From contig NZ_JAAVUP010000003.1 in NCBI RefSeq assembly GCF_012163135.1, positions 586,283 to 650,282 of the forward strand: a DNA stretch of 64,000 nucleotides. Direction: 5' to 3'. How positions within the stretch are numbered: position 1 is the first letter of the stretch; every line of letters starts with the position of its first letter. The translations under genes were made by a program, and so were the position numbers. Of this stretch, positions 1 to 64,000 are shown piece by piece. Below the pieces are notes generated by a model. That model was given only the letters and a program-made list of their open reading frames with translations. It had not been told where the DNA came from and did no database searches. The stretch is from Neoroseomonas oryzicola. GTDB lineage: Bacteria; Pseudomonadota; Alphaproteobacteria; Acetobacterales; Acetobacteraceae.

Positions 1-16
1 TCTACCGGCGCGCGGC

Positions 17-991
17 ATGACGGCACGGCCCCCGGTCACGGTGATCGGCGGCTATCTCGGCGCCGGCAAGACCACCCTGCTCAACGCCATCCTCGCGCAG
101 GGGACCGGCCTGCGCGTCGCCGTGCTGGTGAACGATTTCGGCGAGGTCAACATCGACGAATCACTCGTCGTCGCGCATGACGGCGAGACGATGAGCCTCG
201 CCAATGGCTGCATCTGCTGCTCCGTCGCCGGCGGCTTCGGCAGCGCCATCGGCGCGGTGCTCAGGCGCGCCGGCGAGATCGACGCTATCGTGATCGAGGC
301 GAGCGGCGTCGCCGAGCCCGGCAAGGTGGCCGAGATCGCCGCCGCCTTCCGCCTGCGGGTGGACGGCGTGCTGGTCGTGGCCGATGCGGAGCAGGTGCGC
401 AGCCAGGCGGCGAACACCTATGTCGGGGAGAGCGTGCTGCGCCAGCTCGCCCAGGCGGACCTGATCCTCGTCAACAAGACGGACCTCGTCGACACGGCCA
501 CGCTCGGCGCGCTGCGCGATTGGCTGGACACAGCGGCACCGGGAACGAAGCGGATCGAGACGGTGCGTGGAGACGCGCCGCTGGCGGTGCTGCTCGGGAT
601 CGCGAAGGGGCGGCCGCGCCTCGTCGCGGATGACGGCCCGGGGCCGGACCACGCGCGGGTCTATCGCAGCTGGACGATCGCCCGGTCTGAGCCGTTGACA
701 GATGAGGCGTTCGATCGGCTGGCCGCGCGCCTGTCGCGCGAGGCGATCCGCGCCAAAGGGTTCGTGCGCATGGCGGCGGCGCCGGGGGTGCGGCTGCTCT
801 ACCAGCAGGTCGGTGGGCGCTGGACGCTGACGGAGGAAGGCGCCTGGCCGGCATCGGGCGGGCGGACGCGGATCGTCGCGATCGGACTCTCCGTCGCGGC
901 GCCAGCGCAACGGACGAAGGGAAGGGGGACGGGTCTGCCGGAAAGGCCGGCAAGCTCGCGGATTCCGTCGTGCTCTCGGACAATCCGATGA
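17..991 (+). CDS. CobW/COG0523-family metal-handling GTPase
   Basis: P-loop GTPase of the G3E/COG0523 family, whose members bind GTP and handle zinc or another metal for target proteins. Seen: Walker A GGYLGAGKTTLL (residues 11-22), the metal-binding CICC motif (65-68), EASGVAEP (about 93-100) and the guanine-specificity motif NKTD (152-155). The C-terminal CobW domain begins near residue 215 and runs to about RTRIVAIG near 283. The last 40 or so residues are Arg/Pro/Ser-rich and unlike the usual short family C-terminus, so the natural end may have been lost by a frameshift. The exact substrate metal cannot be told. Upstream DNA is cut off, so a Zur-type operator cannot be checked. Confidence 0.85.
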   Translation: MTARPPVTVIGGYLGAGKTTLLNAILAQGTGLRVAVLVNDFGEVNIDESLVVAHDGETMSLANGCICCSVAGGFGSAIGAVLRRAGEIDAIVIEASGVAEPGKVAEIAAAFRLRVDGVLVVADAEQVRSQAANTYVGESVLRQLAQADLILVNKTDLVDTATLGALRDWLDTAAPGTKRIETVRGDAPLAVLLGIAKGRPRLVADDGPGPDHARVYRSWTIARSEPLTDEAFDRLAARLSREAIRAKGFVRMAAAPGVRLLYQQVGGRWTLTEEGAWPASGGRTRIVAIGLSVAAPAQRTKGRGTGLPERPASSRIPSCSRTIR

Positions 992-1062
992 CGGAGGACT
1001 CGGAAAACCCCATGGCATTGAAGGGCATGGGGACGATCGCGGAGGGGATGAGCGTCGATTGC

Positions 1063-1090
1063 GCCTGAAGGCGCGGCGTCGGCTTCAGGC
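1063..1090. terminator. hairpin over the glnD stop codon
   Basis: Perfect 8-bp inverted repeat GCCTGAAG / CTTCAGGC with a 12-base loop. It overlaps the glnD stop codon and lies in the gap between the convergent cobW-like gene and glnD. There is no clear T-run, so the terminator role is an inference. Confidence 0.35.
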
Positions 1091-3904
1091 CTTCTCCGCC
1101 GCTGCCCGCGGCCCCACGCCGCCACCGCCCGGCGCCTCCGCGCTTTCCAGCGCCTTCTCCAGCGCCTTGCGCAGCGTGCCGAGCTTGCGCTCGTTCTCGA
1201 CCTTCAGGCCGAAGACGTCCTTCACGTAGAAGACGTCGACCGCGCGCACGCCATAGGTGGTGATGTGCGCCGAGGCGATCTGCAGCCCCTGGTCGCTGAT
1301 CGCCGCCGTGACGTCGTGCAGCAGGCCCGGCCGGTCGCGCCCGTTCACCTCGATGACGGTGTGGGTGTTGGATGCGTGGTTGTCGATCACGACGCGCGGC
1401 GGGACGGTCACGGCGCGCAGCCGCGCGGGTTCGCGCTTCAGCTTGCGGATCTCGTCGCGCAGCCGCAGCCGGCCCGACAGCGCCTGCTCGATCAGCACGG
1501 ACAGCCGCGCGAGGCGGTGCGGTGCCTCGAAGGCGCCGCCCTGGGCGTCCTGCACCCAGAAGGTGTCGAGCGCCATGCCGTCGGTCATGGTGTGGATGCG
1601 CGCATCGACGATCGATGCGCCCGCGACCGCGAGCGCGCCCGCGATCTTGCTGAACAGGCCCGGATGGTCGGTGCAGTAGACCGTCACCTCGGTCACCGCG
1701 CGGCTGTCGAGGACGCGGGTGCGGACCGTGAGCGGCGCCTTCTCCTCCTTCGCCTCCTGGATCATGGCGGCGTGGCGGGCATGGGTCTCGGGGTCGAAGG
1801 ACAGCCAGTAGCCGGGGTAGCCGAGCTCGAGGAAGGCATCGACCTCGGCCTTGGGCCGGTCGGCGAGCAGAAGTGCCGCGGCTTCCTTGGCGCGGGCGAC
1901 GCGCACGTCGCGCTCGGGCACCGAGAGCCCACCGGCGAGCACTTCGGCCACGCGCCAGTACAGCTCGCGCAGCAGCGTCGCCTTCCAGTTGTTCCACACC
2001 TTCGGCCCGACGGCGCGCATGTCCGCGACCGTGAGGACCAGCAGCAGGCGGAGCCGTTCGGGCGACTGAACCACCTCGGCGATGTCGAGGATGGTCTTGG
2101 GGTCCTCGATGTCGCGCTTGAAGGCGGTCTGGCTGATCAGCAGGTGATGCAGCACGAGCCAGGAGACGGTCTCGGTCTCCTCCGGCGTCAGGCCGAGCAG
2201 CGGGCAGATCTGCTGGGCGAGCTGCGCGCCGGTCTCGGAATGGTCGCCGCCGCGGCCCTTCGCGATGTCGTGCAGCAGCACCGCGACATAGAGCGCGCGG
2301 CGCGACTGCAGCTGCCCGATCAGTTCCGAGGCGACCGGGGCGATTTCGCCGAGCTCGTTGCGCTCGAGCGCGCCGAGCACGCCCACCGCCTCGATGGTGT
2401 GCTCGTCGACGGTGTAGACATGGTAGGTGTCGAACTGCATCAGCCCGACGATGCGCTGCCAGTCCGGCAGCAGGCGGGAGATCAGCCCGGCCTCGTTCAG
2501 CAGCCTGAGCCAGGTCGCCGGATCGCGGCCCGAAAGCAGGTCGAGAAACTCGGCACTCGCCTCCTTCTCCCCGCGCAGCCGCGCGACGTGGCGCGCATGG
2601 CGGACGATGGCGCGGAAGGCGAGCGGATGGATGTCGAGCCCGCGGTCCCGCGCCATGCGGAAGATCCGCAGCATCAGCACCGGGTCGATGGTGAAGTCGT
2701 GGCCCGGGGCCGCGATGATCTTGCCGTCGGCAAGCGCGAAGCCCGCCTCGGTCAGCGCCTTGTCCGAGGCCGGCACCACGGCGGGCGGGCCGAGCGAGGC
2801 GCGCTCGATCGCCGGTTCCAGGATGCGGGTGAAGCGCGCGACTTCCCGGACGTTGAGGAAGAAGTGCTTCATGAAGCGTTCGACGCCGTCCTGCAGGCCG
2901 TGGCGCGTGTAGCCCATGCGGGCGCCGACGACGGGCTGCAGGTCGAAGGTCAGGCGTTCCTCGGCGCGGCCGGTCACCAGGTGCAGGTGGAAGCGGACGG
3001 TCCAGAAGAAGTCCCAGGCGCGCTTGATGGCGCGCGCCTCCTCGGGCAGCAGCAGGCCGCCGCCCGGCGTGTGCGCGCCGACCAGCTCGGGCATGCGCTG
3101 CACGTTGAAGGCATAGCGCGCGAGCCAGTAGAGCGTCTGCAGGTCGCGCAGTCCGCCGCGACCTTCCTTGACGTGGGGTTCGACCAGGAAGGCGCTCTCG
3201 CCGTAGCGGGCGTGGCGCTGGTGGCGCTCGGCGCGCTTGGCCGCGAGGAAGGGCTTGAGGCCCCATTCCGCGCGCGCCTTGCGGAAGGCCTCGGCGAAGC
3301 GTTCGAAGATGCCGGCCTCGCCGGCGATGTGACGGGCGTCGAGCAGCGCGGTCAGCACCGTCGCGTCGCCCTTGGCATCCACCAGGCAGTCATGGCGCGA
3401 CCGCGTGGCGTGCCCGACCTTCAGCCCGAGGTCCCACAGCAGGTAGAGCATGAACTCGACCGACTGCTTGCCGCGCGGGCTCATCGCCGCATCGGTCAGG
3501 AACAGCAGGTCGATGTCCGAGAAGGGGGCGAGCACGCCGCGCCCGTAGCCGCCGGTCGCGACCAGCGCCCAGGGCTTGTCGCCGGGCGCGGGCGGGATCG
3601 TCGCCTCGGTGTAGGCGTGGATGCCGACCATCACCGTGTCGGTCATGGCAGCGAGCCAGCGCGCGGCGGCGAGGCCGGAGATGTCGTGCGCCTCGAAGGC
3701 CTGCTGGACGCGGTTCTGGATGCGGCCGAGATGGCGGCGCAGCAGCGTCACGGCTTCGTCGCGCGGCACCGGCCGGCCATTGGGCATCAGGTCGGCGATC
3801 AGCGAGGCGAAGACGACAGGGGGTTCCCCCGCCACGGGAGCCGGCCGGGGGGCCGGACCCTCGGCGGATCCAGCGGTCGGGCCGGCGTCGTCCAGGGATG
3901 TCAT
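1085..3904 (-). CDS. glnD: [protein-PII] uridylyltransferase/uridylyl-removing enzyme GlnD
   Basis: Cytoplasmic nitrogen sensor that adds UMP to PII proteins when glutamine is low and removes it when glutamine is high. Seen in 939 residues (usual family length): the nucleotidyltransferase motif GGYGRGVLAPFSDIDLL (residues 118-134) with both catalytic Asp residues; a GlnD-type helical region; an HD hydrolase domain with LLHDIAKGRGGDHSE near residue 540; and two C-terminal ACT domains that begin near VTVYCTDHPGLFSK and VIEVNGRDRPGLLH. The N-terminal 30 residues are a disordered extension. It starts 15 bases after the mutS stop on the same strand, so mutS and glnD are probably cotranscribed. Confidence 0.97.
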   Translation of the reverse strand: MTSLDDAGPTAGSAEGPAPRPAPVAGEPPVVFASLIADLMPNGRPVPRDEAVTLLRRHLGRIQNRVQQAFEAHDISGLAAARWLAAMTDTVMVGIHAYTEATIPPAPGDKPWALVATGGYGRGVLAPFSDIDLLFLTDAAMSPRGKQSVEFMLYLLWDLGLKVGHATRSRHDCLVDAKGDATVLTALLDARHIAGEAGIFERFAEAFRKARAEWGLKPFLAAKRAERHQRHARYGESAFLVEPHVKEGRGGLRDLQTLYWLARYAFNVQRMPELVGAHTPGGGLLLPEEARAIKRAWDFFWTVRFHLHLVTGRAEERLTFDLQPVVGARMGYTRHGLQDGVERFMKHFFLNVREVARFTRILEPAIERASLGPPAVVPASDKALTEAGFALADGKIIAAPGHDFTIDPVLMLRIFRMARDRGLDIHPLAFRAIVRHARHVARLRGEKEASAEFLDLLSGRDPATWLRLLNEAGLISRLLPDWQRIVGLMQFDTYHVYTVDEHTIEAVGVLGALERNELGEIAPVASELIGQLQSRRALYVAVLLHDIAKGRGGDHSETGAQLAQQICPLLGLTPEETETVSWLVLHHLLISQTAFKRDIEDPKTILDIAEVVQSPERLRLLLVLTVADMRAVGPKVWNNWKATLLRELYWRVAEVLAGGLSVPERDVRVARAKEAAALLLADRPKAEVDAFLELGYPGYWLSFDPETHARHAAMIQEAKEEKAPLTVRTRVLDSRAVTEVTVYCTDHPGLFSKIAGALAVAGASIVDARIHTMTDGMALDTFWVQDAQGGAFEAPHRLARLSVLIEQALSGRLRLRDEIRKLKREPARLRAVTVPPRVVIDNHASNTHTVIEVNGRDRPGLLHDVTAAISDQGLQIASAHITTYGVRAVDVFYVKDVFGLKVENERKLGTLRKALEKALESAEAPGGGGVGPRAAAEKA

Positions 3905-3919
3905 CGATCCGTAGACTAT

Positions 3920-6601
3920 CTACTCCGCGCCGGGAGGGACAGGCCCCAGCAGCGATTTCAGGCGGTAGATCGCATCGAGCGCCTCTCGCGGGCTGAGCGA
4001 GTCCGCATCGATCTCCGCCAGTGCGGCGAGCGCGGGGCTCGCGGCCGGGGCCTCGGCCGGCGGCGCGGCGGCGGGCCGGGCGAACAGCGGCAGTTCGTCC
4101 GACAGCGGATCGAGGCCGCGCGCCCGGGCTTCCAGCGCCTTCAGCACTTCCTGCGCGCGCATCAGCACCGGGCGCGGCACCCCGGCCAGGCGGGCGACGT
4201 GCACGCCCCAGGATTTCTCGGCCGCGCCCGGGCCCACGCGGTGCTCGAAGACCACCTCGCCGCGCCATTCGCGCACCTGCATGTGGGCGGGCGCGAGTTC
4301 CGGAAGTTTGCCCGCCAGCGCCGTCAATTCATGGAAATGGGTGGCGAAGATGGTGCGGCAGCGGATGCGGTCGTGCAGCGCCTCCAGCACCGACCAGGCG
4401 ATGGCGAGCCCGTCCCAGGTCGCGGTGCCACGCCCGACCTCATCCAGCACGACAAGCGATCGCGAGGTCGCCTGGTTCAGGATCGCCGCCGTCTCGGCCA
4501 TCTCGACCATGAAGGTCGACCGGCCGCCGGCGATGTCGTCCGCCGCGCCGACGCGGGAGAACAGGCGGTCCGTGAGCCCCAGCCGGGCGCGTTCCGCCGG
4601 CACGAAGAGCCCCGCCTGGGCGAGGATGACCAGCAGCGCGTTCTGCCGCAGGAAGGTCGACTTGCCGGCCATGTTCGGGCCGGTGAGCAGGCAGAGCCGC
4701 CGCCCCGCCGAGAGGTCGCAATCGTTCGGCACGAAGGCCGGGCCGCGCGCGCGGGCGAGGGCGGCTTCCACCACCGGATGGCGGCCCGCCACCACGGCGA
4801 AGTCCGCGCGGTCGGTCACCTCCGGTCGGCACCAGGTCCCGTCGGCGGCCAGTTCGGCCGCCGCGGCATGGACGTCGAGTTCCGCCATCGCCGCCGCAGT
4901 CGACGCGATGCCAGGCGCGGCGGCGAGGCACAGCCGGCGCAGATGCTGCGCGACCATGCGTTCCCGCTTCGCCGCCTGCTCCCCGGCCTCCGCCACGCGG
5001 CGGTCCAGTTCGGCGAGCGCGGTGCAGGTGAAGCGCATCGCATTCGCCATGGTCTGGCGATGGACCGGCGCGTGCGGGCCGTCCTTCGCACCTTCGCGCA
5101 GCAGCTTCTCCCCGGCGGCGGCGGGCACTTCCGCGAGGAAGCCGAATTGCTGGTGGTGGCGGATCTTCAGGCTCGCCACGCCCCAGGCCTGGGCCAGGTC
5201 CATCTGCAGGGCCGCGATCGCGTCCCGCGCGCCGTCCCGCAGGCGCCGCAGGGCATCGAGTTCCCCGTCATAGCCGGTGGCCACCAGGCCGCCATCCTCG
5301 AGCCGCGCGGGCAGCGGGTCGGCCAGCGCGCGGGCGAGTTCGGCGCGCGGGCCGTCGGCCGGCACCAGCGCGGTGCGCGCGGCAACGACCAGCGGCGGGA
5401 TCGGCGGTGCGGCGGTCACGGCATCGAGTGCGGCCGCCATGGCCTCGGCCCGCCCCAGCCCGTCGCGGATGGCGCCGAGGTCGCGCGGCGCGAAGCGATC
5501 CAGCGACAGCCGCGCCAGCGCGCGGGCCATGTCTGGCGCCCCCTTCAGCGCCGCGCGCAGCGCGCCGCGCACCGCCTCGGCCGCCAGCAGGAAATCCACC
5601 GCGTCGTGGCGCGCGGCGATCGGCGCCGCCTCGGCCAGCGGTGCGGCGAGCCGCGCGGCGAGTTCCCGCGCGCCGGCCGCCGTCACCGTGCGGTCCACCG
5701 CGCCGAGCAGCGAATGGCGCGGGTCGCCGCGCTCGCTGCGCAGGATCTCGAGGCTGCGGCGCGTCGCGCCGTCCATCTGCAGCACGCCGCGCCCGCCCGA
5801 GGGCACCGGCGGCGCGAGGCGCGGCAGCGCACCCGCCTGGGTCAGCCGCACATAGTCCACCGCCATCGCCGCTGCGGCGACTTCCTCGGGTACGAAGGCG
5901 CCGAAGCCTTCCAGCGTCGAGACGCCGAAAGCCTCCGCGAGCCGCCGTGTCCCGTCGCGCGGGGGCGCGACATGGGCGGTGCGTTCGGCGAGCATCAGCA
6001 GCGCCGGGCTGCGGGCCAGGTCCTCGGGCGCGAGGATCTCCGCGGGTTCGAGCCGGGCCAGCAGCGCGGCCAGGTCCACGGCGGCCAGGCTCTCGGTGCC
6101 GAAGGCGCCGGTGGTCACGTCGAGCCAGGCGGCCCCCAGCCGATCCTCCGCCGGCGCGAGGGCCAGCAGCCAGGCGGGGCGCGAGGCCTCGAGCAGCGAT
6201 TCCTCGGTCACCGTGCCGGGGGTGACGATCCGCACCACCTCGCGCCGGATGGTCGGCGCCTTGCGGCGCTTCTGCTCCTCGGGCGTCTCGGTCTGGTCGC
6301 AGATGGCGACGCGGAAGCCCTGGCGGATCAGTTTCGCGAGGTAGGATTCCACCGCATGGGCCGGCACGCCGCACAGCGCGACCTTCTCGCCGCGATGCTC
6401 GCCCCGGTAGGACAGCGCGATGTCGAGCGCCGCGGCGGCGATCTCGGCATCGCCGAACAGCATCTCGAAGAAGTCGCCCATGCGGAAGAAGATCAGCGCG
6501 TCCGGATGCGCGGCCTTGGCGACGAACCATTGCGCCAGCGCCGGGGTCGCGCCCTCGGCGGGTGGAATCGGCTTGCTCTCGAGGGGCGAGGGGGCTGACA
6601 T
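3920..6601 (-). CDS. mutS: DNA mismatch repair ATPase MutS
   Basis: Recognises mismatches and small loops and recruits MutL. Complete, 893 residues. The N-terminal mismatch-binding Phe-x-Glu motif is in RMGDFFEMLF (F44, E46). The connector, lever and clamp domains follow. The C-terminal ABC-type ATPase carries Walker A GPNMAGKSTF near residue 640 and Walker B DEVGRGTATWDG near 720. It is the first gene of a mutS-glnD operon and diverges from the VOC gene across only about 42 bases, so both promoters must lie in or next to that short gap. Confidence 0.98.
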   Translation of the reverse strand: MSAPSPLESKPIPPAEGATPALAQWFVAKAAHPDALIFFRMGDFFEMLFGDAEIAAAALDIALSYRGEHRGEKVALCGVPAHAVESYLAKLIRQGFRVAICDQTETPEEQKRRKAPTIRREVVRIVTPGTVTEESLLEASRPAWLLALAPAEDRLGAAWLDVTTGAFGTESLAAVDLAALLARLEPAEILAPEDLARSPALLMLAERTAHVAPPRDGTRRLAEAFGVSTLEGFGAFVPEEVAAAAMAVDYVRLTQAGALPRLAPPVPSGGRGVLQMDGATRRSLEILRSERGDPRHSLLGAVDRTVTAAGARELAARLAAPLAEAAPIAARHDAVDFLLAAEAVRGALRAALKGAPDMARALARLSLDRFAPRDLGAIRDGLGRAEAMAAALDAVTAAPPIPPLVVAARTALVPADGPRAELARALADPLPARLEDGGLVATGYDGELDALRRLRDGARDAIAALQMDLAQAWGVASLKIRHHQQFGFLAEVPAAAGEKLLREGAKDGPHAPVHRQTMANAMRFTCTALAELDRRVAEAGEQAAKRERMVAQHLRRLCLAAAPGIASTAAAMAELDVHAAAAELAADGTWCRPEVTDRADFAVVAGRHPVVEAALARARGPAFVPNDCDLSAGRRLCLLTGPNMAGKSTFLRQNALLVILAQAGLFVPAERARLGLTDRLFSRVGAADDIAGGRSTFMVEMAETAAILNQATSRSLVVLDEVGRGTATWDGLAIAWSVLEALHDRIRCRTIFATHFHELTALAGKLPELAPAHMQVREWRGEVVFEHRVGPGAAEKSWGVHVARLAGVPRPVLMRAQEVLKALEARARGLDPLSDELPLFARPAAAPPAEAPAASPALAALAEIDADSLSPREALDAIYRLKSLLGPVPPGAE

Positions 6602-6643
6602 GCCCTGGCTCTAGACCGGAAACCGGCGATGAGGGAGGGCGAG

Positions 6644-7048
6644 ATGCAGCTCGAAGGGCTCGACCACGCGAACCTGCGGTGCCGTCCGCAGGACCTGCCA
6701 GCCGCTCTGGCCTTCTATCGCGACCTGCTGGGCCTGCAGGAAGGGCCGCGGCCGAACTTCGATTTCCCGGGGCATTGGCTCTATGCCGGGGGGCGGCCGA
6801 TCCTGCACCTCGCCTCCCGCGACACGGTCGGGCCGCCGGAAGGCCCGGCCCATGGCGCCTCCTTCGAGCACATCGCCTTCCGCGCGAAGGACCTGCCCGG
6901 GGTGCGGGCGGCGCTGGCCGACCGCAAGATCGCCTATGCCGAGGCGCCGCTGCCCGGCTTCCCGCTGCACCAGCTCTTCCTCACCGACCCGTTCGGGCTG
7001 CGGGTGGAACTGACCTTCGACATGACGGACCCGTCCAACGCCGCCTGA
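6644..7048 (+). CDS. VOC-family (glyoxalase/bleomycin-resistance fold) protein
   Basis: A 134-residue vicinal-oxygen-chelate protein, small and cytoplasmic. Seen: the opening LDHANLRC with a likely first metal-ligand His, paired beta-alpha-beta-beta-beta halves, FEHIAFRAKDL in the middle and the ending DPFGLRVELTFD typical of the family, with a likely Glu ligand. I chose the ATG at 6644 because the purine-rich GAGGGAGGGCGAG just upstream is a good ribosome site. An in-frame ATG at 6629 would sit upstream of that site. Members include glyoxalases, dioxygenases and resistance proteins. The substrate is not predictable here. Confidence 0.8.
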   Translation: MQLEGLDHANLRCRPQDLPAALAFYRDLLGLQEGPRPNFDFPGHWLYAGGRPILHLASRDTVGPPEGPAHGASFEHIAFRAKDLPGVRAALADRKIAYAEAPLPGFPLHQLFLTDPFGLRVELTFDMTDPSNAA

Positions 7049-7125
7049 CGCGCGGGTTCCCCTTCCTCCGCCCGCGGCCTAGCCTGCCCCGGGAGGGCGC
7101 GCCACGACGCCCGAGGAGGATGTCC

Positions 7126-8703
7126 ATGATCCGTCGCCGTACCCTGTTCGCCGCCGGCGCCGCGGGGATGCTCGCCGCGCCCGCGCTCGGCCAGAACAGC
7201 CGCGCCAGCACGCTGCGCTTCATCCCGCAGGCCAATCTCAGCGTGCTCGACCCGATCTTCACCACGGCGACCGTCACCGGCAACCACGGCTACTACGTCT
7301 ACGACACGCTCTACGGCGTGGACGAGAAGCTGGCGCCCAAGCCCCAGATGGTCGAGGCGCACGAGACCTCCGCCGACGGGCTGACCTGGAAGTTCCGCCT
7401 GCGTCCCGGGCTGCGCTTCCACGACGACACGCCGGTCCGCTCCGCGGACTGCATCGCCTCGATCAAGCGCTGGTGCGCGCGCGAGCCCTTCGGGCAACTC
7501 CTCGCCCGCGTGACGGAGGAATGGAGCGCCGTCGACGACCGCACCTTCCAGGTGCGGCTGAAGCGCAGCTTCCCGCTGATGCTCGACGCGCTCGCCAAGC
7601 CCGATTCCTCGACGCTGTTCATCATGCCCGAGCGCCTGGCCAGCACCGATCCGGGCCGCGCGGTGACCGAGGTGGTCGGCTCCGGCCCCTTCCGCTTCCT
7701 GCCCGGCGAGTACAATTCCGGCAGCAAGGTGGTCTACGAGAAGTTCGCCGGCTACGTGCCGCGGCAGGAGGCGCCGTCCTGGACCTCGGGTGCCAAGGTC
7801 GCGAACTTCCAGCGCATCGAGTGGCACATCCTGCCCGATGCCGCGACCGCCGCGGCCGCGCTGCAGAACGGCGAGATGGACTGGTGGGAGCGCCCGCACC
7901 CCGACCTCGGCCCGCTGCTCGCCCGGTCGCGCGACGTGCGGCGCGAGGTGACCGACCCGCTCGGGCGCCTCGCGGTGATGCGCATGAACTGCCTGCATCC
8001 GCCCTTCGACGATCCGCGCGTCCGCAAGGCGGTGCGGCTGTCCGTCGCGCAGGAGGAATACATGCGCGCCTCGCGCGGCGATGCGCGGGAGGACTGGGAC
8101 CTCTGCCGCAGCCTCTGGCCGCGCGGCACGCCCTATTACCGCGACGAGGGCGAGGCGATGATGCCCGGGAACCTCGACCGCGCGCGCGCCGCGCTGCGGG
8201 AGGCCGGCTACGCCGATCAGAAGGCGGTCATCATCAACCCGACCGACTTCCCCGACATCGGCCCGCTCGGCCAGGTCTCCGCCGACCGGCTGAAGCGCAT
8301 CGGCATGAACATCGAACTGGCCGAGACCGACTGGGGCACCGTGGTCCAGCGCCGCAACAACCGCGAGACGATCGACAAGGGCGGCTGGTCGATGCTGCAC
8401 ACGACCGGCGGCGCCACGGCCTGGGCCAATCCCGCGCTGTCCTTCCTGGTGCGCGGGCAGGGGCTGCGCGGGTGGTTCGGCTGGTGGCGCAACGACCGCG
8501 CCGAGGAACTCGCCGAGGCCTGGCTCTTCGCCACCGACGCGGACCGGCAGAAGGCGCTGGCGACCGAGCTCGGCACGCTCGCGCTCGAGGACGTCTCCTT
8601 CGTTCCGCTCGGGCAGTTCCGCATCCGCACCGCCTTCCGCCGCGACATCAGCGGCATCCTGGAGGGCTCCTCGCCCTATCCGTGGAACGTGCGGCGGGGG
8701 TAG
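7126..8703 (+). CDS. ABC transporter substrate-binding protein, family 5 (peptide/nickel type)
   Basis: Periplasmic receptor of a peptide-type ABC importer, 525 residues. Seen: a twin-arginine-like signal RRRTLFAAGAAGMLAAPALG, then the SBP_bac_5 fold with LKPQ-like APKPQMVEAHE, WKFRLRPGLRFHDDTPV and a late LGQFRIRTAFRR segment. The start at 7126 has GAGGAGGA 5-6 bases upstream. A second ATG at 7120 overlaps that site and is less likely. No permease or ATPase gene is nearby, so the receptor is an orphan within this window. It ends 9 bases before aspD, which suggests cotranscription. The ligand is unknown; an acidic or peptide ligand would fit the neighbour but is a guess. Confidence 0.88.
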   Translation: MIRRRTLFAAGAAGMLAAPALGQNSRASTLRFIPQANLSVLDPIFTTATVTGNHGYYVYDTLYGVDEKLAPKPQMVEAHETSADGLTWKFRLRPGLRFHDDTPVRSADCIASIKRWCAREPFGQLLARVTEEWSAVDDRTFQVRLKRSFPLMLDALAKPDSSTLFIMPERLASTDPGRAVTEVVGSGPFRFLPGEYNSGSKVVYEKFAGYVPRQEAPSWTSGAKVANFQRIEWHILPDAATAAAALQNGEMDWWERPHPDLGPLLARSRDVRREVTDPLGRLAVMRMNCLHPPFDDPRVRKAVRLSVAQEEYMRASRGDAREDWDLCRSLWPRGTPYYRDEGEAMMPGNLDRARAALREAGYADQKAVIINPTDFPDIGPLGQVSADRLKRIGMNIELAETDWGTVVQRRNNRETIDKGGWSMLHTTGGATAWANPALSFLVRGQGLRGWFGWWRNDRAEELAEAWLFATDADRQKALATELGTLALEDVSFVPLGQFRIRTAFRRDISGILEGSSPYPWNVRRG

Positions 8704-8712
8704 CGCGCGGCG

Positions 8713-10266
8713 ATGGAGGCCGAGGCCTTCCGCCGCTTCGAGCGGATGAGCCCGTTCGAGATCAAGGACGAGCTGATCCGCCGCGCCCATCGCGGCCGGG
8801 TCTTCCTCAATGCCGGGCGCGGCAATCCGAACTGGATCGCGACGCGCCCGCGCGAGGCCTTCTTCACCCTGGGCCGCTTCGCCCTGCAGGACTGCCGCCG
8901 TGGCGGCGAATTCGCCGAGGGCCTGGCCGCGGCGCCGGCGCGGGAGGGCATCGCCGCCCGCCTCGCCGCCGCCCTGGCCGACGGCCCGCCCGGCGCGGAC
9001 CTGCTGCGCGCCGCGGTCGACGGCGCGGGCGGCGACCCCGATGCGCTGGTGCATGAACTCGCCTGCGCGACGCTCGGCGACACCTATCCGCAGCCGCCGC
9101 GGATGCTGCCGCAGGCCGAGCGCATCGTCGCCGCCTATCTGCGCCTCGTGCTCGGCGGGCCCGAGGCGCCCTTCGACCTCTTCGCCACCGAGGGCGGGAC
9201 GGCAGGCATCTGCGACGTCTTCCGGTCCCTGCGGGCGAACGGGCTGCTCGCGCCGGGCGATGCGATCGCCATCGGCACGCCGGTCTTCACGCCCTATCTC
9301 GAGATCCCGCACCTCGCCGACTACGCGCTGCGCGTGCTGCCGATGGAAGCGGCCGGGGATCGGCGCTTCCAGTATCCCGAGGCCTCGCTGCGGCTGCTCG
9401 AGGATCCGTCGATCAAGGCGCTGCTGCTGGTCAATCCGGGCAACCCCACCTCGGTCGCCATCGCGCCGGAGGGCATGGCGCGGATCGCGGCCATCGTGCG
9501 CGGGAAGCGGCCCGACCTGCTGATCGTCACCGACGACGTCTACGCGACCTTCGTGCCGGGCTTCCGTTCGCTGTTCTCCGAACTGCCGCGTAACACCGTC
9601 GCGCTCTACTCCTTCTCGAAATACTTCGGCTGCACCGGGTGGCGGCTCGGCGTCGTCGCGGTGGCGCGGGACAACGTGGTCGACGCCGCGCTGGCGGCGC
9701 AGCCAGGGGCGCTGGCGGAGGCGCGCTACGCCTCGCTCTCCCCGGCGCCGCGGGAGATGCGCTTCATCGACCGCATGGTTGCCGACAGCCGCGACGTGGC
9801 GTTGAACCACACCGCCGGGCTCTCCCTGCCGCAGCAGGCGATGATGACGCTCTTCGCGCTGGCGGAACTGACCGATGGCGACCAGGACTACCGCCGCGCG
9901 GTGAATGCGCTGCTGCATCGGCGCTCGGCCGCCTTCGCGGGCGCGCTCGGCTTCGATCCGGAGCGCAACCCGCTCTTCGACCACTATTACGGGCTGCTCG
10001 ACCTCGATTTCTGGATGCGCACCCATCTGGGGGAGGCGGTGGCGGCCTGGATGCGGGCGAATGTCCATCCGCTCGACATCGCCTTCCGCCTGGCGGAGGA
10101 GCACGGGATCGTGCTGCTGCCCGGCGGCGGCTTCCATGCCCCGGGATGGTCGGCGCGCGTGTCCTTCGCCAACCTGCCCTGCGAGGCCTATGCCGGCATC
10201 GGCGCGGCGCTGCGCGCGGTGGTCGGCCACTACGAGACCGCCTGGCGCGCCGCCGGGGCGGGGTAG
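8713..10266 (+). CDS. aspD: aspartate 4-decarboxylase (bifunctional aspartate aminotransferase)
   Basis: PLP enzyme that converts L-aspartate to L-alanine and CO2, with side aspartate transaminase activity. At 517 residues it matches the long AsdA/AspD class rather than ordinary 400-residue aminotransferases. Seen: N-terminal LNAGRGNPNW, the NPGNPTS motif (241-247), DDVY (274-277) and the Schiff-base lysine in YSFSKYFGCTGWRLG (K303). It follows the family 5 substrate-binding gene by 9 bases and precedes malic enzyme, a grouping that handles C4 and C3 compounds. The enzyme is usually a large cytoplasmic oligomer. The family assignment is strong. The exact balance of activities cannot be read from sequence. 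Confidence 0.88.
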   Translation: MEAEAFRRFERMSPFEIKDELIRRAHRGRVFLNAGRGNPNWIATRPREAFFTLGRFALQDCRRGGEFAEGLAAAPAREGIAARLAAALADGPPGADLLRAAVDGAGGDPDALVHELACATLGDTYPQPPRMLPQAERIVAAYLRLVLGGPEAPFDLFATEGGTAGICDVFRSLRANGLLAPGDAIAIGTPVFTPYLEIPHLADYALRVLPMEAAGDRRFQYPEASLRLLEDPSIKALLLVNPGNPTSVAIAPEGMARIAAIVRGKRPDLLIVTDDVYATFVPGFRSLFSELPRNTVALYSFSKYFGCTGWRLGVVAVARDNVVDAALAAQPGALAEARYASLSPAPREMRFIDRMVADSRDVALNHTAGLSLPQQAMMTLFALAELTDGDQDYRRAVNALLHRRSAAFAGALGFDPERNPLFDHYYGLLDLDFWMRTHLGEAVAAWMRANVHPLDIAFRLAEEHGIVLLPGGGFHAPGWSARVSFANLPCEAYAGIGAALRAVVGHYETAWRAAGAG

Positions 10267-10382
10267 GCCCGCTTAGCCCCGCAAAGCCCTACCGCGCCTG
10301 CGAAGCCGGGGGGTCGCCGCGCCTTCCGCGGGGCGGCAGAATGGTGTCTTTCCAACGCTGATCACCTGGAACGAATCGCACC

Positions 10383-12683
10383 ATGGACGACGTGAAGCAG
10401 CCGCCCGCCGAGGACACGCGCACCACCCGCGTGACGGCCGAGGAGGCGCTTGCCCTGCATGCCGAGGGCCGGCCCGGCAAGCTCGAGATCCGCCTGACCA
10501 AGCCGCTGATCACCGCGCGCGACCTCTCGCTGGCCTATTCGCCGGGCGTCGCCGAGCCCTGCCTGCACATCCACCGCGACCCCAAGCTCGCCTACGACTA
10601 CACGGCGAAGGGGAACTTCGTCGCCGTCATCTCGAACGGCACGGCGGTGCTCGGCCTCGGCAACCTCGGTGCGCTGGCGTCGAAGCCGGTGATGGAAGGC
10701 AAGGTCGCGCTGTTCAAGCGCTTCGCGGATGTCGACGGCATCGACCTGTGTGTCGACACCGAGGACGTGGACGCCTTCGTCAACTCGGTGCGCTACCTCG
10801 CACCCTCCTTCGGGGGCATCAACCTCGAGGACATCAAGGCGCCGGAGTGCTTCGTCATCGAGCAGCGCCTGCGCGAGCTGATGGACATCCCGGTCTTCCA
10901 CGACGACCAGCACGGGACCGCCATCGTCGCCGCCGCCGGCCTGATCAACGCCATCCACCTGACCGGGCGCGACATCGCCACCACGCGCCTTGTCATCAAC
11001 GGCGCCGGCGCGGCCTCGATCGCCTGCGCCGAGCTGGTGAAGGCGATGGGCATGCGGCCCGAGAACGTCATGCTCTGCGACACCAAGGGCGTCATCTACC
11101 GTGGCCGCACCGAGGGCATGAACCAGTGGAAGTCCGCCCATGCGGTGACGACCTCCGCGCGGACCCTGGCCCAGGCGCTGGACGGCGCCGACGTCTTCTT
11201 CGGCCTCTCGGTGAAGGGCGCGCTGACGCCCGACATGGTCCGTGCCATGGCGCCGAAGCCGATCATCTTCGCCATGGCCAACCCCGACCCCGAGATCACG
11301 CCGGACGAGGCGCGCGCCGCGCGGCCGGACTGCATCATCGCGACGGGGCGGTCGGACTACCCGAACCAGGTCAACAACGTCCTCGGCTTCCCCTTCATCT
11401 TCCGCGGCGCGCTCGACGTCCGCGCGTCCACCATCAACGACGCGATGAAGATCGCCGCCGCCCAGGCCCTGGCGATGCTGGCGCGCGAGGATGTGCCGGA
11501 GGAGGTGGCGGGCGCCGGCGCGGGCAAGGCGCTGCGCTTCGGCCCCGAATACATCATCCCCAACGCCTTCGACCCGCGGCTGATCTCCCGCGTCTCGCCC
11601 GCCGTCGCCAAGGCGGCGATGGACAGCGGCGTGGCGCGCCGGCCGATCATGGATCTGCAGCGCTATGCGCGGGACCTCGCGAACCGGCTCGACGCCACGG
11701 TCGGCGCGCTCGAGGCGATCTCGGAATCCGTGCGCAACAACCCCCGCCGCGTCGTCTTCGCCGAGGGCGAGGAGGAGAAGGTGATCCGCGCCGCGATCGC
11801 CTTCCGCAACGCCGGCTACGGCACGCCGGTGCTGGTCGGGCGCGAGGACCGCATCAACGCCATCACCGCCGCGCTGGGCATCCCGCTACCGGCGGGGATC
11901 GAGATCCACAATGCGCGGCTGTCGGATTCCAATCGCCGCTATGCCGAATACCTGTATGCCAAGCGCCAGCGCGACGGCTTCCTGCTGCGCGACTGCCAGC
12001 GCCTGGTGAACCAGGACCGCAACGTCTTCGCCGCCTGCATGGTCGCGAACGGCGATGCGGATGCGATCGTGACGGGCAGCACGCGGTCCTTCTCGGTGGC
12101 GATGGAGGGCATCTCCATGGCGATCGACCAGGTGCCGGGACGCGTCGTCTTCGGGCTGTCCATCATCGTCTCCCGCCGCGCCGGCACCGTGCTGGTGGCC
12201 GACACGGCGGTGCACGAACGCCCGGATGCCGAGACGCTCGCGGGCATCGCGCGCGGATCGGCCGCGGCGGCGCGCCGGCTCGGCCTCGAACCGCGCGTCG
12301 CGTTCCTGTCCTTCTCGACCTTCGGCGATCCGCGCGGGACCATCCCGGGATCCATCCGCGACGCGGTGAAGCTGCTCACCGAACGGGGCGCGGATTTCGA
12401 GTTCGACGGGGAGATGGCGGCGGACGTGGCGCTCGATCCGGGGCTGCGGGCCGCCCTCTATCCCTTCTCGCGCCTCACCGGGCCGGCGAACATCCTGATC
12501 ATGCCGGGCCTGCACGCCGCGCACATCCTGACGCGGTCGGTGCCGCGGCTGACCAGCGCTACGGTGATCGGCCCGCTGCTGACAGGCCTGACGCATTCGG
12601 CGCAGATCGTGCCGATGCAGGCGGGGGTGAACCAGATCCTCGACGTCGCCTGCCTCGCCGCCCACGCCTCGACCATCAAGTGA
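10383..12683 (+). CDS. maeB: malic enzyme MaeB with C-terminal phosphotransacetylase-like domain
   Basis: Decarboxylates malate to pyruvate, normally with NADP. The 766 residues hold a malic domain (SLAYSPGVAEPC, about residues 49-60; FHDDQHGTAIV further on), a Rossmann domain with VINGAGAASIACAELVKA near 205, then from about residue 430 a phosphate acetyltransferase-like domain that in MaeB proteins is regulatory and usually inactive as an acetyltransferase. The ATG at 10383 is preceded by CTGGAACG, a modest ribosome site. The stop overlaps the next gene by GTGA. Confidence 0.95.
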   Translation: MDDVKQPPAEDTRTTRVTAEEALALHAEGRPGKLEIRLTKPLITARDLSLAYSPGVAEPCLHIHRDPKLAYDYTAKGNFVAVISNGTAVLGLGNLGALASKPVMEGKVALFKRFADVDGIDLCVDTEDVDAFVNSVRYLAPSFGGINLEDIKAPECFVIEQRLRELMDIPVFHDDQHGTAIVAAAGLINAIHLTGRDIATTRLVINGAGAASIACAELVKAMGMRPENVMLCDTKGVIYRGRTEGMNQWKSAHAVTTSARTLAQALDGADVFFGLSVKGALTPDMVRAMAPKPIIFAMANPDPEITPDEARAARPDCIIATGRSDYPNQVNNVLGFPFIFRGALDVRASTINDAMKIAAAQALAMLAREDVPEEVAGAGAGKALRFGPEYIIPNAFDPRLISRVSPAVAKAAMDSGVARRPIMDLQRYARDLANRLDATVGALEAISESVRNNPRRVVFAEGEEEKVIRAAIAFRNAGYGTPVLVGREDRINAITAALGIPLPAGIEIHNARLSDSNRRYAEYLYAKRQRDGFLLRDCQRLVNQDRNVFAACMVANGDADAIVTGSTRSFSVAMEGISMAIDQVPGRVVFGLSIIVSRRAGTVLVADTAVHERPDAETLAGIARGSAAAARRLGLEPRVAFLSFSTFGDPRGTIPGSIRDAVKLLTERGADFEFDGEMAADVALDPGLRAALYPFSRLTGPANILIMPGLHAAHILTRSVPRLTSATVIGPLLTGLTHSAQIVPMQAGVNQILDVACLAAHASTIK

Positions 12684-13120
12684 GCGGCGCCGGCGAGGTC
12701 CTGACGATCGGCTATGAGCGTGGCACGCCCGCCACGCTCATCGCCGCGCTGAAGGCCGCCGGCGTGCAGCGCCTGGTCGATGTCCGGGCGCTCGCCAACA
12801 GCCGCAAGCCGGGCTTCGCCAAGGGCGCCCTGTCCGCGGCGCTGGAGGAAGCCGGCATCGGCTATCTCCATCTGCGCGCGCTCGGCACACCGGCGGAAGG
12901 GCGGCAGGCGGTGCGGTCCGGCCACCCCGAGGTCATGCGCCGCATCTTCGCCGCGCATCTCGCGGGGACCGAGGCGCAGGCCGCGCTGGCCAACCTCTCG
13001 GACCTGGCGCGGCGCGAGAGGGTCTGCCTGCTCTGCCTCGAGGACGATCCGCGCCACTGCCACCGGACCCTGGTAGCCGAGGCGGTGGGGCTGCCGACGA
13101 CGCACCTGCATCCGGGGTGA
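12680..13120 (+). CDS. DUF488 family protein
   Basis: A 146-residue DUF488 protein of unknown function. Seen: the family opening LTIGYERG, DVRALANSRKPGF near residue 35 and the conserved C-terminal LLCLEDDPRHCHR, where the Cys and the His-Cys-His group look like a catalytic or metal site. It starts with GTG that overlaps the maeB stop (GTGA), so translation is likely coupled to maeB. DUF488 proteins are widespread and small, and the link to malic enzyme is probably only transcriptional. Confidence 0.85.
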   Translation: MSGAGEVLTIGYERGTPATLIAALKAAGVQRLVDVRALANSRKPGFAKGALSAALEEAGIGYLHLRALGTPAEGRQAVRSGHPEVMRRIFAAHLAGTEAQAALANLSDLARRERVCLLCLEDDPRHCHRTLVAEAVGLPTTHLHPG

Positions 13121-13135
13121 CGGCGCGGCGCCGTC
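13119..13135. terminator. bidirectional hairpin between convergent genes
   Basis: A perfect palindrome GACGGCGC G GCGCCGTC covers the stop codons of the DUF488 gene and of the convergent secreted-protein gene. Its position and symmetry suit a two-way terminator. There is no T-run. Confidence 0.45.
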
Positions 13136-13454
13136 AGTTGCGCGACAGTTCGATATCCGTCGTCCGCGTGTTGCCGTTCGGCGCCGTGACGCTGCGCGTG
13201 CCGCTGTAGGTCCCGTCCTGCACCGTGCCCGACCCGGTCGCGCTGCGCGTGCGCCCGTTCGGGCCGGTCTGCGACGCCTGGCGGGCATAGGCGCCGGAGG
13301 AACGGTCATAGGACCGCGTCATGCCACCGCTGGCGGTGCGGCCGCCGGATCCGGCCGCGGTCCAGGACCGGCTGCGCTCCCGCGCCGAGGCCGCGGCGGG
13401 GGCGAGGCCGGCCAGGGCGGCAAAAGCCATCATCAGGTGGCGGCGGGCGGTCAT
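13134..13454 (-). CDS. small secreted Ser/Thr/Gly-rich protein
   Basis: I do not recognise a family. The 106 residues start with a Sec-like signal (RRHLMMAFAALAGLAPAAASA). The mature part is low in hydrophobic residues and rich in Ser, Thr, Gly, Arg and Asn, with a loose repeat seen as TGPNGRTRSATGSG and TAPNGNTRTTD: a T-[GA]-P-N-G-[RN]-T-R core recurs about 31 residues apart. This PNG turn pattern suggests short beta hairpins. It is convergent with DUF488 and followed on the same strand by no gene. It may be a periplasmic or surface protein, but this is inference. Confidence 0.6.
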   Translation of the reverse strand: MTARRHLMMAFAALAGLAPAAASARERSRSWTAAGSGGRTASGGMTRSYDRSSGAYARQASQTGPNGRTRSATGSGTVQDGTYSGTRSVTAPNGNTRTTDIELSRN

Positions 13455-13539
13455 GGGGCTCTCCGTCTCGGACGGGAGGAGCCTCGCCGCACCGCTTTAC
13501 CGGGGAATGACCGGATCGTTTCGAAGTGAAACCGGCTGG

Positions 13540-13932
13540 TCAGCGGGAAGGTTGGGCGGGCTGGGCCGGCTGGGCGGGTTGCGCCGGCTGCGCGGGCTGG
13601 CCGGTGATGCGTTCGCCCTGCCGGGCGGTCCATTCTCCCGCGCCCTGCATCTGCTCCCCGGTCCAGCGCATGGCGCGGCCGAGCGCATTGCCGGTGCTGT
13701 CCGCGGCGCGTTCCAGCGCCTGGCCGGTGCTGTCGGCCGCGCGGTCCACGGCCGCGCCGGTCCGTTCGCCCAGGCCGGGCTGCCGTGCGGCCGGCGCACC
13801 GGGGGCGGCGGTCGCGCCGGGGCTGGCGGGCTCGGCCGGGCGCGGCACCGGCGGGGGCAGGCTGCCCGCCTGCTGCGCCAGGGCGGGCGCGGCGGCCAGG
13901 GCGAGGATCACGGCGGCGGGGACGAGGCGCAT
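13540..13932 (-). CDS. secreted protein with 11-residue repeats and a PAQ tail
   Basis: No family recognised. 130 residues. Start chosen at 13932, where a clean signal peptide begins (MRLVPAAVILALAAAPALAQ); longer in-frame starts would put 21 residues in front of it. After a Pro-rich linker come 11-residue units in phase: ADSTGQALERA, ADSTGNALGRA, MRWTGEQMQGA, with a Thr-Gly pair at a fixed place and Ala/Arg at the ends. The pattern would form an amphipathic helix like group 3 LEA or apolipoprotein 11-mers. The C-terminus is a PAQ triplet run (QPAQPAQPAQPAQPAQPSR). It is the downstream paralogue of the 14010-14240 gene. Confidence 0.6.
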   Translation of the reverse strand: MRLVPAAVILALAAAPALAQQAGSLPPPVPRPAEPASPGATAAPGAPAARQPGLGERTGAAVDRAADSTGQALERAADSTGNALGRAMRWTGEQMQGAGEWTARQGERITGQPAQPAQPAQPAQPAQPSR

Positions 13933-14009
13933 CGAAGGCTCCGGCACTCGGGGTCGGTTCCAGATCGCGATGATGCCGCGGCCCCTTGGCGACAACGGGG
14001 CAGGCGCGG

Positions 14010-14240
14010 TCAGTCGCCGAAGGCCCAGCGACCGGCGCGGCGCAGCCGCTCCCCGGTCCAGTTCGCCGCGCGTTCCAGGGCCGATCCGGTGCGCTGCGCG
14101 CCGCGCTCGACCGCTTCGCCGGTGCGCTTGGCGCCGCGTTCCACCGCGCGTCCCGCGCGTTGCACCGCACCTTCCGAGGCCGAAGCCGGCAGGGCTGCGG
14201 CCGTGGCCATCAGGCCAAGGATCCAGGCTCGCCGTGTCAT
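14010..14240 (-). CDS. small secreted protein with 11-residue amphipathic repeats
   Basis: No known family. 76 residues: signal peptide MTRRAWILGLMATAAALPASA, then four nearly perfect 11-mers AVQRAGRAVER, GAKRTGEAVER, GAQRTGSALER, AANWTGERLRR and the end AGRWAFGD. The Thr-Gly and Glu/Arg positions match the repeats of the 13540-13932 protein, so the two are paralogues side by side. A continuous helix with an Arg/Glu face is likely. Comparable 11-mers occur in LEA and apolipoprotein-like stress proteins, but homology is not shown. Confidence 0.6.
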   Translation of the reverse strand: MTRRAWILGLMATAAALPASASEGAVQRAGRAVERGAKRTGEAVERGAQRTGSALERAANWTGERLRRAGRWAFGD

Positions 14241-14271
14241 GACGCCTAGATTGCCCCTCGGGGGCGCCGGG

Positions 14272-15249
14272 TCAAGAATCCAGCCGGATGCCGAGCTCGC
14301 GGATCAGCGGCCGCCAGACCGCGTTCTCCTCCGCCACGAAGGCGTCGAAGGCCGCGGCCGACCAGTCCGTGGTCTGGATGCCGAGGCCCCGTGTGCGCGC
14401 CTGCAGCTCCTCCGAGGCCATGGCCCGGACCAGTTCCGCGTTCAGCCGCTGGATCACCGGCGCCGGCACGCCCTTGGGCACGCTCAGCCCCTGCCAGCCG
14501 AAGGCCACCGCGTCGTGTCCGAGTTCGCGCATAGTCGGCACCGCCGGCGCCTCGGGCGTGCGCGTCTCGGTCAGCACGGCGAGGGCGCGGACGCGGCCGT
14601 CGCGGATAAAGGGCAGGCCGGTCGCGGTGTCGATCATCACAAGATCGACATTGCCGGCGAGCAGGTCCTGCATCGCCGCCTGGCCGCCACGATAGGGCAC
14701 GTGCTCGGCGGCGAGGCCCGAGCGGCGCTTGACCAGTTCCATCGCGAGATGGTGCGGCGAGGCGACCGCCGGGCTGCCATAGGTCGGCGCCCGCCGCCGG
14801 GACGCGGCGAGCAGCGCCGCGAAATCCTGGTATGGCGCATCGGCGCGGCAGACGATGTAGAGCGGGAAGCGCCCGATGAAGCCGACCCCCGTAAGGTCCT
14901 TGTCCGGATCGTAGGGCAGGCGGGCGTAGAGCGCCGGGTTGTAGACCAGGATGCCGTTGTCGACGTGCAGCAGCGTCAGCCCGTCGGCCGGCGCGCGGGC
15001 GGCGGTCTCGCTGGCCAGCACGGCGCCGCCGCCGGGGCGGTTCTCGACCACGAAGTTCTGGCCGAGCCGCGGGCCCATCTGGCCCGCAACCAGGCGCGCA
15101 AAGACGTCCGAGGGGCCGCCGGCGGGATAGCCGACGATCAGGCGCAGCGGACGGTCGGGCCAGGTCTGGGCACGGGCCGGGGCAGAGGTGGCGGCGAGGC
15201 CGAGGCCGAGGGCGGCACGGCGCCCGAAGGGCGGAAGGATGGCGGGCAT
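14272..15249 (-). CDS. Bug/TctC-family periplasmic tricarboxylate-type receptor
   Basis: Periplasmic solute-binding protein of the tripartite tricarboxylate transporter family, 325 residues. Start chosen at 15249, which gives the signal MPAILPPFGRRAALGLGLAATSAPARAQ with a twin arginine. The mature part opens WPDRPLRLIVGYPAGGPSDVFARLVA, the diagnostic TctC block, and VPYRGG... continues the ligand fold. No TctA/TctB membrane partners lie in the window, as is common for the expanded Bug receptors of Acetobacteraceae and Burkholderiales. The ligand is unknown; carboxylates are typical. Confidence 0.9.
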   Translation of the reverse strand: MPAILPPFGRRAALGLGLAATSAPARAQTWPDRPLRLIVGYPAGGPSDVFARLVAGQMGPRLGQNFVVENRPGGGAVLASETAARAPADGLTLLHVDNGILVYNPALYARLPYDPDKDLTGVGFIGRFPLYIVCRADAPYQDFAALLAASRRRAPTYGSPAVASPHHLAMELVKRRSGLAAEHVPYRGGQAAMQDLLAGNVDLVMIDTATGLPFIRDGRVRALAVLTETRTPEAPAVPTMRELGHDAVAFGWQGLSVPKGVPAPVIQRLNAELVRAMASEELQARTRGLGIQTTDWSAAAFDAFVAEENAVWRPLIRELGIRLDS

Positions 15250-15290
15250 GGCGGGCGGAATGTGCGCCCGGGGCACCGCGGCGCCAAGGG

Positions 15291-15344
15291 TCGAGGGGGC
15301 GCCGCCCCCTCGAGCACCCCCGCCAAAGGCCGAAAGGCCTTTGG
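15291..15344. repeat. extragenic repeat family A, copy 1
   Basis: Two adjacent hairpins. The first is TCGAGGGGGC GCC GCCCCCTCGA (10-bp perfect stem, 15291-15313). An 9-base C-rich spacer follows. The second is CCAAAGGCC GAAA GGCCTTTGG (9-bp stem with a GAAA loop, 15323-15344). It lies between the divergent tctC and EI24 genes, so it cannot be a simple terminator for either. The layout matches copies at 28200, 29534 and 42890. Confidence 0.75.
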
Positions 15345-15389
15345 AAACCGATACCTGTCCGGACACGGCGGGCCTGCTAAAGCGGGCGG

Positions 15390-16046
15390 ATGGTTGCTGC
15401 GGTTCTGCTGGCCTTCGGCCAGATCGGCGATCCGGCGTTTCGCCGGCCACTCATCCTCGGCGTGCTTGGCGCCGCTGTCGCCCTAGGGCTGCTGACCTGG
15501 GGGGCGGTCGCGGCGGCGGCCTGGGCCGCGGGCGGACAGGGCTGGCTCGCCTGGATCGCCGAGATCGGCGGCGGCATCGCCGGCGTGCTGCTCGCCTGGT
15601 GGCTCTTCCTGCCGGTCGCGGCGGCGATCGCCTCGCAACTCGTCGAGCCCGTCGCGGCCGCGGTGGAACGCCGGCACTACCCCGGCCTCCGGCCCGCCAA
15701 GGGCGCCTCGATCGCGGCGCAGGTCGCCTTCGGACTCGGCTTCGGGCTGAAGCTGCTGTTGCTGCAGATCGTGCTGCTGCCGCTGTTCTTCATCCCGCTG
15801 CTGGGGTTCGGCCTGGCGCTGCTGATCTCCGCCTATGCGCTCGGCGCGGGAATGGTGGTGCAGACGGCCATGCTCCGCATGGATACGCGTACATCGCATG
15901 CCGCCTGGCGGTCGCGCCGCTGGTCCGGCTGGGGGCTGGGACTGATTCTGGCCGGCATGGCGCTGGTGCCGTTTCTCAACCTGCTGGTGCCGGTGATCGG
16001 CACCGCAGCCGCCGTGCACCTGCTGCAGCGGTCCACATCATCGTGA
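15390..16046 (+). CDS. EI24 domain-containing membrane protein
   Basis: A 218-residue inner-membrane protein of the EI24 (CysZ-like fold) family. Seen: about five or six hydrophobic helices, roughly residues 20-48, 58-80, 108-130, 132-160 and 183-210. A cytoplasmic loop carries VAAAVERRHYPGL, the conserved amphipathic segment of the family. The end reads LVPFLNLLVPVIGTAAAVHL, which also fits EI24. CysZ itself imports sulfate, but many EI24 proteins have no known role, and no cysteine-synthesis gene is nearby, so I do not assign sulfate transport. Confidence 0.75.
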   Translation: MVAAVLLAFGQIGDPAFRRPLILGVLGAAVALGLLTWGAVAAAAWAAGGQGWLAWIAEIGGGIAGVLLAWWLFLPVAAAIASQLVEPVAAAVERRHYPGLRPAKGASIAAQVAFGLGFGLKLLLLQIVLLPLFFIPLLGFGLALLISAYALGAGMVVQTAMLRMDTRTSHAAWRSRRWSGWGLGLILAGMALVPFLNLLVPVIGTAAAVHLLQRSTSS

Positions 16047-16153
16047 TCGCGTAAATCCTGGGGATAAGCCCAGGGGCGGCGTTGTGGGCGGTCGAGTCCG
16101 CATGCTAGCCCCGAGGCCTCATGCAACCCGACGACGCCAAAGGGGGCTCCACC

Positions 16154-16816
16154 ATGTCGCTCTTCCGCCGCAAGGATGAACCGGGTGCCGCCGCCACCGG
16201 GGCCGAGGCCGCGCCGGCCAGCGTCGTCCCGGCCCGCGATCCGGACCTGGCCGTGCCGCCCTTCCGCCCCTCGGGCGTGACGTTGCCGGCCTCGACCGGC
16301 CCGGCCGCGCCGAAGCCGAACTCGCCGCCCGCCTCGGCCGGCGTCGCCCGCGTGCCGGGCGCCCAGCCCGCCGCGCCGACCGCGCCCACGGCCCCGAGCC
16401 GTCCGACCGGCCGCGTCGAGGCCGCCGAGCGCCGCACCCTCGTGGTCGGCAAGGGCATCAGCCTGCAGGGCACGGTCAGCGAGGCCGAGCGCCTCGTCAT
16501 CGAAGGCACGATGGAAAGCCAGCTGCTGCAGGCGCATGAGCTCGTCATCGGCCATTCCGGCGTCTTCAAGGGCGAGGCCCAGGTCGAGGACGCCGAGATC
16601 GCCGGCACCTTCGACGGCGTCCTGAACGCCACCGGCAGCCTGACGATCCGCGCCACCGGCCGGGTCATCGGCACGGCGCGGTCCCGTCGCCTGTCGGTCG
16701 AGGATGGCGGGCAGCTCTCCGGCAAGATGGAGATGATCTCCGACACGCCGGCGGCCTCCGCCAGCACGCCGCGCATGGCGCCGGCGCCGCGCAGCACGGA
16801 ACCGGCCGACGCCTGA
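16154..16816 (+). CDS. bactofilin (polymer-forming cytoskeletal protein)
   Basis: Bactofilins form nucleotide-free filaments that place cell-wall and stalk proteins. The 220-residue product has a disordered Pro/Ala-rich N-terminus with a leading basic SLFRRK, then a right-handed beta-helix core from about residue 95 to 200: TLVVGKGISLQGTVSEAERLVIEG and following turns with Gly at repeat corners (HSGVFKGEAQ, FDGVLNATGSLTIRATGRVIG). The start at 16154 is favoured because GGGGGC lies just ahead; an ATG at 16121 would add 11 polar residues. The gene that follows encodes a lipoprotein. Confidence 0.88.
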   Translation: MSLFRRKDEPGAAATGAEAAPASVVPARDPDLAVPPFRPSGVTLPASTGPAAPKPNSPPASAGVARVPGAQPAAPTAPTAPSRPTGRVEAAERRTLVVGKGISLQGTVSEAERLVIEGTMESQLLQAHELVIGHSGVFKGEAQVEDAEIAGTFDGVLNATGSLTIRATGRVIGTARSRRLSVEDGGQLSGKMEMISDTPAASASTPRMAPAPRSTEPADA

Positions 16817-16822
16817 TCCCGA

Positions 16823-16845
16823 CGCTCCGGCCCCGTGCCGGAGCG
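16823..16845 (+). terminator. hairpin after the bactofilin gene
   Basis: A perfect 9-bp stem CGCTCCGGC / GCCGGAGCG with a 5-base loop begins 7 bases after the bactofilin stop and ends before the next start at 16854. There is no T-run, so termination may be partial or Rho-assisted. Confidence 0.45.
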
Positions 16846-16853
16846 GCCTGCCG

Positions 16854-17351
16854 ATGGCTGCAGCGCACGCCGCACTGCTCCTGCCCGTCCTCCTCCTCGC
16901 CTGCGCCGAAGGGCCGGACGAGGAGGCGGTCGCCGCCATGCACCAGGCCTTCGCGAATGCGCGGGCGAGCATCGCGGCCGCGGGACCTGCCGCCCCGTCC
17001 CCCGCCACGCCGTCCCCACCGCCTGCCGCGGCCAGCCTGCCGGTGGCGCAGCCCTCGGCGCCGCGGCTGCGCGGCGCGGGCGCGCCGACCGCGGCCGCCG
17101 CGCTGCTGGGAACCCGCGCGGAGGAGATGCGCCGCATGCTCGGCGAGCCCTCCCTGCGTCGGCCCGAGGGCGAGGCCGAGATCTGGCTCTACGAGGCCGC
17201 CGATTGCCGGCTTGACGTCGTGCTCTACCCGGAGCGCGGCGCGATGGTCGTGGCCCATGCCGCCGCCCGCGCGCAAGGTGCGGCCGCGGTGACCGAGGCC
17301 GCCTGCCTTGCTTCCATCGCGGCCTACCTCGGCGCGACGCGCAGGACCTGA
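16854..17351 (+). CDS. putative lipoprotein/secreted protein with SmpA-like segment
   Basis: Not recognised as a named family. 165 residues. The N-terminus AALLLPVLLLACAEG is a lipobox-like signal ending at a Cys (LLAC, Cys near residue 17). A Pro/Ala linker follows to about residue 75. The C-terminal part LLGTRAEEMRRMLGEPSLRRPEGEAEIWLYEAADCRLDVVLYP resembles the start of SmpA/BamE-type domains, where 'xLGxPxxxRxEGxxxxWxY' recurs. Two Cys residues in the C-terminal part could form a disulfide. Probably anchored in the outer membrane periplasmic face, by inference. Confidence 0.6.
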   Translation: MAAAHAALLLPVLLLACAEGPDEEAVAAMHQAFANARASIAAAGPAAPSPATPSPPPAAASLPVAQPSAPRLRGAGAPTAAAALLGTRAEEMRRMLGEPSLRRPEGEAEIWLYEAADCRLDVVLYPERGAMVVAHAAARAQGAAAVTEAACLASIAAYLGATRRT

Positions 17352-17407
17352 CGGCTTGGCAGCGCGCCGTGGCGCGTTAAGAGCAAGGCCCTGACCTGGT
17401 CCGCGGG

Positions 17408-18328
17408 GTGCGTGTGTACGCCTGGCTCGATGCCTTCGTTCCTGCCTTCGCGCTGCTGGCGCTCGGCACGCTGCTGAAGCGCCGCCTGCTGAAGGACGAC
17501 ACCATCTGGGCGGGCATGGAGCGCCTGATCTACTGGGTGTTGCTGCCGTCCCTCATCGTCGCGGCGCTGGCGCCGCTCAACCTCTCGGAGCTGCCGCTGG
17601 GGCGCATCGCTGGGGCGATCTGGACGGCGCTGGCGCTGGGCACGGTGATCTCGGTCCTGCTGGCGCGCGCGCTGGGGCTCGGGCATCCGGCGATGACCTC
17701 GGTGCTGCAGGGCGGCATCCGCTTCAACAACCTGATGGGCTTCGCCATCGTCGGCGCGCTGTTCGGCGCGCCGGGCACCGGCTTCGGGGCGGTCGCCACC
17801 GGCATCATCGTGCCTTTCGTGCAGGTGGTGACGACGCTGGCCTTCGCGCTGGACGGCCAGCGCGGGCCGCCGCGCCCGGCGATGATCGCGCGGCAATTGC
17901 TGCTGAACCCGCTGCTGCTGGCGGTGGCGATCGGCTTCGGCGTCGCGGCGCTGGGCGGGCTGCCGCCGGGCATCGCGCCGACGGTGCAGACGCTGGGCCG
18001 CGCATCGGTGGCGCTCGGCCTGCTGTGCGTCGGCGCGGCGCTGTCGGTCGACTCCTTTTCCGACCGCGTGGGCGTGCAGGCGGTGACGGGCGTGCTGAAG
18101 CTGACGGTGATGCCGCTCGTCACCTGGGCTCTGTGCACGCTGTTCGGCGTGCCGCCGCTCGCGACCGCGGTCGCGGTGATCTTCATGGCGCTGCCGACGG
18201 CGGCGACGTCCTACGTCATGGCGCGCGCGCTGGGCGGGGATGCGCCGCTGATGGCGGCGATCACGACGACGGAACACATCGCGTCGATCCTGACGCTGCC
18301 GCTGTGGGTGATGCTGGTGGCGCCGTAG
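17408..18328 (+). CDS. AEC-family (auxin efflux carrier type) transporter
   Basis: Integral membrane carrier of the auxin efflux carrier family, 306 residues with about ten hydrophobic helices. Seen: the opening FVPAFALLALGTLLKRR, GGIRFNNLMGFAIVGALFG near residue 100 (the conserved RxNN-like block of the family), and the end MALPTAATSYVMARALGGDAPLMAAITTTEH, another family hallmark. Bacterial members export malonate, malate or other organic anions. The start is GTG at 17408; a GTG two codons later is equally possible. It is convergent with the next TctC receptor across a family B repeat. Confidence 0.88.
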   Translation: MRVYAWLDAFVPAFALLALGTLLKRRLLKDDTIWAGMERLIYWVLLPSLIVAALAPLNLSELPLGRIAGAIWTALALGTVISVLLARALGLGHPAMTSVLQGGIRFNNLMGFAIVGALFGAPGTGFGAVATGIIVPFVQVVTTLAFALDGQRGPPRPAMIARQLLLNPLLLAVAIGFGVAALGGLPPGIAPTVQTLGRASVALGLLCVGAALSVDSFSDRVGVQAVTGVLKLTVMPLVTWALCTLFGVPPLATAVAVIFMALPTAATSYVMARALGGDAPLMAAITTTEHIASILTLPLWVMLVAP

Positions 18329-18330
18329 GC

Positions 18331-18459
18331 GGGGGGAAGGGAACTTCCCCCCGTGCCCCCCAACCTTCTTTGTCTTCTGGAGACTGACCTCGGCGGTCAG
18401 TTCCCATGTCCCAAAGAAGGTTGAGGGGGGTTCGGGGGGAGAAGTTCCCTTCTCCCCCC
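18331..18459. repeat. extragenic repeat family B, copy 1
   Basis: Three nested palindromes. Left: GGGGGGAAG GGAA CTTCCCCCC (18331-18352). Middle: CAACCTTCTTTG (18361-18372) pairs with CAAAGAAGGTTG (18412-18423) around a 39-base loop. Right: GGGGGGAGAAG TTCC CTTCTCCCCCC (18434-18459, perfect 11-bp stem). It fills the gap between convergent genes, starts 2 bases after one stop and ends 3 bases before the other, and so probably works as a two-way terminator. Confidence 0.85.
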
Positions 18460-18462
18460 GCC

Positions 18463-19434
18463 TCAGTTCACCGTGATCCGCGCCTCGCGCACCACCCGCG
18501 CCCACTTCTCCGATTCCGCCCGCAGATAGGTCGCGAGTTCCTCCGGCGTCGAGGACACTGCTTCCGCGCCCGCCGCGGCGAGCCGGTCCTTCACCGCCTG
18601 CTGGGCCAGCGCCTCGCGGATCGCGGCGTTGAAGCGCGCGACGACCGGCGCGGGCGTGCCGCCCGGGGCCATCACCGCGCCCCAGGATGTCGCCTGCGCG
18701 TCGGGCAGGCCGATCTCGGCCATGGTCGGCACGTTGGGCAGCAGGGGGGAGCGCCGCGCGCCGGTGACCGCGAGCGCGCGCACGCGCCCCGCCTGGATCT
18801 GCCCGATCGCGGACGGGATCTGGTCCAGCATCACCTGCACATTGCCCGCGACGACGTCGTTCAGCGCCGGCGCGCTGCCGCGATAGGGAACATGCGTGAT
18901 GTCGACGCGCGCGGCGAGCCGGAACAGCTCGGGCACCGTATGCGTCGACGACCCCGACCCAGCGGAACCGTAGGACAGCCGCCCCGGCTGCGCCCGCACC
19001 AGCGCGAGGAACTCCTGCGCCGTCTGCGCCTGCACGTTCGGGTTCACGATCAGCACGTGGTCCGTCGTGAAGGCCATCGAGATCGGCGCGAGGTCGCGCA
19101 GCGGATCGAAGCCGAGATTGCTGTAGAGATGCGGATTGACCGTGAGCGTGCCGGTCGTGCCCATCAGCAGCGTCGTCCCGTCGGGCGCGCTGCGGACGAC
19201 GTTCTCGACGCCGATGTTGCCGCCGGCGCCGGTGCGGTTCTCGACCACCACGGGCTGGCCCAACGTCTCCTGCAGGCGTTCGCCGAGCACGCGCGCCACC
19301 ACGTCGGTCGCGCCGCCGGCGGGGAAGGGCACGACGAAGCGGATGGGGCGCGTGGGCTGCCAGGCGCCCTGCGCCTGGGCGAGCGCAGGTGCCAACAGCG
19401 TCGCGGCGATCGCCGCGCGTCGTGTCGTCATCAT
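18463..19434 (-). CDS. Bug/TctC-family periplasmic receptor
   Basis: Second tripartite tricarboxylate-type receptor, 323 residues. Signal MMTTRRAAIAATLLAPALAQAQG, then the diagnostic WQPTRPIRFVVPFPAGGATDVVARVLGE and VPYRGSAPALNDVVAGNVQ. It lies 28 bases downstream of the isomerase gene on the same strand, at the end of the DUF993/dehydrogenase set, so it may bind the compound that pathway degrades. No TctA/TctB genes are near. Most of its relatives bind organic acids. Confidence 0.9.
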   Translation of the reverse strand: MMTTRRAAIAATLLAPALAQAQGAWQPTRPIRFVVPFPAGGATDVVARVLGERLQETLGQPVVVENRTGAGGNIGVENVVRSAPDGTTLLMGTTGTLTVNPHLYSNLGFDPLRDLAPISMAFTTDHVLIVNPNVQAQTAQEFLALVRAQPGRLSYGSAGSGSSTHTVPELFRLAARVDITHVPYRGSAPALNDVVAGNVQVMLDQIPSAIGQIQAGRVRALAVTGARRSPLLPNVPTMAEIGLPDAQATSWGAVMAPGGTPAPVVARFNAAIREALAQQAVKDRLAAAGAEAVSSTPEELATYLRAESEKWARVVREARITVN

Positions 19435-19462
19435 TGAACGTTGTCCCGGTCTTGGTTGTTGT

Positions 19463-20275
19463 TCAGCAATAGGCGTGGCGGGCCTTGACCTCCTGGATCA
19501 CCGTCTCGGGGTCCTGGGCCCACCAGTGTTTGGACAGGATCTCGACCTCGACGCCGCCTGTCCAGCCGGAAGCCTCGGCCATGGCGCGGATGGCGGGGAT
19601 GTCGATCACGCCTTCGCCGGGCAGGCCGCGGTCGAAGACCAGGTCCGTCGTCGGCACCTTCCAGTCGCACACATGGAAGCCGGCGATGCGCCCCTTGGCC
19701 CGCGCGACCTGGCGCGCGAGGTCCGGGTCCCACCAGACGTGATAGACGTCGAGCGCGATGCCCACGCCCGCGCCGAGCTCCTCGCAGAGATCGAGCGCCT
19801 GGCCGAGGGTGGAGAGCACCGAGCGATCCGCGCAGGTCATCGGGTGCAGCGGTTCGAGCGCGAGCGTCACGCCGGCGGCGCGCGCATCGAGGAGGATGGC
19901 GTGCAGCCCCTCGCGCATCATCTCCCGCGCGCCGGGCAGGTCCTTCGATCCCTTAGGCAGGCCGCCGCCGAGCACCACCAGGCAGTCGGCGCCGATGGCA
20001 TGCGCCTCGGCGATGGCGCGACGGTTGTCCTCGATCGCGGCGGCGCGGCCGGCGGCGTCCGCCGCGGGGAACATCCCGCCGCGGCACAGGCCGGTGACCT
20101 TGAGGCCCGCGTCGCGGATCTGCTTCGCGGCGGCCTCGACGCCCATGGCCTGCAGCACGTCGCGCCAGGGCGAGATGCCGGGGATGCCGTGGCGGGCGCA
20201 GGCCTCGATGACCTGCGGCAGCGACCACGGCTTGACCGTGATCGTGTTGAGCGAGAGCGGGCCGGCGGGCGTCAT
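19463..20275 (-). CDS. sugar phosphate isomerase/epimerase-type TIM-barrel protein
   Basis: AP-endonuclease-2/xylose-isomerase-like TIM barrel, 270 residues. Seen: LEPLHPM with a metal-ligand Glu near residue 145, IALDVYHVWWDP with the Asp/His pair near 175-184, GFHVCDW near 204 and EVEILSKHWW near 245, which together give the usual Glu-Asp-His-Glu divalent metal site. Its ATG overlaps the stop of the DUF993 gene by ATGA, so the two are translationally coupled. It probably isomerises or epimerises a keto-sugar or related acid in the same pathway. The exact reaction is unknown. Confidence 0.88.
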   Translation of the reverse strand: MTPAGPLSLNTITVKPWSLPQVIEACARHGIPGISPWRDVLQAMGVEAAAKQIRDAGLKVTGLCRGGMFPAADAAGRAAAIEDNRRAIAEAHAIGADCLVVLGGGLPKGSKDLPGAREMMREGLHAILLDARAAGVTLALEPLHPMTCADRSVLSTLGQALDLCEELGAGVGIALDVYHVWWDPDLARQVARAKGRIAGFHVCDWKVPTTDLVFDRGLPGEGVIDIPAIRAMAEASGWTGGVEVEILSKHWWAQDPETVIQEVKARHAYC

Positions 20276-21429
20276 GCGACGCCGTGCAGCGCGAGGAGGG
20301 ACTTCATCCGCGCCACCGCCATCTCCGGGTCGCGCAGCAGCCCGGCCTTGTCGGCGAGGCGGAAGAGCTCCGAGAAATGCTGGATGGACCGCGTCGATTG
20401 CTGCCCGCCCACCATGACGAAATGGTCCTGGTGGCCGTTCAGCCAGGCCATGAAGACCACGCCCGTCTTGTAGAAGCGGGTCGGCGCCTTGAAGATGTGG
20501 CGCGACAGCGGGACGGTCGGCGCCAGGATCTCGTGGAAGGTGCTGAGGTCGTTCTTCGACAGCGCGGCGAGCGCGCCGCCCACCGCCGGGGCGATCGGGT
20601 CGAAGATGCCGAGCAGCGCGTCGGAATAGCCCTGCGCGTCGCCCGCTATCAGCTCGGCGTAGTTGAAGTCGTCGCCGGTGTACATGCGCACGCCACGCGG
20701 CAGGCGGCGGCGCATCGAGATCTCCTTCTTGTCGTCCAGCAGCGAGACCTTCACGCCATCGACCTTGTCGGCATGCGCGTGGATGACGGCGAGCGCCGTG
20801 TCCATCGCCGCCATGTGGTCGTGGTTGCCCCAGTAGCCCTCGAGCGCCGGGTCGAACATCTCGCCGAGCCAGTGGATGATCACCGGCTGCTTCACCTGCG
20901 ACAGGATGCGGGCATAGACGCGCTCGTAGTCGGCCGGCGACGTCGCGGCCTTGGCCAGCGCGCGGGAGGCCATGAGGATGATGCGCCCGCCCATCGCCTC
21001 GACGGCCTCGCACTGTTCCTCATAGGCGCGGATGACGTCGTCCACCGTCACGTCCGGCCCGGGGGCTAGGTGGTCGGTGCCGGCGCCGGAGGCCATCACA
21101 GCGCCGGGATGGTCCTTCATCGCATCGAGCGAACGCCGGATGAGTTCCTGCGCGCCCACCCAGTCGAGGCCCATGCCGCGCTGCGCCGTGTCCATGGCTT
21201 CCGCGACACCGAGGCCGAGCGACCAGAGATGCTTGCGGAAGGCGATGGTGCGGTCCCAGTCGATCTTCACGTCGAGCCAGGGGTCCTGCTCCGCCAGCGG
21301 GTCCGCGACGACATGCGCGGCGGCCAGCGCGACGCGCGGGAAGGGCGGCGTCGCCTTCGCGAAGTCGCGTGCGGGGGAGGTGGCGAAGGGTTCGACGCGG
21401 CTGCCGTTCGGCAGGTTGATGGTGGGCAT
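20272..21429 (-). CDS. DUF993 (dihydrodipicolinate synthase-like) protein
   Basis: A 385-residue DUF993 protein, a divergent branch of the DapA/NAL aldolase TIM barrels. Seen: DHLAPGPDVTVDDVIRAYEEQ near residue 120 and PVIIHWLGEMFDPALEGYWG near 180. VDGVKVSLLDDKKE near 220 contains a Lys in the strand that carries the Schiff-base Lys in DapA. VRMYTGDDFNYAELI follows near 245. It overlaps the isomerase start by 4 bases and lies 5 bases downstream of the dehydrogenase stop, so it is mid-operon. It probably cleaves or forms a C-C bond in a sugar-acid pathway. No member reaction is known to me. Confidence 0.82.
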   Translation of the reverse strand: MPTINLPNGSRVEPFATSPARDFAKATPPFPRVALAAAHVVADPLAEQDPWLDVKIDWDRTIAFRKHLWSLGLGVAEAMDTAQRGMGLDWVGAQELIRRSLDAMKDHPGAVMASGAGTDHLAPGPDVTVDDVIRAYEEQCEAVEAMGGRIILMASRALAKAATSPADYERVYARILSQVKQPVIIHWLGEMFDPALEGYWGNHDHMAAMDTALAVIHAHADKVDGVKVSLLDDKKEISMRRRLPRGVRMYTGDDFNYAELIAGDAQGYSDALLGIFDPIAPAVGGALAALSKNDLSTFHEILAPTVPLSRHIFKAPTRFYKTGVVFMAWLNGHQDHFVMVGGQQSTRSIQHFSELFRLADKAGLLRDPEMAVARMKSLLALHGVA

Positions 21430-21434
21430 ATCCG

Positions 21435-22589
21435 TCACGCCTCCAGCTTCGGCAGATCGATCCAGCGGCGCTCGGCCCAGGACTTCAGGCCGGCTTCGGC
21501 AAGCTGCACGCCCTTCGCCCCCGCCAGCAGGTTCCAGGGATAGTCGGGGCGTTCGCCCGCGACGTGCTTGAGGAATTCCTCCCACTGCACGCGGAAGCCG
21601 TTGGGGAAGTCCTGCGTCGTCGGCACTTCCTGCCAGCCGGCGAAGAAGTCGATCGTCTGCGGCTGGTCGGGGTTCCACACCGGCTTCGGCGTGGCGACGC
21701 GCGACTGCGTCCAGCACTTGTGCAGCCCGCAGATCGCGGACCCATGCGTGCCGTCCACCTGGAAGGTCACCAGGTCGTCGCGACGGACGCGCGTGACCCA
21801 GGAGGAATTGATGTGCGCGATCGCCCCGCCTTCCAGCTGGAAGGTCGCATAGGCCGCATCGTCGGCGTCCGCCTTGTACGGCTTGCCGTCCTCCCCGATG
21901 CGCTCGGGGATGTGCACGGCGCCGAGGCAGGAGACCGCCTCCACATTGCCGAACAGATTGTCCAGCACGTAGCGCCAGTGGCAGAGCATATCGAGGATGA
22001 TGCCCCCGCCCTCGGCCTTCTTGTAGTTCCAGGACGGGCGCTGCGCGGGCTGCAGGTCGCCTTCGAAGACCCAGTAGCCGAACTCGCCCTTCACCGAGCA
22101 GATGCGCCCGAGGAAGCCGCTGTCGATCACCATCTTCAGCTTGCGCAGGCCGGGCAGGAACAGCTTGTCCTGCACCACGCCGTTCTTGATGCCCTTCTCC
22201 TTCGCCAGCTTCGCGACGGCGAGCGCATCGGCCAGCGTGTCGGCGGTCGGCTTCTCGCAATAGATGTGCTTGCCGGCGTTGATCGCCTTGGTCAGCAGCC
22301 CCGCGCGCATCTGCGTCGTCGCGGCGTCGAAGAAGATCTCATCCTTCGGGTCCGCGAGGCAGGCATCGAGATCGGTCGACACGCGCGAGATGCCATGCGC
22401 CTTGGCAAGCGCCTCGAGCTTCGCGCGGTTGCGCCCGACGATCACGGGGTCCGGCATGATCGTGTCGCCATTCGCGAGCTTCACGCCGCCATCGGCGCGA
22501 ATCGCGGCGATGGAGCGGATCAGGTGCTGGTTCATCCCCATCCGGCCGGTGACGCCGTTCATGATGAGGCCGATGCGGCGTTCCGCCAT
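21435..22589 (-). CDS. Gfo/Idh/MocA-family NAD(P)-dependent dehydrogenase
   Basis: A 384-residue oxidoreductase with an N-terminal Rossmann domain (RIGLIMNGVTGRMGMNQHL, residues 4-22) and the family motif EKPTADTLADALAVAKLAKEKG near residue 110, where the EKP lysine is the catalytic residue. The C-terminal alpha/beta domain ends with an aromatic substrate-site segment (WNYKKAEGGGIILDMLCHWRY). The start at 22589 has GGGACC upstream. Members oxidise sugars, inositols and their derivatives. It lies between the DapA-like and DUF993 genes on the same strand. Confidence 0.9.
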   Translation of the reverse strand: MAERRIGLIMNGVTGRMGMNQHLIRSIAAIRADGGVKLANGDTIMPDPVIVGRNRAKLEALAKAHGISRVSTDLDACLADPKDEIFFDAATTQMRAGLLTKAINAGKHIYCEKPTADTLADALAVAKLAKEKGIKNGVVQDKLFLPGLRKLKMVIDSGFLGRICSVKGEFGYWVFEGDLQPAQRPSWNYKKAEGGGIILDMLCHWRYVLDNLFGNVEAVSCLGAVHIPERIGEDGKPYKADADDAAYATFQLEGGAIAHINSSWVTRVRRDDLVTFQVDGTHGSAICGLHKCWTQSRVATPKPVWNPDQPQTIDFFAGWQEVPTTQDFPNGFRVQWEEFLKHVAGERPDYPWNLLAGAKGVQLAEAGLKSWAERRWIDLPKLEA

Positions 22590-22602
22590 GTGTCTTGGTC
22601 CC

Positions 22603-23661
22603 TTACGAAAGCCAGCGATGGAGATTGGCCGCGACGAAGCCGTCATCCGTCAGCAGCGGGTAGCGTTCCGCGACGGCGGTCAGCAGTTCCGCCTGTCCCG
22701 GCGAGAGCGTTTCGTGTTCGTCGAGGCACCAGGTGCCTTCCAGCAGCCCCTGGCGGCGCAGCACCTCGTGGCAGCCGGCGATGACGCCGTGGAAGTCGTT
22801 CGCCACGTCGAAGACCGCGGCGTTCATCTCCGTCACCGCGGCATCGAGCGCGAGCAGGTCGGTCGGCACGCGGTTCTCGCGCGCGGCCTCGGCGCAGCGC
22901 GCCTGCAGCTGCACCGCCGCGCGCGTCCAGACGGACCAGTGCCCGAGCAGCCCGCCGGCGATGCGCATCGTGACGGACCGCCCGTCATGCGCGAGGCGGA
23001 AGGGTGTCAGCAGGTCGGCGACGATGTGGTCGTCATTGCCCGTGTAGAGCGTGACGCGATCCTGCGCGCCCGCTTCCAGCACGCCGCGCAGCACGTCGAG
23101 CGTGGCATAACGGTTGAAGGGCGCGATCTTGATCGCGACGACGTTGGGGATGGAAGCGAAGCGCTTCCAGAAGGAGGCCGGCAGCCGCACCCCGCCCACC
23201 GCGGGCTGCAGGTAGAAGCCGAACAGCGGCATCTCGGCGGCGACGGCTTCGCAATGCGCGACGATCTCGTCCTCCGACGCACCCTTCCAGGCGGCCAGCG
23301 AGAGCAGCACCGCGTGATAGCCGAGAGAGCGCGCGACCTGCGCTTCCTTCACCGCCTGCGCGGTCTTGCCGATCGCGCCGGCGACCAGGATCGGCGCCTC
23401 GGCGCGCTCGGCCGCCGCTTCCGCGGCGATGCGCAGCACGGGCTCGTACAGGCCCCGGTCGCGGATCTGGAACTGCGTGGTGTGGACGCCGACGGCGAGC
23501 CCGCCCGACCCGGCCTCGAGGTAGTAGCGCGACAACGCCTTCTGGCGCTGCGCATCCATCTCGCGCTTCGGATTCAGCGCCAGGGGATGCGCGGGGATCA
23601 CACAGCCCGCGCGCAGCCGCGACGCAAGCCCTTCCGGCCAGTCCTGCCAGCGCAGCCCCAC
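22603..23661 (-). CDS. dihydrodipicolinate synthase-family (DapA-like) aldolase/dehydratase
   Basis: A 352-residue Schiff-base aldolase relative and the first gene of the minus-strand operon that runs to 19463. Seen: LSRYYLEAGSGGLAVG near residue 45, LYEP/VAGAIGKT in the middle and FGFYLQPAVGG near 160. VAIKIAPFNRY near 200 carries the likely Schiff-base lysine. VTLYTGNDDHIV follows near 223. It starts at GTG 23661 with GGGAGGG five bases ahead. The TetR-type operator lies 17-32 bases upstream of the start. DapA-family enzymes act on pyruvate-derived or 2-keto-sugar-acid substrates. The precise one is unknown. Confidence 0.87.
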   Translation of the reverse strand: MGLRWQDWPEGLASRLRAGCVIPAHPLALNPKREMDAQRQKALSRYYLEAGSGGLAVGVHTTQFQIRDRGLYEPVLRIAAEAAAERAEAPILVAGAIGKTAQAVKEAQVARSLGYHAVLLSLAAWKGASEDEIVAHCEAVAAEMPLFGFYLQPAVGGVRLPASFWKRFASIPNVVAIKIAPFNRYATLDVLRGVLEAGAQDRVTLYTGNDDHIVADLLTPFRLAHDGRSVTMRIAGGLLGHWSVWTRAAVQLQARCAEAARENRVPTDLLALDAAVTEMNAAVFDVANDFHGVIAGCHEVLRRQGLLEGTWCLDEHETLSPGQAELLTAVAERYPLLTDDGFVAANLHRWLS

Positions 23662-23677
23662 GCTTCCCTCCCGTGTG

Positions 23678-23693
23678 GTAACTGTCTGGTTAC
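23678..23693. promoter_or_regulatory. palindromic operator in front of the DapA-like operon
   Basis: Perfect inverted repeat GTAAC-N6-GTTAC inside an AT-richer stretch of an otherwise GC-rich region. It lies between the tetR stop and the first catabolic gene, 17-32 bases before its GTG start. Size and symmetry fit a TetR-family dimer site that blocks the promoter. Binding by the neighbour TetR is inference. Confidence 0.6.
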
Positions 23694-23715
23694 TTAAGCC
23701 GGTGGGGCGCCGCGG

Positions 23716-24351
23716 TCAAGCCGGGCGCAGATAGCCCAGCACCACCTCGACCACATGCTGCTCCCGCGCCTCGAGCGCCGCCTCGGTGCCGAGGTCCTCG
23801 CCGAAGATGGTGGACAGCGTGTGCCGGTTCGCGACCCAGAAATGCCCCAGGCCGAGCATGGTCACGTAGAGCTGCAGCGGATCGACGTCGCGGCGGAACA
23901 CGCCCGCCTCCTCCCCGCGCTTCAGCACCGCGCGCAGGCTGTCGAGCAGCGGGGAATACAGCGCCGGCACCTCCGCGCTGCGCTTCAGATAGGCCGCGCG
24001 GTGGAGGTTCTCCTGGTTCAGCAGGGCGACGAATTCCGGATGCGCCGCCGTGTAGCGCAGGTTGAAGCGCGCGAGCCGCGCCATGGCCTCCGCCGGCGGC
24101 AGGTGCTCGACCTCGAGCGCATGCTCCTCCGCCCGCTTGGCGGCATAGGCGCGCTCCAGCACGATAAGCCAGAGCTCCTCCTTCGAGCCGAAATGCGCAT
24201 AGAGCATGCGCTTGTTCGCACCGGACCGCGCCGCGATCTCGTCCACCCGCGCGCCGGCCAGGCCGTTCATGGCGAATTCCGCCAGCGCCGCATCCAGGAT
24301 GCGCTGGCGCGTCGCGGCCGCGCGGGGGGAAAGCGGGCGCGAGCCTTCCAT
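23716..24351 (-). CDS. TetR-family transcriptional regulator
   Basis: A 211-residue dimeric repressor. The N-terminal helix-turn-helix is clear: TRQRILDAALAEFAMNGLAG, VDEIAARSGANKRMLYAHFGSKEELW (residues 14-60). The C-terminal ligand domain holds LNQENLHRAAYLK near residue 110 and resembles regulators with a TetR_C domain of the RutR-like type. It starts in overlap with the stop of the epimerase gene (TGATG), and the operator lies just downstream between it and the DapA-like gene. It is therefore the best candidate regulator of the catabolic genes at 19463-23661, and possibly of its own operon. Confidence 0.92.
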   Translation of the reverse strand: MEGSRPLSPRAAATRQRILDAALAEFAMNGLAGARVDEIAARSGANKRMLYAHFGSKEELWLIVLERAYAAKRAEEHALEVEHLPPAEAMARLARFNLRYTAAHPEFVALLNQENLHRAAYLKRSAEVPALYSPLLDSLRAVLKRGEEAGVFRRDVDPLQLYVTMLGLGHFWVANRHTLSTIFGEDLGTEAALEAREQHVVEVVLGYLRPA

Positions 24352-25376
24352 CAGAACCTTCCGTCCCGCACTTCGAACTTGGTCGCCTTGCCGAGCGACC
24401 GCCCGCCCCGCGCCACCCATTCCGCCACGCGGTCCAGCATCCAGGCGAGCGGCACGGACGGGTAGCCGAAGGTCGCGAAGGCGCGCGCGGCATTGGACAG
24501 CAGCGCGTCCGGCGCCTCGGTGCCCGCGAAGGCGACCTCCTTGCCGAAGCGACGGGCGAATTCCTGCGCGACCCAACGGACCGAGACGGTCTCCGGCCCC
24601 GTCACGTTGAGGATCGGGCAGGAGGCATCCGCGCGGGCGAGGGCGCGCAGCGTCCAGGCATTGGCGTCGCCCTGCCAGATCACGTTGGCATGGCCCATGG
24701 CGACCGACACCGGCGTGCCGGCCAGCACCTTCGACGCGATGTCGTGCAGCACGCCGTAGCGCAGGTCGATCGCGTAGTTCAGCCGGATGCCGAAGCAGGG
24801 CGTGCCCCGCGTCGCCGCCGCGTGCTGGAACACCCGCTCGCGCCCCAGGCAGGACGCCGCATAGTCGCCGACGGGCGCGGGTGCGGTGTCCTCGGAGGCG
24901 CCGCCCGAGATGACAGGGACCAGCGGCAGCACGTTGCCGGTCGAGAAGAAGACGATGCGCGATTCCGCCCAGCGTTCGGCGACCATCGCCGGCAGCAGCA
25001 CGTTCATCGCCCAGGTCAGCGGCTCGTTGCCGGTGGACCCGAACTTGCGCGCGGCCATGAAGACGACATTCGGCGCATCCGGCAGGGCGGCGAGCGCGGC
25101 GCGGTCGGTCAGATCCGCTGCGAGGCACTCGATGCCCCAGGATTCCATCCGCGCGCGCAGCCCTTCCTCGGACCAGCGGGCCACCGCGATGACGCGGCGG
25201 GACGGGTCGGCGCGCATCGCCTGGCGGCACAGGGTCGGGCCCATCTTGCCCGCCGCGCCCAGCACCAGGATGTCCCCCGGCACGGCGGCGAGGTCGGCGA
25301 CCAGCGCTGGATCCGGGCGCGACAGCACCTCCTCGAGCGCTTCCTCGTCGGCGATGGTCGAAGGCAGATGCGGCAC
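24351..25376 (-). CDS. NAD-dependent epimerase/dehydratase (extended SDR)
   Basis: A 341-residue Rossmann-fold protein. Seen: the nucleotide-binding ILVLGAAGKMGPTLCRQAMRAD (about residues 35-56), NVVFMAARKFGS near 98 and a Tyr-containing stretch GDYAASCLGRERVF near 175. The classic YxxxK is not obvious (YAASCLG), so catalysis may differ from typical GalE enzymes, or it may act as a reductase. It is the first gene upstream of tetR on the same strand, and its stop overlaps the tetR start, so it belongs with the sugar-catabolism set. Confidence 0.8.
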   Translation of the reverse strand: MPHLPSTIADEEALEEVLSRPDPALVADLAAVPGDILVLGAAGKMGPTLCRQAMRADPSRRVIAVARWSEEGLRARMESWGIECLAADLTDRAALAALPDAPNVVFMAARKFGSTGNEPLTWAMNVLLPAMVAERWAESRIVFFSTGNVLPLVPVISGGASEDTAPAPVGDYAASCLGRERVFQHAAATRGTPCFGIRLNYAIDLRYGVLHDIASKVLAGTPVSVAMGHANVIWQGDANAWTLRALARADASCPILNVTGPETVSVRWVAQEFARRFGKEVAFAGTEAPDALLSNAARAFATFGYPSVPLAWMLDRVAEWVARGGRSLGKATKFEVRDGRF

Positions 25377-25436
25377 GGCGGTTCCTCCCGCCGCGCATGT
25401 TCGCCCCCGGGCCGGGGGCTGTCCATCAGGGGGGCG

Positions 25437-26762
25437 CTACTGCGCCTCCGCCGTGCTGACCGGCGCGGTGCGGGGCAGCAGCAGGAAGACCTCGTTCTCC
25501 TCCCGCATGCGTCCGGCGCGCTCGCCCGCCTCCTGGCCCCAGCCCCAGAAGAAGTCGGTCCGCGCGGGGCCGCGGATCGCGCCCCCGGTGTCCTGCGCGA
25601 TCACCAGGCGTCCTTCCGGCGGCGTGTCCCGCCGCGCCCCCGGGTCCCGCACCTGCACCCACATCGGCAGTCCGAGCGGGATGAAGGACCGGTCCACTGC
25701 GACGCTGCGCTGCGGCGTCAACGGCACGCCCATGGCCCCGATCGGCCCCTGGTCCGGCGTCAGCCCGTCCACGAAGCGGAAGAAGATGTAGGAGGGGTTG
25801 GCGCGGAACACCTCGATCGCGCGGTCGTAGCCTGCCATGCCGAGCCAGGCGCGCAGCGACTGCATCGACATCTGGTCGCGCGCGATGTCGCCGCGGTCGA
25901 TCAGCACCCGCCCGATCGAGACATAGGACCGCCCGTTCTGCCCGGCATAGCCGACGCGCAGCATCTCCCCGTTCGGCAGGATGACGCGGCCGGACCCTTG
26001 GATGTGCAGGAAGAAGGCATCGGTCGGGTCGTCCACCCAGACCAGTTCCAGCCCGCGCCCCGACAGCGCGCCGCCGTCGATCGCCGCGCGGTCGAAGAAG
26101 GGCTCCATCCGCCCGTCGCGCAGCACGCCGTAGCGGCGGCGCAGCGGGTTGCCGTTCACCGGCGCCTCGACCAGCTCGGGCGGGCGGGCGTGCAGCGGGG
26201 TGCGGAACACCTCGTCCGGTTCGAGCGCCCCGCGCAGGATCGGCTCGTAGTAGCCGGTCATGATCCCCGGGCCGGTCGAGAAGGCCTCGAACCGCGCCTC
26301 GATGAAGTCGCGCACAGCGAGGTTCTTCGCTGCGAGCCAGACGGCGACGCGGCGATCGTAGGCGCGGCCCTGGCCCTGGCGGGGCGGGCGCGGCAAGGCG
26401 CGCTCCAGAAGCCGCAGCTCGGCGCAGACATTGGTCCAGGCGGCGGCGGTCCCGGCCCTGAGCGCTGGTTCCCCCGCGCCGCCCAGCGGCGCCTCGGGCC
26501 GCATCGGGCGCAACGCGGCGCAGCTCGCCTGCAGCACCGGCAGGATCTCGGCGTGGGAATCGGACGGCCAGCCGGGCAGGTCCTCGAAGGAGACGGGGCG
26601 CAACGGCGGCGGGGCGGGCGGGCCGGCCTGTTCCTGGGGCGGCGGCTCGGGTTCGGGCGAGGGGCCGCCATGCTGCGCCGACGCCGGCCGGATCAGGACC
26701 GCGCAGGACACGGCGAGGGCCGCCGCGATGACCGCGCGGCCAGGGGCCAGGACCCTAGGCAT
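25437..26762 (-). CDS. mltA: membrane-bound lytic murein transglycosylase A
   Basis: Cleaves peptidoglycan glycan strands to form 1,6-anhydro-muramyl ends. 441 residues. Start at 26762 gives a signal MPRVLAPGRAVIAAALAVSCAVLIRPASAQ. No lipobox Cys follows the signal directly, so it may be soluble and periplasmic rather than lipid-anchored, or the Cys in VSCAVL may serve instead. The MltA domain spans about residues 120-330 and a C-terminal 3D domain holds the catalytic-Asp block AQDTGGAIRGPARTDFFWG near 395. The Tim44-domain gene is just upstream on the same strand, the usual alphaproteobacterial pairing. Confidence 0.92.
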   Translation of the reverse strand: MPRVLAPGRAVIAAALAVSCAVLIRPASAQHGGPSPEPEPPPQEQAGPPAPPPLRPVSFEDLPGWPSDSHAEILPVLQASCAALRPMRPEAPLGGAGEPALRAGTAAAWTNVCAELRLLERALPRPPRQGQGRAYDRRVAVWLAAKNLAVRDFIEARFEAFSTGPGIMTGYYEPILRGALEPDEVFRTPLHARPPELVEAPVNGNPLRRRYGVLRDGRMEPFFDRAAIDGGALSGRGLELVWVDDPTDAFFLHIQGSGRVILPNGEMLRVGYAGQNGRSYVSIGRVLIDRGDIARDQMSMQSLRAWLGMAGYDRAIEVFRANPSYIFFRFVDGLTPDQGPIGAMGVPLTPQRSVAVDRSFIPLGLPMWVQVRDPGARRDTPPEGRLVIAQDTGGAIRGPARTDFFWGWGQEAGERAGRMREENEVFLLLPRTAPVSTAEAQ

Positions 26763-26841
26763 GGGAGGCGATATACCCCAGCCCCGCCGGCGCCGCGACC
26801 CTCCGGGGGCTGCTGGAGGGTCGGGCGCCCCGACCCGGGGC

Positions 26842-27498
26842 TTAGGCGGGACGGGTTCCCACCAGTTTCCAGGTGGGATCGGAAACCGCAAGATCGCGCT
26901 GGAACGTCCACAGGTCCGTGATTTCGGTCACAGCTTCCGCCCCCGCACTGATCGACCCGTCGGCCGCCGTGGTGACGTTCACCTGGTCGGAGACGATGCG
27001 CACCGTGATGTCGGCGATGGTCCCGCGCAGATCGGCTTCCTCGATCCCCATGTCGTGGATGGCGCGGATTTCCGTGCGTTGCGTCGCACCGGCGGCCTCG
27101 CGCGCCGCGATCGCCTGGTCGAAGCCCGCGAAGGCCTCCGGCGCCAGGAGGTCGCGCAGCGTGTTGCGGTCGCCGCTGGCGAAGGCCTGCACGATCATGC
27201 GGAAGGCGCCCTCGGCGCCGCCCAGGAAGCGGCCCGCGTCGAAGCTGGCATCGGCCATGCGGATGCGCGCCAGCGCCTGGCCGGCCGGCGAGCGCGGGTC
27301 GGGGATGCCGCGCCCGGCCGCGACCGCCGGGGGCGGCGGCGCAGCTTCCCGCGGCACCGGGCCGGGCCCGGCGGCGGCCTCGCCCTGGGGCGGGCGCTCG
27401 AACCCGGTCCGGCGGCCCAGCACGCTGCGCAGGCGCAGCACCAGGAAGGCTGCAACCATCGCGAACAGGATCAGGTCGATCGGCAGGCCGCTGCTCAT
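26842..27498 (-). CDS. Tim44/TimA-like domain protein
   Basis: A 218-residue membrane-anchored protein with one N-terminal helix (LPIDLILFAMVAAFLVLRLRSVLG, residues 4-27), a Pro/Ala linker, and a C-terminal Tim44-like domain from about residue 80 (SFDAGRFLGGAEGAFRMIVQAFASGDRNTLRDLL ... VTEITDLWTFQRDL). The bacterial role is uncertain; the mitochondrial relative anchors the import motor. Start at 27498 has GAGGAGACCGAG directly upstream. It is followed on the same strand by mltA, as in many alphaproteobacteria. Confidence 0.85.
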   Translation of the reverse strand: MSSGLPIDLILFAMVAAFLVLRLRSVLGRRTGFERPPQGEAAAGPGPVPREAAPPPPAVAAGRGIPDPRSPAGQALARIRMADASFDAGRFLGGAEGAFRMIVQAFASGDRNTLRDLLAPEAFAGFDQAIAAREAAGATQRTEIRAIHDMGIEEADLRGTIADITVRIVSDQVNVTTAADGSISAGAEAVTEITDLWTFQRDLAVSDPTWKLVGTRPA

Positions 27499-27622
27499 CT
27501 CGGTCTCCTCAGGCCTTCTCACTTAGGGGTCCGCGGCCGCGCCCGCAACATGAAGCGGCGGACATGTTGCCGTGCGGCGCGCCGCCCGCTACCGGAGGGG
27601 ACGTGCCAAGGAACCCAAGCCC

Positions 27623-28180
27623 ATGATCCTGCTCCGCCACGGACAGAGCGAGTTCAACCTGCTCTTTTCCCAGCTGCGGCAGGACCCCGGCATCATCGAC
27701 CCGGTCCTGACGCCGCTCGGCCACCAGCAGGCCGAGGAAGCGGCCGAGGCGCTGGCGCGGGAGGGCATCCGGCGCATCCTCGTCTCCCCCTACCGCCGGG
27801 CGATCCAGACGGCGCTGCCGGCGGCGCAACGACTCGGCCTGCCCCTCACGGTCACGCCGGTGGTGCGGGAGCGCTACGCCTTCACCTGCGACATCGGCAG
27901 CGCGCGGACCAACCTGGCCCGCCACTTCCCCGAGGTGGACTTCACGCATCTCGAGGAAGTCTGGTGGCCGCCCGAGGAGGAACCCGCCGCCCAGGTCGAA
28001 GGCCGCGCCGCGCTGTTCCGCGCGGAGATGGCCGCCCTCGACGACTGGGCGCATACGCTGGTGGTGACGCATTGGGGGTTCATCATGGCGCTGACGGGGC
28101 TCAGCGTCGCGAACGGGCAGATGCTGCGGGTGGATCCGAACGGGCCGGCGCCGGAGATCGTGCCGTGGAAGCATCACTGA
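27623..28180 (+). CDS. histidine phosphatase family protein
   Basis: A 185-residue phosphoglycerate-mutase-like phosphatase. Seen: the catalytic LLRHGQSEFN (residues 3-12), where the RHG His accepts phosphate, PYRRAIQTA near 56 and the second conserved His in VVTHWGFI near 152. EERYAF-like VVRERYAFTCDIG supplies the acid residue region. Start at 27623 is set by AAGGA upstream and by the family's usual N-terminus. The substrate is unknown. It diverges from the Tim44 gene. Confidence 0.85.
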   Translation: MILLRHGQSEFNLLFSQLRQDPGIIDPVLTPLGHQQAEEAAEALAREGIRRILVSPYRRAIQTALPAAQRLGLPLTVTPVVRERYAFTCDIGSARTNLARHFPEVDFTHLEEVWWPPEEEPAAQVEGRAALFRAEMAALDDWAHTLVVTHWGFIMALTGLSVANGQMLRVDPNGPAPEIVPWKHH

Positions 28181-28199
28181 TGCGGCACGGGTGAGAATC

Positions 28200-28251
28200 G
28201 GAGGGGCGCCGCCCCTCCAAGCCACCCCGCCGAGGGCCGAAAGGCCCTCGG
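28200..28251. repeat. extragenic repeat family A, copy 2
   Basis: Hairpin 1: GGAGGGGC GCC GCCCCTCC (28200-28218). A 12-base spacer AAGCCACCCCGC follows. Hairpin 2: CGAGGGCC GAAA GGCCCTCG (28231-28250). It fills the gap between the convergent phosphatase gene and htpX. Hairpin 1 with its spacer is identical, over 32 bases, to the copy at 42890. The whole element is the inverse of the copy at 29534. Confidence 0.85.
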
Positions 28252-28257
28252 AACCCG

Positions 28258-29184
28258 TCAGCCCCAGGGGTTCTTGCGGGTGGGGCCGGTGCTCCAGGGG
28301 CCTTGTCCGCCCGATGGGGCGGCAGGCACGCCCATGCTGGCGGCGAGCTGCCGCAACGCGGCGACGCGGTTCTCGGTGCGCGGATGCGTCGAGAACAGGT
28401 TGTCCATCCGCGCCCCGGACAGCGGGTTGACGATGAACATGTGCGCCGCGGCGGGGTTCGCCTCGGCCCCGTAGTTCTGGATCCGGTGGGCATAGCCCTC
28501 AAGGTGCTCGAGCGCCGAGGCGAGGGCGAGCGGATCGCCGGAGATCTCGGCGCCCATCCGGTCGGCCTCGTATTCGCGCGACCGGCTGATCGCCATCTGC
28601 ACGATGGCCGCGGCCAGCGGGGCGAGGATCAGCATCAGGATCAGCGCGATCGGGCCGAAAGGACTCTGGTTCCGGTCGCGATTGGCGCTGCCGAAGATCA
28701 TGCCGAAATTCGCGAGCATCGAGATCGCGCCGGCCACCGTCGCGGTCACCGTCATGATCAGCGTGTCGCGGTTGCGGATGTGGGCGAGCTCATGGGCGAT
28801 GACGCCGGCGACCTCGCGTTCCGGCATCAGGTCGAGCAGGCCGGTGTTCACCGCGACGGCCGCGCTGGACGGGCTGCGGCCGGTGGCGAAGGCGTTGGGC
28901 TGGTCCTCGTGGATCACGTAGAGCGCGGGCATGGGCAGGCCGGCGCGCTGGGCGAGTTCGGCGGTCATCTGGTACAGCCGCGGCGCGTCGTGCGGGCCGA
29001 TCGGCTGGGCGTTCTGCATCCGCAGGACGATCCGGTCGCTGTTCCACCAGGCGAACAGGTTCATCCCCCCGGCGAACAGCAGCGCCAGGATCATCCCCTG
29101 CTGCCCCGCGATGGCGAGGCCGAGCCCGCCGAACAGCGCCGTCAGCGCCGCGAGCAGCACGACCGTGCGCAGATAGCCGCCCAT
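28258..29184 (-). CDS. htpX: membrane zinc metalloprotease HtpX
   Basis: Inner-membrane M48 protease that degrades misfolded membrane proteins. 308 residues. Seen: two N-terminal helices (about residues 6-52), the zinc-binding HExxH in [14 protein letters not shown] near 130, two more helices at about 143-205 and the conserved Glu of [17 protein letters not shown] near 208. The second ATG at 29184 is preferred because GGAGG lies 6 bases ahead; the first ATG at 29190 abuts it. A family A repeat follows the stop. The SDHAF4-type gene diverges from it. Confidence 0.95.
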
Positions 29185-29221
29185 GTGCATCCTCCGCCGG
29201 AGCGCCTACATCTCCGGTGCC

Positions 29222-29383
29222 ATGACCGATACCACGAAGCCCGACCCCGCGCCCGCCGCCGAGGTCACGGCCGACCCGAAGCCGGCCGCCCCCCCCAAGC
29301 CCAAGGAGATCGGCGGCCCGACGGGCCCCGAGCCGACCCGCTTCGGCGATTGGGAACGCAAGGGCCGCGTCAGCGACTTCTGA
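29222..29383 (+). CDS. DUF1674 / succinate dehydrogenase assembly factor 4-like protein
   Basis: A 53-residue protein with the DUF1674 signature at its C-terminus: GPTGPEPTRFGDWERKGRVSDF. Mitochondrial relatives (Sdh8/SDHAF4) bind flavinylated SdhA during complex II assembly. The N-terminal half is Pro/Ala/Lys-rich and likely unstructured. The start at 29222 gives the normal length; an earlier frame start at 29183 would add 13 residues that overlap htpX. It is divergent from htpX and ends before a palindrome-rich gap. Confidence 0.87.
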   Translation: MTDTTKPDPAPAAEVTADPKPAAPPKPKEIGGPTGPEPTRFGDWERKGRVSDF

Positions 29384-29387
29384 CGGA

Positions 29388-29490
29388 GAATGCGCCAATT
29401 GGCGCATTCCAAGTCCGGCACCGGCCCACACCCCCACCCGGCCACCCATTCCAGGATACTGAGGTGGGTGGGGGTGTGGGCCGGTGCCGG
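29388..29490. repeat. extragenic repeat family C, copy 1 (two palindromes)
   Basis: First a perfect 22-base palindrome (29388-29409, arms GAATGCGCCAA / TTGGCGCATTC). Then a perfect 24-bp inverted repeat (29415-29438 with 29467-29490) whose ends read CCGGCACCGGCCC and GGGCCGGTGCCGG, around a 28-base loop. It begins just after the SDHAF4-like stop. The GGCCGGTGCCGG and GAATGC...GCATTC blocks recur near 33278 and in weaker form near 44692. Confidence 0.8.
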
Positions 29491-29533
29491 ACGCGTCGAA
29501 CCCGCTCTGCGTCGCCTGAGGCGGTAACGGGTT

Positions 29534-29583
29534 CCGAGGGCCTTTCGGCCCTCGGCGGGGTGGCCTGGCGGGGCGCCGCCGCT
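29534..29583. repeat. extragenic repeat family A, copy 3 (inverted)
   Basis: CCGAGGGCC TTTC GGCCCTCGG (29534-29555) followed by a CGGGGTGGCC spacer and a decayed second hairpin (GGCGGGGCGCCGCCGCTCC). It is the near-exact reverse complement of copy 2 and lies just after the stop of the lipoprotein gene on the minus strand. Confidence 0.8.
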
Positions 29584-29587
29584 CCGA

Positions 29588-30382
29588 TCAGCCTTCGGGG
29601 CAGCCCACCACCACCCGCTGCAGCGTCCGCACGCCCTCGAGCGTCTGCGCCCAGCGCGGATCCGACTGCGGCGGCGTCAGCAGCCGCGCCGCTTCGGCGA
29701 GGTCCGGGCAACGCTGGTCGTCCGACCCGCAGGAGACCGAGACGCCGTACATCCGCGCGCTCGCCGCGTAGAAGCGGGCATTCGCGTTGCCGGGCATGTC
29801 GCGGCGCAGCGTGTCGGCCTCGGCGCGCAGCAGGTCGTTGCCGGGGCAGGAATTCGCCCGCGGCGTGATGGCGCGGCGGTCGAAGGTGGCGTTCAGCAGT
29901 TCCTCGCGCCAGGCGTTGCGCTCGGCCGCGGTGTTGGCGCCGCCGGCGGCCAGTGCCGCCTGGCCGGCCGTCACCGCGCAATCGAGCAGCGTCATCTTGC
30001 GGTCCGCCGCGGCCGAGGCCGCCCGCTGCCGGCAGGCCCGGGCGCGCAGCGCCTGGGTCTCGGCGCAGGTCTTGTCGGCATCGCCGGTGCAGGTGGGCGC
30101 GGGGGCCTCGGTGATGCGGTCCCAGGCGCCCTGGGCGGCGGCGGCGGTCATCTGCGCGAGTTGCTGCGCGGCGGGCGTGGCGGCGGCCTGGGCGGCCTGC
30201 CCGGCCGCGCCGGCGGCGGGGGCCGCGGCAGGGCCGGCGGCGCCGGCTGCCGCACCTGCGGCGCGGCCGGCCGCAGCGCCCGCGGCCTGGCCCGCCGCGG
30301 TGGTCGCCTGCTGGCAGCCGGCCAGGAGCGCGATCGGGAGAAGGAGGGCGGCAATCCGCCAGGGCGTCATGGTGGCCGGCAC
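29588..30382 (-). CDS. putative lipoprotein with Ala/Gly-rich linker
   Basis: No family recognised. 264 residues. The signal RIAALLLPIALLAGCQQ contains a lipobox (LLAGC), so an outer- or inner-membrane lipoprotein is likely. Residues 28-85 are almost wholly Ala, Gly, Pro and Gln (AAGAAAGRAAGAAAGAAG). The C-terminal part has eight Cys: CTGDADKTC, RACRQ, LLDCAV, NSCPGN, SVSCGSDDQRC and VVGCPEG. These could form disulfides in the periplasm. A GTG start at 30382 has GGAGACG at a good distance. An ATG four codons later is the alternative. Confidence 0.65.
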   Translation of the reverse strand: MPATMTPWRIAALLLPIALLAGCQQATTAAGQAAGAAAGRAAGAAAGAAGPAAAPAAGAAGQAAQAAATPAAQQLAQMTAAAAQGAWDRITEAPAPTCTGDADKTCAETQALRARACRQRAASAAADRKMTLLDCAVTAGQAALAAGGANTAAERNAWREELLNATFDRRAITPRANSCPGNDLLRAEADTLRRDMPGNANARFYAASARMYGVSVSCGSDDQRCPDLAEAARLLTPPQSDPRWAQTLEGVRTLQRVVVGCPEG

Positions 30383-30440
30383 GGGTCGTCTCCTGGTTCG
30401 GGCCGCAGGTTAGATCATGCAACCGGGGCGGGAAAACCGC

Positions 30441-32294
30441 TCACGCACCCGGATCGACGGCAAAGAGACGATAGCCGCCGAGCGCGTCGGGCAGCGGGAC
30501 GGGGCGGAGCCAGGCCGGCGCCTCGCCGCGGCGCAGGCGCGTGACGAGGTCCGCCGCGTTGTCGGTCGGCGGATCCGCGGTGCAGACGGCGACGAGATCG
30601 GCCTGGCGGCGAGCAAGGATGGCGCGCGCGGCGCCATCGTCGGTCGCGGTGAAGGCGCGCAGTACGTCGATGAAGGCGTCGCCGCCGCGGTGATAGGGTC
30701 CCGAGACGCCGCGCACGCCCGATCGCCAGGCGATCTCGGGGCCGGCGTTCATGTCCTCCATCACCAGGATCGGCGCATGGCCGGCCGGCGCGATGCGCGC
30801 GCGCGCGCCGGCGAGCCAGAGGGCCAGCGCGGTGGCGTCGCAGGCCGAACCGATGGCCTCGGTGCCGCTGGCCTCGGTGATGCGTTCGGCCTCGGCGCTG
30901 TCGCGCGCCAGGCGCGGCATGGCGAGCCCGCCGAGCACGAGCATGAGCCCGAGGACCAGCCGCAACGCCGGTTCCCGCGGCCAGGATCGTGCAAGGACCT
31001 GGCCCATCAGCCCTGCCGCGGCGATCGCCGCCGGCGCGGCGAGGTCGAGCGCGAAGCGCACCGCCGCGAAGGCCGCGGCGATGCCCGCGAGCAGCGCCAC
31101 GCCCAGCACCAGCCCTGCCTGCCACCCCCCGTCGCGCCGCCACCCGCGCACGGCGAGGCCGACGGCGACGAGCCCGAGCAGCGGCACGCCGCCCATCAGG
31201 AAGCCGACCGTCGACACGCCGCCCGGCCCGAAGGGCGGCAGGGGCTGCATCTCCGCGATCAGGTCGTGGTGCAGCCGCAGCATCCGGGCGATCGCGGCGT
31301 CCGCATCCTCCGCGACGCGCTGCGGCAACACGGGAAACAGGGCGACGAAGGCGCCGAGCGCGGCGGCACCGGCGGCGATGCCGACCAGCCAGCGCCGCCC
31401 GCGCGACCCCGCTGCGACGGGCCGCAGTGCCGCGAAAGCCGCCCCGCACAGCAGCGCGAGCGCGAGGTGCTCGACCGAGACGCGGTCGGTCTCCACGGCG
31501 AGCCATTCTCCCGGCGGCCGCTCGACGACGATCGCCAGCACGAGCATCGCCGCCAACCCCGCCGTCGCCCGCATCCCCTGCGCGGCGGCATGGCGCCCGT
31601 CCTCGGCGACCAGCGCCGCGAGGCCGATCGCCAGCAGCACCGGCAATGCGATGATCAACGCCTCCGGACCCACCCAGACGCCGAAGCCGAAGGCGGCCCC
31701 GGCGACCATCGCGACGCGCCCCCGCGCGCCCGGCCGCAACGCATGGATCGCCGCCGCGAGGCCGAGCGTCACCGCGAAGAGGATCAGCGCGTGATGGTCC
31801 GCGCGCCCCGGCGCCGAATAATTCGCCGCCGCCGGCGACGCTGCCATCATCAGCACCGCATAGAGCGGGGCGCGCTGCCGGTCCCACAGCCCCGCCGCAC
31901 CCCAGGCGGCGGCGAGCGTCGCGGCGAGGTGCAGCGGCGGCGACACCAGCCCGCCGGCGAGGAAGATCGCCTGCCGCGGGTCGAGACCCGCGAGGCGCTC
32001 GAGCGTCAGCGCCGGCAGCAGGATCAGGATGTCGAGCGGCCGCGTCCAATGCAGCGACAACCCCTCGGGTGCCGCGAGCGCCGGCGTGACGGTGTCGAAC
32101 CAGGCCGCGCCCTGGCGCAGTTCCAGCACGCGCACCACGCGCATATAGGCATCGGGATCGGCGAGGTGCCCCTGCAGGAATCCCGGGTCCATCGTGACCA
32201 GCAGCCCGACATGCACCGCGACCATCACGACGACGGCGAAGATCACGACGGGCAGCACCGAGCCCGGCTCCGGCGCGCGATGATCAGGCTGCAT
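30441..32294 (-). CDS. multi-pass GT-C/STT3-like membrane protein
   Basis: A 617-residue inner-membrane protein with an N-terminal helix (VLPVVIFAVVVMVAVHVGLLV), then about ten more hydrophobic helices up to residue 470 and a C-terminal soluble domain (about 475-617). The first outer loop carries DPDAYMRVVRVLELRQG near residue 48, and a later loop ANYSAPGRADHHALIL near 165. An acidic first-loop motif with a DHH-type second motif is what STT3/PglB and other GT-C glycosyltransferases show. A sugar- or lipid-linked donor transferase is therefore likely, but the family is only inferred. Start at 32294 rather than 32312 is a choice. Confidence 0.65.
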   Translation of the reverse strand: MQPDHRAPEPGSVLPVVIFAVVVMVAVHVGLLVTMDPGFLQGHLADPDAYMRVVRVLELRQGAAWFDTVTPALAAPEGLSLHWTRPLDILILLPALTLERLAGLDPRQAIFLAGGLVSPPLHLAATLAAAWGAAGLWDRQRAPLYAVLMMAASPAAANYSAPGRADHHALILFAVTLGLAAAIHALRPGARGRVAMVAGAAFGFGVWVGPEALIIALPVLLAIGLAALVAEDGRHAAAQGMRATAGLAAMLVLAIVVERPPGEWLAVETDRVSVEHLALALLCGAAFAALRPVAAGSRGRRWLVGIAAGAAALGAFVALFPVLPQRVAEDADAAIARMLRLHHDLIAEMQPLPPFGPGGVSTVGFLMGGVPLLGLVAVGLAVRGWRRDGGWQAGLVLGVALLAGIAAAFAAVRFALDLAAPAAIAAAGLMGQVLARSWPREPALRLVLGLMLVLGGLAMPRLARDSAEAERITEASGTEAIGSACDATALALWLAGARARIAPAGHAPILVMEDMNAGPEIAWRSGVRGVSGPYHRGGDAFIDVLRAFTATDDGAARAILARRQADLVAVCTADPPTDNAADLVTRLRRGEAPAWLRPVPLPDALGGYRLFAVDPGA

Positions 32295-32418
32295 CCATCC
32301 CCCGCGGCGCATCCCCGACCCGGCTTTGGAGTCCGCGTCGTGACCGTGTCAAGCGCGCGGTCTTGCGCCGCCGCGCGGCGGGCGCGAGGGTCGTGGCGAC
32401 ACACCAGCGGAGCGCCCC

Positions 32419-33273
32419 ATGCCACGCCACCAGCTCTTCGTCCGCCTGGGCGAGACCCGCTATCGCGTCGAGCGCCCCTGGGGCGAGGTGCCGAAGGGCC
32501 AGGGCGTTCCCTCCGACGTCGCCTGTGACGCGGAAGGGCGCGTCTACGTGCAGCTGCGCCAGGACCCGATGGCGGATCCGGAAGCGCCGGCGGTGGTGGT
32601 GCTCGCCCCCGATGGCCGGCGCATCGATGCCTGGGGCGGGGCGGAGGTCGCGGACGGGCACATGCTCTCAGTCCATCCCGACGGCCGCGTCTTCGTCGTG
32701 GACCGCGACGCGCAGGAGATCATCGTCTTCTCGCGCGACGGCAAGCGCCTGGGCGGCATCGGACGACGCCATTATCCGGGCGAGCCCTTCAACGCGCCCT
32801 GCGACGTCGCCTTCGCGCCGGACGGGACCATCTACGTCGCGGATGGCTACGCCGCGTCCGTCGTGCATCGGTTCAGCGCCGAGGGCACGCCGATGGGCCA
32901 CTGGGGGCGCGAGGGCAGCGGCCCCGGCGAATTCACCACGCCGCATTCCGTCTGGGTGCTGCCCGACGGGCGCGTGACGGTGGCCGACCGCGAGAACAAC
33001 CGCGTCCAGGTCTTCACCGCGGACGGCATGTGGCTCGCGGATTGGCGCGGCAACCACAAGCCGATGAGCGTCCACGGCGCGCCGGGCGGCGGGCTCTACG
33101 TGACAGACCAGGTGCCGCAACTCTCGCTGCTCGCTCCCGACGGGACGATCGTGGGGCGCTGCCGGCCGGTGCTGAACGGCGCGCACGGGATGTGGCGCGC
33201 GCCGGACGGCCGCATCTTCCTCAGCGAGCAGAACCCGTCGCGCCTCACCTGCCTGGTGCCGGTCGAGAGCTGA
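32419..33273 (+). CDS. NHL-repeat/6-bladed beta-propeller protein
   Basis: A 284-residue propeller with repeated blades such as GVPSDVACDAEGRVYV, MLSVHPDGRVFVVDRDAQEIIVFS, APCDVAFAPDGTIYVADGYAASVVHRFS and TPHSVWVLPDGRVTVADRENNRVQVFT. These fit NHL repeats and resemble the peptidyl-alpha-hydroxyglycine amidating lyase fold. No signal peptide is obvious, so it may be cytoplasmic. The role is unknown; a binding or lyase activity is possible. It is convergent with aqpZ. Confidence 0.78.
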   Translation: MPRHQLFVRLGETRYRVERPWGEVPKGQGVPSDVACDAEGRVYVQLRQDPMADPEAPAVVVLAPDGRRIDAWGGAEVADGHMLSVHPDGRVFVVDRDAQEIIVFSRDGKRLGGIGRRHYPGEPFNAPCDVAFAPDGTIYVADGYAASVVHRFSAEGTPMGHWGREGSGPGEFTTPHSVWVLPDGRVTVADRENNRVQVFTADGMWLADWRGNHKPMSVHGAPGGGLYVTDQVPQLSLLAPDGTIVGRCRPVLNGAHGMWRAPDGRIFLSEQNPSRLTCLVPVES

Positions 33274-33277
33274 GCGC

Positions 33278-33340
33278 GGGCCGGTGCCGGACCCGGAATG
33301 CACCACGGGGCGCATTCCGGAACCGACGTCCGGCGGGCCC
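33278..33340. repeat. extragenic repeat family C, copy 2
   Basis: Outer arms GGGCCGGTGCCGGAC (33278-33292) and GTCCGGCGGGCCC (33328-33340) pair with one bulge. Inside, CCGGAATGC and GCATTCCGG form a perfect 9-bp stem (33293-33301 with 33312-33320). It fills the gap between convergent genes, starts 5 bases after one stop and ends 2 bases before the other, so it may act as a two-way terminator. Confidence 0.75.
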
Positions 33341-33341
33341 T

Positions 33342-34052
33342 TCAGCGCCCGTCGCCGCCCACCGTGCTCTCATTGGGCCAGAGCGTGCGGCTCACGATCC
33401 CGGCGATGACCGCACCCGCGATCGGCGCCACCCAGAACAGCCAGAGCTGTTCCAGCGCCCAGCCGCCGACGAACAGCGCGGGCCCGGTGCTGCGCGCGGG
33501 GTTCACCGAGGTCTGCGTCACCGGGATGCTGATCAGGTGGATCAGCGTCAGGCACAGGCCGATGGCGATCGGCGCGAAGCCGGCCGGTGCCTTGCCGTGC
33601 GTCGCGCCGAGGATGACGATCAGGAAGAAGAAGGTCATCACCACCTCGCAGACGAGCCCCGCCTGCAGCGAGTACTTGCCGATCGAGTGGTCGCCATAGC
33701 CGTTGGAGGCGAAGCCGCCGAGCTCGAAGCCCGGCTTGCCGGTGGCGATGAGGTAGAGGATGCCCGCGCCGGCGATGGCGCCGATCACCTGCGCGACGAT
33801 GTAGGGCAGCGCCTCGCCCGCCTTGAACCGGCCCGCCGCGACGAGGCCACAGGTGACGGCCGGGTTGAGGTGGCAGCCCGACACATGGCCGATCGCATAG
33901 GCCATGGTCAGGACCGTCAGGCCGAAGGCGAAGGAGACGCCGAGAAGGCCGATGCCGACGCCAGGAAAGGTCGCGGCGAGGATCGCCGAGCCACACCCCC
34001 CGAGGACGAGCCAGAGCGTGCCGAAGAATTCGGCCGCGAGCCTGGGTGCCAT
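33342..34052 (-). CDS. aqpZ: aquaporin Z
   Basis: Inner-membrane water channel with 236 residues and six helices in two hemichannel halves. The two pore motifs are [10 protein letters not shown] (near residue 65) and [14 protein letters not shown] (near 187). [19 protein letters not shown] opens the protein as in AqpZ, and the Arg of the second NPAR gives a water-selective filter. The start at 34052 follows from the normal N-terminus MAPRLAAEF. No osmolyte gene is next to it. It is convergent with the NHL gene. Confidence 0.93.
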
Positions 34053-34167
34053 GTGCGGTTCTCCCCTTTTGATGTTCCGCGGGGAAATCGTTACCGGCGG
34101 GTGCGGCGCCCGCGTGGAAAAAATTCTGTGAAAGCGACATTGCCCCGTGGGCGATGCGGCGGTGCCA

Positions 34168-34977
34168 CTAACGGGGGCGGGGCAGGAAGGGCTCGTCGTG
34201 TCCCGCCGCGATGCCGTCCCAGGCCCGGCGGATCGGCGCGGCGCCATAGGCCCGTTCCAGCCGGCGCAGCGTGAAATGCCCCCGCGCGACGGAGCGGAAA
34301 TGCTCGAGGAAGGCGAGGTTCACCGCCGCCCCCGCCGCCGCCCCCAGGATCGGCGCCGCCTGCGCGGTGAGCTTCAGCCCCACCGGCCCGACGAAGCGCG
34401 ACGCGACCGCGGTGACGAAGCCCGGCACGATGGTGCGCCCGACCGCGCCCTTCAGCGCCTCGGCCAGCGCGAGGCGGACCGCGAAATAGCCGCTCTCCGC
34501 CGCATCGTCCGAGGGCGAGGTGCCGCCGATCGCGAAGACCTTCATGCATTCGGCGCCCGCCTGCGGCGCGTCGAGGTCCTCGCCCTGCTCGGCCGCGACG
34601 GCGGCGATCTGGCGCAGCAGGATGGTGGTCGAGACCGGCAGTTCCATCATCGTGCCCGGCAGGCCGAAGGCCCCGCCCATGGCGCCCGAGGCGGCGGCAA
34701 GGCCGCGATGGAACCACGACGACGGGACCGGCAGCGGCACCAGGGTCGGCGCCGAGCGCAGCGCCGCCGACATCGCCACCGCGAGCGCCGTCCGCACCGC
34801 CCCGTCCACGCTGCCCTGCACGCCCGCCGGCAGGCGCGCGCGCAGCGCCTCGACCGGCATGCCGGCGACCGAGGCGAGCCGCGCGGCGAGCGAAGGGTTC
34901 TCCAGCGCCGCATAGGCCGCCTGGAGGTCGGACATCGCTTCTTCGGGCAGGTCGGGGGGCAGGGTGGTGAGGCTCAT
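34168..34977 (-). CDS. EcsC-family protein
   Basis: A 269-residue EcsC-domain protein. Seen: [23 protein letters not shown] near residue 115, KVFAIGG with following polar segment, a long Gly/Ala-rich hydrophobic stretch ([31 protein letters not shown] near 205-235) and the typical C-terminal helix [15 protein letters not shown]. EcsC proteins are associated with membranes or ABC transport in Bacillus, but their job is unclear. The ATG overlaps the oxyR stop by ATGA, so oxyR and this gene form an operon and it may belong to the peroxide response. Confidence 0.8.
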
Positions 34978-35924
34978 CGCGTCCCCGCCACATGGCGCGC
35001 CGCGGGCGCGCGGTCCAGGGCCGCGATGTCGCGTTCCGAGGCGGCGGCGAAGGGCGCGAGGCGTTCCGCGATCACGCGCGCGACCGATTCCACCGCCGCG
35101 CGGCGCGGGAAGGCGGCCCGCCAGACGATGCGGATGGTGCGCGAGGCCCGCGCCGCGAGCGGCCGCAGCGCGATGCCGGAATCCTGCGCCGCGCCGGCCG
35201 CGAGCCCCGGCACCAGCGTCGTGCCGTAGCCCGCCGCGACCATGTTGATCAGCGTCGCGAGGCTGGACGCCCGGAGCGCCCCGCCCACCGGCCCCGCCAG
35301 GCCGCAGGCGGCGAGCGCCTGGTCGCGCAGGCAATGCCCATCCGCCAGCACCAGCACGTCCGGCACCAGGTCGGATTCACGGATGCGGTCCTGCGCGGCG
35401 AGCGGATGGTCGGGCGGCAGGGCGGCAAGGAAGGGCTCGGTGAAGAGCGGGCGGGAGAGCAGGTCCGCGCCCTCGGGCTCGGTCGCGAGCAGCGCCGCGT
35501 CCAGTTCATGCGCGCGCAGCCGTTCGATCAGCGTCGCGGTGATGTCCTCCCACGGCTCGATCTCGAGCTCCGGCAGCGCCTCGCGCAGCGGGGCGAAGAC
35601 CAGCGGCAGCAGGTAGGGGCCGAGCGTGGGGATGATCCCGATGCGCAGCGCGCCGCGCAGCGGATCGGCCGAGGCCTGGGCGAGGGCCGTCATCGCCTCG
35701 GTCTCCGCGACCGCGATGCGGGCATGGGCGAGCAGCAACTCGCAGATCGGCGTCGGCACCACCTGCTTGCTCGACCGTTCGAACAGCACGACGCCGAGCG
35801 CCTCCTCGAGCTTCCTCAGCTGCACCGACAGCGTCGGCTGGCTGACGCGGCAGGCCTCCGCGGCGCGGCCGAAATGCCGGTGCTCGGCCACGGCGAGCAT
35901 GTAGCGGAGGTCGCGGATGTTCAT
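34974..35924 (-). CDS. oxyR: peroxide-sensing LysR regulator OxyR
   Basis: Tetrameric LysR-type regulator of 316 residues. N-terminal helix-turn-helix: MNIRDLRYMLAVAEHRHFGRAAEACRVSQPTLSVQLRKLEEALG. The redox loop shows LADGHCLRDQALAACGL near residues 196-212, with the two Cys at the E. coli C199/C208 positions, so H2O2 sensing by disulfide is strongly supported. It is divergent from katG across 293 bases and cotranscribed with the EcsC-family gene. A palindrome in the shared gap is a candidate binding site. Confidence 0.94.
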   Translation of the reverse strand: MNIRDLRYMLAVAEHRHFGRAAEACRVSQPTLSVQLRKLEEALGVVLFERSSKQVVPTPICELLLAHARIAVAETEAMTALAQASADPLRGALRIGIIPTLGPYLLPLVFAPLREALPELEIEPWEDITATLIERLRAHELDAALLATEPEGADLLSRPLFTEPFLAALPPDHPLAAQDRIRESDLVPDVLVLADGHCLRDQALAACGLAGPVGGALRASSLATLINMVAAGYGTTLVPGLAAGAAQDSGIALRPLAARASRTIRIVWRAAFPRRAAVESVARVIAERLAPFAAASERDIAALDRAPAARHVAGTR

Positions 35925-36012
35925 CGCACCGTCATCGTCCGGGGATGCTGCGGCGCAGCAAATACCTGCGTCCGCGCAAATGGAGGCGCCTCATCCCACG
36001 GCAATCCGCGAC

Positions 36013-36029
36013 GATTGGCAATGCCTATC
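36013..36029. promoter_or_regulatory. candidate OxyR/LysR binding palindrome between oxyR and katG
   Basis: GATTGGCA-A-TGCCTATC is an inverted repeat with 7 of 8 pairs. It contains ATTG-N7-CTAT, one mismatch from the OxyR half-site ATAG-N7-CTAT, and the LysR T-N11-A core. It lies about 190 bases before the katG start and 89 bases before oxyR. A second half-site at the expected spacing is weak. Confidence 0.45.
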
Positions 36030-36160
36030 GAAGCCTTCGGAACTTGTGACTTCCGCAATCGTTGGATGCCTGACAGGCTCCGCTGCAATGCCGGCCGAGG
36101 ACCGAAGGGAAACGCATGACCAGGCGCCTGACGACCGCGGCCGGACCGGCCGCCCTGTGA

Positions 36161-38428
<2,268 letters not shown>

Positions 38429-38439
38429 CGGTGAAGGTC

Positions 38440-38540
38440 GGGGGAGGGTGAACCTCCCCCGAACCCCCTCCCTTCTTTGGATACTTGGTTCCAAAGAAGG
38501 TTGAGGGGGGTCTCGGGGGGAGAAGTTCTCTTCTCCCCCC
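38440..38540. repeat. extragenic repeat family B, copy 2
   Basis: Three palindromes: GGGGGAGG...CCTCCCCC (38440-38460), CCTTCTTTGG with CCAAAGAAGG around 10 bases (38471-38500), and GGGGGGAGAAG TTCT CTTCTCCCCCC (38515-38540). It lies between katG and the codirectional Fur-like gene, where it should reduce readthrough. The left stem differs from copy 1 on both arms (compensating changes). Confidence 0.85.
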
Positions 38541-38581
38541 GTCTATCGAATAGGGGCGCCAGACCCCGCTTGGGAGGACCC

Positions 38582-39073
38582 ATGGCCAGCACCTCGGACA
38601 TCGCGGCGCGGGAGGAGGTGCGCCGGGCCGGCCTTGCCGCCGATGGCCCCCTGCCGCGCCTGCTGACCCTGCTCCGTGCCGCCGGCGAGACCCACATCGA
38701 CCCCGCCGAGGCCCAGCGCCTGGCCACCGAGGGCGGCCTCGCCATCGGCCGCGCGGAGATCGCCGACCTGCTCGAGGCGCTGGCCGGGCGTGGCCTGCTC
38801 GGCCGGGTGCCGACCATGTCGGGCGGGCCGGTCTACGACACCGTGCCCAAGCCCCATTCCCACCTGATGGACGAGGCGACGGACACGGTGGTGGACCTCG
38901 ATGTCTCGCCAGAGACACTGGCCGCCATCGTGGCCCGGGCGATCGCGGACCAGCCGGGCCGGGTGGAGGTGCTGCTGCGAATCCGCGCCCCCGGCGGCGG
39001 CGATTCCGCCCCGCCACGGCCCCCGCGCGGCCCCGGAAGGCCCCGCCTGGCGCCACCGGTGGCGAAGCGGTAG
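38582..39073 (+). CDS. Fur/Irr-like metalloregulator homologue
   Basis: A 163-residue protein with a Fur-like winged-helix start (LPRLLTLLRAAGETHIDPAEAQRLATEGG ... EIADLLEALAGRGLLGRVP, residues 20-78) and the dimerisation segment YDTVPKPHSHLMDEATDTVVDLD near 87-110. Only two His remain of the usual HHHF metal cluster, and the paired Cys of Fur are absent, so metal or heme binding may be altered; Irr-type proteins share this lack of Cys. The C-terminal 25 residues are a Pro/Arg tail. The ATG has GGGAGGA upstream. It sits behind katG, separated by a repeat. A peroxide or iron role is likely but unproven. Confidence 0.65.
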   Translation: MASTSDIAAREEVRRAGLAADGPLPRLLTLLRAAGETHIDPAEAQRLATEGGLAIGRAEIADLLEALAGRGLLGRVPTMSGGPVYDTVPKPHSHLMDEATDTVVDLDVSPETLAAIVARAIADQPGRVEVLLRIRAPGGGDSAPPRPPRGPGRPRLAPPVAKR

Positions 39074-39084
39074 CCGCCGCGCCT

Positions 39085-39119
39085 GCCGCCCTATATAAGG
39101 CGGCGCGCTACGGCGCGCC
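39085..39119. terminator. double hairpin between the Fur-like gene and accD
   Basis: GCCGCC-N8-GGCGGC (39085-39104) overlaps a second perfect stem GGCGCGC TACG GCGCGCC (39102-39119). The loop of the first is CTATATAA, a rare AT patch here. It could be a terminator, an attenuator for accD, or hold a promoter. Confidence 0.35.
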
Positions 39120-39236
39120 GAGGCCGCGAATGCGGCCCGCGCCAGACCAACCGTCGCCGCCAGTGCGCCGCTGGCAGCGCGAAAGCCAAGCGGCCCACAC
39201 GGGCCGCGCCCGGCGTTTGAGGGCAGACAGAGACTC

Positions 39237-40163
39237 ATGAACTGGATTTCCGACTGGGCCCTTCCGAAGATCTCGGGCCTGTTCAAGCGGGACGTGCCGG
39301 AGAACCTCTGGCACAAATGCCCGGCCTGCGAGCAGATGATCTTCCGGCGCGACCTGGAAGCCGCCCTGCATGTCTGCCCCCATTGCGGCCACCACATGCG
39401 CATCTCGGCCGTGCGGCGGCTGGAATGCACGCTGGACCCGGGCTTCTCGCGCATCGAGCTGCCCAAGGCGCCGGCCGACCCGCTGCGCTTCCGCGACCAG
39501 CGCCGCTACACCGAACGGCTGAAGGAAGCGCAGGCGAAGTCCGCGATGGATGACGCGGTCGCCGTCGCGCACGGCACCATCGAAGGCCAGCGCGCCGTCG
39601 TCGCCGCGATGGAATTCGCCTTCATGGGCGGGTCGATGGGCGCCGGCGTGGGCGAGGCGATCGTCACCGCCGCGAAGCTCGCCGTGCTGCAGGACGCGCC
39701 GCTGATCGTCTTCACCGCCTCGGGTGGGGCGCGCATGCAGGAAGGCGCGATCAGCCTGATGCAGATGCCGCGCACCGTCATCGCGACCCGGCTGGTGAAG
39801 GAAGCGGGGCTGCCCTTCATCGTCGTGATGTGCGACCCGACGACGGGCGGCGTCACGGCGTCCTTCGCCATGCTGGGCGACATCCACATCGCGGAACCCG
39901 GCGCCCTGATCGGCTTCGCCGGTGCGCGCGTGATCGAGCAGACGGTGCGCGAGAAGCTGCCCGAGGGCTTCCAGCGCGCCGAATACCTGCTGGAGCACGG
40001 CATCCTCGACCTGGTGGTGAAGCGCAGCGAGATGCGCGCGACGCTCGCGCGCGTCATCGGCCTGCTGCGGGTGCCGCTGGTCGAGGCCGCGACGGCGCCC
40101 GCCGCCGAGATGCCCGCCCTGCCGGCGCCCGAGGAACCGACGGAACAGCCGGCCCAGGCCTGA
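39237..40163 (+). CDS. accD: acetyl-CoA carboxylase carboxyltransferase subunit beta
   Basis: Subunit of acetyl-CoA carboxylase that helps transfer carboxyl from biotin to acetyl-CoA for fatty acid synthesis. 308 residues. The N-terminal zinc ribbon is CPAC ... CPHC (about residues 27-49). The crotonase-fold body includes TASGGARMQEGAISLMQMPRT near 165 and TTGGVTASFAMLGDIHIAEPGALIGFAG near 203-230. It is followed by folC after 4 bases, the usual alphaproteobacterial accD-folC pair, here without the trp genes that often precede it. The last 30 residues are a Pro/Ala/Glu tail. Confidence 0.97.
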   Translation: MNWISDWALPKISGLFKRDVPENLWHKCPACEQMIFRRDLEAALHVCPHCGHHMRISAVRRLECTLDPGFSRIELPKAPADPLRFRDQRRYTERLKEAQAKSAMDDAVAVAHGTIEGQRAVVAAMEFAFMGGSMGAGVGEAIVTAAKLAVLQDAPLIVFTASGGARMQEGAISLMQMPRTVIATRLVKEAGLPFIVVMCDPTTGGVTASFAMLGDIHIAEPGALIGFAGARVIEQTVREKLPEGFQRAEYLLEHGILDLVVKRSEMRATLARVIGLLRVPLVEAATAPAAEMPALPAPEEPTEQPAQA

Positions 40164-40167
40164 GCCC

Positions 40168-41439
40168 GTGTCCCGCGCCGAGGCTATTGTCGAGCGCCTG
40201 CATGCGCTCCATCCGAAGCTGATCGACCTCAGCCTCGGTCGGCTCCATCGTGCCCTGGATGCGCTCGGCAACCCCGAGAAGCACCTGCCGCCCGTCGTGC
40301 ATGTGGCGGGGACGAACGGGAAGGGCTCGACCTGCGCCTTCCTGCGCGGCATCGCCGAAGCGGCGGGGCAGCGGGTGCATGTCTACACCTCCCCGCATCT
40401 GGTGCGCTTCCACGAGCGCGTGCGCCTCGCCGGCACGCTGGTGACGGACGAGGCGCTGACCGCCGCGCTCGAGGAAGCGGAGGCGGCGAACAAGGGCGAG
40501 CCGATCACCGTCTTCGAGATCACCACCGCCGCCGCGCTGCTGCTGTTCAGCCGCGTGCCGGCGGACGTGCTGGTGCTCGAGGTCGGGCTCGGCGGGCGGC
40601 TCGACGCGACGAACGTCGTGGATCGCCCGGCGGCCACGGCGATCGCCTCCATCTCGATGGACCACATGGATTTCCTCGGCGACAGCCTGGCCGGCATCGC
40701 GGCGGAGAAGGCCGGCATCATCAAGCCGGGCGTGCCCTGCGCGACGGGCGCGCAGGATCCGGTCGCGCTCGACGTCATTAGGCGTATCGCGGCGGAACGC
40801 GGCGCGCCGCTGTTCGCCCGCGGGCGCGACTGGACGGCGGAGCTGACGACCGAAGGCCTGCGCTACGGCGATGCGCGCGGCGCGCTCGACCTGCCGCCGC
40901 CGGGCCTGCCCGGGCCGCACCAGGCGGACAATGCCGGCATCGCCATCGCCGCGCTGCGCGCCTGGAACCCGTCCTGGCTGACCGACGTTGCCATCGCGCG
41001 GGGCGTCGCGGCCGCGGAATGGCCCGCGCGGCTGCAGCGGCTGAAGGGCACGCTGGCGAAGACGCTGCCCGACGGCTTCGACCTCTGGCTCGACGGTGGG
41101 CACAATGCCGGCGCCGGCGTGGCGCTCGCGCAGCATCTCGCGACCTGGCGCGACCGGCCGCTGCACCTCGTCGTCGGCATGAAGAAGGGCAAGGCGAGCG
41201 AGGACTTCCTCCGCCCGCTGATCCCCTTCGCCACCACGCTGACCGCGGTGGCCGAGCCCGGCCAGCACCTGGCGATGCCGGTGGAGGACATCGTCGCGGC
41301 GAGCGGCGGCGTGGCGCGGCCGGGACCGACGGTGGCAGAGGCGCTGGCGCGGATCGCAGCGGAGGGCACGCCGGGCCGCGTGCTGGTGTGCGGTAGTCTC
41401 TATCTGGCGGGCGAGGTCCTGAAGGCGGACGGCGCCTGA
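40168..41439 (+). CDS. folC: folylpolyglutamate synthase/dihydrofolate synthase
   Basis: Adds glutamate to folates and makes dihydrofolate from dihydropteroate. 423 residues. Seen: the ATP-binding HVAGTNGKGSTCAFL (near residues 46-60), TSPHLVRFHERVRLAG near 72-87, LEVGLGGRLDATNVV near 140 and the C-terminal LDGGHNAGAG near 310. It starts with GTG 4 bases after accD, so it is cotranscribed and coupled with it. A family B repeat follows the stop and probably terminates the operon. Confidence 0.95.
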   Translation: MSRAEAIVERLHALHPKLIDLSLGRLHRALDALGNPEKHLPPVVHVAGTNGKGSTCAFLRGIAEAAGQRVHVYTSPHLVRFHERVRLAGTLVTDEALTAALEEAEAANKGEPITVFEITTAAALLLFSRVPADVLVLEVGLGGRLDATNVVDRPAATAIASISMDHMDFLGDSLAGIAAEKAGIIKPGVPCATGAQDPVALDVIRRIAAERGAPLFARGRDWTAELTTEGLRYGDARGALDLPPPGLPGPHQADNAGIAIAALRAWNPSWLTDVAIARGVAAAEWPARLQRLKGTLAKTLPDGFDLWLDGGHNAGAGVALAQHLATWRDRPLHLVVGMKKGKASEDFLRPLIPFATTLTAVAEPGQHLAMPVEDIVAASGGVARPGPTVAEALARIAAEGTPGRVLVCGSLYLAGEVLKADGA

Positions 41440-41444
41440 GCGTC

Positions 41445-41615
41445 GGGGGGAGAACAGAACTTCTCCCCCCGAACCGGGCCCCCAATGGCGTTGCTGCGCA
41501 ACGTCATTGGGACCGGAACCCCCCTCAACCTTCTTTGCAACCTGAGAACCGGCGGCCGTGGCCGGTGCCAAGGATCCAAAGAAGGGAGGGGGTCCGGGGG
41601 AGGTTCCCCTCCCCC
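41445..41615. repeat. extragenic repeat family B, copy 3 (inverted, expanded)
   Basis: Reverse-complement layout of copy 2 with extra inserts. First GGGGGGAGAA...TTCTCCCCCC (41445-41470), then an inserted hairpin around CCAATGGCGTTG / CAACGTCATTGG, then the CAACCTTCTTTG / CAAAGAAGG pair with a GC-rich insert in the loop, and last GGGGGAGG TTCC CCTCCCCC (41596-41615). It begins 5 bases after the folC stop. Confidence 0.8.
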
Positions 41616-41732
41616 GCCCTTTCCCTCGTGTTTCCGCATATTGCGTTGCACAACGACACCAAGGGTGATTTCGCGCGACGCGGCCTCAGGGTCTAAGACG
41701 CTGGCGCAATCGCCGCAGCACCCCGAGGACTC

Positions 41733-42881
41733 ATGACCGCTCCCATCGCGCTCTTCGACGTCAAGGCGCAGCAGGCGCTGATCCGCGCCGAGCTCGACCG
41801 GCGCATCGCCGCCGTCCTCGATTCCGGCCGCTTCATCAACGGCCCGGAGGTGACGGAGCTCGAGGAGAAGCTCGCTGCCTTCGCCGGCGTCGCGCATGCC
41901 GTCGGCGTCTCCTCGGGCACCGATGCGCTGCAGATCGCGATGATGGCCGAAGGCATCGGCCGCGGCGACGCGGTCTTCCTGCCCGCCTTCACCTACACCG
42001 CGACGGCCGAGGTGCCGCTCGTCCTCGGCGCGACGCCCGTCTTCGTCGACGTGGACGCCCAGACCTTCAACATCGACATCGCCGACCTCGAGAAGCGGAT
42101 CGCCGCGGTGAAGAAGGACGGCCGCCTGAAGCCGCGCGCGGTGGTGGGCGTGGACCTGTTCGGCCTGCCCGCCGACTGGCCGGCGATCGAGGCGATCTGC
42201 GCACGGGAGGGGATGTTCGCCCTGGACGACGCGGCGCAGGCCTTCGGCGCGCGGCTTGGCAACCGCCGGCTCGGCGGCTGGGGCGGTGCGGCGGCGCTGT
42301 CCTTCTACCCGACCAAGACGCTCGGCGCGTATGGCGACGGCGGCGCGCTGCTGACCAACGACGCGGATCGCGCGGAGCTGTTCCGCTCGCTGCGCACGCA
42401 TGGCGAAGGCAAGACGCGCTACGAGGTCGAGCGCACCGGCATGAACGGACGGCTCGACACGCTGCAGGCGACGATCCTCTGCGCCAAGATGGGCATCTTC
42501 GAGCAGGAGCTCGAGCAGCGCCGTCGTATCGGCGCGGCCTACGACGCGGCCTTCGCAGGCAAGGTCGGCGTGCAGGTCGCGCAGGAAGGGGCCGAGAACT
42601 GCTACGGCCTCTACACCATCCGCCTGCCGGATGCGGCGGTGCGGGCGCGCGTGCAGCAGGCGCTCTCGGCGCAGCAGATCGGCTCGGGCATCTATTACCC
42701 GAAGCCGCTGCACCATCAGCCGGCCTATGCCGCGCATCATGCTGGCGCCGTCGCGGGCGGCCCGGCGCCGCTGCCGGTGAGCGAGGCGCTGTGCCACCAG
42801 GTCCTGTCGCTGCCGATGCATCCCTACATGACCGAGGCGGATGCCGCGCGCGTGGCCGGGGTCGTTCTCGGCGCCCTTTGA
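41733..42881 (+). CDS. DegT/DnrJ/EryC1/StrS-family PLP aminotransferase
   Basis: A 382-residue aminotransferase of the DegT family, which usually aminates keto-sugars for cell-surface polysaccharides. Seen: LFDVKAQQALIRAELDRRI at the start, GVSSGTDALQIAMMAEGI near residue 55 (cofactor phosphate region), the ALDDAAQAFGARLG block near 165 and the Schiff-base Lys in LSFYPTKTLGAYGDGG near 190. No sugar or O-antigen cluster is adjacent, so its substrate is open. A family B repeat is upstream and a family A repeat downstream. Confidence 0.88.
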   Translation: MTAPIALFDVKAQQALIRAELDRRIAAVLDSGRFINGPEVTELEEKLAAFAGVAHAVGVSSGTDALQIAMMAEGIGRGDAVFLPAFTYTATAEVPLVLGATPVFVDVDAQTFNIDIADLEKRIAAVKKDGRLKPRAVVGVDLFGLPADWPAIEAICAREGMFALDDAAQAFGARLGNRRLGGWGGAAALSFYPTKTLGAYGDGGALLTNDADRAELFRSLRTHGEGKTRYEVERTGMNGRLDTLQATILCAKMGIFEQELEQRRRIGAAYDAAFAGKVGVQVAQEGAENCYGLYTIRLPDAAVRARVQQALSAQQIGSGIYYPKPLHHQPAYAAHHAGAVAGGPAPLPVSEALCHQVLSLPMHPYMTEADAARVAGVVLGAL

Positions 42882-42889
42882 CCGCGATT

Positions 42890-42940
42890 GGAGGGGCGCC
42901 GCCCCTCCAAGCCACCCCGCCGGGGGGCTGCGGCCCCCTG
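42890..42940. repeat. extragenic repeat family A, copy 4
   Basis: GGAGGGGC GCC GCCCCTCC (42890-42908), spacer AAGCCACCCCGC and a second GC hairpin CCGGGGGGC...GGCCCCCTGG (about 42920-42940). The first 32 bases match copy 2 exactly, while the second hairpin differs in sequence but keeps the stem. It starts 9 bases after the DegT stop. Confidence 0.8.
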
Positions 42941-43073
42941 GACCGCGATCCTTTGACGCCGCGCGACGGACCGGGCGCTGTTCCGCCCGGGCCCCTCTCG
43001 GCCCCGCCGCACGTTTGAGTTGAATCCCCCCGGCCGCGCGCGCAACCTTCCGAATCGACACGAGGAGGTACCG

Positions 43074-43796
43074 ATGCGTCGCAGGACCCTTCTCGCCGCC
43101 GCGGGCGTTGCCGCGGTCCCCACCATCCGGCCCGCCCGGGCCCAGGATGCGGTCGATGTTTCCCTGGTCCTTGCCGTGGACGTCTCCCGCTCGATCGACG
43201 AGGACGAAGCCCGGCTGCAGCGCGAGGGCTATCGCCTCGCCGTCTCGGACCCCGTGGTGGTCGCCGCGATCCGCGGCGGCATGGTGGGCGCGATCGGCCT
43301 CGCCTATGTCGAATGGGCAGGCATCGAATACCAGCGCACCGTGATCCCCTGGCGCCGCATCGCGAGCCAGGCCGACGCCGATGCCTGGGCGGCGGAACTC
43401 GCGACCGCGCCGCGCGTCTCGCTCTCCTGGACCTCGATCTCGGGCGCCATCCGCCATTCGCGCCAGGTCATGGCGGACTGCCCGTGGGAGGCGACGCGCA
43501 AGGTGATCGACGTCTCGGGCGACGGGGTGAACAACTCCGGCCCGCCCGCGGACCGCGAACGCGACGCGGCGGTGGCCGAGGGCATCGTCATCAACGGCCT
43601 GCCCATCGTGAACGACCGCCCGACCTTCGGGCGCCTGCCGCCCGTGCCGCTCGACGACTACTACCGGGAGAACGTCATCGGCGGCGACGGGTCCTTCATG
43701 ATCGTCGCCGAGGATTTCGAGAGCTTCGGCGTCGCCGTGAAGCGCAAGCTGATCCGCGAGATCGCGAACCTGCCGGCGGGTTCTATTCCGGCCTGA
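43074..43796 (+). CDS. secreted DUF1194 (vWA-like) protein
   Basis: A 240-residue DUF1194 protein. Twin-arginine-like signal RRRTLLAAAGVAAVPTIRPARAQ, then a von Willebrand A-like fold with the MIDAS-type motif DVSRSID (DxSxS, near residues 35-40), SWTSISGAIRHSRQ near 125 and DVSGDGVNNSG near 150. It probably binds a divalent metal and acts in the periplasm. The function is not known. Start fixed by GAGGAGGT ahead of ATG 43074. Its 3' end overlaps by 14 bases with the convergent lipoprotein gene. Confidence 0.85.
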   Translation: MRRRTLLAAAGVAAVPTIRPARAQDAVDVSLVLAVDVSRSIDEDEARLQREGYRLAVSDPVVVAAIRGGMVGAIGLAYVEWAGIEYQRTVIPWRRIASQADADAWAAELATAPRVSLSWTSISGAIRHSRQVMADCPWEATRKVIDVSGDGVNNSGPPADRERDAAVAEGIVINGLPIVNDRPTFGRLPPVPLDDYYRENVIGGDGSFMIVAEDFESFGVAVKRKLIREIANLPAGSIPA

Positions 43797-44208
43797 CGGC
43801 GCCCTGCTCGACCAGCCGGAGGCAGCCCTGCACCACCGGGGCGCAGGCGGAATTCTGCGACATCGGCAGGTCCGAGGCGGCCGAGTAGCCGATCCGCGTC
43901 ACCTTGCCGTCCACCAGCTGGAAGGTGACCCGGCAGGTCGAACCGGCCGAGACCGACAGCGACCCGCCGATCACCGGCACCGGCGCCGACACGCCCGAGG
44001 CGGGCGGGGCGCGGTCATAGGTCCAGAACTCGCCGCCCGCGGAATTCGCCGTCAGGTTCGGCACGCCGGCGCACAGGCGCAGATCGTCCGCGCGCAGGCC
44101 GACCAGGCGTTCCCGACCGTCCTCGGCCACCGCGGAATCCCGCGCCGAGCAGCCCGGCAGCAGCAGGATCGGCAGCAGCAGGAGGAAGCGGCGCGGCGTC
44201 ACCCTCAC
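43783..44208 (-). CDS. putative lipoprotein
   Basis: A 141-residue product not matched to a named family. Signal RRFLLLLPILLLPGCSARD with a lipobox Cys (LPGC). The middle GLRADDLRLCAGVPNLTANSAGGEFWTYD is a small conserved-looking patch that resembles other alphaproteobacterial lipoproteins with an 'LxxCAGxP' pattern. The GTG start overlaps the stop of the DUF3775 gene by GTGA. It overlaps the convergent DUF1194 gene at the 3' ends. Confidence 0.65.
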   Translation of the reverse strand: MRVTPRRFLLLLPILLLPGCSARDSAVAEDGRERLVGLRADDLRLCAGVPNLTANSAGGEFWTYDRAPPASGVSAPVPVIGGSLSVSAGSTCRVTFQLVDGKVTRIGYSAASDLPMSQNSACAPVVQGCLRLVEQGAVRPE

Positions 44209-44618
44209 TCCTCGTCCTCGAGCGACAGGCCGAGTTCTTCCAGCCCTTCCTCGAGCATGTCGCCCAGCATCTCGATGCCGAGCAGGTAGTCCGCCGGGTC
44301 GCGCACGTTGCGCTCGCGCGCCAGGGTGCGCGCCTCCTCCCAGTCCTCGGCCGCATAGTCGCCGCGGCCGATCCAGGCGAGCGCGATGAGGGAGGCCTGC
44401 TCGTCCTCGTTCAGGTCGTTGATGAAGGCGCGCAGCGCGTCCTCATCCATGTTCTCGTCGTCCTCGGCGTCGAGGCCTTCCTCGTCCTCCTCCTCGCGCG
44501 CGAGGGCGCCGCTTTCCTCGCCCTCCTGCACGGCGCGGGCGGCGTCCACGATGGCGGCGACGGCCTCGAGGCTGATGCCGAGGTCGAAATCCTCCTCCTC
44601 GTCCTCGCGTGCGGCCAT
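44205..44618 (-). CDS. acidic DUF3775-type protein
   Basis: A 137-residue, very acidic cytoplasmic protein. Residues 1-60 include runs of Glu/Asp (REEEDEEGLDAEDDENMDED). The C-terminal part DALRAFINDLNEDEQASLIALAWIGRGDY ... WEEARTLARERNVRDPADYLLGIEMLGDMLEEGL is the DUF3775 domain. The start at 44618 is chosen because AGGAG lies 8 bases upstream; ATG 44622 lies too close. The function is unknown. It is coupled to the lipoprotein gene by a 4-base overlap. Confidence 0.75.
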   Translation of the reverse strand: MAAREDEEEDFDLGISLEAVAAIVDAARAVQEGEESGALAREEEDEEGLDAEDDENMDEDALRAFINDLNEDEQASLIALAWIGRGDYAAEDWEEARTLARERNVRDPADYLLGIEMLGDMLEEGLEELGLSLEDEE

Positions 44619-44691
44619 GGTCATCACTCCTGGTCTGGTCGGTCGGCAATCAAGCATGGGCGGGCGGGGGCTTGCCACCCCCGGGGGGCGC

Positions 44692-44739
44692 GGGCCGATG
44701 CCGGACCCGGCACGCGCCGCGAGGCGCCCTCCCGGGCGC
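44692..44739. repeat. degenerate family C repeat plus terminator-like hairpin
   Basis: GGGCCGATGCCGGACCCGG (44692-44710) matches the GGGCCGGTGCCGGAC block of family C. Then GCGCCC TCCC GGGCGC forms a 6-bp stem (44724-44739) that lies 4 bases after the aldo/keto reductase stop on the minus strand, where it may terminate that operon. Confidence 0.5.
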
Positions 44740-44743
44740 TCCC

Positions 44744-45571
44744 TCAGGCGTCCCAGTCGGGCGCGAAGGACGGGTTCACCAGCCGGCGGTCCTTGGGCAG
44801 CCGCGCGATGGCCGCGAGGTCCTCGGCATCGAGCCGGATCGACGCGGCGGCGAGGTTCTCCCGCTGCCCTTCCGGCCGGCCGGATTTCGGGATGGCGACG
44901 ACGCCCTCCTGCGCGAGCAGCCAGGCGAGGGCGACCTGCACCGGGCTCGCCCCGCATTTCGCGGCGATGGCACGCATCACCGGGTCGTCGTTCACCTGCC
45001 CCTTGGCGATCGGCGCATAGGCCGTCAGCGCCAGGCCGTGCCGGCGGCACAGCGCGGCGAGCCGGTCCTGCCACAGATACACATGCGCCTCGACCTGCAG
45101 CGCCGCGAGCGGCGCGATGCCGAGCGCGATCGCCCGTTCCAGCAGCCCGGCCGGGAAGTTCGACACGCCGACGGCCCGCGCCAGCCCGTCCTGCTGCAGC
45201 TTCGCCAGCGCGCCGAGCGCGGCCGGCAGGTCCATCTCCGGGGACGGCCAGTGGATCAGGATCAGGTCGGCATAGCGCATGCCGAGCCGCTTGAGCGATG
45301 CCTCGGCCGAGGCGCGCAGCGCATCGGGGGCGAGCTCCGTCCACCACACCTTGGTGGTGAGGAAGATCTCCCCCCGCCGCACGCCCGAGGCCGCGATGCC
45401 GGCCCCGACCGCATCCTCGTTGCCATACATCGCCGCGGTGTCGATGTGCCGGTAGCCGAGGCCGATGGCGCCCTCGACCGCCTGCTGCGCCTCCGCTCCG
45501 CGCAGCGTCCAGGTGCCGAGGCCGATGCGCGGGATGCGCAGGCGCAGCGTCTCGAGGATCGGCGCGCTCAT
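44744..45571 (-). CDS. aldo/keto reductase
   Basis: A 275-residue NADPH-dependent (beta/alpha)8 reductase. Seen: IPRIGLGTWTL at the start, GYRHIDTAAMYGNED with the catalytic Asp and Tyr near residues 40-54, FLTTKVWW with the catalytic Lys near 75, HWPSPEMDLP near 107 and IPKSGRPEGQRENL with the NADPH-phosphate-binding Lys-Ser near 230. It probably reduces aldehydes or 2,5-diketogluconate-type compounds. It overlaps the WD40 gene stop by ATGA, so the two are coupled. Confidence 0.9.
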   Translation of the reverse strand: MSAPILETLRLRIPRIGLGTWTLRGAEAQQAVEGAIGLGYRHIDTAAMYGNEDAVGAGIAASGVRRGEIFLTTKVWWTELAPDALRASAEASLKRLGMRYADLILIHWPSPEMDLPAALGALAKLQQDGLARAVGVSNFPAGLLERAIALGIAPLAALQVEAHVYLWQDRLAALCRRHGLALTAYAPIAKGQVNDDPVMRAIAAKCGASPVQVALAWLLAQEGVVAIPKSGRPEGQRENLAAASIRLDAEDLAAIARLPKDRRLVNPSFAPDWDA

Positions 45572-46593
45572 CGCTTGGACAGGTCCACCAGGCCCGCGCC
45601 GCCGGCCTCGGTGCCGAAGGCGAGGTGCGTGCCCGCATCGTTCCAGGCAAGCGCCGAGACCGCCGACCCGCCCGGCGGGGCAACCGGCACGACGCGGCCC
45701 GAGGCGACCTCGGCGATCAGCACCAGCCCGTCGCCGAAGCCCGCGGCCACGACCTCCTGCTGCGGGTGGCAGGCGACCATGGTGCAGAGCACGCCGTCCC
45801 CGCCCGCGAGCTCGGTCGGCGCCTTGCCCATCGGCCCGCCGCCGAAGAAGGGCCAGAGCACGACGCAATCGGCCCCGGCGGTCGCGAGCCAGCGCCCCTT
45901 GGCGGTGAAGCCCATCGATTTGGTCTTCGAGGGATAGCCCGCCATGCGCATGTGCTGGCCGTCGGCCAGGCGCCAGCCATGCAGCGTGTTCTCCTGCATG
46001 GAGGTCACGACATGGGTGCCGTCCGGGCTGATCAGGACGCCGGTGTGGCTGCCCTTCCATTCCAGCAGCCGGGGCGTGCTTTCCTTCGCCGCGACGAACC
46101 ACAGCGAGGCGCCGTTGTAGTGGGACGCGGCGAGGCGCTTGCCCTTGGCGTCGAAGGCGATGCCGGTGACCGTGGACGGGTGCGCGAGCGACTTCAGCGC
46201 CGCGCCCTTGCCGTCGAGCAGGTGCACCGCCTTGCCCACCGCCGCGGCGCGCAGGCCGGATTCGTGGCTCGTGACCTGGTCGACCCAGCGGCTGCCGTAT
46301 TTCGCGACCTCGGTCGCGCTGGCGTCGGGGGCGATGCGCATCAGCCGCCCGTCGTCGCCGCCGGTGATCACCCCGTCCTTGCAGTCCGGCGCGATGGCGA
46401 GGCAGGCGCCGTCATGCGCGGCGACGCCGGCCCAGTCGCCCTCGATGGCCGCGAGGCGCACGGTCCCGTCGCCCAGCGCGAAGGCGCAGGACCGGCCGCC
46501 GCGCCCGAAGGCCGCGCCCACGACCCAGGCGCCGAGATCCTCGGCCCGGCCGCGGTGGGAGATGAGGTAATCGGCGGTCAGCGACGTGCTCAT
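45568..46593 (-). CDS. WD40-repeat protein
   Basis: A 341-residue beta-propeller with blades such as VVGAAFGRGGRSCAFALGDGTVRLAAI, HPSTVTGIAFDAKGKRLAASHYNGASLWFV, HTGVLISPDGTHVVTSMQENTLHGWRLADG and TKSMGFTAKGRWLATAGADCVVLWPFF. They fit WD40 rather than NHL repeats. No signal peptide, so cytoplasmic. It overlaps the aldo/keto reductase gene by 4 bases and diverges from the OsmC gene. A scaffold or regulatory role is possible. Such WD40 proteins occur in many alphaproteobacteria with no known partner. Confidence 0.82.
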   Translation of the reverse strand: MSTSLTADYLISHRGRAEDLGAWVVGAAFGRGGRSCAFALGDGTVRLAAIEGDWAGVAAHDGACLAIAPDCKDGVITGGDDGRLMRIAPDASATEVAKYGSRWVDQVTSHESGLRAAAVGKAVHLLDGKGAALKSLAHPSTVTGIAFDAKGKRLAASHYNGASLWFVAAKESTPRLLEWKGSHTGVLISPDGTHVVTSMQENTLHGWRLADGQHMRMAGYPSKTKSMGFTAKGRWLATAGADCVVLWPFFGGGPMGKAPTELAGGDGVLCTMVACHPQQEVVAAGFGDGLVLIAEVASGRVVPVAPPGGSAVSALAWNDAGTHLAFGTEAGGAGLVDLSKR

Positions 46594-46786
46594 GGGGCCT
46601 GTATGCCGCCATCCGGAGCGCGATGCGAGGGGGGGCGGCGCCCCCGGCCGCGGCCGGCGCAACGGCGAAACAATGACATCCTCAGAATTTCCCAAGGCGA
46701 TCTCCAAGTCTCGGCCCGCCGCGATCCCTAGGGTCCCCGCCACGTCCCCGGCACGCCGCCGGCGGCGCCACCCGAGGAGACCCGCC

Positions 46787-47389
46787 ATGAACGCCGTCAC
46801 TGCCACCGCCGAAGCCCCCGCCGCCGCGACGAAGAAGGAGAAGATGCCGCTCAACGGGGTGAACACCCCCGCGCTGCTCGCCACCATCGGGGTCGTCGCC
46901 GGCCAGCCGCAGCTCGCGAAGTTCCAGTTCCGCGCCCATGGGCAGTGGAAGGCCGGCACGCACATGCAGGGCACGATGCTCGGCTTCGCCGGCGCGGGCG
47001 GGGAACACGCCCACAAGGCCGCCACCGTCGCGCATACCGACCACCCCGCCGTGCTGTGCGGCGAGGATGCAGGCCCGACCCCGGTCGAATGGATCCTGCA
47101 CGGCCTGGCGGGCTGCCTGACCGCCGGCATCGCCAACATCGCCGCGGTGCGCGGCGTGAAGCTGCATTCGGTCGAAGCCGAGGTCGAGGGCGACATCGAC
47201 CTGCAGGGCATCCTCGGCCTGTCCGACAAGGTGCGGAACGGCTTCGAGGACATCCGCGTCACCTTCAGGATCGCGGGCGACGCGCCGGCCGAGACGCTGA
47301 AGGCCCTCGTCGCGCAGTCCCAGGCGCGCTCGGCCGTCTTCGACATGCTGACCAACGGGGTGCCGGTCTCCATCGCCGTGGAGGCCTGA
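46787..47389 (+). CDS. OsmC-family protein
   Basis: A 200-residue OsmC/Ohr-fold protein. Seen: the conserved PTPVEWILHGLAGCLTAGIANIAAVRGVKLHSVEAEVEGDIDL, with the Cys of the family near residue 110 (GLAGC), and an N-terminal extension of about 35 residues. A single family Cys (with another at VLCGED) could reduce organic hydroperoxides if a second reactive Cys is present. The start has GAGGAGA upstream. It heads a four-gene plus-strand group with two flavoproteins and a MaoC-like gene. Confidence 0.85.
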   Translation: MNAVTATAEAPAAATKKEKMPLNGVNTPALLATIGVVAGQPQLAKFQFRAHGQWKAGTHMQGTMLGFAGAGGEHAHKAATVAHTDHPAVLCGEDAGPTPVEWILHGLAGCLTAGIANIAAVRGVKLHSVEAEVEGDIDLQGILGLSDKVRNGFEDIRVTFRIAGDAPAETLKALVAQSQARSAVFDMLTNGVPVSIAVEA

Positions 47390-47451
47390 CGCCACCCTGC
47401 CGGCGGCGCCGCCCCCGCGCCGCCGGCTCCCCCCGCCCGGCGGAGGACGAG

Positions 47452-48684
47452 ATGCGGACCACCGACGCCATCGTCATCGGCGCCGGCCAGGCGGGGCTTG
47501 CCATGAGCCATTGCCTGGCGGCGCGCGGCATCGACCACCTGGTGCTGGAGCGCGGCCGCGTCGCCGAACGCTGGCGGTCCGAGCGCTGGGACAGCCTGCG
47601 CCTGCTCACCCCCAACTGGATGACCCGCCTGCCCGGCCGGTCCTATCGCGGCGCCGATCCCGACGGCTTCATGACGATGCCCGAGGTCGTCGGCTTCCTC
47701 GACGGCTACGCCGCGGGGGCTCCGGTCGAGAGCGGCGTCGCGGTGCGCGCACTGCATCCCGCGCTGTTCGGCTACCGGCTCGAGACCTCGGCCGGCACCT
47801 TCGCCGCGCGCGCGGTCGTCGTCGCGACCGGCCAGTGCGACCTGCCCCACATCCCGGCCATGGCGGCGGCGCTGCCGAAGGCGATCCGTCAGGTCACGCC
47901 CTCCTCCTATCGCAACCCGGCCGCGCTCCCGCCCGGCGGGGTGCTGGTGGTGGGCGCCTCGGCTTCCGGCGTGCAGATCGCCGAGGAGATCCACCGCTCC
48001 GGCCGCCCGGTCACGCTCGCCGTCGGGCGCCATACGCGGCTGCCACGGCGGTGGCGTGGTCGCGACATCCTCGACTGGATGGATCGCGCCGGCGTTCTGG
48101 ATGAGCGCGCGGACGAGGTGCGCGACCTTGCCGCCGCGCGCGCCCAGCCCTCGCTGCAACTGGTCGGGCGGCCGGATCATGCGAGCATCGACCTTGGCAC
48201 GCTTCGCGCCATCGGCGTGCGCGTGACCGGCCGCGTGGTGGCCGTCGACGGGCCGCGCATCCTGCAGCGCGACGACCTCAATGAGACCACCGCCGCCGCG
48301 CAGCGCACGCTCGACCGGCTGCTGGCGCGGCTCGGCGCGGTGGCGGATCGCGAGGGTGCGCCGCGTGAGGCGCATCCGGCGCCGCTGCGGCCCTTCGCGC
48401 GATCGCCGCGCCGCATCGACCTCGCCGCCGACGGCATCCGCACCATCGTCTGGGCCACCGGCTTCCGCCGTGGCTATGCCTGGCTGCGGCTGCCAGTCCT
48501 CGATGCGGCGGGCGAGATCCGCCATCGCGGCGGCGTCACGCCGGCGCCTGGCCTCTTCGTGCTCGGCCTTCGCTTCCTGCGCCGCCGCAACTCGAACTTC
48601 CTCGACGGGGTCGGCGCCGATGCCGAGCACCTGGCGGGGGAGGTGCTCGCCCATCTCGCCACCAGCGGCCGCCTGGCGGCCTGA
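47452..48684 (+). CDS. FAD-dependent monooxygenase/oxidoreductase (FMO/BVMO-like)
   Basis: A 410-residue flavoprotein with two dinucleotide folds: FAD motif AIVIGAGQAGLAMSHCLAARG (residues 6-26) and the NADPH motif GGVLVVGASASGVQIAEEIHRSG near 160-185. VVVATGQCDLPHIP joins them. TIVWATGFRRGY near 330 is the typical ATG motif. It resembles bacterial flavin-containing monooxygenases and putative reductases (YhhX/TrkA-like group). The Shine-Dalgarno GGAGGACGAG precedes ATG 47452. It belongs to the OsmC operon, which suggests redox or oxidative catabolism. Confidence 0.85.
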   Translation: MRTTDAIVIGAGQAGLAMSHCLAARGIDHLVLERGRVAERWRSERWDSLRLLTPNWMTRLPGRSYRGADPDGFMTMPEVVGFLDGYAAGAPVESGVAVRALHPALFGYRLETSAGTFAARAVVVATGQCDLPHIPAMAAALPKAIRQVTPSSYRNPAALPPGGVLVVGASASGVQIAEEIHRSGRPVTLAVGRHTRLPRRWRGRDILDWMDRAGVLDERADEVRDLAAARAQPSLQLVGRPDHASIDLGTLRAIGVRVTGRVVAVDGPRILQRDDLNETTAAAQRTLDRLLARLGAVADREGAPREAHPAPLRPFARSPRRIDLAADGIRTIVWATGFRRGYAWLRLPVLDAAGEIRHRGGVTPAPGLFVLGLRFLRRRNSNFLDGVGADAEHLAGEVLAHLATSGRLAA

Positions 48685-48696
48685 AGGATGACGCCC

Positions 48697-49833
48697 ATGG
48701 AACGCTTCGACGTCCTGATCGCCGGCGCGCGCTGCGCCGGCGCGGCCGCGGCCATGCTGATGGCGCGGCGCGGCCTGCGCGTCCTTGTCGTCGATCGCGG
48801 CGGATACGGCACCGACACGCTCTCGACCCATGCGCTGATGCGCGGGGGGGTGATGCTGCTGGCGCGCTGGGGCGTGCTGCCGCGCCTGGTCGAGGCCGGC
48901 ACGCCTCTCATCCGCCGCACCACCTTCCACTACGGCGCCGAGGCTGTCGCGGTCGACATCCGCCCCGGCGACGGCGTCGAGGCATTGGTCGCGCCGCGGC
49001 GGACGCTCCTCGACGGCACGCTGGTCGACTGTGCCTGGGAAGCGGGTGCGGAGATCCGGCACCACCACACCCTGACGGGCCTTCTGCGCACCGATGCGGG
49101 CCGCGTCTGCGGCGCGACCGTGGTGGACGAGACCGGGCGCGAGCACGCCATCGCCGCCGGCCTCGTGGTCGGCGCGGACGGCACCGGGTCGAGCGTCGCG
49201 CGCCTGGCGCGGGCGCCGGTGACGGTGCAGGCGGCCCACGCCGCGCCCGTGGTCTACGCCTACTTCCCTGGCCTCGCGGATACCGGGACGCATTGGCATT
49301 ACGCCGAGGGCGCGAGCGCAGGACGAATCCCGACCAATGCCGGGCGCCACTGCGTCTTCGTCTCGGCCACGCCCGAGCGATTCCACGCCGAGATGCGCGG
49401 CGATCACCTCGACGGCATGCGCCGCGTGCTGCGGGAGGTGGCGCCGGCGCTTGCCCAGGAACTCGCCGCCTGCGAGCCCGATGCCGTCCCGGTCGCCTTC
49501 GCCGGCCGCCGCGGCTTCCTGCGCCAGGCGGCGGGGCCGGGCTGGGCGCTGATCGGCGATGCCGGCTATTTCAAGGATCCGATCACCGCGCATGGCATCA
49601 CCGATGCGCTGCGCGACGCCGCCTTCCTGGCCGAGGCCGCGATCGAGGACAGCGCCGCAGCCTATGCCCGCTTCGCCGCGCGGCGGGACGAGCTCTCGCT
49701 GCCGCTCTTCCACGTCACGGACGAGATCGCCGGCTATGGCTGGACGCTCGAGGAGGCGAAGGCGCTGCACATGCGGCTCAACGCCGCGATGAAGCGCGAG
49801 GTCGCGGCCCTGGCGACGGAGGCGGTGTCGTGA
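48697..49833 (+). CDS. FAD-dependent oxidoreductase, geranylgeranyl reductase-like
   Basis: A 378-residue flavoprotein of the GR2/PHBH fold. Seen: FDVLIAGARCAGAAAAMLMARRGLRVLVVDRG (residues 4-35), LVAPRRTLLDGTLVDCAWEAGAE near 95, VVGADGTGSSVARLA near 155 and GWALIGDAGYFKDPITAHGITDALRDA near 285, the FAD-pyrophosphate block of the family. Its relatives include geranylgeranyl reductases and halogenase-like enzymes, and many are of unknown use. Start 48697 is favoured because GAAGGA lies 8 bases upstream. It overlaps the next gene by GTGA. Confidence 0.83.
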   Translation: MERFDVLIAGARCAGAAAAMLMARRGLRVLVVDRGGYGTDTLSTHALMRGGVMLLARWGVLPRLVEAGTPLIRRTTFHYGAEAVAVDIRPGDGVEALVAPRRTLLDGTLVDCAWEAGAEIRHHHTLTGLLRTDAGRVCGATVVDETGREHAIAAGLVVGADGTGSSVARLARAPVTVQAAHAAPVVYAYFPGLADTGTHWHYAEGASAGRIPTNAGRHCVFVSATPERFHAEMRGDHLDGMRRVLREVAPALAQELAACEPDAVPVAFAGRRGFLRQAAGPGWALIGDAGYFKDPITAHGITDALRDAAFLAEAAIEDSAAAYARFAARRDELSLPLFHVTDEIAGYGWTLEEAKALHMRLNAAMKREVAALATEAVS

Positions 49834-50264
49834 GCGATCCCTGGGCCCGTACCATCGCCGGCCGGCCGCAGCAGGGCCAAGTGGCCGAGCGCACGCGCCG
49901 CACCTCCATGGCCGATGTCGAGGCCTTCACCGCCATCACCGGCGACCGCAACCCGCTACACTACGACGCGGCGCTGGCCGCCGCCTCGCCCTTCGGCGGG
50001 CTGATCGTGCAGGGGGGCGTCACCTCCGGCCTGCTCAACGCCGTGGTGGCGGAGGATCTGCCCGGCCCGGGGACCGTCTTCCTCGGTGTCGAATGGCGCT
50101 TCGTGAAGGCGGTGCGTGTCGGGGAGGAGATCACCGCCCGCGTCGAGGTCACCTCGGTGCGCGAGGACAAGCCGATCTGCACGCTCGCGACGACCGTGCG
50201 CAATGCGGCCGGCGAGACCTGCCTGACCGGCACCGCGGTGACCTGGACCGCGCCGCTGCGCTGA
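49830..50264 (+). CDS. MaoC-like hotdog dehydratase
   Basis: A 144-residue R-specific enoyl-CoA hydratase relative. Seen: AFTAITGDRNPLHYDAALAAASPFGGLIVQGGVTSGLL (residues 31-70), which contains the hydratase motif with D-x-N-P-x-H, and VFLGVEWRFVKAVRVGEEITARVEV. It begins with GTG in overlap with the previous stop. The substrate is probably an acyl-CoA or acyl-ACP. Together with the flavoproteins it suggests a lipid- or polyketide-like oxidation route. Confidence 0.87.
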   Translation: MSDPWARTIAGRPQQGQVAERTRRTSMADVEAFTAITGDRNPLHYDAALAAASPFGGLIVQGGVTSGLLNAVVAEDLPGPGTVFLGVEWRFVKAVRVGEEITARVEVTSVREDKPICTLATTVRNAAGETCLTGTAVTWTAPLR

Positions 50265-50299
50265 TCTCCAGCGCATCTCCACGCCGCCGCAAGGAAGCC

Positions 50300-50315
50300 T
50301 TCAAGCATCGCGCGC
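50300..50315 (+). promoter_or_regulatory. TTCAAGCATCGCGCGC motif ahead of the small ORF
   Basis: A 16-base element that is repeated with one change (T to C) at 52310-52325 in front of the DUF1127 gene, 79 and 84 bases before the two ATG starts. It may be a regulator site or a shared promoter part. Confidence 0.4.
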
Positions 50316-50378
50316 CGGCGGCGCGGAGACTGCGCCATGCCCGCCCATCCCGGCGGGACCGCAGAGAGGAGATCCGCC

Positions 50379-50534
50379 ATGACCGAGTTCACCGCCGCCA
50401 AGGTCGCCGCCGATCGCTGGAGCGGGCCCGAATGGTTCCGCCATATCGCGGGACGGCCTCTCGCCGACCGGCGCGCCCGCCGCGCGCCGCTGTCCTGGAA
50501 GGATGAGCTCGCCCTGCTGTTCCCGCCTGGGTGA
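50379..50534 (+). CDS. small hypothetical protein, 51 residues
   Basis: No family recognised. The product (MTEFTAAKVAADRWSG..., ending ALLFPPG) has a Trp-rich front half (WSGPEWFRHIAG) and an Arg cluster (RRARRAPL) before a Leu-rich end. AGAGGAGA lies just upstream of ATG 50379, a strong ribosome site, and the upstream region shares a 16-base motif with the DUF1127 gene at 52394. Small size and the possible common regulation suggest a DUF1127-like stress or RNA-binding role. This is inference. Confidence 0.5.
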   Translation: MTEFTAAKVAADRWSGPEWFRHIAGRPLADRRARRAPLSWKDELALLFPPG

Positions 50535-50561
50535 CGCGCGGCGCGCGCGGGACCGGGCGGG

Positions 50562-52127
50562 TCAGTCGCCGCCCGGCAGCCCCGCGCGGCGCAATCCATC
50601 GAGGCAGCGATCGACGACCGCCTGGTCGGCGCAGAAGAAGAAGTCCGATCGCGCGACCTCGAGCGTATAGTCCGGCTCCTTCTCGATGAGCGCGGCGACG
50701 ACGCGGCGCGCCTCCTCGATGCGGTCCATCAGGCCCAGCGCGGCAATCAGCATCAGGTAGGGCCAGGCCTTGGCGTTCGGCACGCGCGTCGCCCGCCGGC
50801 CGTATTCCACTGCCTCGGCGTATTCGCCGAGCGTGATGTGCGCGAAGGCGCGCGTCGCGTAGAAGCTCGACAGATGCGGGTCGCGCGGGCTGAGCTCCGC
50901 GGCGCGCTCCACATCGGCGATGCCCTCCCGCGCGCGCCCGCTCCAGACCTTGGTGCAGCCGAGCGCGAAATGCGCCTGGGCGAAGCTCGGGTTCAGCGCG
51001 ACCGACTGCTCGAGCAGCGCGATCGCCTCCTCGTAGTCGTGGCGGAAGGCGTGCACGCGGCCGAGCACGCAGAGGTTCATGCAATCCTGGTTGTCGAGCG
51101 CGACGGCGCTGCGGCTGAGCCGCATCGCTTCCTCGAGCAGCGCCTCGCGCCCCGCGCGCTCGCTCACCACCGTCTCCTGCAGCAGGACGTAGGCGAGCGC
51201 GCCCTGCGCGCGGGCGAAGGCGGGGTCGAGTTCCACGGCGCGGCGGAACATCGCCTCGGCTTCCGCCATGCCGGGCTGGGTGAAGCCCCAGAGGTGGAAG
51301 AGGCCGCGCTGGTAGCAATCCCAGGCGCCGAGGTTGGTGGGCGGGCGGCGCACCGCCGCCTCGCGCTCGAGCCGCGCGAGCTCGGGCTCGATCGCCGCGG
51401 CGATCTGCTCGGCCATCGCGCGCTGCACGTCGAGCACGTCGGCGAGGGCGAGGTCGTAGGTCTCGGACCACAGCTGCGCGCCGGTCTTGGCGCTCACCAG
51501 GTCGGCCGCGAGCCGCACGCGCTCGCCGCGCTTCGCGACGCTGCCATGCACCAGGTAGCGCACGCCGAAGGTGGTGCCGATCTCGCGCGCATCGACCTCG
51601 CGCCCGCGGAAGGCGGCGGCGGTGTGGCGGCTCAGTACGTCCATCCAGCGATGGCGCGCGAGCAGGCGGATCACGTCCTCGGTCAGGCCGTAGCTGAAGT
51701 AGTCGGTGTCGGGCTCCGAGCTGAGGTTCGCGAAGGGCAGGACGACGACCGAAGGGCGCGTGGACGGCGAGGCGACCGGCGGTTCCGGCGCCGGGATCTC
51801 CGCGACGTCGTCCTCGGCTTCCTCGGTCACCTCGCCCACGAAGCGGAAGCCGCGCTTGTGGATGGTCTTGATCAGCGACTGCCGGTCGCCGTCGTCGCCC
51901 ACCGCCTTGCGCGCGGCGTTGATTCGGCTGCTGAGCGCGGCCTCGGAGACGATGCGGCCGTTCCAGATGGTGTCGAGCAGCTCGTCCTTGCTGACCACGC
52001 GGTCGCGGTTGCGCAGCAGGTGGACGATCAGGTCGAAGACCTGCGGTTCCACATGCACGCGGCTGCCGTCGCGCCGCAGTTCCTGGCGGCGCAGATCGAC
52101 CTCATGCCCGGCGAAGCTCAGGGGCAT
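50562..52127 (-). CDS. CadC-type winged-helix regulator with TolB-like and TPR domains
   Basis: A 521-residue regulator. The N-terminal OmpR-type winged helix is clear: VEPQVFDLIVHLLRNRDRVVSKDELLDTIWNGRIVSEAALSSRINAARKAVGDDGDRQSLIKTIHKRGFRFVG (residues 26-98). The linker has no hydrophobic helix, so unlike CadC it is probably soluble. A TolB N-domain-like region follows (SVVVLPFANLSSEPDTDYFSYGLTEDV near 125-150), then about six TPR units from 255 onwards (MFRRAVELDPAFARAQGALAYVLL). It likely binds a protein or small ligand through the TPR part. It diverges from DUF1127 and may control the two small genes with the shared motif. Confidence 0.82.
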   Translation of the reverse strand: MPLSFAGHEVDLRRQELRRDGSRVHVEPQVFDLIVHLLRNRDRVVSKDELLDTIWNGRIVSEAALSSRINAARKAVGDDGDRQSLIKTIHKRGFRFVGEVTEEAEDDVAEIPAPEPPVASPSTRPSVVVLPFANLSSEPDTDYFSYGLTEDVIRLLARHRWMDVLSRHTAAAFRGREVDAREIGTTFGVRYLVHGSVAKRGERVRLAADLVSAKTGAQLWSETYDLALADVLDVQRAMAEQIAAAIEPELARLEREAAVRRPPTNLGAWDCYQRGLFHLWGFTQPGMAEAEAMFRRAVELDPAFARAQGALAYVLLQETVVSERAGREALLEEAMRLSRSAVALDNQDCMNLCVLGRVHAFRHDYEEAIALLEQSVALNPSFAQAHFALGCTKVWSGRAREGIADVERAAELSPRDPHLSSFYATRAFAHITLGEYAEAVEYGRRATRVPNAKAWPYLMLIAALGLMDRIEEARRVVAALIEKEPDYTLEVARSDFFFCADQAVVDRCLDGLRRAGLPGGD

Positions 52128-52309
52128 GTGCTTGCTCCCCAGCCAAACGACGACGTGCGTCGGTGATCGTCACGTCGCGCGCGGCGCTGCTGCCGCGGCG
52201 CGACGTCCTCAATATCTGCACTCGCCCGGGCGCCCACAACAGTCGAGTGCGCCAGGTCACGCCTTGTGCCGAAACGGCAAGGAAATCTCCAGGCCATCGC
52301 GACCCCGCG

Positions 52310-52325
52310 TTCAAGCACCGCGCGC
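52310..52325 (+). promoter_or_regulatory. TTCAAGCACCGCGCGC motif ahead of DUF1127
   Basis: Second copy of the 16-base motif seen at 50300, with 15 of 16 bases the same. It lies in the gap between the divergent CadC-type regulator and the DUF1127 gene. Confidence 0.4.
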
Positions 52326-52393
52326 GTTCCCGCCGCACAAATCGCGGGCCACGGCAATCACGCCGGAGGCCACCGACGGAAGGAACGCCTGCC

Positions 52394-52555
52394 ATGAGCA
52401 CCATCGGAAACCTGATCGAAGGCTTCGCGCGGATGCGGGAACGCGCCCGCGGTCGGCGCCTGCTGCTCGAGATGGATGCCCGGATCCTGAAGGATATCGG
52501 CATCTCGCGGGACATCGCGGCGGCCGAGGCCGCCAAGCCCTGGTGGCGGTGCTGA
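52394..52555 (+). CDS. DUF1127 small protein
   Basis: A 53-residue DUF1127 protein. The domain signature RGRRLLLEMDARILKDIGISRDIAAAEA is plain, with basic and amphipathic halves. In other alphaproteobacteria such proteins bind RNA or affect phosphate, carbon and stress regulation. The ATG at 52394 lies after GGAAGGAACGCCTGCC, so AAGGA serves as the ribosome site. It is divergent from the CadC-type regulator and precedes a DMT exporter by 43 bases. Confidence 0.85.
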   Translation: MSTIGNLIEGFARMRERARGRRLLLEMDARILKDIGISRDIAAAEAAKPWWRC

Positions 52556-52598
52556 CGCGCAGGCGTCGCCCGCCACCGGCCGGACCGGAGGCCCATCC

Positions 52599-53510
52599 AT
52601 GTTCACCTATCCATCCTCGCTCGGCATCGTCGCCGGGCTCGCCGCATCGACGATCTGGGGCGGGGCGCTCGCCATGACGCGCCTCGCCGTGTCGGGGGAC
52701 GCGCCGCTCGGCGCGGCGGACGTCGCGATCCTCCGCTTCGCCGGGCCGGCCATCCTGCTGTTCCCGGTGCTGCGCCAGGCCATGCCGCGCCTGCGCCAGG
52801 TCTCGCCCTGGCTGCTCGGCTTGATGATCCTCGGCGGCGGCGCGCCCTTCGCGCTGGTCGCCGGCACCGGGCTCGAGACCGCCGGCGCGGCCGAGGCCGG
52901 CGCATTGCTGCCGGGCATGGTGCCGCTCTGCGTCGCGATGGTCTCGGCGTTGCTCGGCGAGCGTTTCGGCCTGCGCCGCGGCATCGGCCTGATGCTGATC
53001 GCGCTCGCGGCGGTGGTCATCGTGCTGCCGGCGATCCTTGCCGGCGGCCATGGCCGATGGGCGGGATACGCGCTGCTGCTGATCGCGGCCGTGATGGCAA
53101 CGGGCTACACCATCGCGCTGCGGTTGAGCGGCATCGGCGCCTGGGAGGCCGCGGCCTTCGTCAGCACCGTCTCCCTGGTCGGCTTCGGACCGGTCTACCT
53201 GCTGGTCATGACGCCGGGGCTGTCCGTCGTCGGCTGGCACGAGCTCGGCGCGCAGGCGGCGTACCAGGGCATCGCCTCGGGCATCATGGCGCCGGTCGCG
53301 TTCGGGATGGCGGTGCGCCGGCTCGGCGCCGCGCAGGCCTCGGCCTTCGCGAGCCTCAGCCCCGGTGCGGCCTGCGCGGGCGGCTTCGCGCTGATGGGGG
53401 AAGTGCCGGATACGCTGACGGCGATCGCGGTGATCGCCTCCGGCCTTGGCGTCGCGCTGGTCGCCCAGCCGGCGCGCATCGCGCCCGCCGGGGATGCGGA
53501 GCGCATGTGA
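52599..53510 (+). CDS. EamA-family (DMT) drug/metabolite exporter
   Basis: A 303-residue inner-membrane carrier with ten hydrophobic helices in two EamA repeats. Seen: the first ASTIWGGALAMTRLAVSG near residue 14, ILRFAGPAILLFPVLRQAM near 45, GMVPLCVAMVSALLGERFGLRRGIGLMLI near 105 and the second repeat from about residue 150. The ATG at 52599 is preceded by GGAGGCCCATCC. The substrate is unknown. It is convergent with chvG across 31 bases. Confidence 0.88.
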   Translation: MFTYPSSLGIVAGLAASTIWGGALAMTRLAVSGDAPLGAADVAILRFAGPAILLFPVLRQAMPRLRQVSPWLLGLMILGGGAPFALVAGTGLETAGAAEAGALLPGMVPLCVAMVSALLGERFGLRRGIGLMLIALAAVVIVLPAILAGGHGRWAGYALLLIAAVMATGYTIALRLSGIGAWEAAAFVSTVSLVGFGPVYLLVMTPGLSVVGWHELGAQAAYQGIASGIMAPVAFGMAVRRLGAAQASAFASLSPGAACAGGFALMGEVPDTLTAIAVIASGLGVALVAQPARIAPAGDAERM

Positions 53511-53541
53511 AGGCATGGGCCGGCGCGATGGCCGCCGGCCC

Positions 53542-55233
53542 TCAGCCCACCGGCAGACGCACCACGAAGCGCGCGCCGGCCACGCCGCCATCCGCGTTGC
53601 GGCGGTTCTCCGCGGTGATGGTCCCGCGCAGCCCTTCCACGATCTGCTTGCTGATCGAAAGGCCAAGGCCGGAATGCTGCCCGAAGCGCTCCCCGCGCGG
53701 ACGCTCCGAATAGAAGCGCTCGAAGATGCTTTCCAGCTTCTGCTCGGGGATGCCGGGGCCTTCGTCCTCGATCGCGACCTCGGCCAGGCCGCCGGTCAGC
53801 CGCGCCTTGACCCAGACATGGCCTTTGGCCGGGCTGAAGGAGATCGCGTTGCCCAGCAGGTTGCGGAAGACCTGCACGATGCGCCCCTCGACGCCGCGGA
53901 CCACCATCGGGCCCGGGGGGGCCTCGAGCACGACGATGGCATCGTCCTCCTTGCGCGTCGCCTCATGCAGCTCCGCCAGCGCCGAGAGGATCGGCGCGAT
54001 GTCGACGGGCGTGGAGACGGTGCGCGAGAGTTCCGCATCGACGCGCGACGAATCGCTGATGTCGCCGATCAGCCGGTCCATCCGCACCGCATCCTCGGCG
54101 ATGATGTCGAGCAGCCGGTTGCGGCTGTCCGGGTTCTCGACGCGGCGCAGGGTTTCCAGCGCGCTGCGCACGCTGGTCAGCGGGTTGCGCAGTTCATGCG
54201 CGACGTCGGCGGCGAAGCGTTCGTTGGCGTCGATGCGGGCCCACAGCGCGCGCGCGGAATTCTGCAGGTCGCGCGCCAGCACGCCGATCTCGTCGTCGCG
54301 ATCCATCAGCGGTTCGGGGACGGATTCCTCGCGGCCCTCGCCTTCGCGCATGCGCTGGGTCGCGCGCGCCAGGTCCAGCATCGGCGTCGCGATCGTGCGC
54401 GCGAGGTAGAAGGACAGCATCACCGTCAGCACCAGCGCGGTGGCGAACAGCACCAGCACCGAGGCGCGGATCTCGAACAGGCGGGTGTCCACCTCGCGCG
54501 CGTCGCGCGTCAGCAGCACGATGCCGATGCTCTGCCCGCCGCGCCGCGCCGGTTCGGCGACCGAGACCAGCAGCCGCCCGTCCCCGGTCCGCCGGATATA
54601 GGGCCGCACCCCGCCCTCGAGCGCGAGGCGCAGCTCCTCCCGCCGGTCCGGGCCGAGGTCCGGCTGCCAGTCGAAATCCGGCGCATTGGGCCCGACATCG
54701 ACGGAGACGCCGCTGCCCCCGCCCGTCCCGCGCAGCCCCGAGGGCAGCACGCCGGACAGCCGGTCATAGACCTCGCCGACGGTGGTCGAGAGCGCGCCGC
54801 GCGGTTCGGGCGGCGGCAACGGCTCGGTCACCACGGCGCCGCCGGGGCCTTCGCGCACGCGGCTGTCGGCGACCATCAGGCCGGTATTGTCGAACAGCCG
54901 CGCCTGGGTGTTGGGGGAGGGCTCGACCAGGCGGCGCAGCAGCGGGCGCGCGGCCTCGGGCACCAGGATGGCGCGGTCGCCGTCGATGCGCACCGCGGCC
55001 TCGGCGATGGCGCCGGCATAGATGCGCGCCTGGGTGCGCAGCGCCTCGACCTCGGCCGCCAGAAGCCCGTTCTGGTACTGGTCGAGATAGAGCAGCGAGG
55101 CGGCGAGCAGCGCGGGGGGGACCGCGTTGACCAGCAGGATGCGGCGCAGCAGGGGCGAGAAGCGCCGCGGGCGCGGTTCGGCCGGCGCCTCCGCGCGCAG
55201 CGGCGCGGGACGGCGTGCCGAACCGTCAGGCAT
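53542..55233 (-). CDS. chvG: sensor histidine kinase ChvG
   Basis: Membrane kinase of the acid/osmotic-stress ChvG-ChvI (ExoS) system, 563 residues. Seen: a first membrane helix (ILLVNAVPPALLAASLLYLDQ, about 31-51), a large periplasmic sensor part to about residue 265, a second helix (ASVLVLFATALVLTVMLSFYLA), a HAMP segment and the H-box FAADVAHELRNPLTSVRSAL near 335. An N-box/G-box follows with EDEGPGIPEQKLESIFERFYS and SGLGLSISKQIVEG. The chvI gene starts 50 bases upstream on the same strand, so the order is chvI-chvG. Confidence 0.93.
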   Translation of the reverse strand: MPDGSARRPAPLRAEAPAEPRPRRFSPLLRRILLVNAVPPALLAASLLYLDQYQNGLLAAEVEALRTQARIYAGAIAEAAVRIDGDRAILVPEAARPLLRRLVEPSPNTQARLFDNTGLMVADSRVREGPGGAVVTEPLPPPEPRGALSTTVGEVYDRLSGVLPSGLRGTGGGSGVSVDVGPNAPDFDWQPDLGPDRREELRLALEGGVRPYIRRTGDGRLLVSVAEPARRGGQSIGIVLLTRDAREVDTRLFEIRASVLVLFATALVLTVMLSFYLARTIATPMLDLARATQRMREGEGREESVPEPLMDRDDEIGVLARDLQNSARALWARIDANERFAADVAHELRNPLTSVRSALETLRRVENPDSRNRLLDIIAEDAVRMDRLIGDISDSSRVDAELSRTVSTPVDIAPILSALAELHEATRKEDDAIVVLEAPPGPMVVRGVEGRIVQVFRNLLGNAISFSPAKGHVWVKARLTGGLAEVAIEDEGPGIPEQKLESIFERFYSERPRGERFGQHSGLGLSISKQIVEGLRGTITAENRRNADGGVAGARFVVRLPVG

Positions 55234-55283
55234 CGGCGCGGGCCGGGGCTGCCGCCGTCATCGTCTCCTCCTGCGCCAGCGGG

Positions 55284-55985
<702 letters not shown>

Positions 55986-56087
55986 GTCTCGTCCGGGTTT
56001 CCGGGTCCTGGGGGTCGCGGTTGCGCCGCGGCGGCTGTCGCCACACCTTCGCCCGCGATTGTGGCACGAGGCGGGCCGGAGGCAGAG

Positions 56088-56822
56088 ATGGCGACGGAAC
56101 AGGGGATTCGCGAGGCCCGGGGGCTGATTCGCGGGGCGATGTCGGCGACGCTGGCATCCTCGGCGGGCGGGCAGCCCTTCGCGAGCCTGGTCACCCCGGC
56201 GCCCGCGCCGGACCTCTCGCCCCTGCTGTGGCTGTCCACGCTGTCCGAGCACACGCGACACCTGGCGGCGGAACCCCGCTGCGCCCTGCTGTTCGCAGGG
56301 ACGGCCGAGGGGCCGAATCCGCAGACCGCCCCGCGGGTGACCGTCACCGGCCTCGCCGAACGCGTGCCGGACGCGGAGGTCGCGCCGCTCAAGACCCGCT
56401 GGCTGGCCCGCCACCCCTATGCCGCGCTCTATGCCGACTTCGCGGATTTCGGCCTGTGGCGGGTGCGGATCGGCGGCGCGCTGCAGGTCGGCGGCTTCGC
56501 CCGCGCCGAACGGATCAAGGCCGCCGAGCTGGCCCCCGACCCCGCCGCGGTCGCCGCCATCGCGGCCGCGGAGGCCGACATCATCGCCCATGTGAACGCC
56601 GACCACCCCGACGCGGTGGAGGCGATCGCGAACGGGCTGCTCGGCGCCGGGCCCGGCCCCTGGCGGCTGGTGGCGGTGGACGTGGATGGTTGCGACCTGT
56701 CCGAAGGTAACCGAACGGTTCGTCTTGCCTTCTTAGCGCCGTTAAGCGATGCGGACGGTGTGCGTGCGGCGCTGATCCGTGCGGCGCGGGAGGGAAGGGC
56801 GCGGCTGGCGCCGCCTCACTGA
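56088..56822 (+). CDS. HugZ-like pyridoxamine-oxidase-fold heme protein with DUF2470
   Basis: A 244-residue protein with a split-barrel N-terminal domain ([26 protein letters not shown] ... [13 protein letters not shown], residues 13-70) and a C-terminal DUF2470 part ([26 protein letters not shown] near 170). This pair is seen in HugZ and related heme oxygenase-like or FMN-binding proteins. The His of DHPDAV is the likely heme ligand. Strong ribosome site GGAGGCAGAG. It lies between divergent chvI and codirectional pckA, where pckA is often the next gene itself. Confidence 0.8.
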
Positions 56823-56910
56823 GAGGCGGTCCTGCCGCAATTCTGCCGTCCGTGTCGCTGAAACGGCGCCGTCACACCCAGCCTCGTGACGCTCAGGAGA
56901 GCCGTTCCGC

Positions 56911-58506
<1,596 letters not shown>

Positions 58507-58508
58507 CC

Positions 58509-59096
58509 ATGGCGCGGCACGGGGGGCGCTTCGTCCCCCCGTCCGTCCCGCGCCGCGCGGCGCTGCTGCTGCCCCTCGCGGCGCAGGCGCCCGATCCGCT
58601 CGCCGCGGTGATGGCGCGCCTCGCCGCAGTGCGGGAGGTGCGGGCGCGCTTCGTCGAGGACAAGGAGCTTCCCGAGCTCGACCGCCCGCTGACCTCGCGC
58701 GGCCTGCTGTCCTGGCGCGCGCCCGACCGGCTCGAGAAGCGCACCCTGGAGCCCGCGCTGGAACTCTTCCTGGTCGAGGGCGACACGCTCACCCTCGAGC
58801 GCCCCGAGCGCGGCATCCGCGAGACGCTCGCCCTCGACACCGCCCCCGAGATCCGTCCGCTGGTCGAGGCGATCCGCGCCACGCTGGCCGGCGACCTCGC
58901 CACGCTGCGCCGCTACCATGAGGTGACCTTCAGCGGCACGCCGGAGCGCTGGCGCATCCTGCTCGTGCCCCTGTCGGTCCGCGCGCGGGCGGCGGTGCAG
59001 CGCGTGGTGCTGGAAGGCGAGGGCGGCTTCATGACCACGGTCGAGACCCAGGGGAGCGACGGCCGCAGCCGCCTGGTGGCGACACGCCTGCCGTGA
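58509..59096 (+). CDS. LolA-like outer-membrane lipoprotein carrier
   Basis: A 195-residue LolA-fold protein with the N-terminal signal RRAALLLPLAAQAPDPLAAVMARLAAVREVRARFVEDKELPELDRPL, where the LolA domain opens. SRGLLSWRAPDRLEKRTLEP near residue 70 and VEGDTLTLERPERG near 95 match LolA relatives. In aryl-polyene clusters a LolA-like protein usually accompanies the MMPL exporter and moves the lipid product to the outer membrane. It starts 2 bases after pckA and precedes the exporter by 28 bases. Confidence 0.82.
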   Translation: MARHGGRFVPPSVPRRAALLLPLAAQAPDPLAAVMARLAAVREVRARFVEDKELPELDRPLTSRGLLSWRAPDRLEKRTLEPALELFLVEGDTLTLERPERGIRETLALDTAPEIRPLVEAIRATLAGDLATLRRYHEVTFSGTPERWRILLVPLSVRARAAVQRVVLEGEGGFMTTVETQGSDGRSRLVATRLP

Positions 59097-59124
59097 CGCG
59101 CCTGGCCTGCGTGGGACGTGCCGC

Positions 59125-61422
59125 ATGAAGCGCTTCGCCACGCTCCTGCTCGCCCTCGCCGCGCTGGCCGGCGCCTTCGCGCTGGCGATGCGCGTGGTCG
59201 AGGTCAGGTCCGACATCGCCGATTTCCTCCCCGCGCCCACCACGCCCGAGGCCGCCTTCCTGTTGCAGGAACTGCGCAGCGGCGCGGCCACGACGCTGCT
59301 GCTCGCGGGCATCGAGGGCGCGCCGCCGGCCGATCTCGCCCGCATCTCGCAATCCATGGCGCGCGCCATGGCGCAATCCGGCGCCTTCGCGCTGGTGGCC
59401 AACGGCACCGCCATGGTGGGCGATGAGGAAGCCGCGCTGCTCTTCGCCCATCGCTACGCCCTTTCGCCCGCCGCGACGCCCGACGCCTTCGCCGAGCCCG
59501 CGCTGCGCCAGGCGCTCGACGGCGTGCTGGACGGGCTGCGGTCTTCCGCCGCGCCGCTGGTGCGCCGCTTCGCCTTCGCCGACCCGACCGGCGCCTTCCT
59601 CGCCATGCTGCGCGGCTGGGCCGGGGAGGCGCGCGTCGCGACCGAGCACGGCGTCTGGATGGCCCATGGCCGCGCGCTGCTGCTCGCCCAGACGCGCGCC
59701 TCGGGCCTCGACACCGAGGCGCAGGCCCAGGCTGTCGCGACGATCCGCGCCGCCTTTGCCGCGGCCGATCCGCCGGACGGGGCGCGGCTGCTGGTCTCGG
59801 GCCCGGGCGTCTTCGCGGCCGAGGCGGCGGCGACGGTGCGCGCCGACGTCGCCCTGGTGTCGAAGCTCTCGCTCGTGCTGGTGGGCGCCTTCCTGCTCTG
59901 GCGCTACCGCTCGCCGATGATGCTCGCCGTGGTGGCGCTGCCGCTGTCGGTCGGCACCCTGGCCGCGCTGCTCGTCGTCGATGCGGTGTTCGGCCACGTC
60001 CATGCTGCGGCGATCGGCTTCGGCATCACCATGCTCGGCGTCTGCGACGACTATCCGCTGCTGCTGGTGACCAACCGCGCGCCGGGGGAGACCCCGCGCG
60101 AGACCGCGCGGCGCGTCTGGCCGACGCTGCGCCTCGCCGCCGCCGCGGCGGTGGCGGGGCTGACGCCGATGTTGGCCTCGGGCTTCCCGGGCCTGGCGCA
60201 ACTCGGCCTGTTCGCCGCGACCGGACTGCTCGGCGCGGCCCTTGCCACCCGCTTCCTGCTGCCGCCGCTGCTGCCGCCCGAGGGACTGTTCGTCCGGCCG
60301 CTGCCCGAACGCCTCGCGCACCTGCTCCTGCGGCTGCCGGCGCGGCGCGGCGTGGTGCTGGGTCTGCTCGCGGTGGTCGCCATGGCGCTGGCGGTCGCCG
60401 GCGGACCGAGGATGGAACGCGACCTCGCGGCGCTGAGCCCGGTGCCCGAGCCGGTGCGCGCCCTGGATGGCGAGCTCCGCGCCCAGGTCGGCGCGCCGGA
60501 TGTCCGCGTCGTGCTTGCGCTGCGGGCCCCGGATGCCGAGGCCGCGCTGCGCGGCGCCGAGGCCGCCGCCGCCGCGCTGATGGCCTCCGGCGCCGTCGAG
60601 GCGATCGACCACCCCGCGCGCTTCCTGCCCTCCATCGCGACCCAGCGCGCCCGCATCGCCGCCCTGCCGGATGCCGCGACGCTGGCGGAACGGCTCGACG
60701 CCGCGCGGCAGGGCCTGCCTTTCCGCGCCACCGCCTTCCAGCCTTTCCTCGACGGCATGGAGGAAGCGCGCCGCCTGCCGCCCCTGACGCCGGCCGACCT
60801 CGGGTCGCTGCCGACGCTGGCCGCGCGCCTCGCCCCGCTGCTGCGGGAGGACGGGGAGGGCTGGCGCGCCCTGCTGCTGCCCGGTGGCATCCGCGACATG
60901 GACGCGCTGCGCGCCGCCGCCGCGACCGTGCCCGGCCTGCTGCTGGTCGACTTCAAGGCCGAGACCGGGGCGCTGCTCGACCAGGGCGTCCGCGAGGCGC
61001 TCAAATGGGGCGCTGTCGGCGCGGTGCTGGTGCTGGTCCTGCTCGGCGCCGGGCGCGGGCTCGCGGGCGGGCTGCGCATCGCGCTGTCGCTCGCCGGGGC
61101 GTTGCTGCTGACCTTCGCCATCCTCGCTGCGCTGGGGGAACGGATCGGGGTCTTCCACCTCACCGCGGCGCTCTTGTTGGCCGGCGTGGGGATGGACTAT
61201 GCGTTGTTCATGTCACGTTCCGGCGAGGAGAGCACCGAGGACGCCGCACGTGCCCTGGGTTCGGTCATCAGTTGCATGGTCACGACGCTGCTCACCTTCG
61301 GCCTGCTCGCGCTCTGCGCCACGCCGGTGCTGCACGCCACGGGACTGACCGTGACGGTGGGCGTCGCCTCGGCCTTCCTGCTCGCCTGTGCCCTGGCGCC
61401 GCGCCGGGCCGGGACCAGTTGA
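59125..61422 (+). CDS. MMPL/RND-family exporter
   Basis: A 765-residue inner-membrane exporter. One N-terminal helix, a large periplasmic loop (about 25-240), then a five-to-six-helix bundle (240-400). A second half follows, with a shorter loop (about 415-620) and a final bundle to 755. Motifs: GFGITMLGVCDDYPLLLVTNRAPGETPRETARRVWPTLRLAAAAAVAGLTPM near 290-345 and the second-half counterpart GVGMDYALFMSR near 690. Asp residues there are proton-relay candidates. It lies between the LolA-like gene and the ketosynthase and should export the polyene lipid. Confidence 0.88.
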   Translation: MKRFATLLLALAALAGAFALAMRVVEVRSDIADFLPAPTTPEAAFLLQELRSGAATTLLLAGIEGAPPADLARISQSMARAMAQSGAFALVANGTAMVGDEEAALLFAHRYALSPAATPDAFAEPALRQALDGVLDGLRSSAAPLVRRFAFADPTGAFLAMLRGWAGEARVATEHGVWMAHGRALLLAQTRASGLDTEAQAQAVATIRAAFAAADPPDGARLLVSGPGVFAAEAAATVRADVALVSKLSLVLVGAFLLWRYRSPMMLAVVALPLSVGTLAALLVVDAVFGHVHAAAIGFGITMLGVCDDYPLLLVTNRAPGETPRETARRVWPTLRLAAAAAVAGLTPMLASGFPGLAQLGLFAATGLLGAALATRFLLPPLLPPEGLFVRPLPERLAHLLLRLPARRGVVLGLLAVVAMALAVAGGPRMERDLAALSPVPEPVRALDGELRAQVGAPDVRVVLALRAPDAEAALRGAEAAAAALMASGAVEAIDHPARFLPSIATQRARIAALPDAATLAERLDAARQGLPFRATAFQPFLDGMEEARRLPPLTPADLGSLPTLAARLAPLLREDGEGWRALLLPGGIRDMDALRAAAATVPGLLLVDFKAETGALLDQGVREALKWGAVGAVLVLVLLGAGRGLAGGLRIALSLAGALLLTFAILAALGERIGVFHLTAALLLAGVGMDYALFMSRSGEESTEDAARALGSVISCMVTTLLTFGLLALCATPVLHATGLTVTVGVASAFLLACALAPRRAGTS

Positions 61423-61427
61423 GGTCC

Positions 61428-62612
61428 ATGCTGCCGCTGCGCATTTCCGCGATCACCGCGACCAGCGCCATGGGCGTGGGCCTGGCGGCCACGCGCCAGG
61501 CGCTGCAGGCGCGCGCCGGCGGCCTGACGCGCTGCGACCTGCCCGGCATGCCCGAGGGCATCTGGATCGGCCGCGTGCGTGAGGCCGAGGCGATCGAGCC
61601 GCCCGCCCCGCTCGCCGCCTTCGCCTGCCGCAACACAAGGCTTGCGGAACTCGCGCTCCGCCAGGACGGCTTCGCGGATGCGGTCGCCGACGCCGCCGCG
61701 CGCCACGGCGCGGACCGCATCGCTGTGGTGCTCGGCACCTCGACCTCCGGCATCGAGGAGACGGAGCAGGCCTGGTCGCGCCGTGGCGCGGATGGCGCGC
61801 TGCCGCCCTACGACTTCGCCCGCACCCACGACCTGCACGCGCTGCCGCGCTACGTCCGCGCGCGGCTCGGTCTGAAGGGGCCCTGCGTGTCGATCTCGAC
61901 GGCCTGCACCTCGGGCGCGCGGGCCTTCCTTGATGCGGCGATGCTGATCGCGGCGGGGCTGGCTGACGCCGCGGTGGTGGGCGGGGCGGACACGCTGTGC
62001 CGGCTGACGCTGCACGGCTTCGGCTCGCTCGAATTGCTGGCGAAGGGGCCGACGCGACCCTGCGCCGAGGACCGCGACGGCATCAGCATCGGGGAGGCCG
62101 CGGCCTTCGCCCTGCTGGAACGCGCGGGGCCGGGCGACCAGGGCGCGCTCGGCCTGCTCGGCGCGGGGGCGTCGTCGGATGGGCACCACATGTCCTCCCC
62201 GCATCCGGAAGGCCATGGCGCGGTGGCGGCGATGCGCGCCGCGCTGGACAGCGCAGGGATCGGACCGGGCGCGATCGACTACGTGAACATGCACGGCACC
62301 GGCACGCGCACCAATGACGCCATGGAGGACCGCGCCATCGCGCGCATCTTCGGCGACGCGGTGCCGTGTTCCTCGACAAAGGGCTGGACCGGGCACACGC
62401 TCGGCGCCTCCGGCGCGCTGGAAGCCGCGATCGCGGCCATCTGCGTCGAGGACGGGCTGGTGCCCGGCTGCCTCGGCATCGCGCAGCCCGATCCGTCCTT
62501 CGCCGCGCGCATCGCGGTCGCCAACGCCGCCGCGCCGGTGGCGCGCGTGCTGTCCAATTCCTTCGGCTTCGGCGGCAGCAATTGCGCGCTGGTGATCGGG
62601 CGGCTGCCGTGA
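61428..62612 (+). CDS. beta-ketoacyl-ACP synthase (aryl-polyene type)
   Basis: A 394-residue condensing enzyme with a full Cys-His-His catalytic set: C160 in SISTACTSGARA, H289 in NMHGTGTRTND and H323 in GWTGHTLGASGA, with K318 in SSTKGW. C-terminal SNSFGFGGSNCALVIG is normal. The N-terminus is close to FabF/KAS II but with a shorter first part. It starts with GAGG 5 bases ahead and 5 bases after the exporter stop. It is followed by a half-size KS partner in GTGA overlap. Together they look like the KS/chain-length-factor pair of an aryl-polyene type II polyketide synthase. Confidence 0.88.
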   Translation: MLPLRISAITATSAMGVGLAATRQALQARAGGLTRCDLPGMPEGIWIGRVREAEAIEPPAPLAAFACRNTRLAELALRQDGFADAVADAAARHGADRIAVVLGTSTSGIEETEQAWSRRGADGALPPYDFARTHDLHALPRYVRARLGLKGPCVSISTACTSGARAFLDAAMLIAAGLADAAVVGGADTLCRLTLHGFGSLELLAKGPTRPCAEDRDGISIGEAAAFALLERAGPGDQGALGLLGAGASSDGHHMSSPHPEGHGAVAAMRAALDSAGIGPGAIDYVNMHGTGTRTNDAMEDRAIARIFGDAVPCSSTKGWTGHTLGASGALEAAIAAICVEDGLVPGCLGIAQPDPSFAARIAVANAAAPVARVLSNSFGFGGSNCALVIGRLP

Positions 62613-63397
62613 GCCTCGCGGTCGGCATCGCCGGCATCGGCCTGCTCGGCCCCGGGCTCATGGGCTGGGCGCCCTCCGCGGCCGTGCTGGCGGGTGCCGT
62701 GCCCTACGAGCCCGCGCCGCTGACGCCGCCCGCCCCGACCCTGCTGCCCGCCACCGAGCGCCGCCGCACCGGCCCCTCCGTGCGCCTCGCCCTCGCCGTG
62801 GCGACCGAGGCGGTGCAGGACAGCGGCCTGCCGCCCGAGGAACTCGACACCGTCTTCGCCAGCTCGAACGGCGAGGGCCATGTCATCACCTCGATCCTCC
62901 AGGCGCTGCACACGCCGGATGGCGCGATCTCCCCGACGCAGTTCCACAATTCCGTGCACAACGCGGCGGCGGGCTATTGGGGCATCGCGGTGGGGTCGGC
63001 GCGGCCCTCCGTCAGCCTCGGCGGCCATGACGGCGTGCTGGGGACGGGATTGCTGCACGCCGCGGCGCAGGCGGTGGTGGCGCGGCGCCCGGTGCTGTTC
63101 GTCGCGCATGACGTGCCGCTGCCCGCGCCGCTCGATGCGCTGCGGCCGACCGCGGCGTCCTTCGCCCTCGCGCTGGTGCTGGTGCCCGAGGGCGGCACGC
63201 ATGGGCGGATCACCCTGGCGCAGGAGGACAGTGCCGCGGAGGCGTCGGACCTGCCCGATGGCCTCGCGGCGCTGCACGACGCCAACCCGGTCGCGCGCGC
63301 CCTGCCGCTGCTCGCGGTGCTTGCCGGCGGCAGGGGCGGGACGGTCCGGCTGCCGATGCTCGAGGATACGCGCCTCGCAGTGGCGGTGGCGGCGTGA
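62609..63397 (+). CDS. half-length ketosynthase partner (chain-length-factor-like)
   Basis: A 262-residue KS-like protein with only the first half of a condensing enzyme. Where the preceding KS has VSISTACTSG, this one reads VSLGGHDGVL, so the catalytic Cys is lost (Asp at the Cys place), and no C-terminal HGTGT or GHTLG block follows. It matches the Ketoacyl-synt_2 type used in aryl-polyene clusters as a chain-length factor. FHNSVHNAAAGYWGIAVG near residue 115 is another conserved feature. It starts with GTG, overlapping the KS stop, and ends in a GTGA overlap with the dehydratase. Confidence 0.78.
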   Translation: MSLAVGIAGIGLLGPGLMGWAPSAAVLAGAVPYEPAPLTPPAPTLLPATERRRTGPSVRLALAVATEAVQDSGLPPEELDTVFASSNGEGHVITSILQALHTPDGAISPTQFHNSVHNAAAGYWGIAVGSARPSVSLGGHDGVLGTGLLHAAAQAVVARRPVLFVAHDVPLPAPLDALRPTAASFALALVLVPEGGTHGRITLAQEDSAAEASDLPDGLAALHDANPVARALPLLAVLAGGRGGTVRLPMLEDTRLAVAVAA

Positions 63398-63819
63398 GCC
63401 TGCCCGCGACGCGCGCGGCGATCGCGCGCCTCGTTCCGCACCAGGGCGGCATGTGCCTGCTCGACCGCGTCACGGCCTGCGACGCGGATGGCATCGCCTG
63501 CCTGTCCGCCACGCATCGCGATGCATCGAACCCACTGCGCCGCGACGGCGTGCTGCCGGCGGTCTGCGGCCTGGAATACGCGCTGCAGGCGATGGCGCTG
63601 CATGGTGCGCTGACCGATGGCGGGCCGCAGGGCGTGGGCTTCCTCGCCGCGCTGGCGGGTGTCGAGGTCGGCGCCGAACGGCTCGACGACATCCAAGGCG
63701 ACCTCGCCGTCAGCGCCACGGCGCTGGCGCGCGAAAGCCGCGGCTTCATCTACGGCTTCGCGGTCGAGGGCGGTGGGCGCCGCCTGCTCTCCGGCCGCGC
63801 CACGGTGGTCCTCGCATGA
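63394..63819 (+). CDS. hotdog 3-hydroxyacyl-ACP dehydratase (ApeP-like)
   Basis: A 141-residue FabZ-like dehydratase. The catalytic His lies in LVPHQGGMCLLDRV (residue 16), the counterpart of the FabZ LPHRxPFLLVDRV motif, and the acid Glu in AVCGLEYALQAMALHG near residue 66. Such short dehydratases are constant members of aryl-polyene clusters, where they help form the conjugated chain. It is embedded in overlapping GTGA and ATGA junctions on both sides. Confidence 0.82.
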   Translation: MSLPATRAAIARLVPHQGGMCLLDRVTACDADGIACLSATHRDASNPLRRDGVLPAVCGLEYALQAMALHGALTDGGPQGVGFLAALAGVEVGAERLDDIQGDLAVSATALARESRGFIYGFAVEGGGRRLLSGRATVVLA

Positions 63820-64000
63820 TCCGTGCCCTCGTCACCGGCGGCAGCAGCCCGATCGGGGAGGCGATCTGCCGCGCCCTCGCCCGCGACGGGCTGCGCGTCA
63901 TCGTCCATGCCCATGCCAATGTCGCGCGCGCCGAGGCGCTGGCGGCGGAGCTCGGCGGCGAGAGCGTCGCCTTCGACATCGCCGACCACGCGGCGAGCCT
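63816..64000 (+). CDS. 3-oxoacyl-ACP reductase (FabG/ApeQ-like), partial
   Basis: The N-terminal 61 residues of a short-chain reductase, cut by the window end. MIRALVTGGSSPIGEAICRALARDG carries the NADPH-binding TGGSSPIG motif. It overlaps the dehydratase stop by ATGA. It should reduce 3-keto groups in the polyene chain, in the order KS, CLF, DH, KR. Confidence 0.85.
   Translation, partial: MIRALVTGGSSPIGEAICRALARDGLRVIVHAHANVARAEALAAELGGESVAFDIADHAAS

What the first reader, a model, noticed from the sequence alone, without database searches (positions are those of the whole stretch)
58509..64000. Aryl-polyene-like type II PKS operon directly behind pckA
Seen: LolA-like, MMPL exporter, Cys-His-His ketosynthase, Cys-less half KS, FabZ-like dehydratase and the start of a FabG-like reductase follow each other with gaps of 2-28 bases or 4-base overlaps. 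Known: aryl-polyene and xanthomonadin clusters combine just these classes. Inference: this alphaproteobacterium makes a membrane-bound polyene pigment. The pckA stop lies only 2 bases from the LolA start, so carbon control might feed into pigment synthesis. The ACP, ligase and acyltransferase genes expected are not on the left side, so they must lie beyond 64000 or elsewhere.
Basis: partly seen in the sequence, partly recalled or inferred. Interest (0 to 1): 0.75.

Follow-up and report, generated by a model that had tools for sequence, protein, structure and literature searches.

The report
Split aryl-polyene pathway behind pckA
In this bacterium the genes for a pigment-like membrane lipid have been cut into two halves by a chromosome rearrangement, and one half now sits directly behind a central metabolism gene, which may have changed when the pigment is made.

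Summary
The six genes behind pckA are the elongation and export half of an aryl-polyene (APE) pathway: ApeL (LolA-like), ApeM (MMPL), ApeO ketosynthase, ApeC half-ketosynthase, ApeP dehydratase, ApeQ reductase. The set ends 520 bases past the window. The other half (ACP, ApeG, ligase ApeH, dehydratase ApeI, acyltransferase) lies 12-16 kb further right, on the opposite strand.

APE clusters in Acetobacteraceae are already published; the arrangement is what is new. In 78 of 81 family genomes with both marker genes on one contig, ApeH is upstream of ApeO on the same strand; only this genome and Neoroseomonas marina have them on opposite strands. Roseomonas sp. HF4 shares both new junctions (pckA-lolA, acyltransferase-DUF2237), though its ACP and ApeH lie on another contig. 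The pckA-lolA gap is 2 bases in all three, leaving no intergenic promoter, so the six genes are probably read from pckA. In Agrobacterium pckA is acid-induced under ChvG/I. All 11 genes are open; those with enough changes to judge are under purifying selection.

Co-transcription, product and starter are inferred. No ApeR-like second ketosynthase and no UbiC were found.

The parts
56911..58506 (+). pckA (PEP carboxykinase), upstream partner of the captured half-operon
   Evidence: ORF; NCBIfam TIGR00224 680.7 bits, cut-off 590; found in 28 of 30 family genomes searched
58507..58508 (.). 2-base pckA/lolA junction (rearrangement breakpoint)
   Evidence: same TGA-NN-ATG spacing in N. marina and Roseomonas sp. 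HF4
58509..59096 (+). ApeL: LolA-like carrier; signal peptide judged by eye
   Evidence: Pfam LolA_3 E 2.2e-13
59125..61422 (+). ApeM: MMPL exporter
   Evidence: Pfam MMPL E 1.9e-17
61428..62612 (+). ApeO: catalytic ketosynthase
   Evidence: NCBIfam NF006618 496 bits, cut-off 407; best PDB hits 6qsp_A and 7f28_B; clade with 6qsp_A at 100/99
62609..63397 (+). ApeC: one-domain ketosynthase partner (chain length factor)
   Evidence: Pfam Ketoacyl-synt_2 E 1.6e-29; PDB 7f28_A and 6qsp_B
63394..63819 (+). ApeP: dehydratase subunit
   Evidence: profile of 11 relatives hits only PDB 6qsr_B, E 1.8e-8; Pfam ApeP-like in 3 of 11 members at E<=0.1; for the window protein E 0.058, under the cut-off
63816..64000 (+). 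ApeQ: FabG-like ketoreductase, runs on to window-equivalent 64520 (L009:7099-7803); end of half-operon 1. Further parts lie beyond the window and are listed with coordinates in the Full report section
   Evidence: next gene is convergent

Best explanation
This is half of an aryl-polyene (APE) pathway that in relatives is one operon and that here was cut between the acyltransferase and lolA genes. Shown: sequence, gene order and the two swapped junctions in three species. Inferred from characterised APE systems: ApeH loads an aromatic acid on the ACP; ApeO with ApeC adds malonyl units; ApeQ reduces and ApeI/ApeP dehydrate each one; the acyltransferase and perhaps the GT2 attach the polyene to a lipid; the halogenase-like enzyme may modify it; ApeG, ApeM and ApeL carry it to the outer membrane. 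Inferred from the 2-base junction: the six window genes lost the old operon's 5' end (still upstream of the ACP) and are transcribed, and perhaps translationally coupled, with pckA, so that pckA's control, in Agrobacterium ChvG/I and acid, now reaches polyene elongation and export.
For: KS nearest to 6qsp_A and 7f28_B, 261 and 244 bits against 168 for the next entry, and in one clade with 6qsp_A at 100/99 apart from this genome's C12 and C7 KS; half-KS hits only their partner chains; DH profile hits only 6qsr_B; ACP subfamily over cut-off; second half found. Order: ApeH upstream of ApeO on the same strand in 78 of 81 genomes with both on one contig, opposite strands only in G000 and G104, third exception G062 2.15 Mb apart. 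In 16 genomes (this one and 15 close relatives with the pathway) acyltransferase-lolA in 13; pckA-lolA plus acyltransferase-DUF2237 in 3. pckA stop to lolA ATG is 2 bases in all three. dN/dS against N. marina 0.09-0.26 for eight of the eleven ape genes, polA 0.10.
Against: No transcript or product data. No ApeR-like KS in the genome, yet PMC8253772 (section 5) cites in vitro work on the X. doucetiae set in which ApeR is required for initiation. Second ACP, methyltransferase and thioesterase of the E. coli cluster are missing from both halves (not sought genome-wide, except ACPs); no UbiC. The promoter/terminator scan of 56500-59400 found none but expects 0.0 promoters and 1.0 terminators by chance, so it cannot exclude a promoter inside pckA. 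The ape tree does not show the three split species as one clade (two changes on the best tree; one clade not rejected, p-AU 0.40). The KS tree carries long-branch and composition warnings. HF4's ACP and ApeH are on another contig than its acyltransferase. ApeG, ApeI and acyltransferase are assigned mainly by position and weak hits.
Confidence: 0.8

Rival explanations
1. The genes are an aryl-polyene half-operon, but the junction with pckA has no regulatory meaning: a promoter inside the pckA reading frame keeps the half under its own control.
For: No expression data exist; the promoter scan has almost no power in this DNA. The region around pckA has been rearranged more than once, as neutral change would give.
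Against: Only 2 bases separate the genes in three species, one of them with 89% KS identity, although spacing elsewhere in these operons changes freely (about 0.5 kb between acyltransferase and lolA in N. nitratireducens).
Confidence: 0.3
2. The split pathway is a decaying remnant that makes no product.
For: Two same-genus genomes, G203 and G267, lack both marker genes; the genus shows further breaks between ApeH and ApeI, HF4 included.
Against: All 11 reading frames open; dN/dS against N. marina 0.09-0.26, neighbours 0.05-0.15, ApeH being the highest; ApeO, acyltransferase, ApeH and ACP kept in all three split species.
Confidence: 0.1
3. A lipid A very-long-chain fatty acid or primary fatty acid synthase set, not a pigment pathway.
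For: Same enzyme classes; the FabG-like KR scores over a FabG model cut-off.
Against: The genome has a KS-ACP pair on C12 and an ACP-FabA/Z-KS-KS-Adh set on C7; the KS groups with 6qsp_A.
Confidence: 0.02
4. A polyene built on a starter other than a hydroxybenzoate, so not an aryl polyene in the strict sense.
For: No UbiC (PF04345) in the genome; no starter-forming gene recognised in either half.
Against: ApeO, ApeC, ApeP and ACP are nearest to aryl-polyene proteins; the ligase's best NCBIfam hit is a 4-coumarate ligase model, though far under its cut-off (107.5 of 334.7 bits); of 14 control genomes only E. coli has PF04345, Caulobacter not, so its absence says little.
Confidence: 0.12

Closest known systems
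Aryl-polyene clusters of Acetobacteraceae (PMC8776678; section 12 read, other passages)
   Same: Same family; core KS in 19 of 43 acidophilic and 28 of 96 acetous type strains, with linked adenylate-forming protein, dehydrogenase, probable halogenase and transport genes
   Different: That section does not mention a split cluster or pckA
E. coli CFT073 ape cluster (PMC8253772; passages, section 5)
   Same: ApeC, E, G, H, I, L, M, O, P, Q classes and an acyltransferase
   Different: E. coli has 18 genes in one orientation, with a second ACP, ApeR, ApeB, ApeK, ApeN; here 11 genes in two opposed halves and no ApeR found
ApeO-ApeC of Xenorhabdus doucetiae (6qsp) and Acinetobacter baumannii (7f28), dehydratase pair 6qsr (PMC8358021 abstract and passages; 6qsp is named there, 7f28 and 6qsr are labelled from recall)
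   Same: Best solved relatives of KS, half-KS and, by profile, DH
   Different: Those clusters also carry ApeR; the abstract reports full-length polyene with ApeO-ApeC alone and more throughput with ApeR
chvG/chvI-pckA locus of Agrobacterium and Brucella (passages of PMC4285021, and PMC9491525)
   Same: pckA opposite to the two-component genes; here a kinase whose best family model is ChvG (396.8 bits, under the cut-off of 740) and an OmpR-type regulator, with one PNPOx-like gene before pckA
   Different: No pigment genes behind pckA are mentioned there

Membership tests
Proteobacterial aryl-polyene pathway | ApeO ketosynthase of the APE clade | tested here: met
Proteobacterial aryl-polyene pathway | ApeC one-domain partner | tested here: met
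Proteobacterial aryl-polyene pathway | ApeI/ApeP dehydratase pair and ApeQ reductase | tested here: met
   ApeP by profile; ApeI-like only as FabA-fold with a weak ApeI hit; KR
Proteobacterial aryl-polyene pathway | dedicated ACP and ACP-loading ligase | tested here: met
   one ACP in the two halves; ligase activity not tested
Proteobacterial aryl-polyene pathway | ApeL/ApeM/ApeG transport genes | tested here: met
   ApeG by position and conservation only
Proteobacterial aryl-polyene pathway | second KS ApeR, second ACP, methyltransferase, thioesterase (E. coli set) | tested here: not met
   PF00109 over the genome gives no further candidate; none of the others in either half. E. coli without apeR still shows the main APE lipid, so I do not treat ApeR as defining, though in vitro work cited has it required for initiation
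Proteobacterial aryl-polyene pathway | one contiguous cluster in one orientation | tested here: not met
   split here; ApeH upstream on the same strand in 78 of 81 family genomes
Proteobacterial aryl-polyene pathway | product is an aryl polyene lipid | not testable with these tools
   needs extraction and LC-MS
Xanthomonadin-type (halogenated) aryl polyene | flavin halogenase linked to the cluster | tested here: inconclusive
   Pfam Trp_halogenase hit; WxWxIP (halogenase mark from recall) in this protein and in 16 of 16 near-full-length relatives (a 17th hit of 114 aa lacks it); activity unknown
Lipid A very-long-chain acyl set | KS belongs to that set rather than to the ApeO clade | tested here: not met
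   such a set lies on C7 (its name from recall); tree

The most novel reading that the evidence does not exclude
A natural promoter capture: a rearrangement cut a pigment operon between two genes and placed elongation and export behind pckA, next to ChvG/ChvI-like envelope- and acid-sensing genes, while ACP and ligase kept the old promoter. Polyene output would then need both controls at once, an AND gate made by a junction swap and kept in at least three species.
Probability: 0.3. Interest if true: 0.62.

Novelty: new variant of a known kind. Interest (0 to 1): 0.42.

Why it matters
[quoted passage not shown] Here nature has done a promoter swap in a small group, with unsplit close relatives as ready controls, so the effect of pckA control on pigment output can be measured directly. 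A cluster caller that expects one contiguous operon would see two incomplete clusters here. What is known of APE regulation in general was not searched for.

Tried and rejected
Primary FAS or lipid A set: rejected. Continuation of the operon to the right: rejected, the next gene is convergent. A single inversion as the full history: it would explain the reciprocal swap, but in the loci fetched none has pckA-DUF2237-kinase in a row, and a block that lies between CobW and pckA in G292 lies on the other side of pckA here (window 41742-46578), so the path is left open. One origin for the three split species: not shown, not rejected. Promoter or terminator at the junction: none found, scan weak. 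A GC-rich hairpin just inside lolA: z -2.4 here, -1.4 in N. marina, +0.7 in HF4; not used. Starter source: UbiC absent; other routes not searched. The first KS tree had a PKS branch of 7 units and two C7 rows that were the same piece; it was rebuilt without them. Rows dropped: for I entered the best ApeO hit per genome down to 205 bits (113 genomes), leaving out the partial G161 hit and second hits in G088, G012 and G294; one search's own table stops at about 159 bits, where the hits are about 40% identical. For ApeH of G059 two pieces were taken as one place and for G177 the piece on ApeO's contig. In one search N. rubea was left out of the count of changes. In one search, 6 of 40 loci with under 2.4 kb beyond the KS were left out of the neighbour count.
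Full report
Place. The window is C23:586283-650282 of a 5.3 Mb genome, 99.6% complete. The nearest named relative by KS is Neoroseomonas marina JC162 at 97%; handle G104 shows the same KS identity and a contig of the same length, 991393 bases, so I take them as one. The organism is thus a Neoroseomonas-like member of Acetobacteraceae.

The set LolA-MMPL-KS-half-KS-DH-KR ends at window-equivalent 64520; after three bases a convergent gene ends, lipoprotein-like by eye.

Identity. The KS scores 496 bits against NF006618 (cut-off 407). Its best solved relatives are 6qsp_A and 7f28_B at 261 and 244 bits; the next entry has 168. 6qsp is ApeO-ApeC of X. doucetiae in PMC8358021 (passages); 7f28 as the A. 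baumannii pair and 6qsr as the dehydratase pair are labels from recall. In a tree of 18 KS rows the window KS groups with 6qsp_A at 100/99, apart from this genome's C12 and C7 KS; the tool warned of long branches and odd composition. The half-KS matches only 7f28_A and 6qsp_B at E<=0.1. The DH matches only 6qsr_B when 11 relatives are used as a profile.

The other half, beyond the window (window-equivalent coordinates, all minus strand): ACP 80005-80271 (L027:18288-18554; Pfam PP-binding E 4.4e-10, NF006617 134.5 bits, cut-off 70); ApeG-like membrane protein 79394-80008 (L027:17677-18291; no Pfam or NCBIfam hit, conserved in relatives); ligase ApeH 78088-79401 (L027:16371-17684; AMP-binding E 1.1e-18); ApeI-like dehydratase 77679-77969 (L027:15962-16252; FabA E 8.4e-9, ApeI-like E 0.0026 under its cut-off); LpxL-like acyltransferase 76780-77685 (L027:15063-15968; Lip_A_acyltrans E 4.7e-9); then DUF2237 76375-76776 (L027:14658-15059). 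Between the halves lie two short lipoprotein-like genes, a GT2 (64993-65811, minus), a halogenase-like flavoenzyme (about 65867-67210, plus), a DUF218 gene, a hydrolase, polA, an MFS gene and a kinase.

Other ketosynthases. PF00109 over the genome gave 8 places: type I PKS on C1, a KS beside an ACP on C12 (FabF-like, not named by a search), two KS on C7 with ACP, FabA/Z-like and Adh neighbours (a lipid A type set, name from recall), ApeO, ApeC and two weak hits of 42 positions. So no ApeR-like KS was found. The literature is divided on its need: ApeO-ApeC of A. baumannii alone makes full-length polyene and ApeR raises throughput (PMC8358021 abstract); E. coli without apeR still shows the main APE lipid, along with late intermediates (PMC8253772); but the same paper cites in vitro work on X. 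doucetiae in which ApeR is required for initiation (section 5).

The split is derived. Of 299 family genomes searched, 113 have an ApeO-like hit as I counted them and 107 an ApeH-like hit; 101 have both, 81 on one contig. In 78 of these ApeH is upstream on the same strand with a gap of 4.1 to 9.4 kb. Two (G000, G104) have them on opposite strands 15.5 and 15.3 kb apart; one (G062) has them 2.15 Mb apart. Twenty more have them on different contigs and cannot be judged. Two same-genus genomes, G203 and G267, have neither.

Junctions. In 16 genomes (this one and 15 close relatives with the pathway) the acyltransferase is followed by lolA in 13 and by DUF2237 in 3: this genome, N. marina and Roseomonas sp. 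HF4. In the same three pckA is followed by lolA. Over 39 pckA loci with flanks of up to 1.5 kb, lolA follows in 3, DUF2237 starts within 0.7 kb in 12, and neither is found in 24, a few of them cut by contig ends; in G121 DUF2237 lies 2.4 kb on. In G203 and G267 pckA and DUF2237 overlap as ATGA, and in G292 acyltransferase and lolA overlap as ATGA; in other relatives the spacing is wider. The pckA stop to lolA start is TGA-CC-ATG here and in N. marina and TGA-GC-ATG in HF4. Three separate assemblies share it, so an assembly error is unlikely. In HF4 the second half is itself broken: acyltransferase and ApeI are on C12, ACP and ApeH on C26.

Age and upkeep. HF4 is 89% identical in KS, so the split is old or arose more than once; the ape tree leaves this open (two changes on the best tree; one clade not rejected, p-AU 0.40). 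dN/dS against N. marina is 0.09-0.26 for ApeL, M, O, acyltransferase, I, H, G and ACP; polA 0.10, pckA 0.07, other neighbours 0.05-0.15 where defined above zero. ApeC is 0.41 on dS 0.015, and ApeP and ApeQ have no synonymous change. Against HF4 the eight ape genes tested give 0.19-0.45, polA 0.19. By this crude measure the genes are kept, not decaying.

Mechanism. The anatomy is shown; the action is inferred from characterised relatives. The old operon's 5' end, divergent from a polysaccharide deacetylase gene, is still upstream of the ACP here as in unsplit close relatives. Half-operon 1 has lost it and has no intergenic room for another promoter. Hence I infer that it is read from pckA. In Agrobacterium pckA lies beside chvG/I in the opposite direction, is acid inducible and under ChvG/I (PMC4285021 passage); in Brucella abortus BvrR binds upstream of pckA in vitro, although pckA is a pseudogene there (PMC9491525 passages). 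Here the neighbouring kinase's best model is ChvG, under the cut-off, and the regulator is OmpR-type; 'ChvI' rests on position. Whether this control exists here was not tested.

Known or new. APE clusters in this family are published (PMC8776678, section 12). The searches (open-access library; listings seen, only the papers cited were opened) showed no report of a split APE cluster or of pckA beside one. So: a known kind of pathway in a new gene arrangement, with a testable regulatory consequence.

Noticed in passing
window 38432-38541, 18328-18462, 41444-41621; L009:12580-12705; L010:8321-8365 and 1253-1370: A GC-rich intergenic repeat, about 110 bases at its longest, recurs in the window, in whole or part, and sits between ApeH and ApeI of half-operon 2.
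   Followed up: partly
window 62609-64520: apeC-apeP-apeQ are almost identical at synonymous sites between this genome and N. marina (dS 0.015, 0, 0) while nearby genes have about 0.07-0.49, which looks like a recent recombination tract.
   Followed up: no
L009:9150-10493: Halogenase-like flavoenzyme with WxWxIP; a relative lies within 5.4 kb downstream of ApeO in 16 of 34 loci with at least 4.3 kb of room (40 examined; three genomes are in the 34 twice), in varying orientation.
   Followed up: partly
L063:7525-12385; L130:1-5575; L133:1-5658: In N. nitratireducens a transporter set (ABC type by eye) is inserted between ApeH and ApeI; in N. lacus and N. alba another such set lies upstream of ApeI. 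The operon is broken repeatedly at this point in the genus.
   Followed up: partly
window 41742-46578: Matches at 82-83% the block between CobW and pckA of G292 but lies on the other side of pckA here, a further rearrangement.
   Followed up: partly
L009:7807-8292 and 10471-10935: Two short lipoprotein-like genes, similar by eye and without Pfam hit, flank the GT2 and halogenase-like genes.
   Followed up: no
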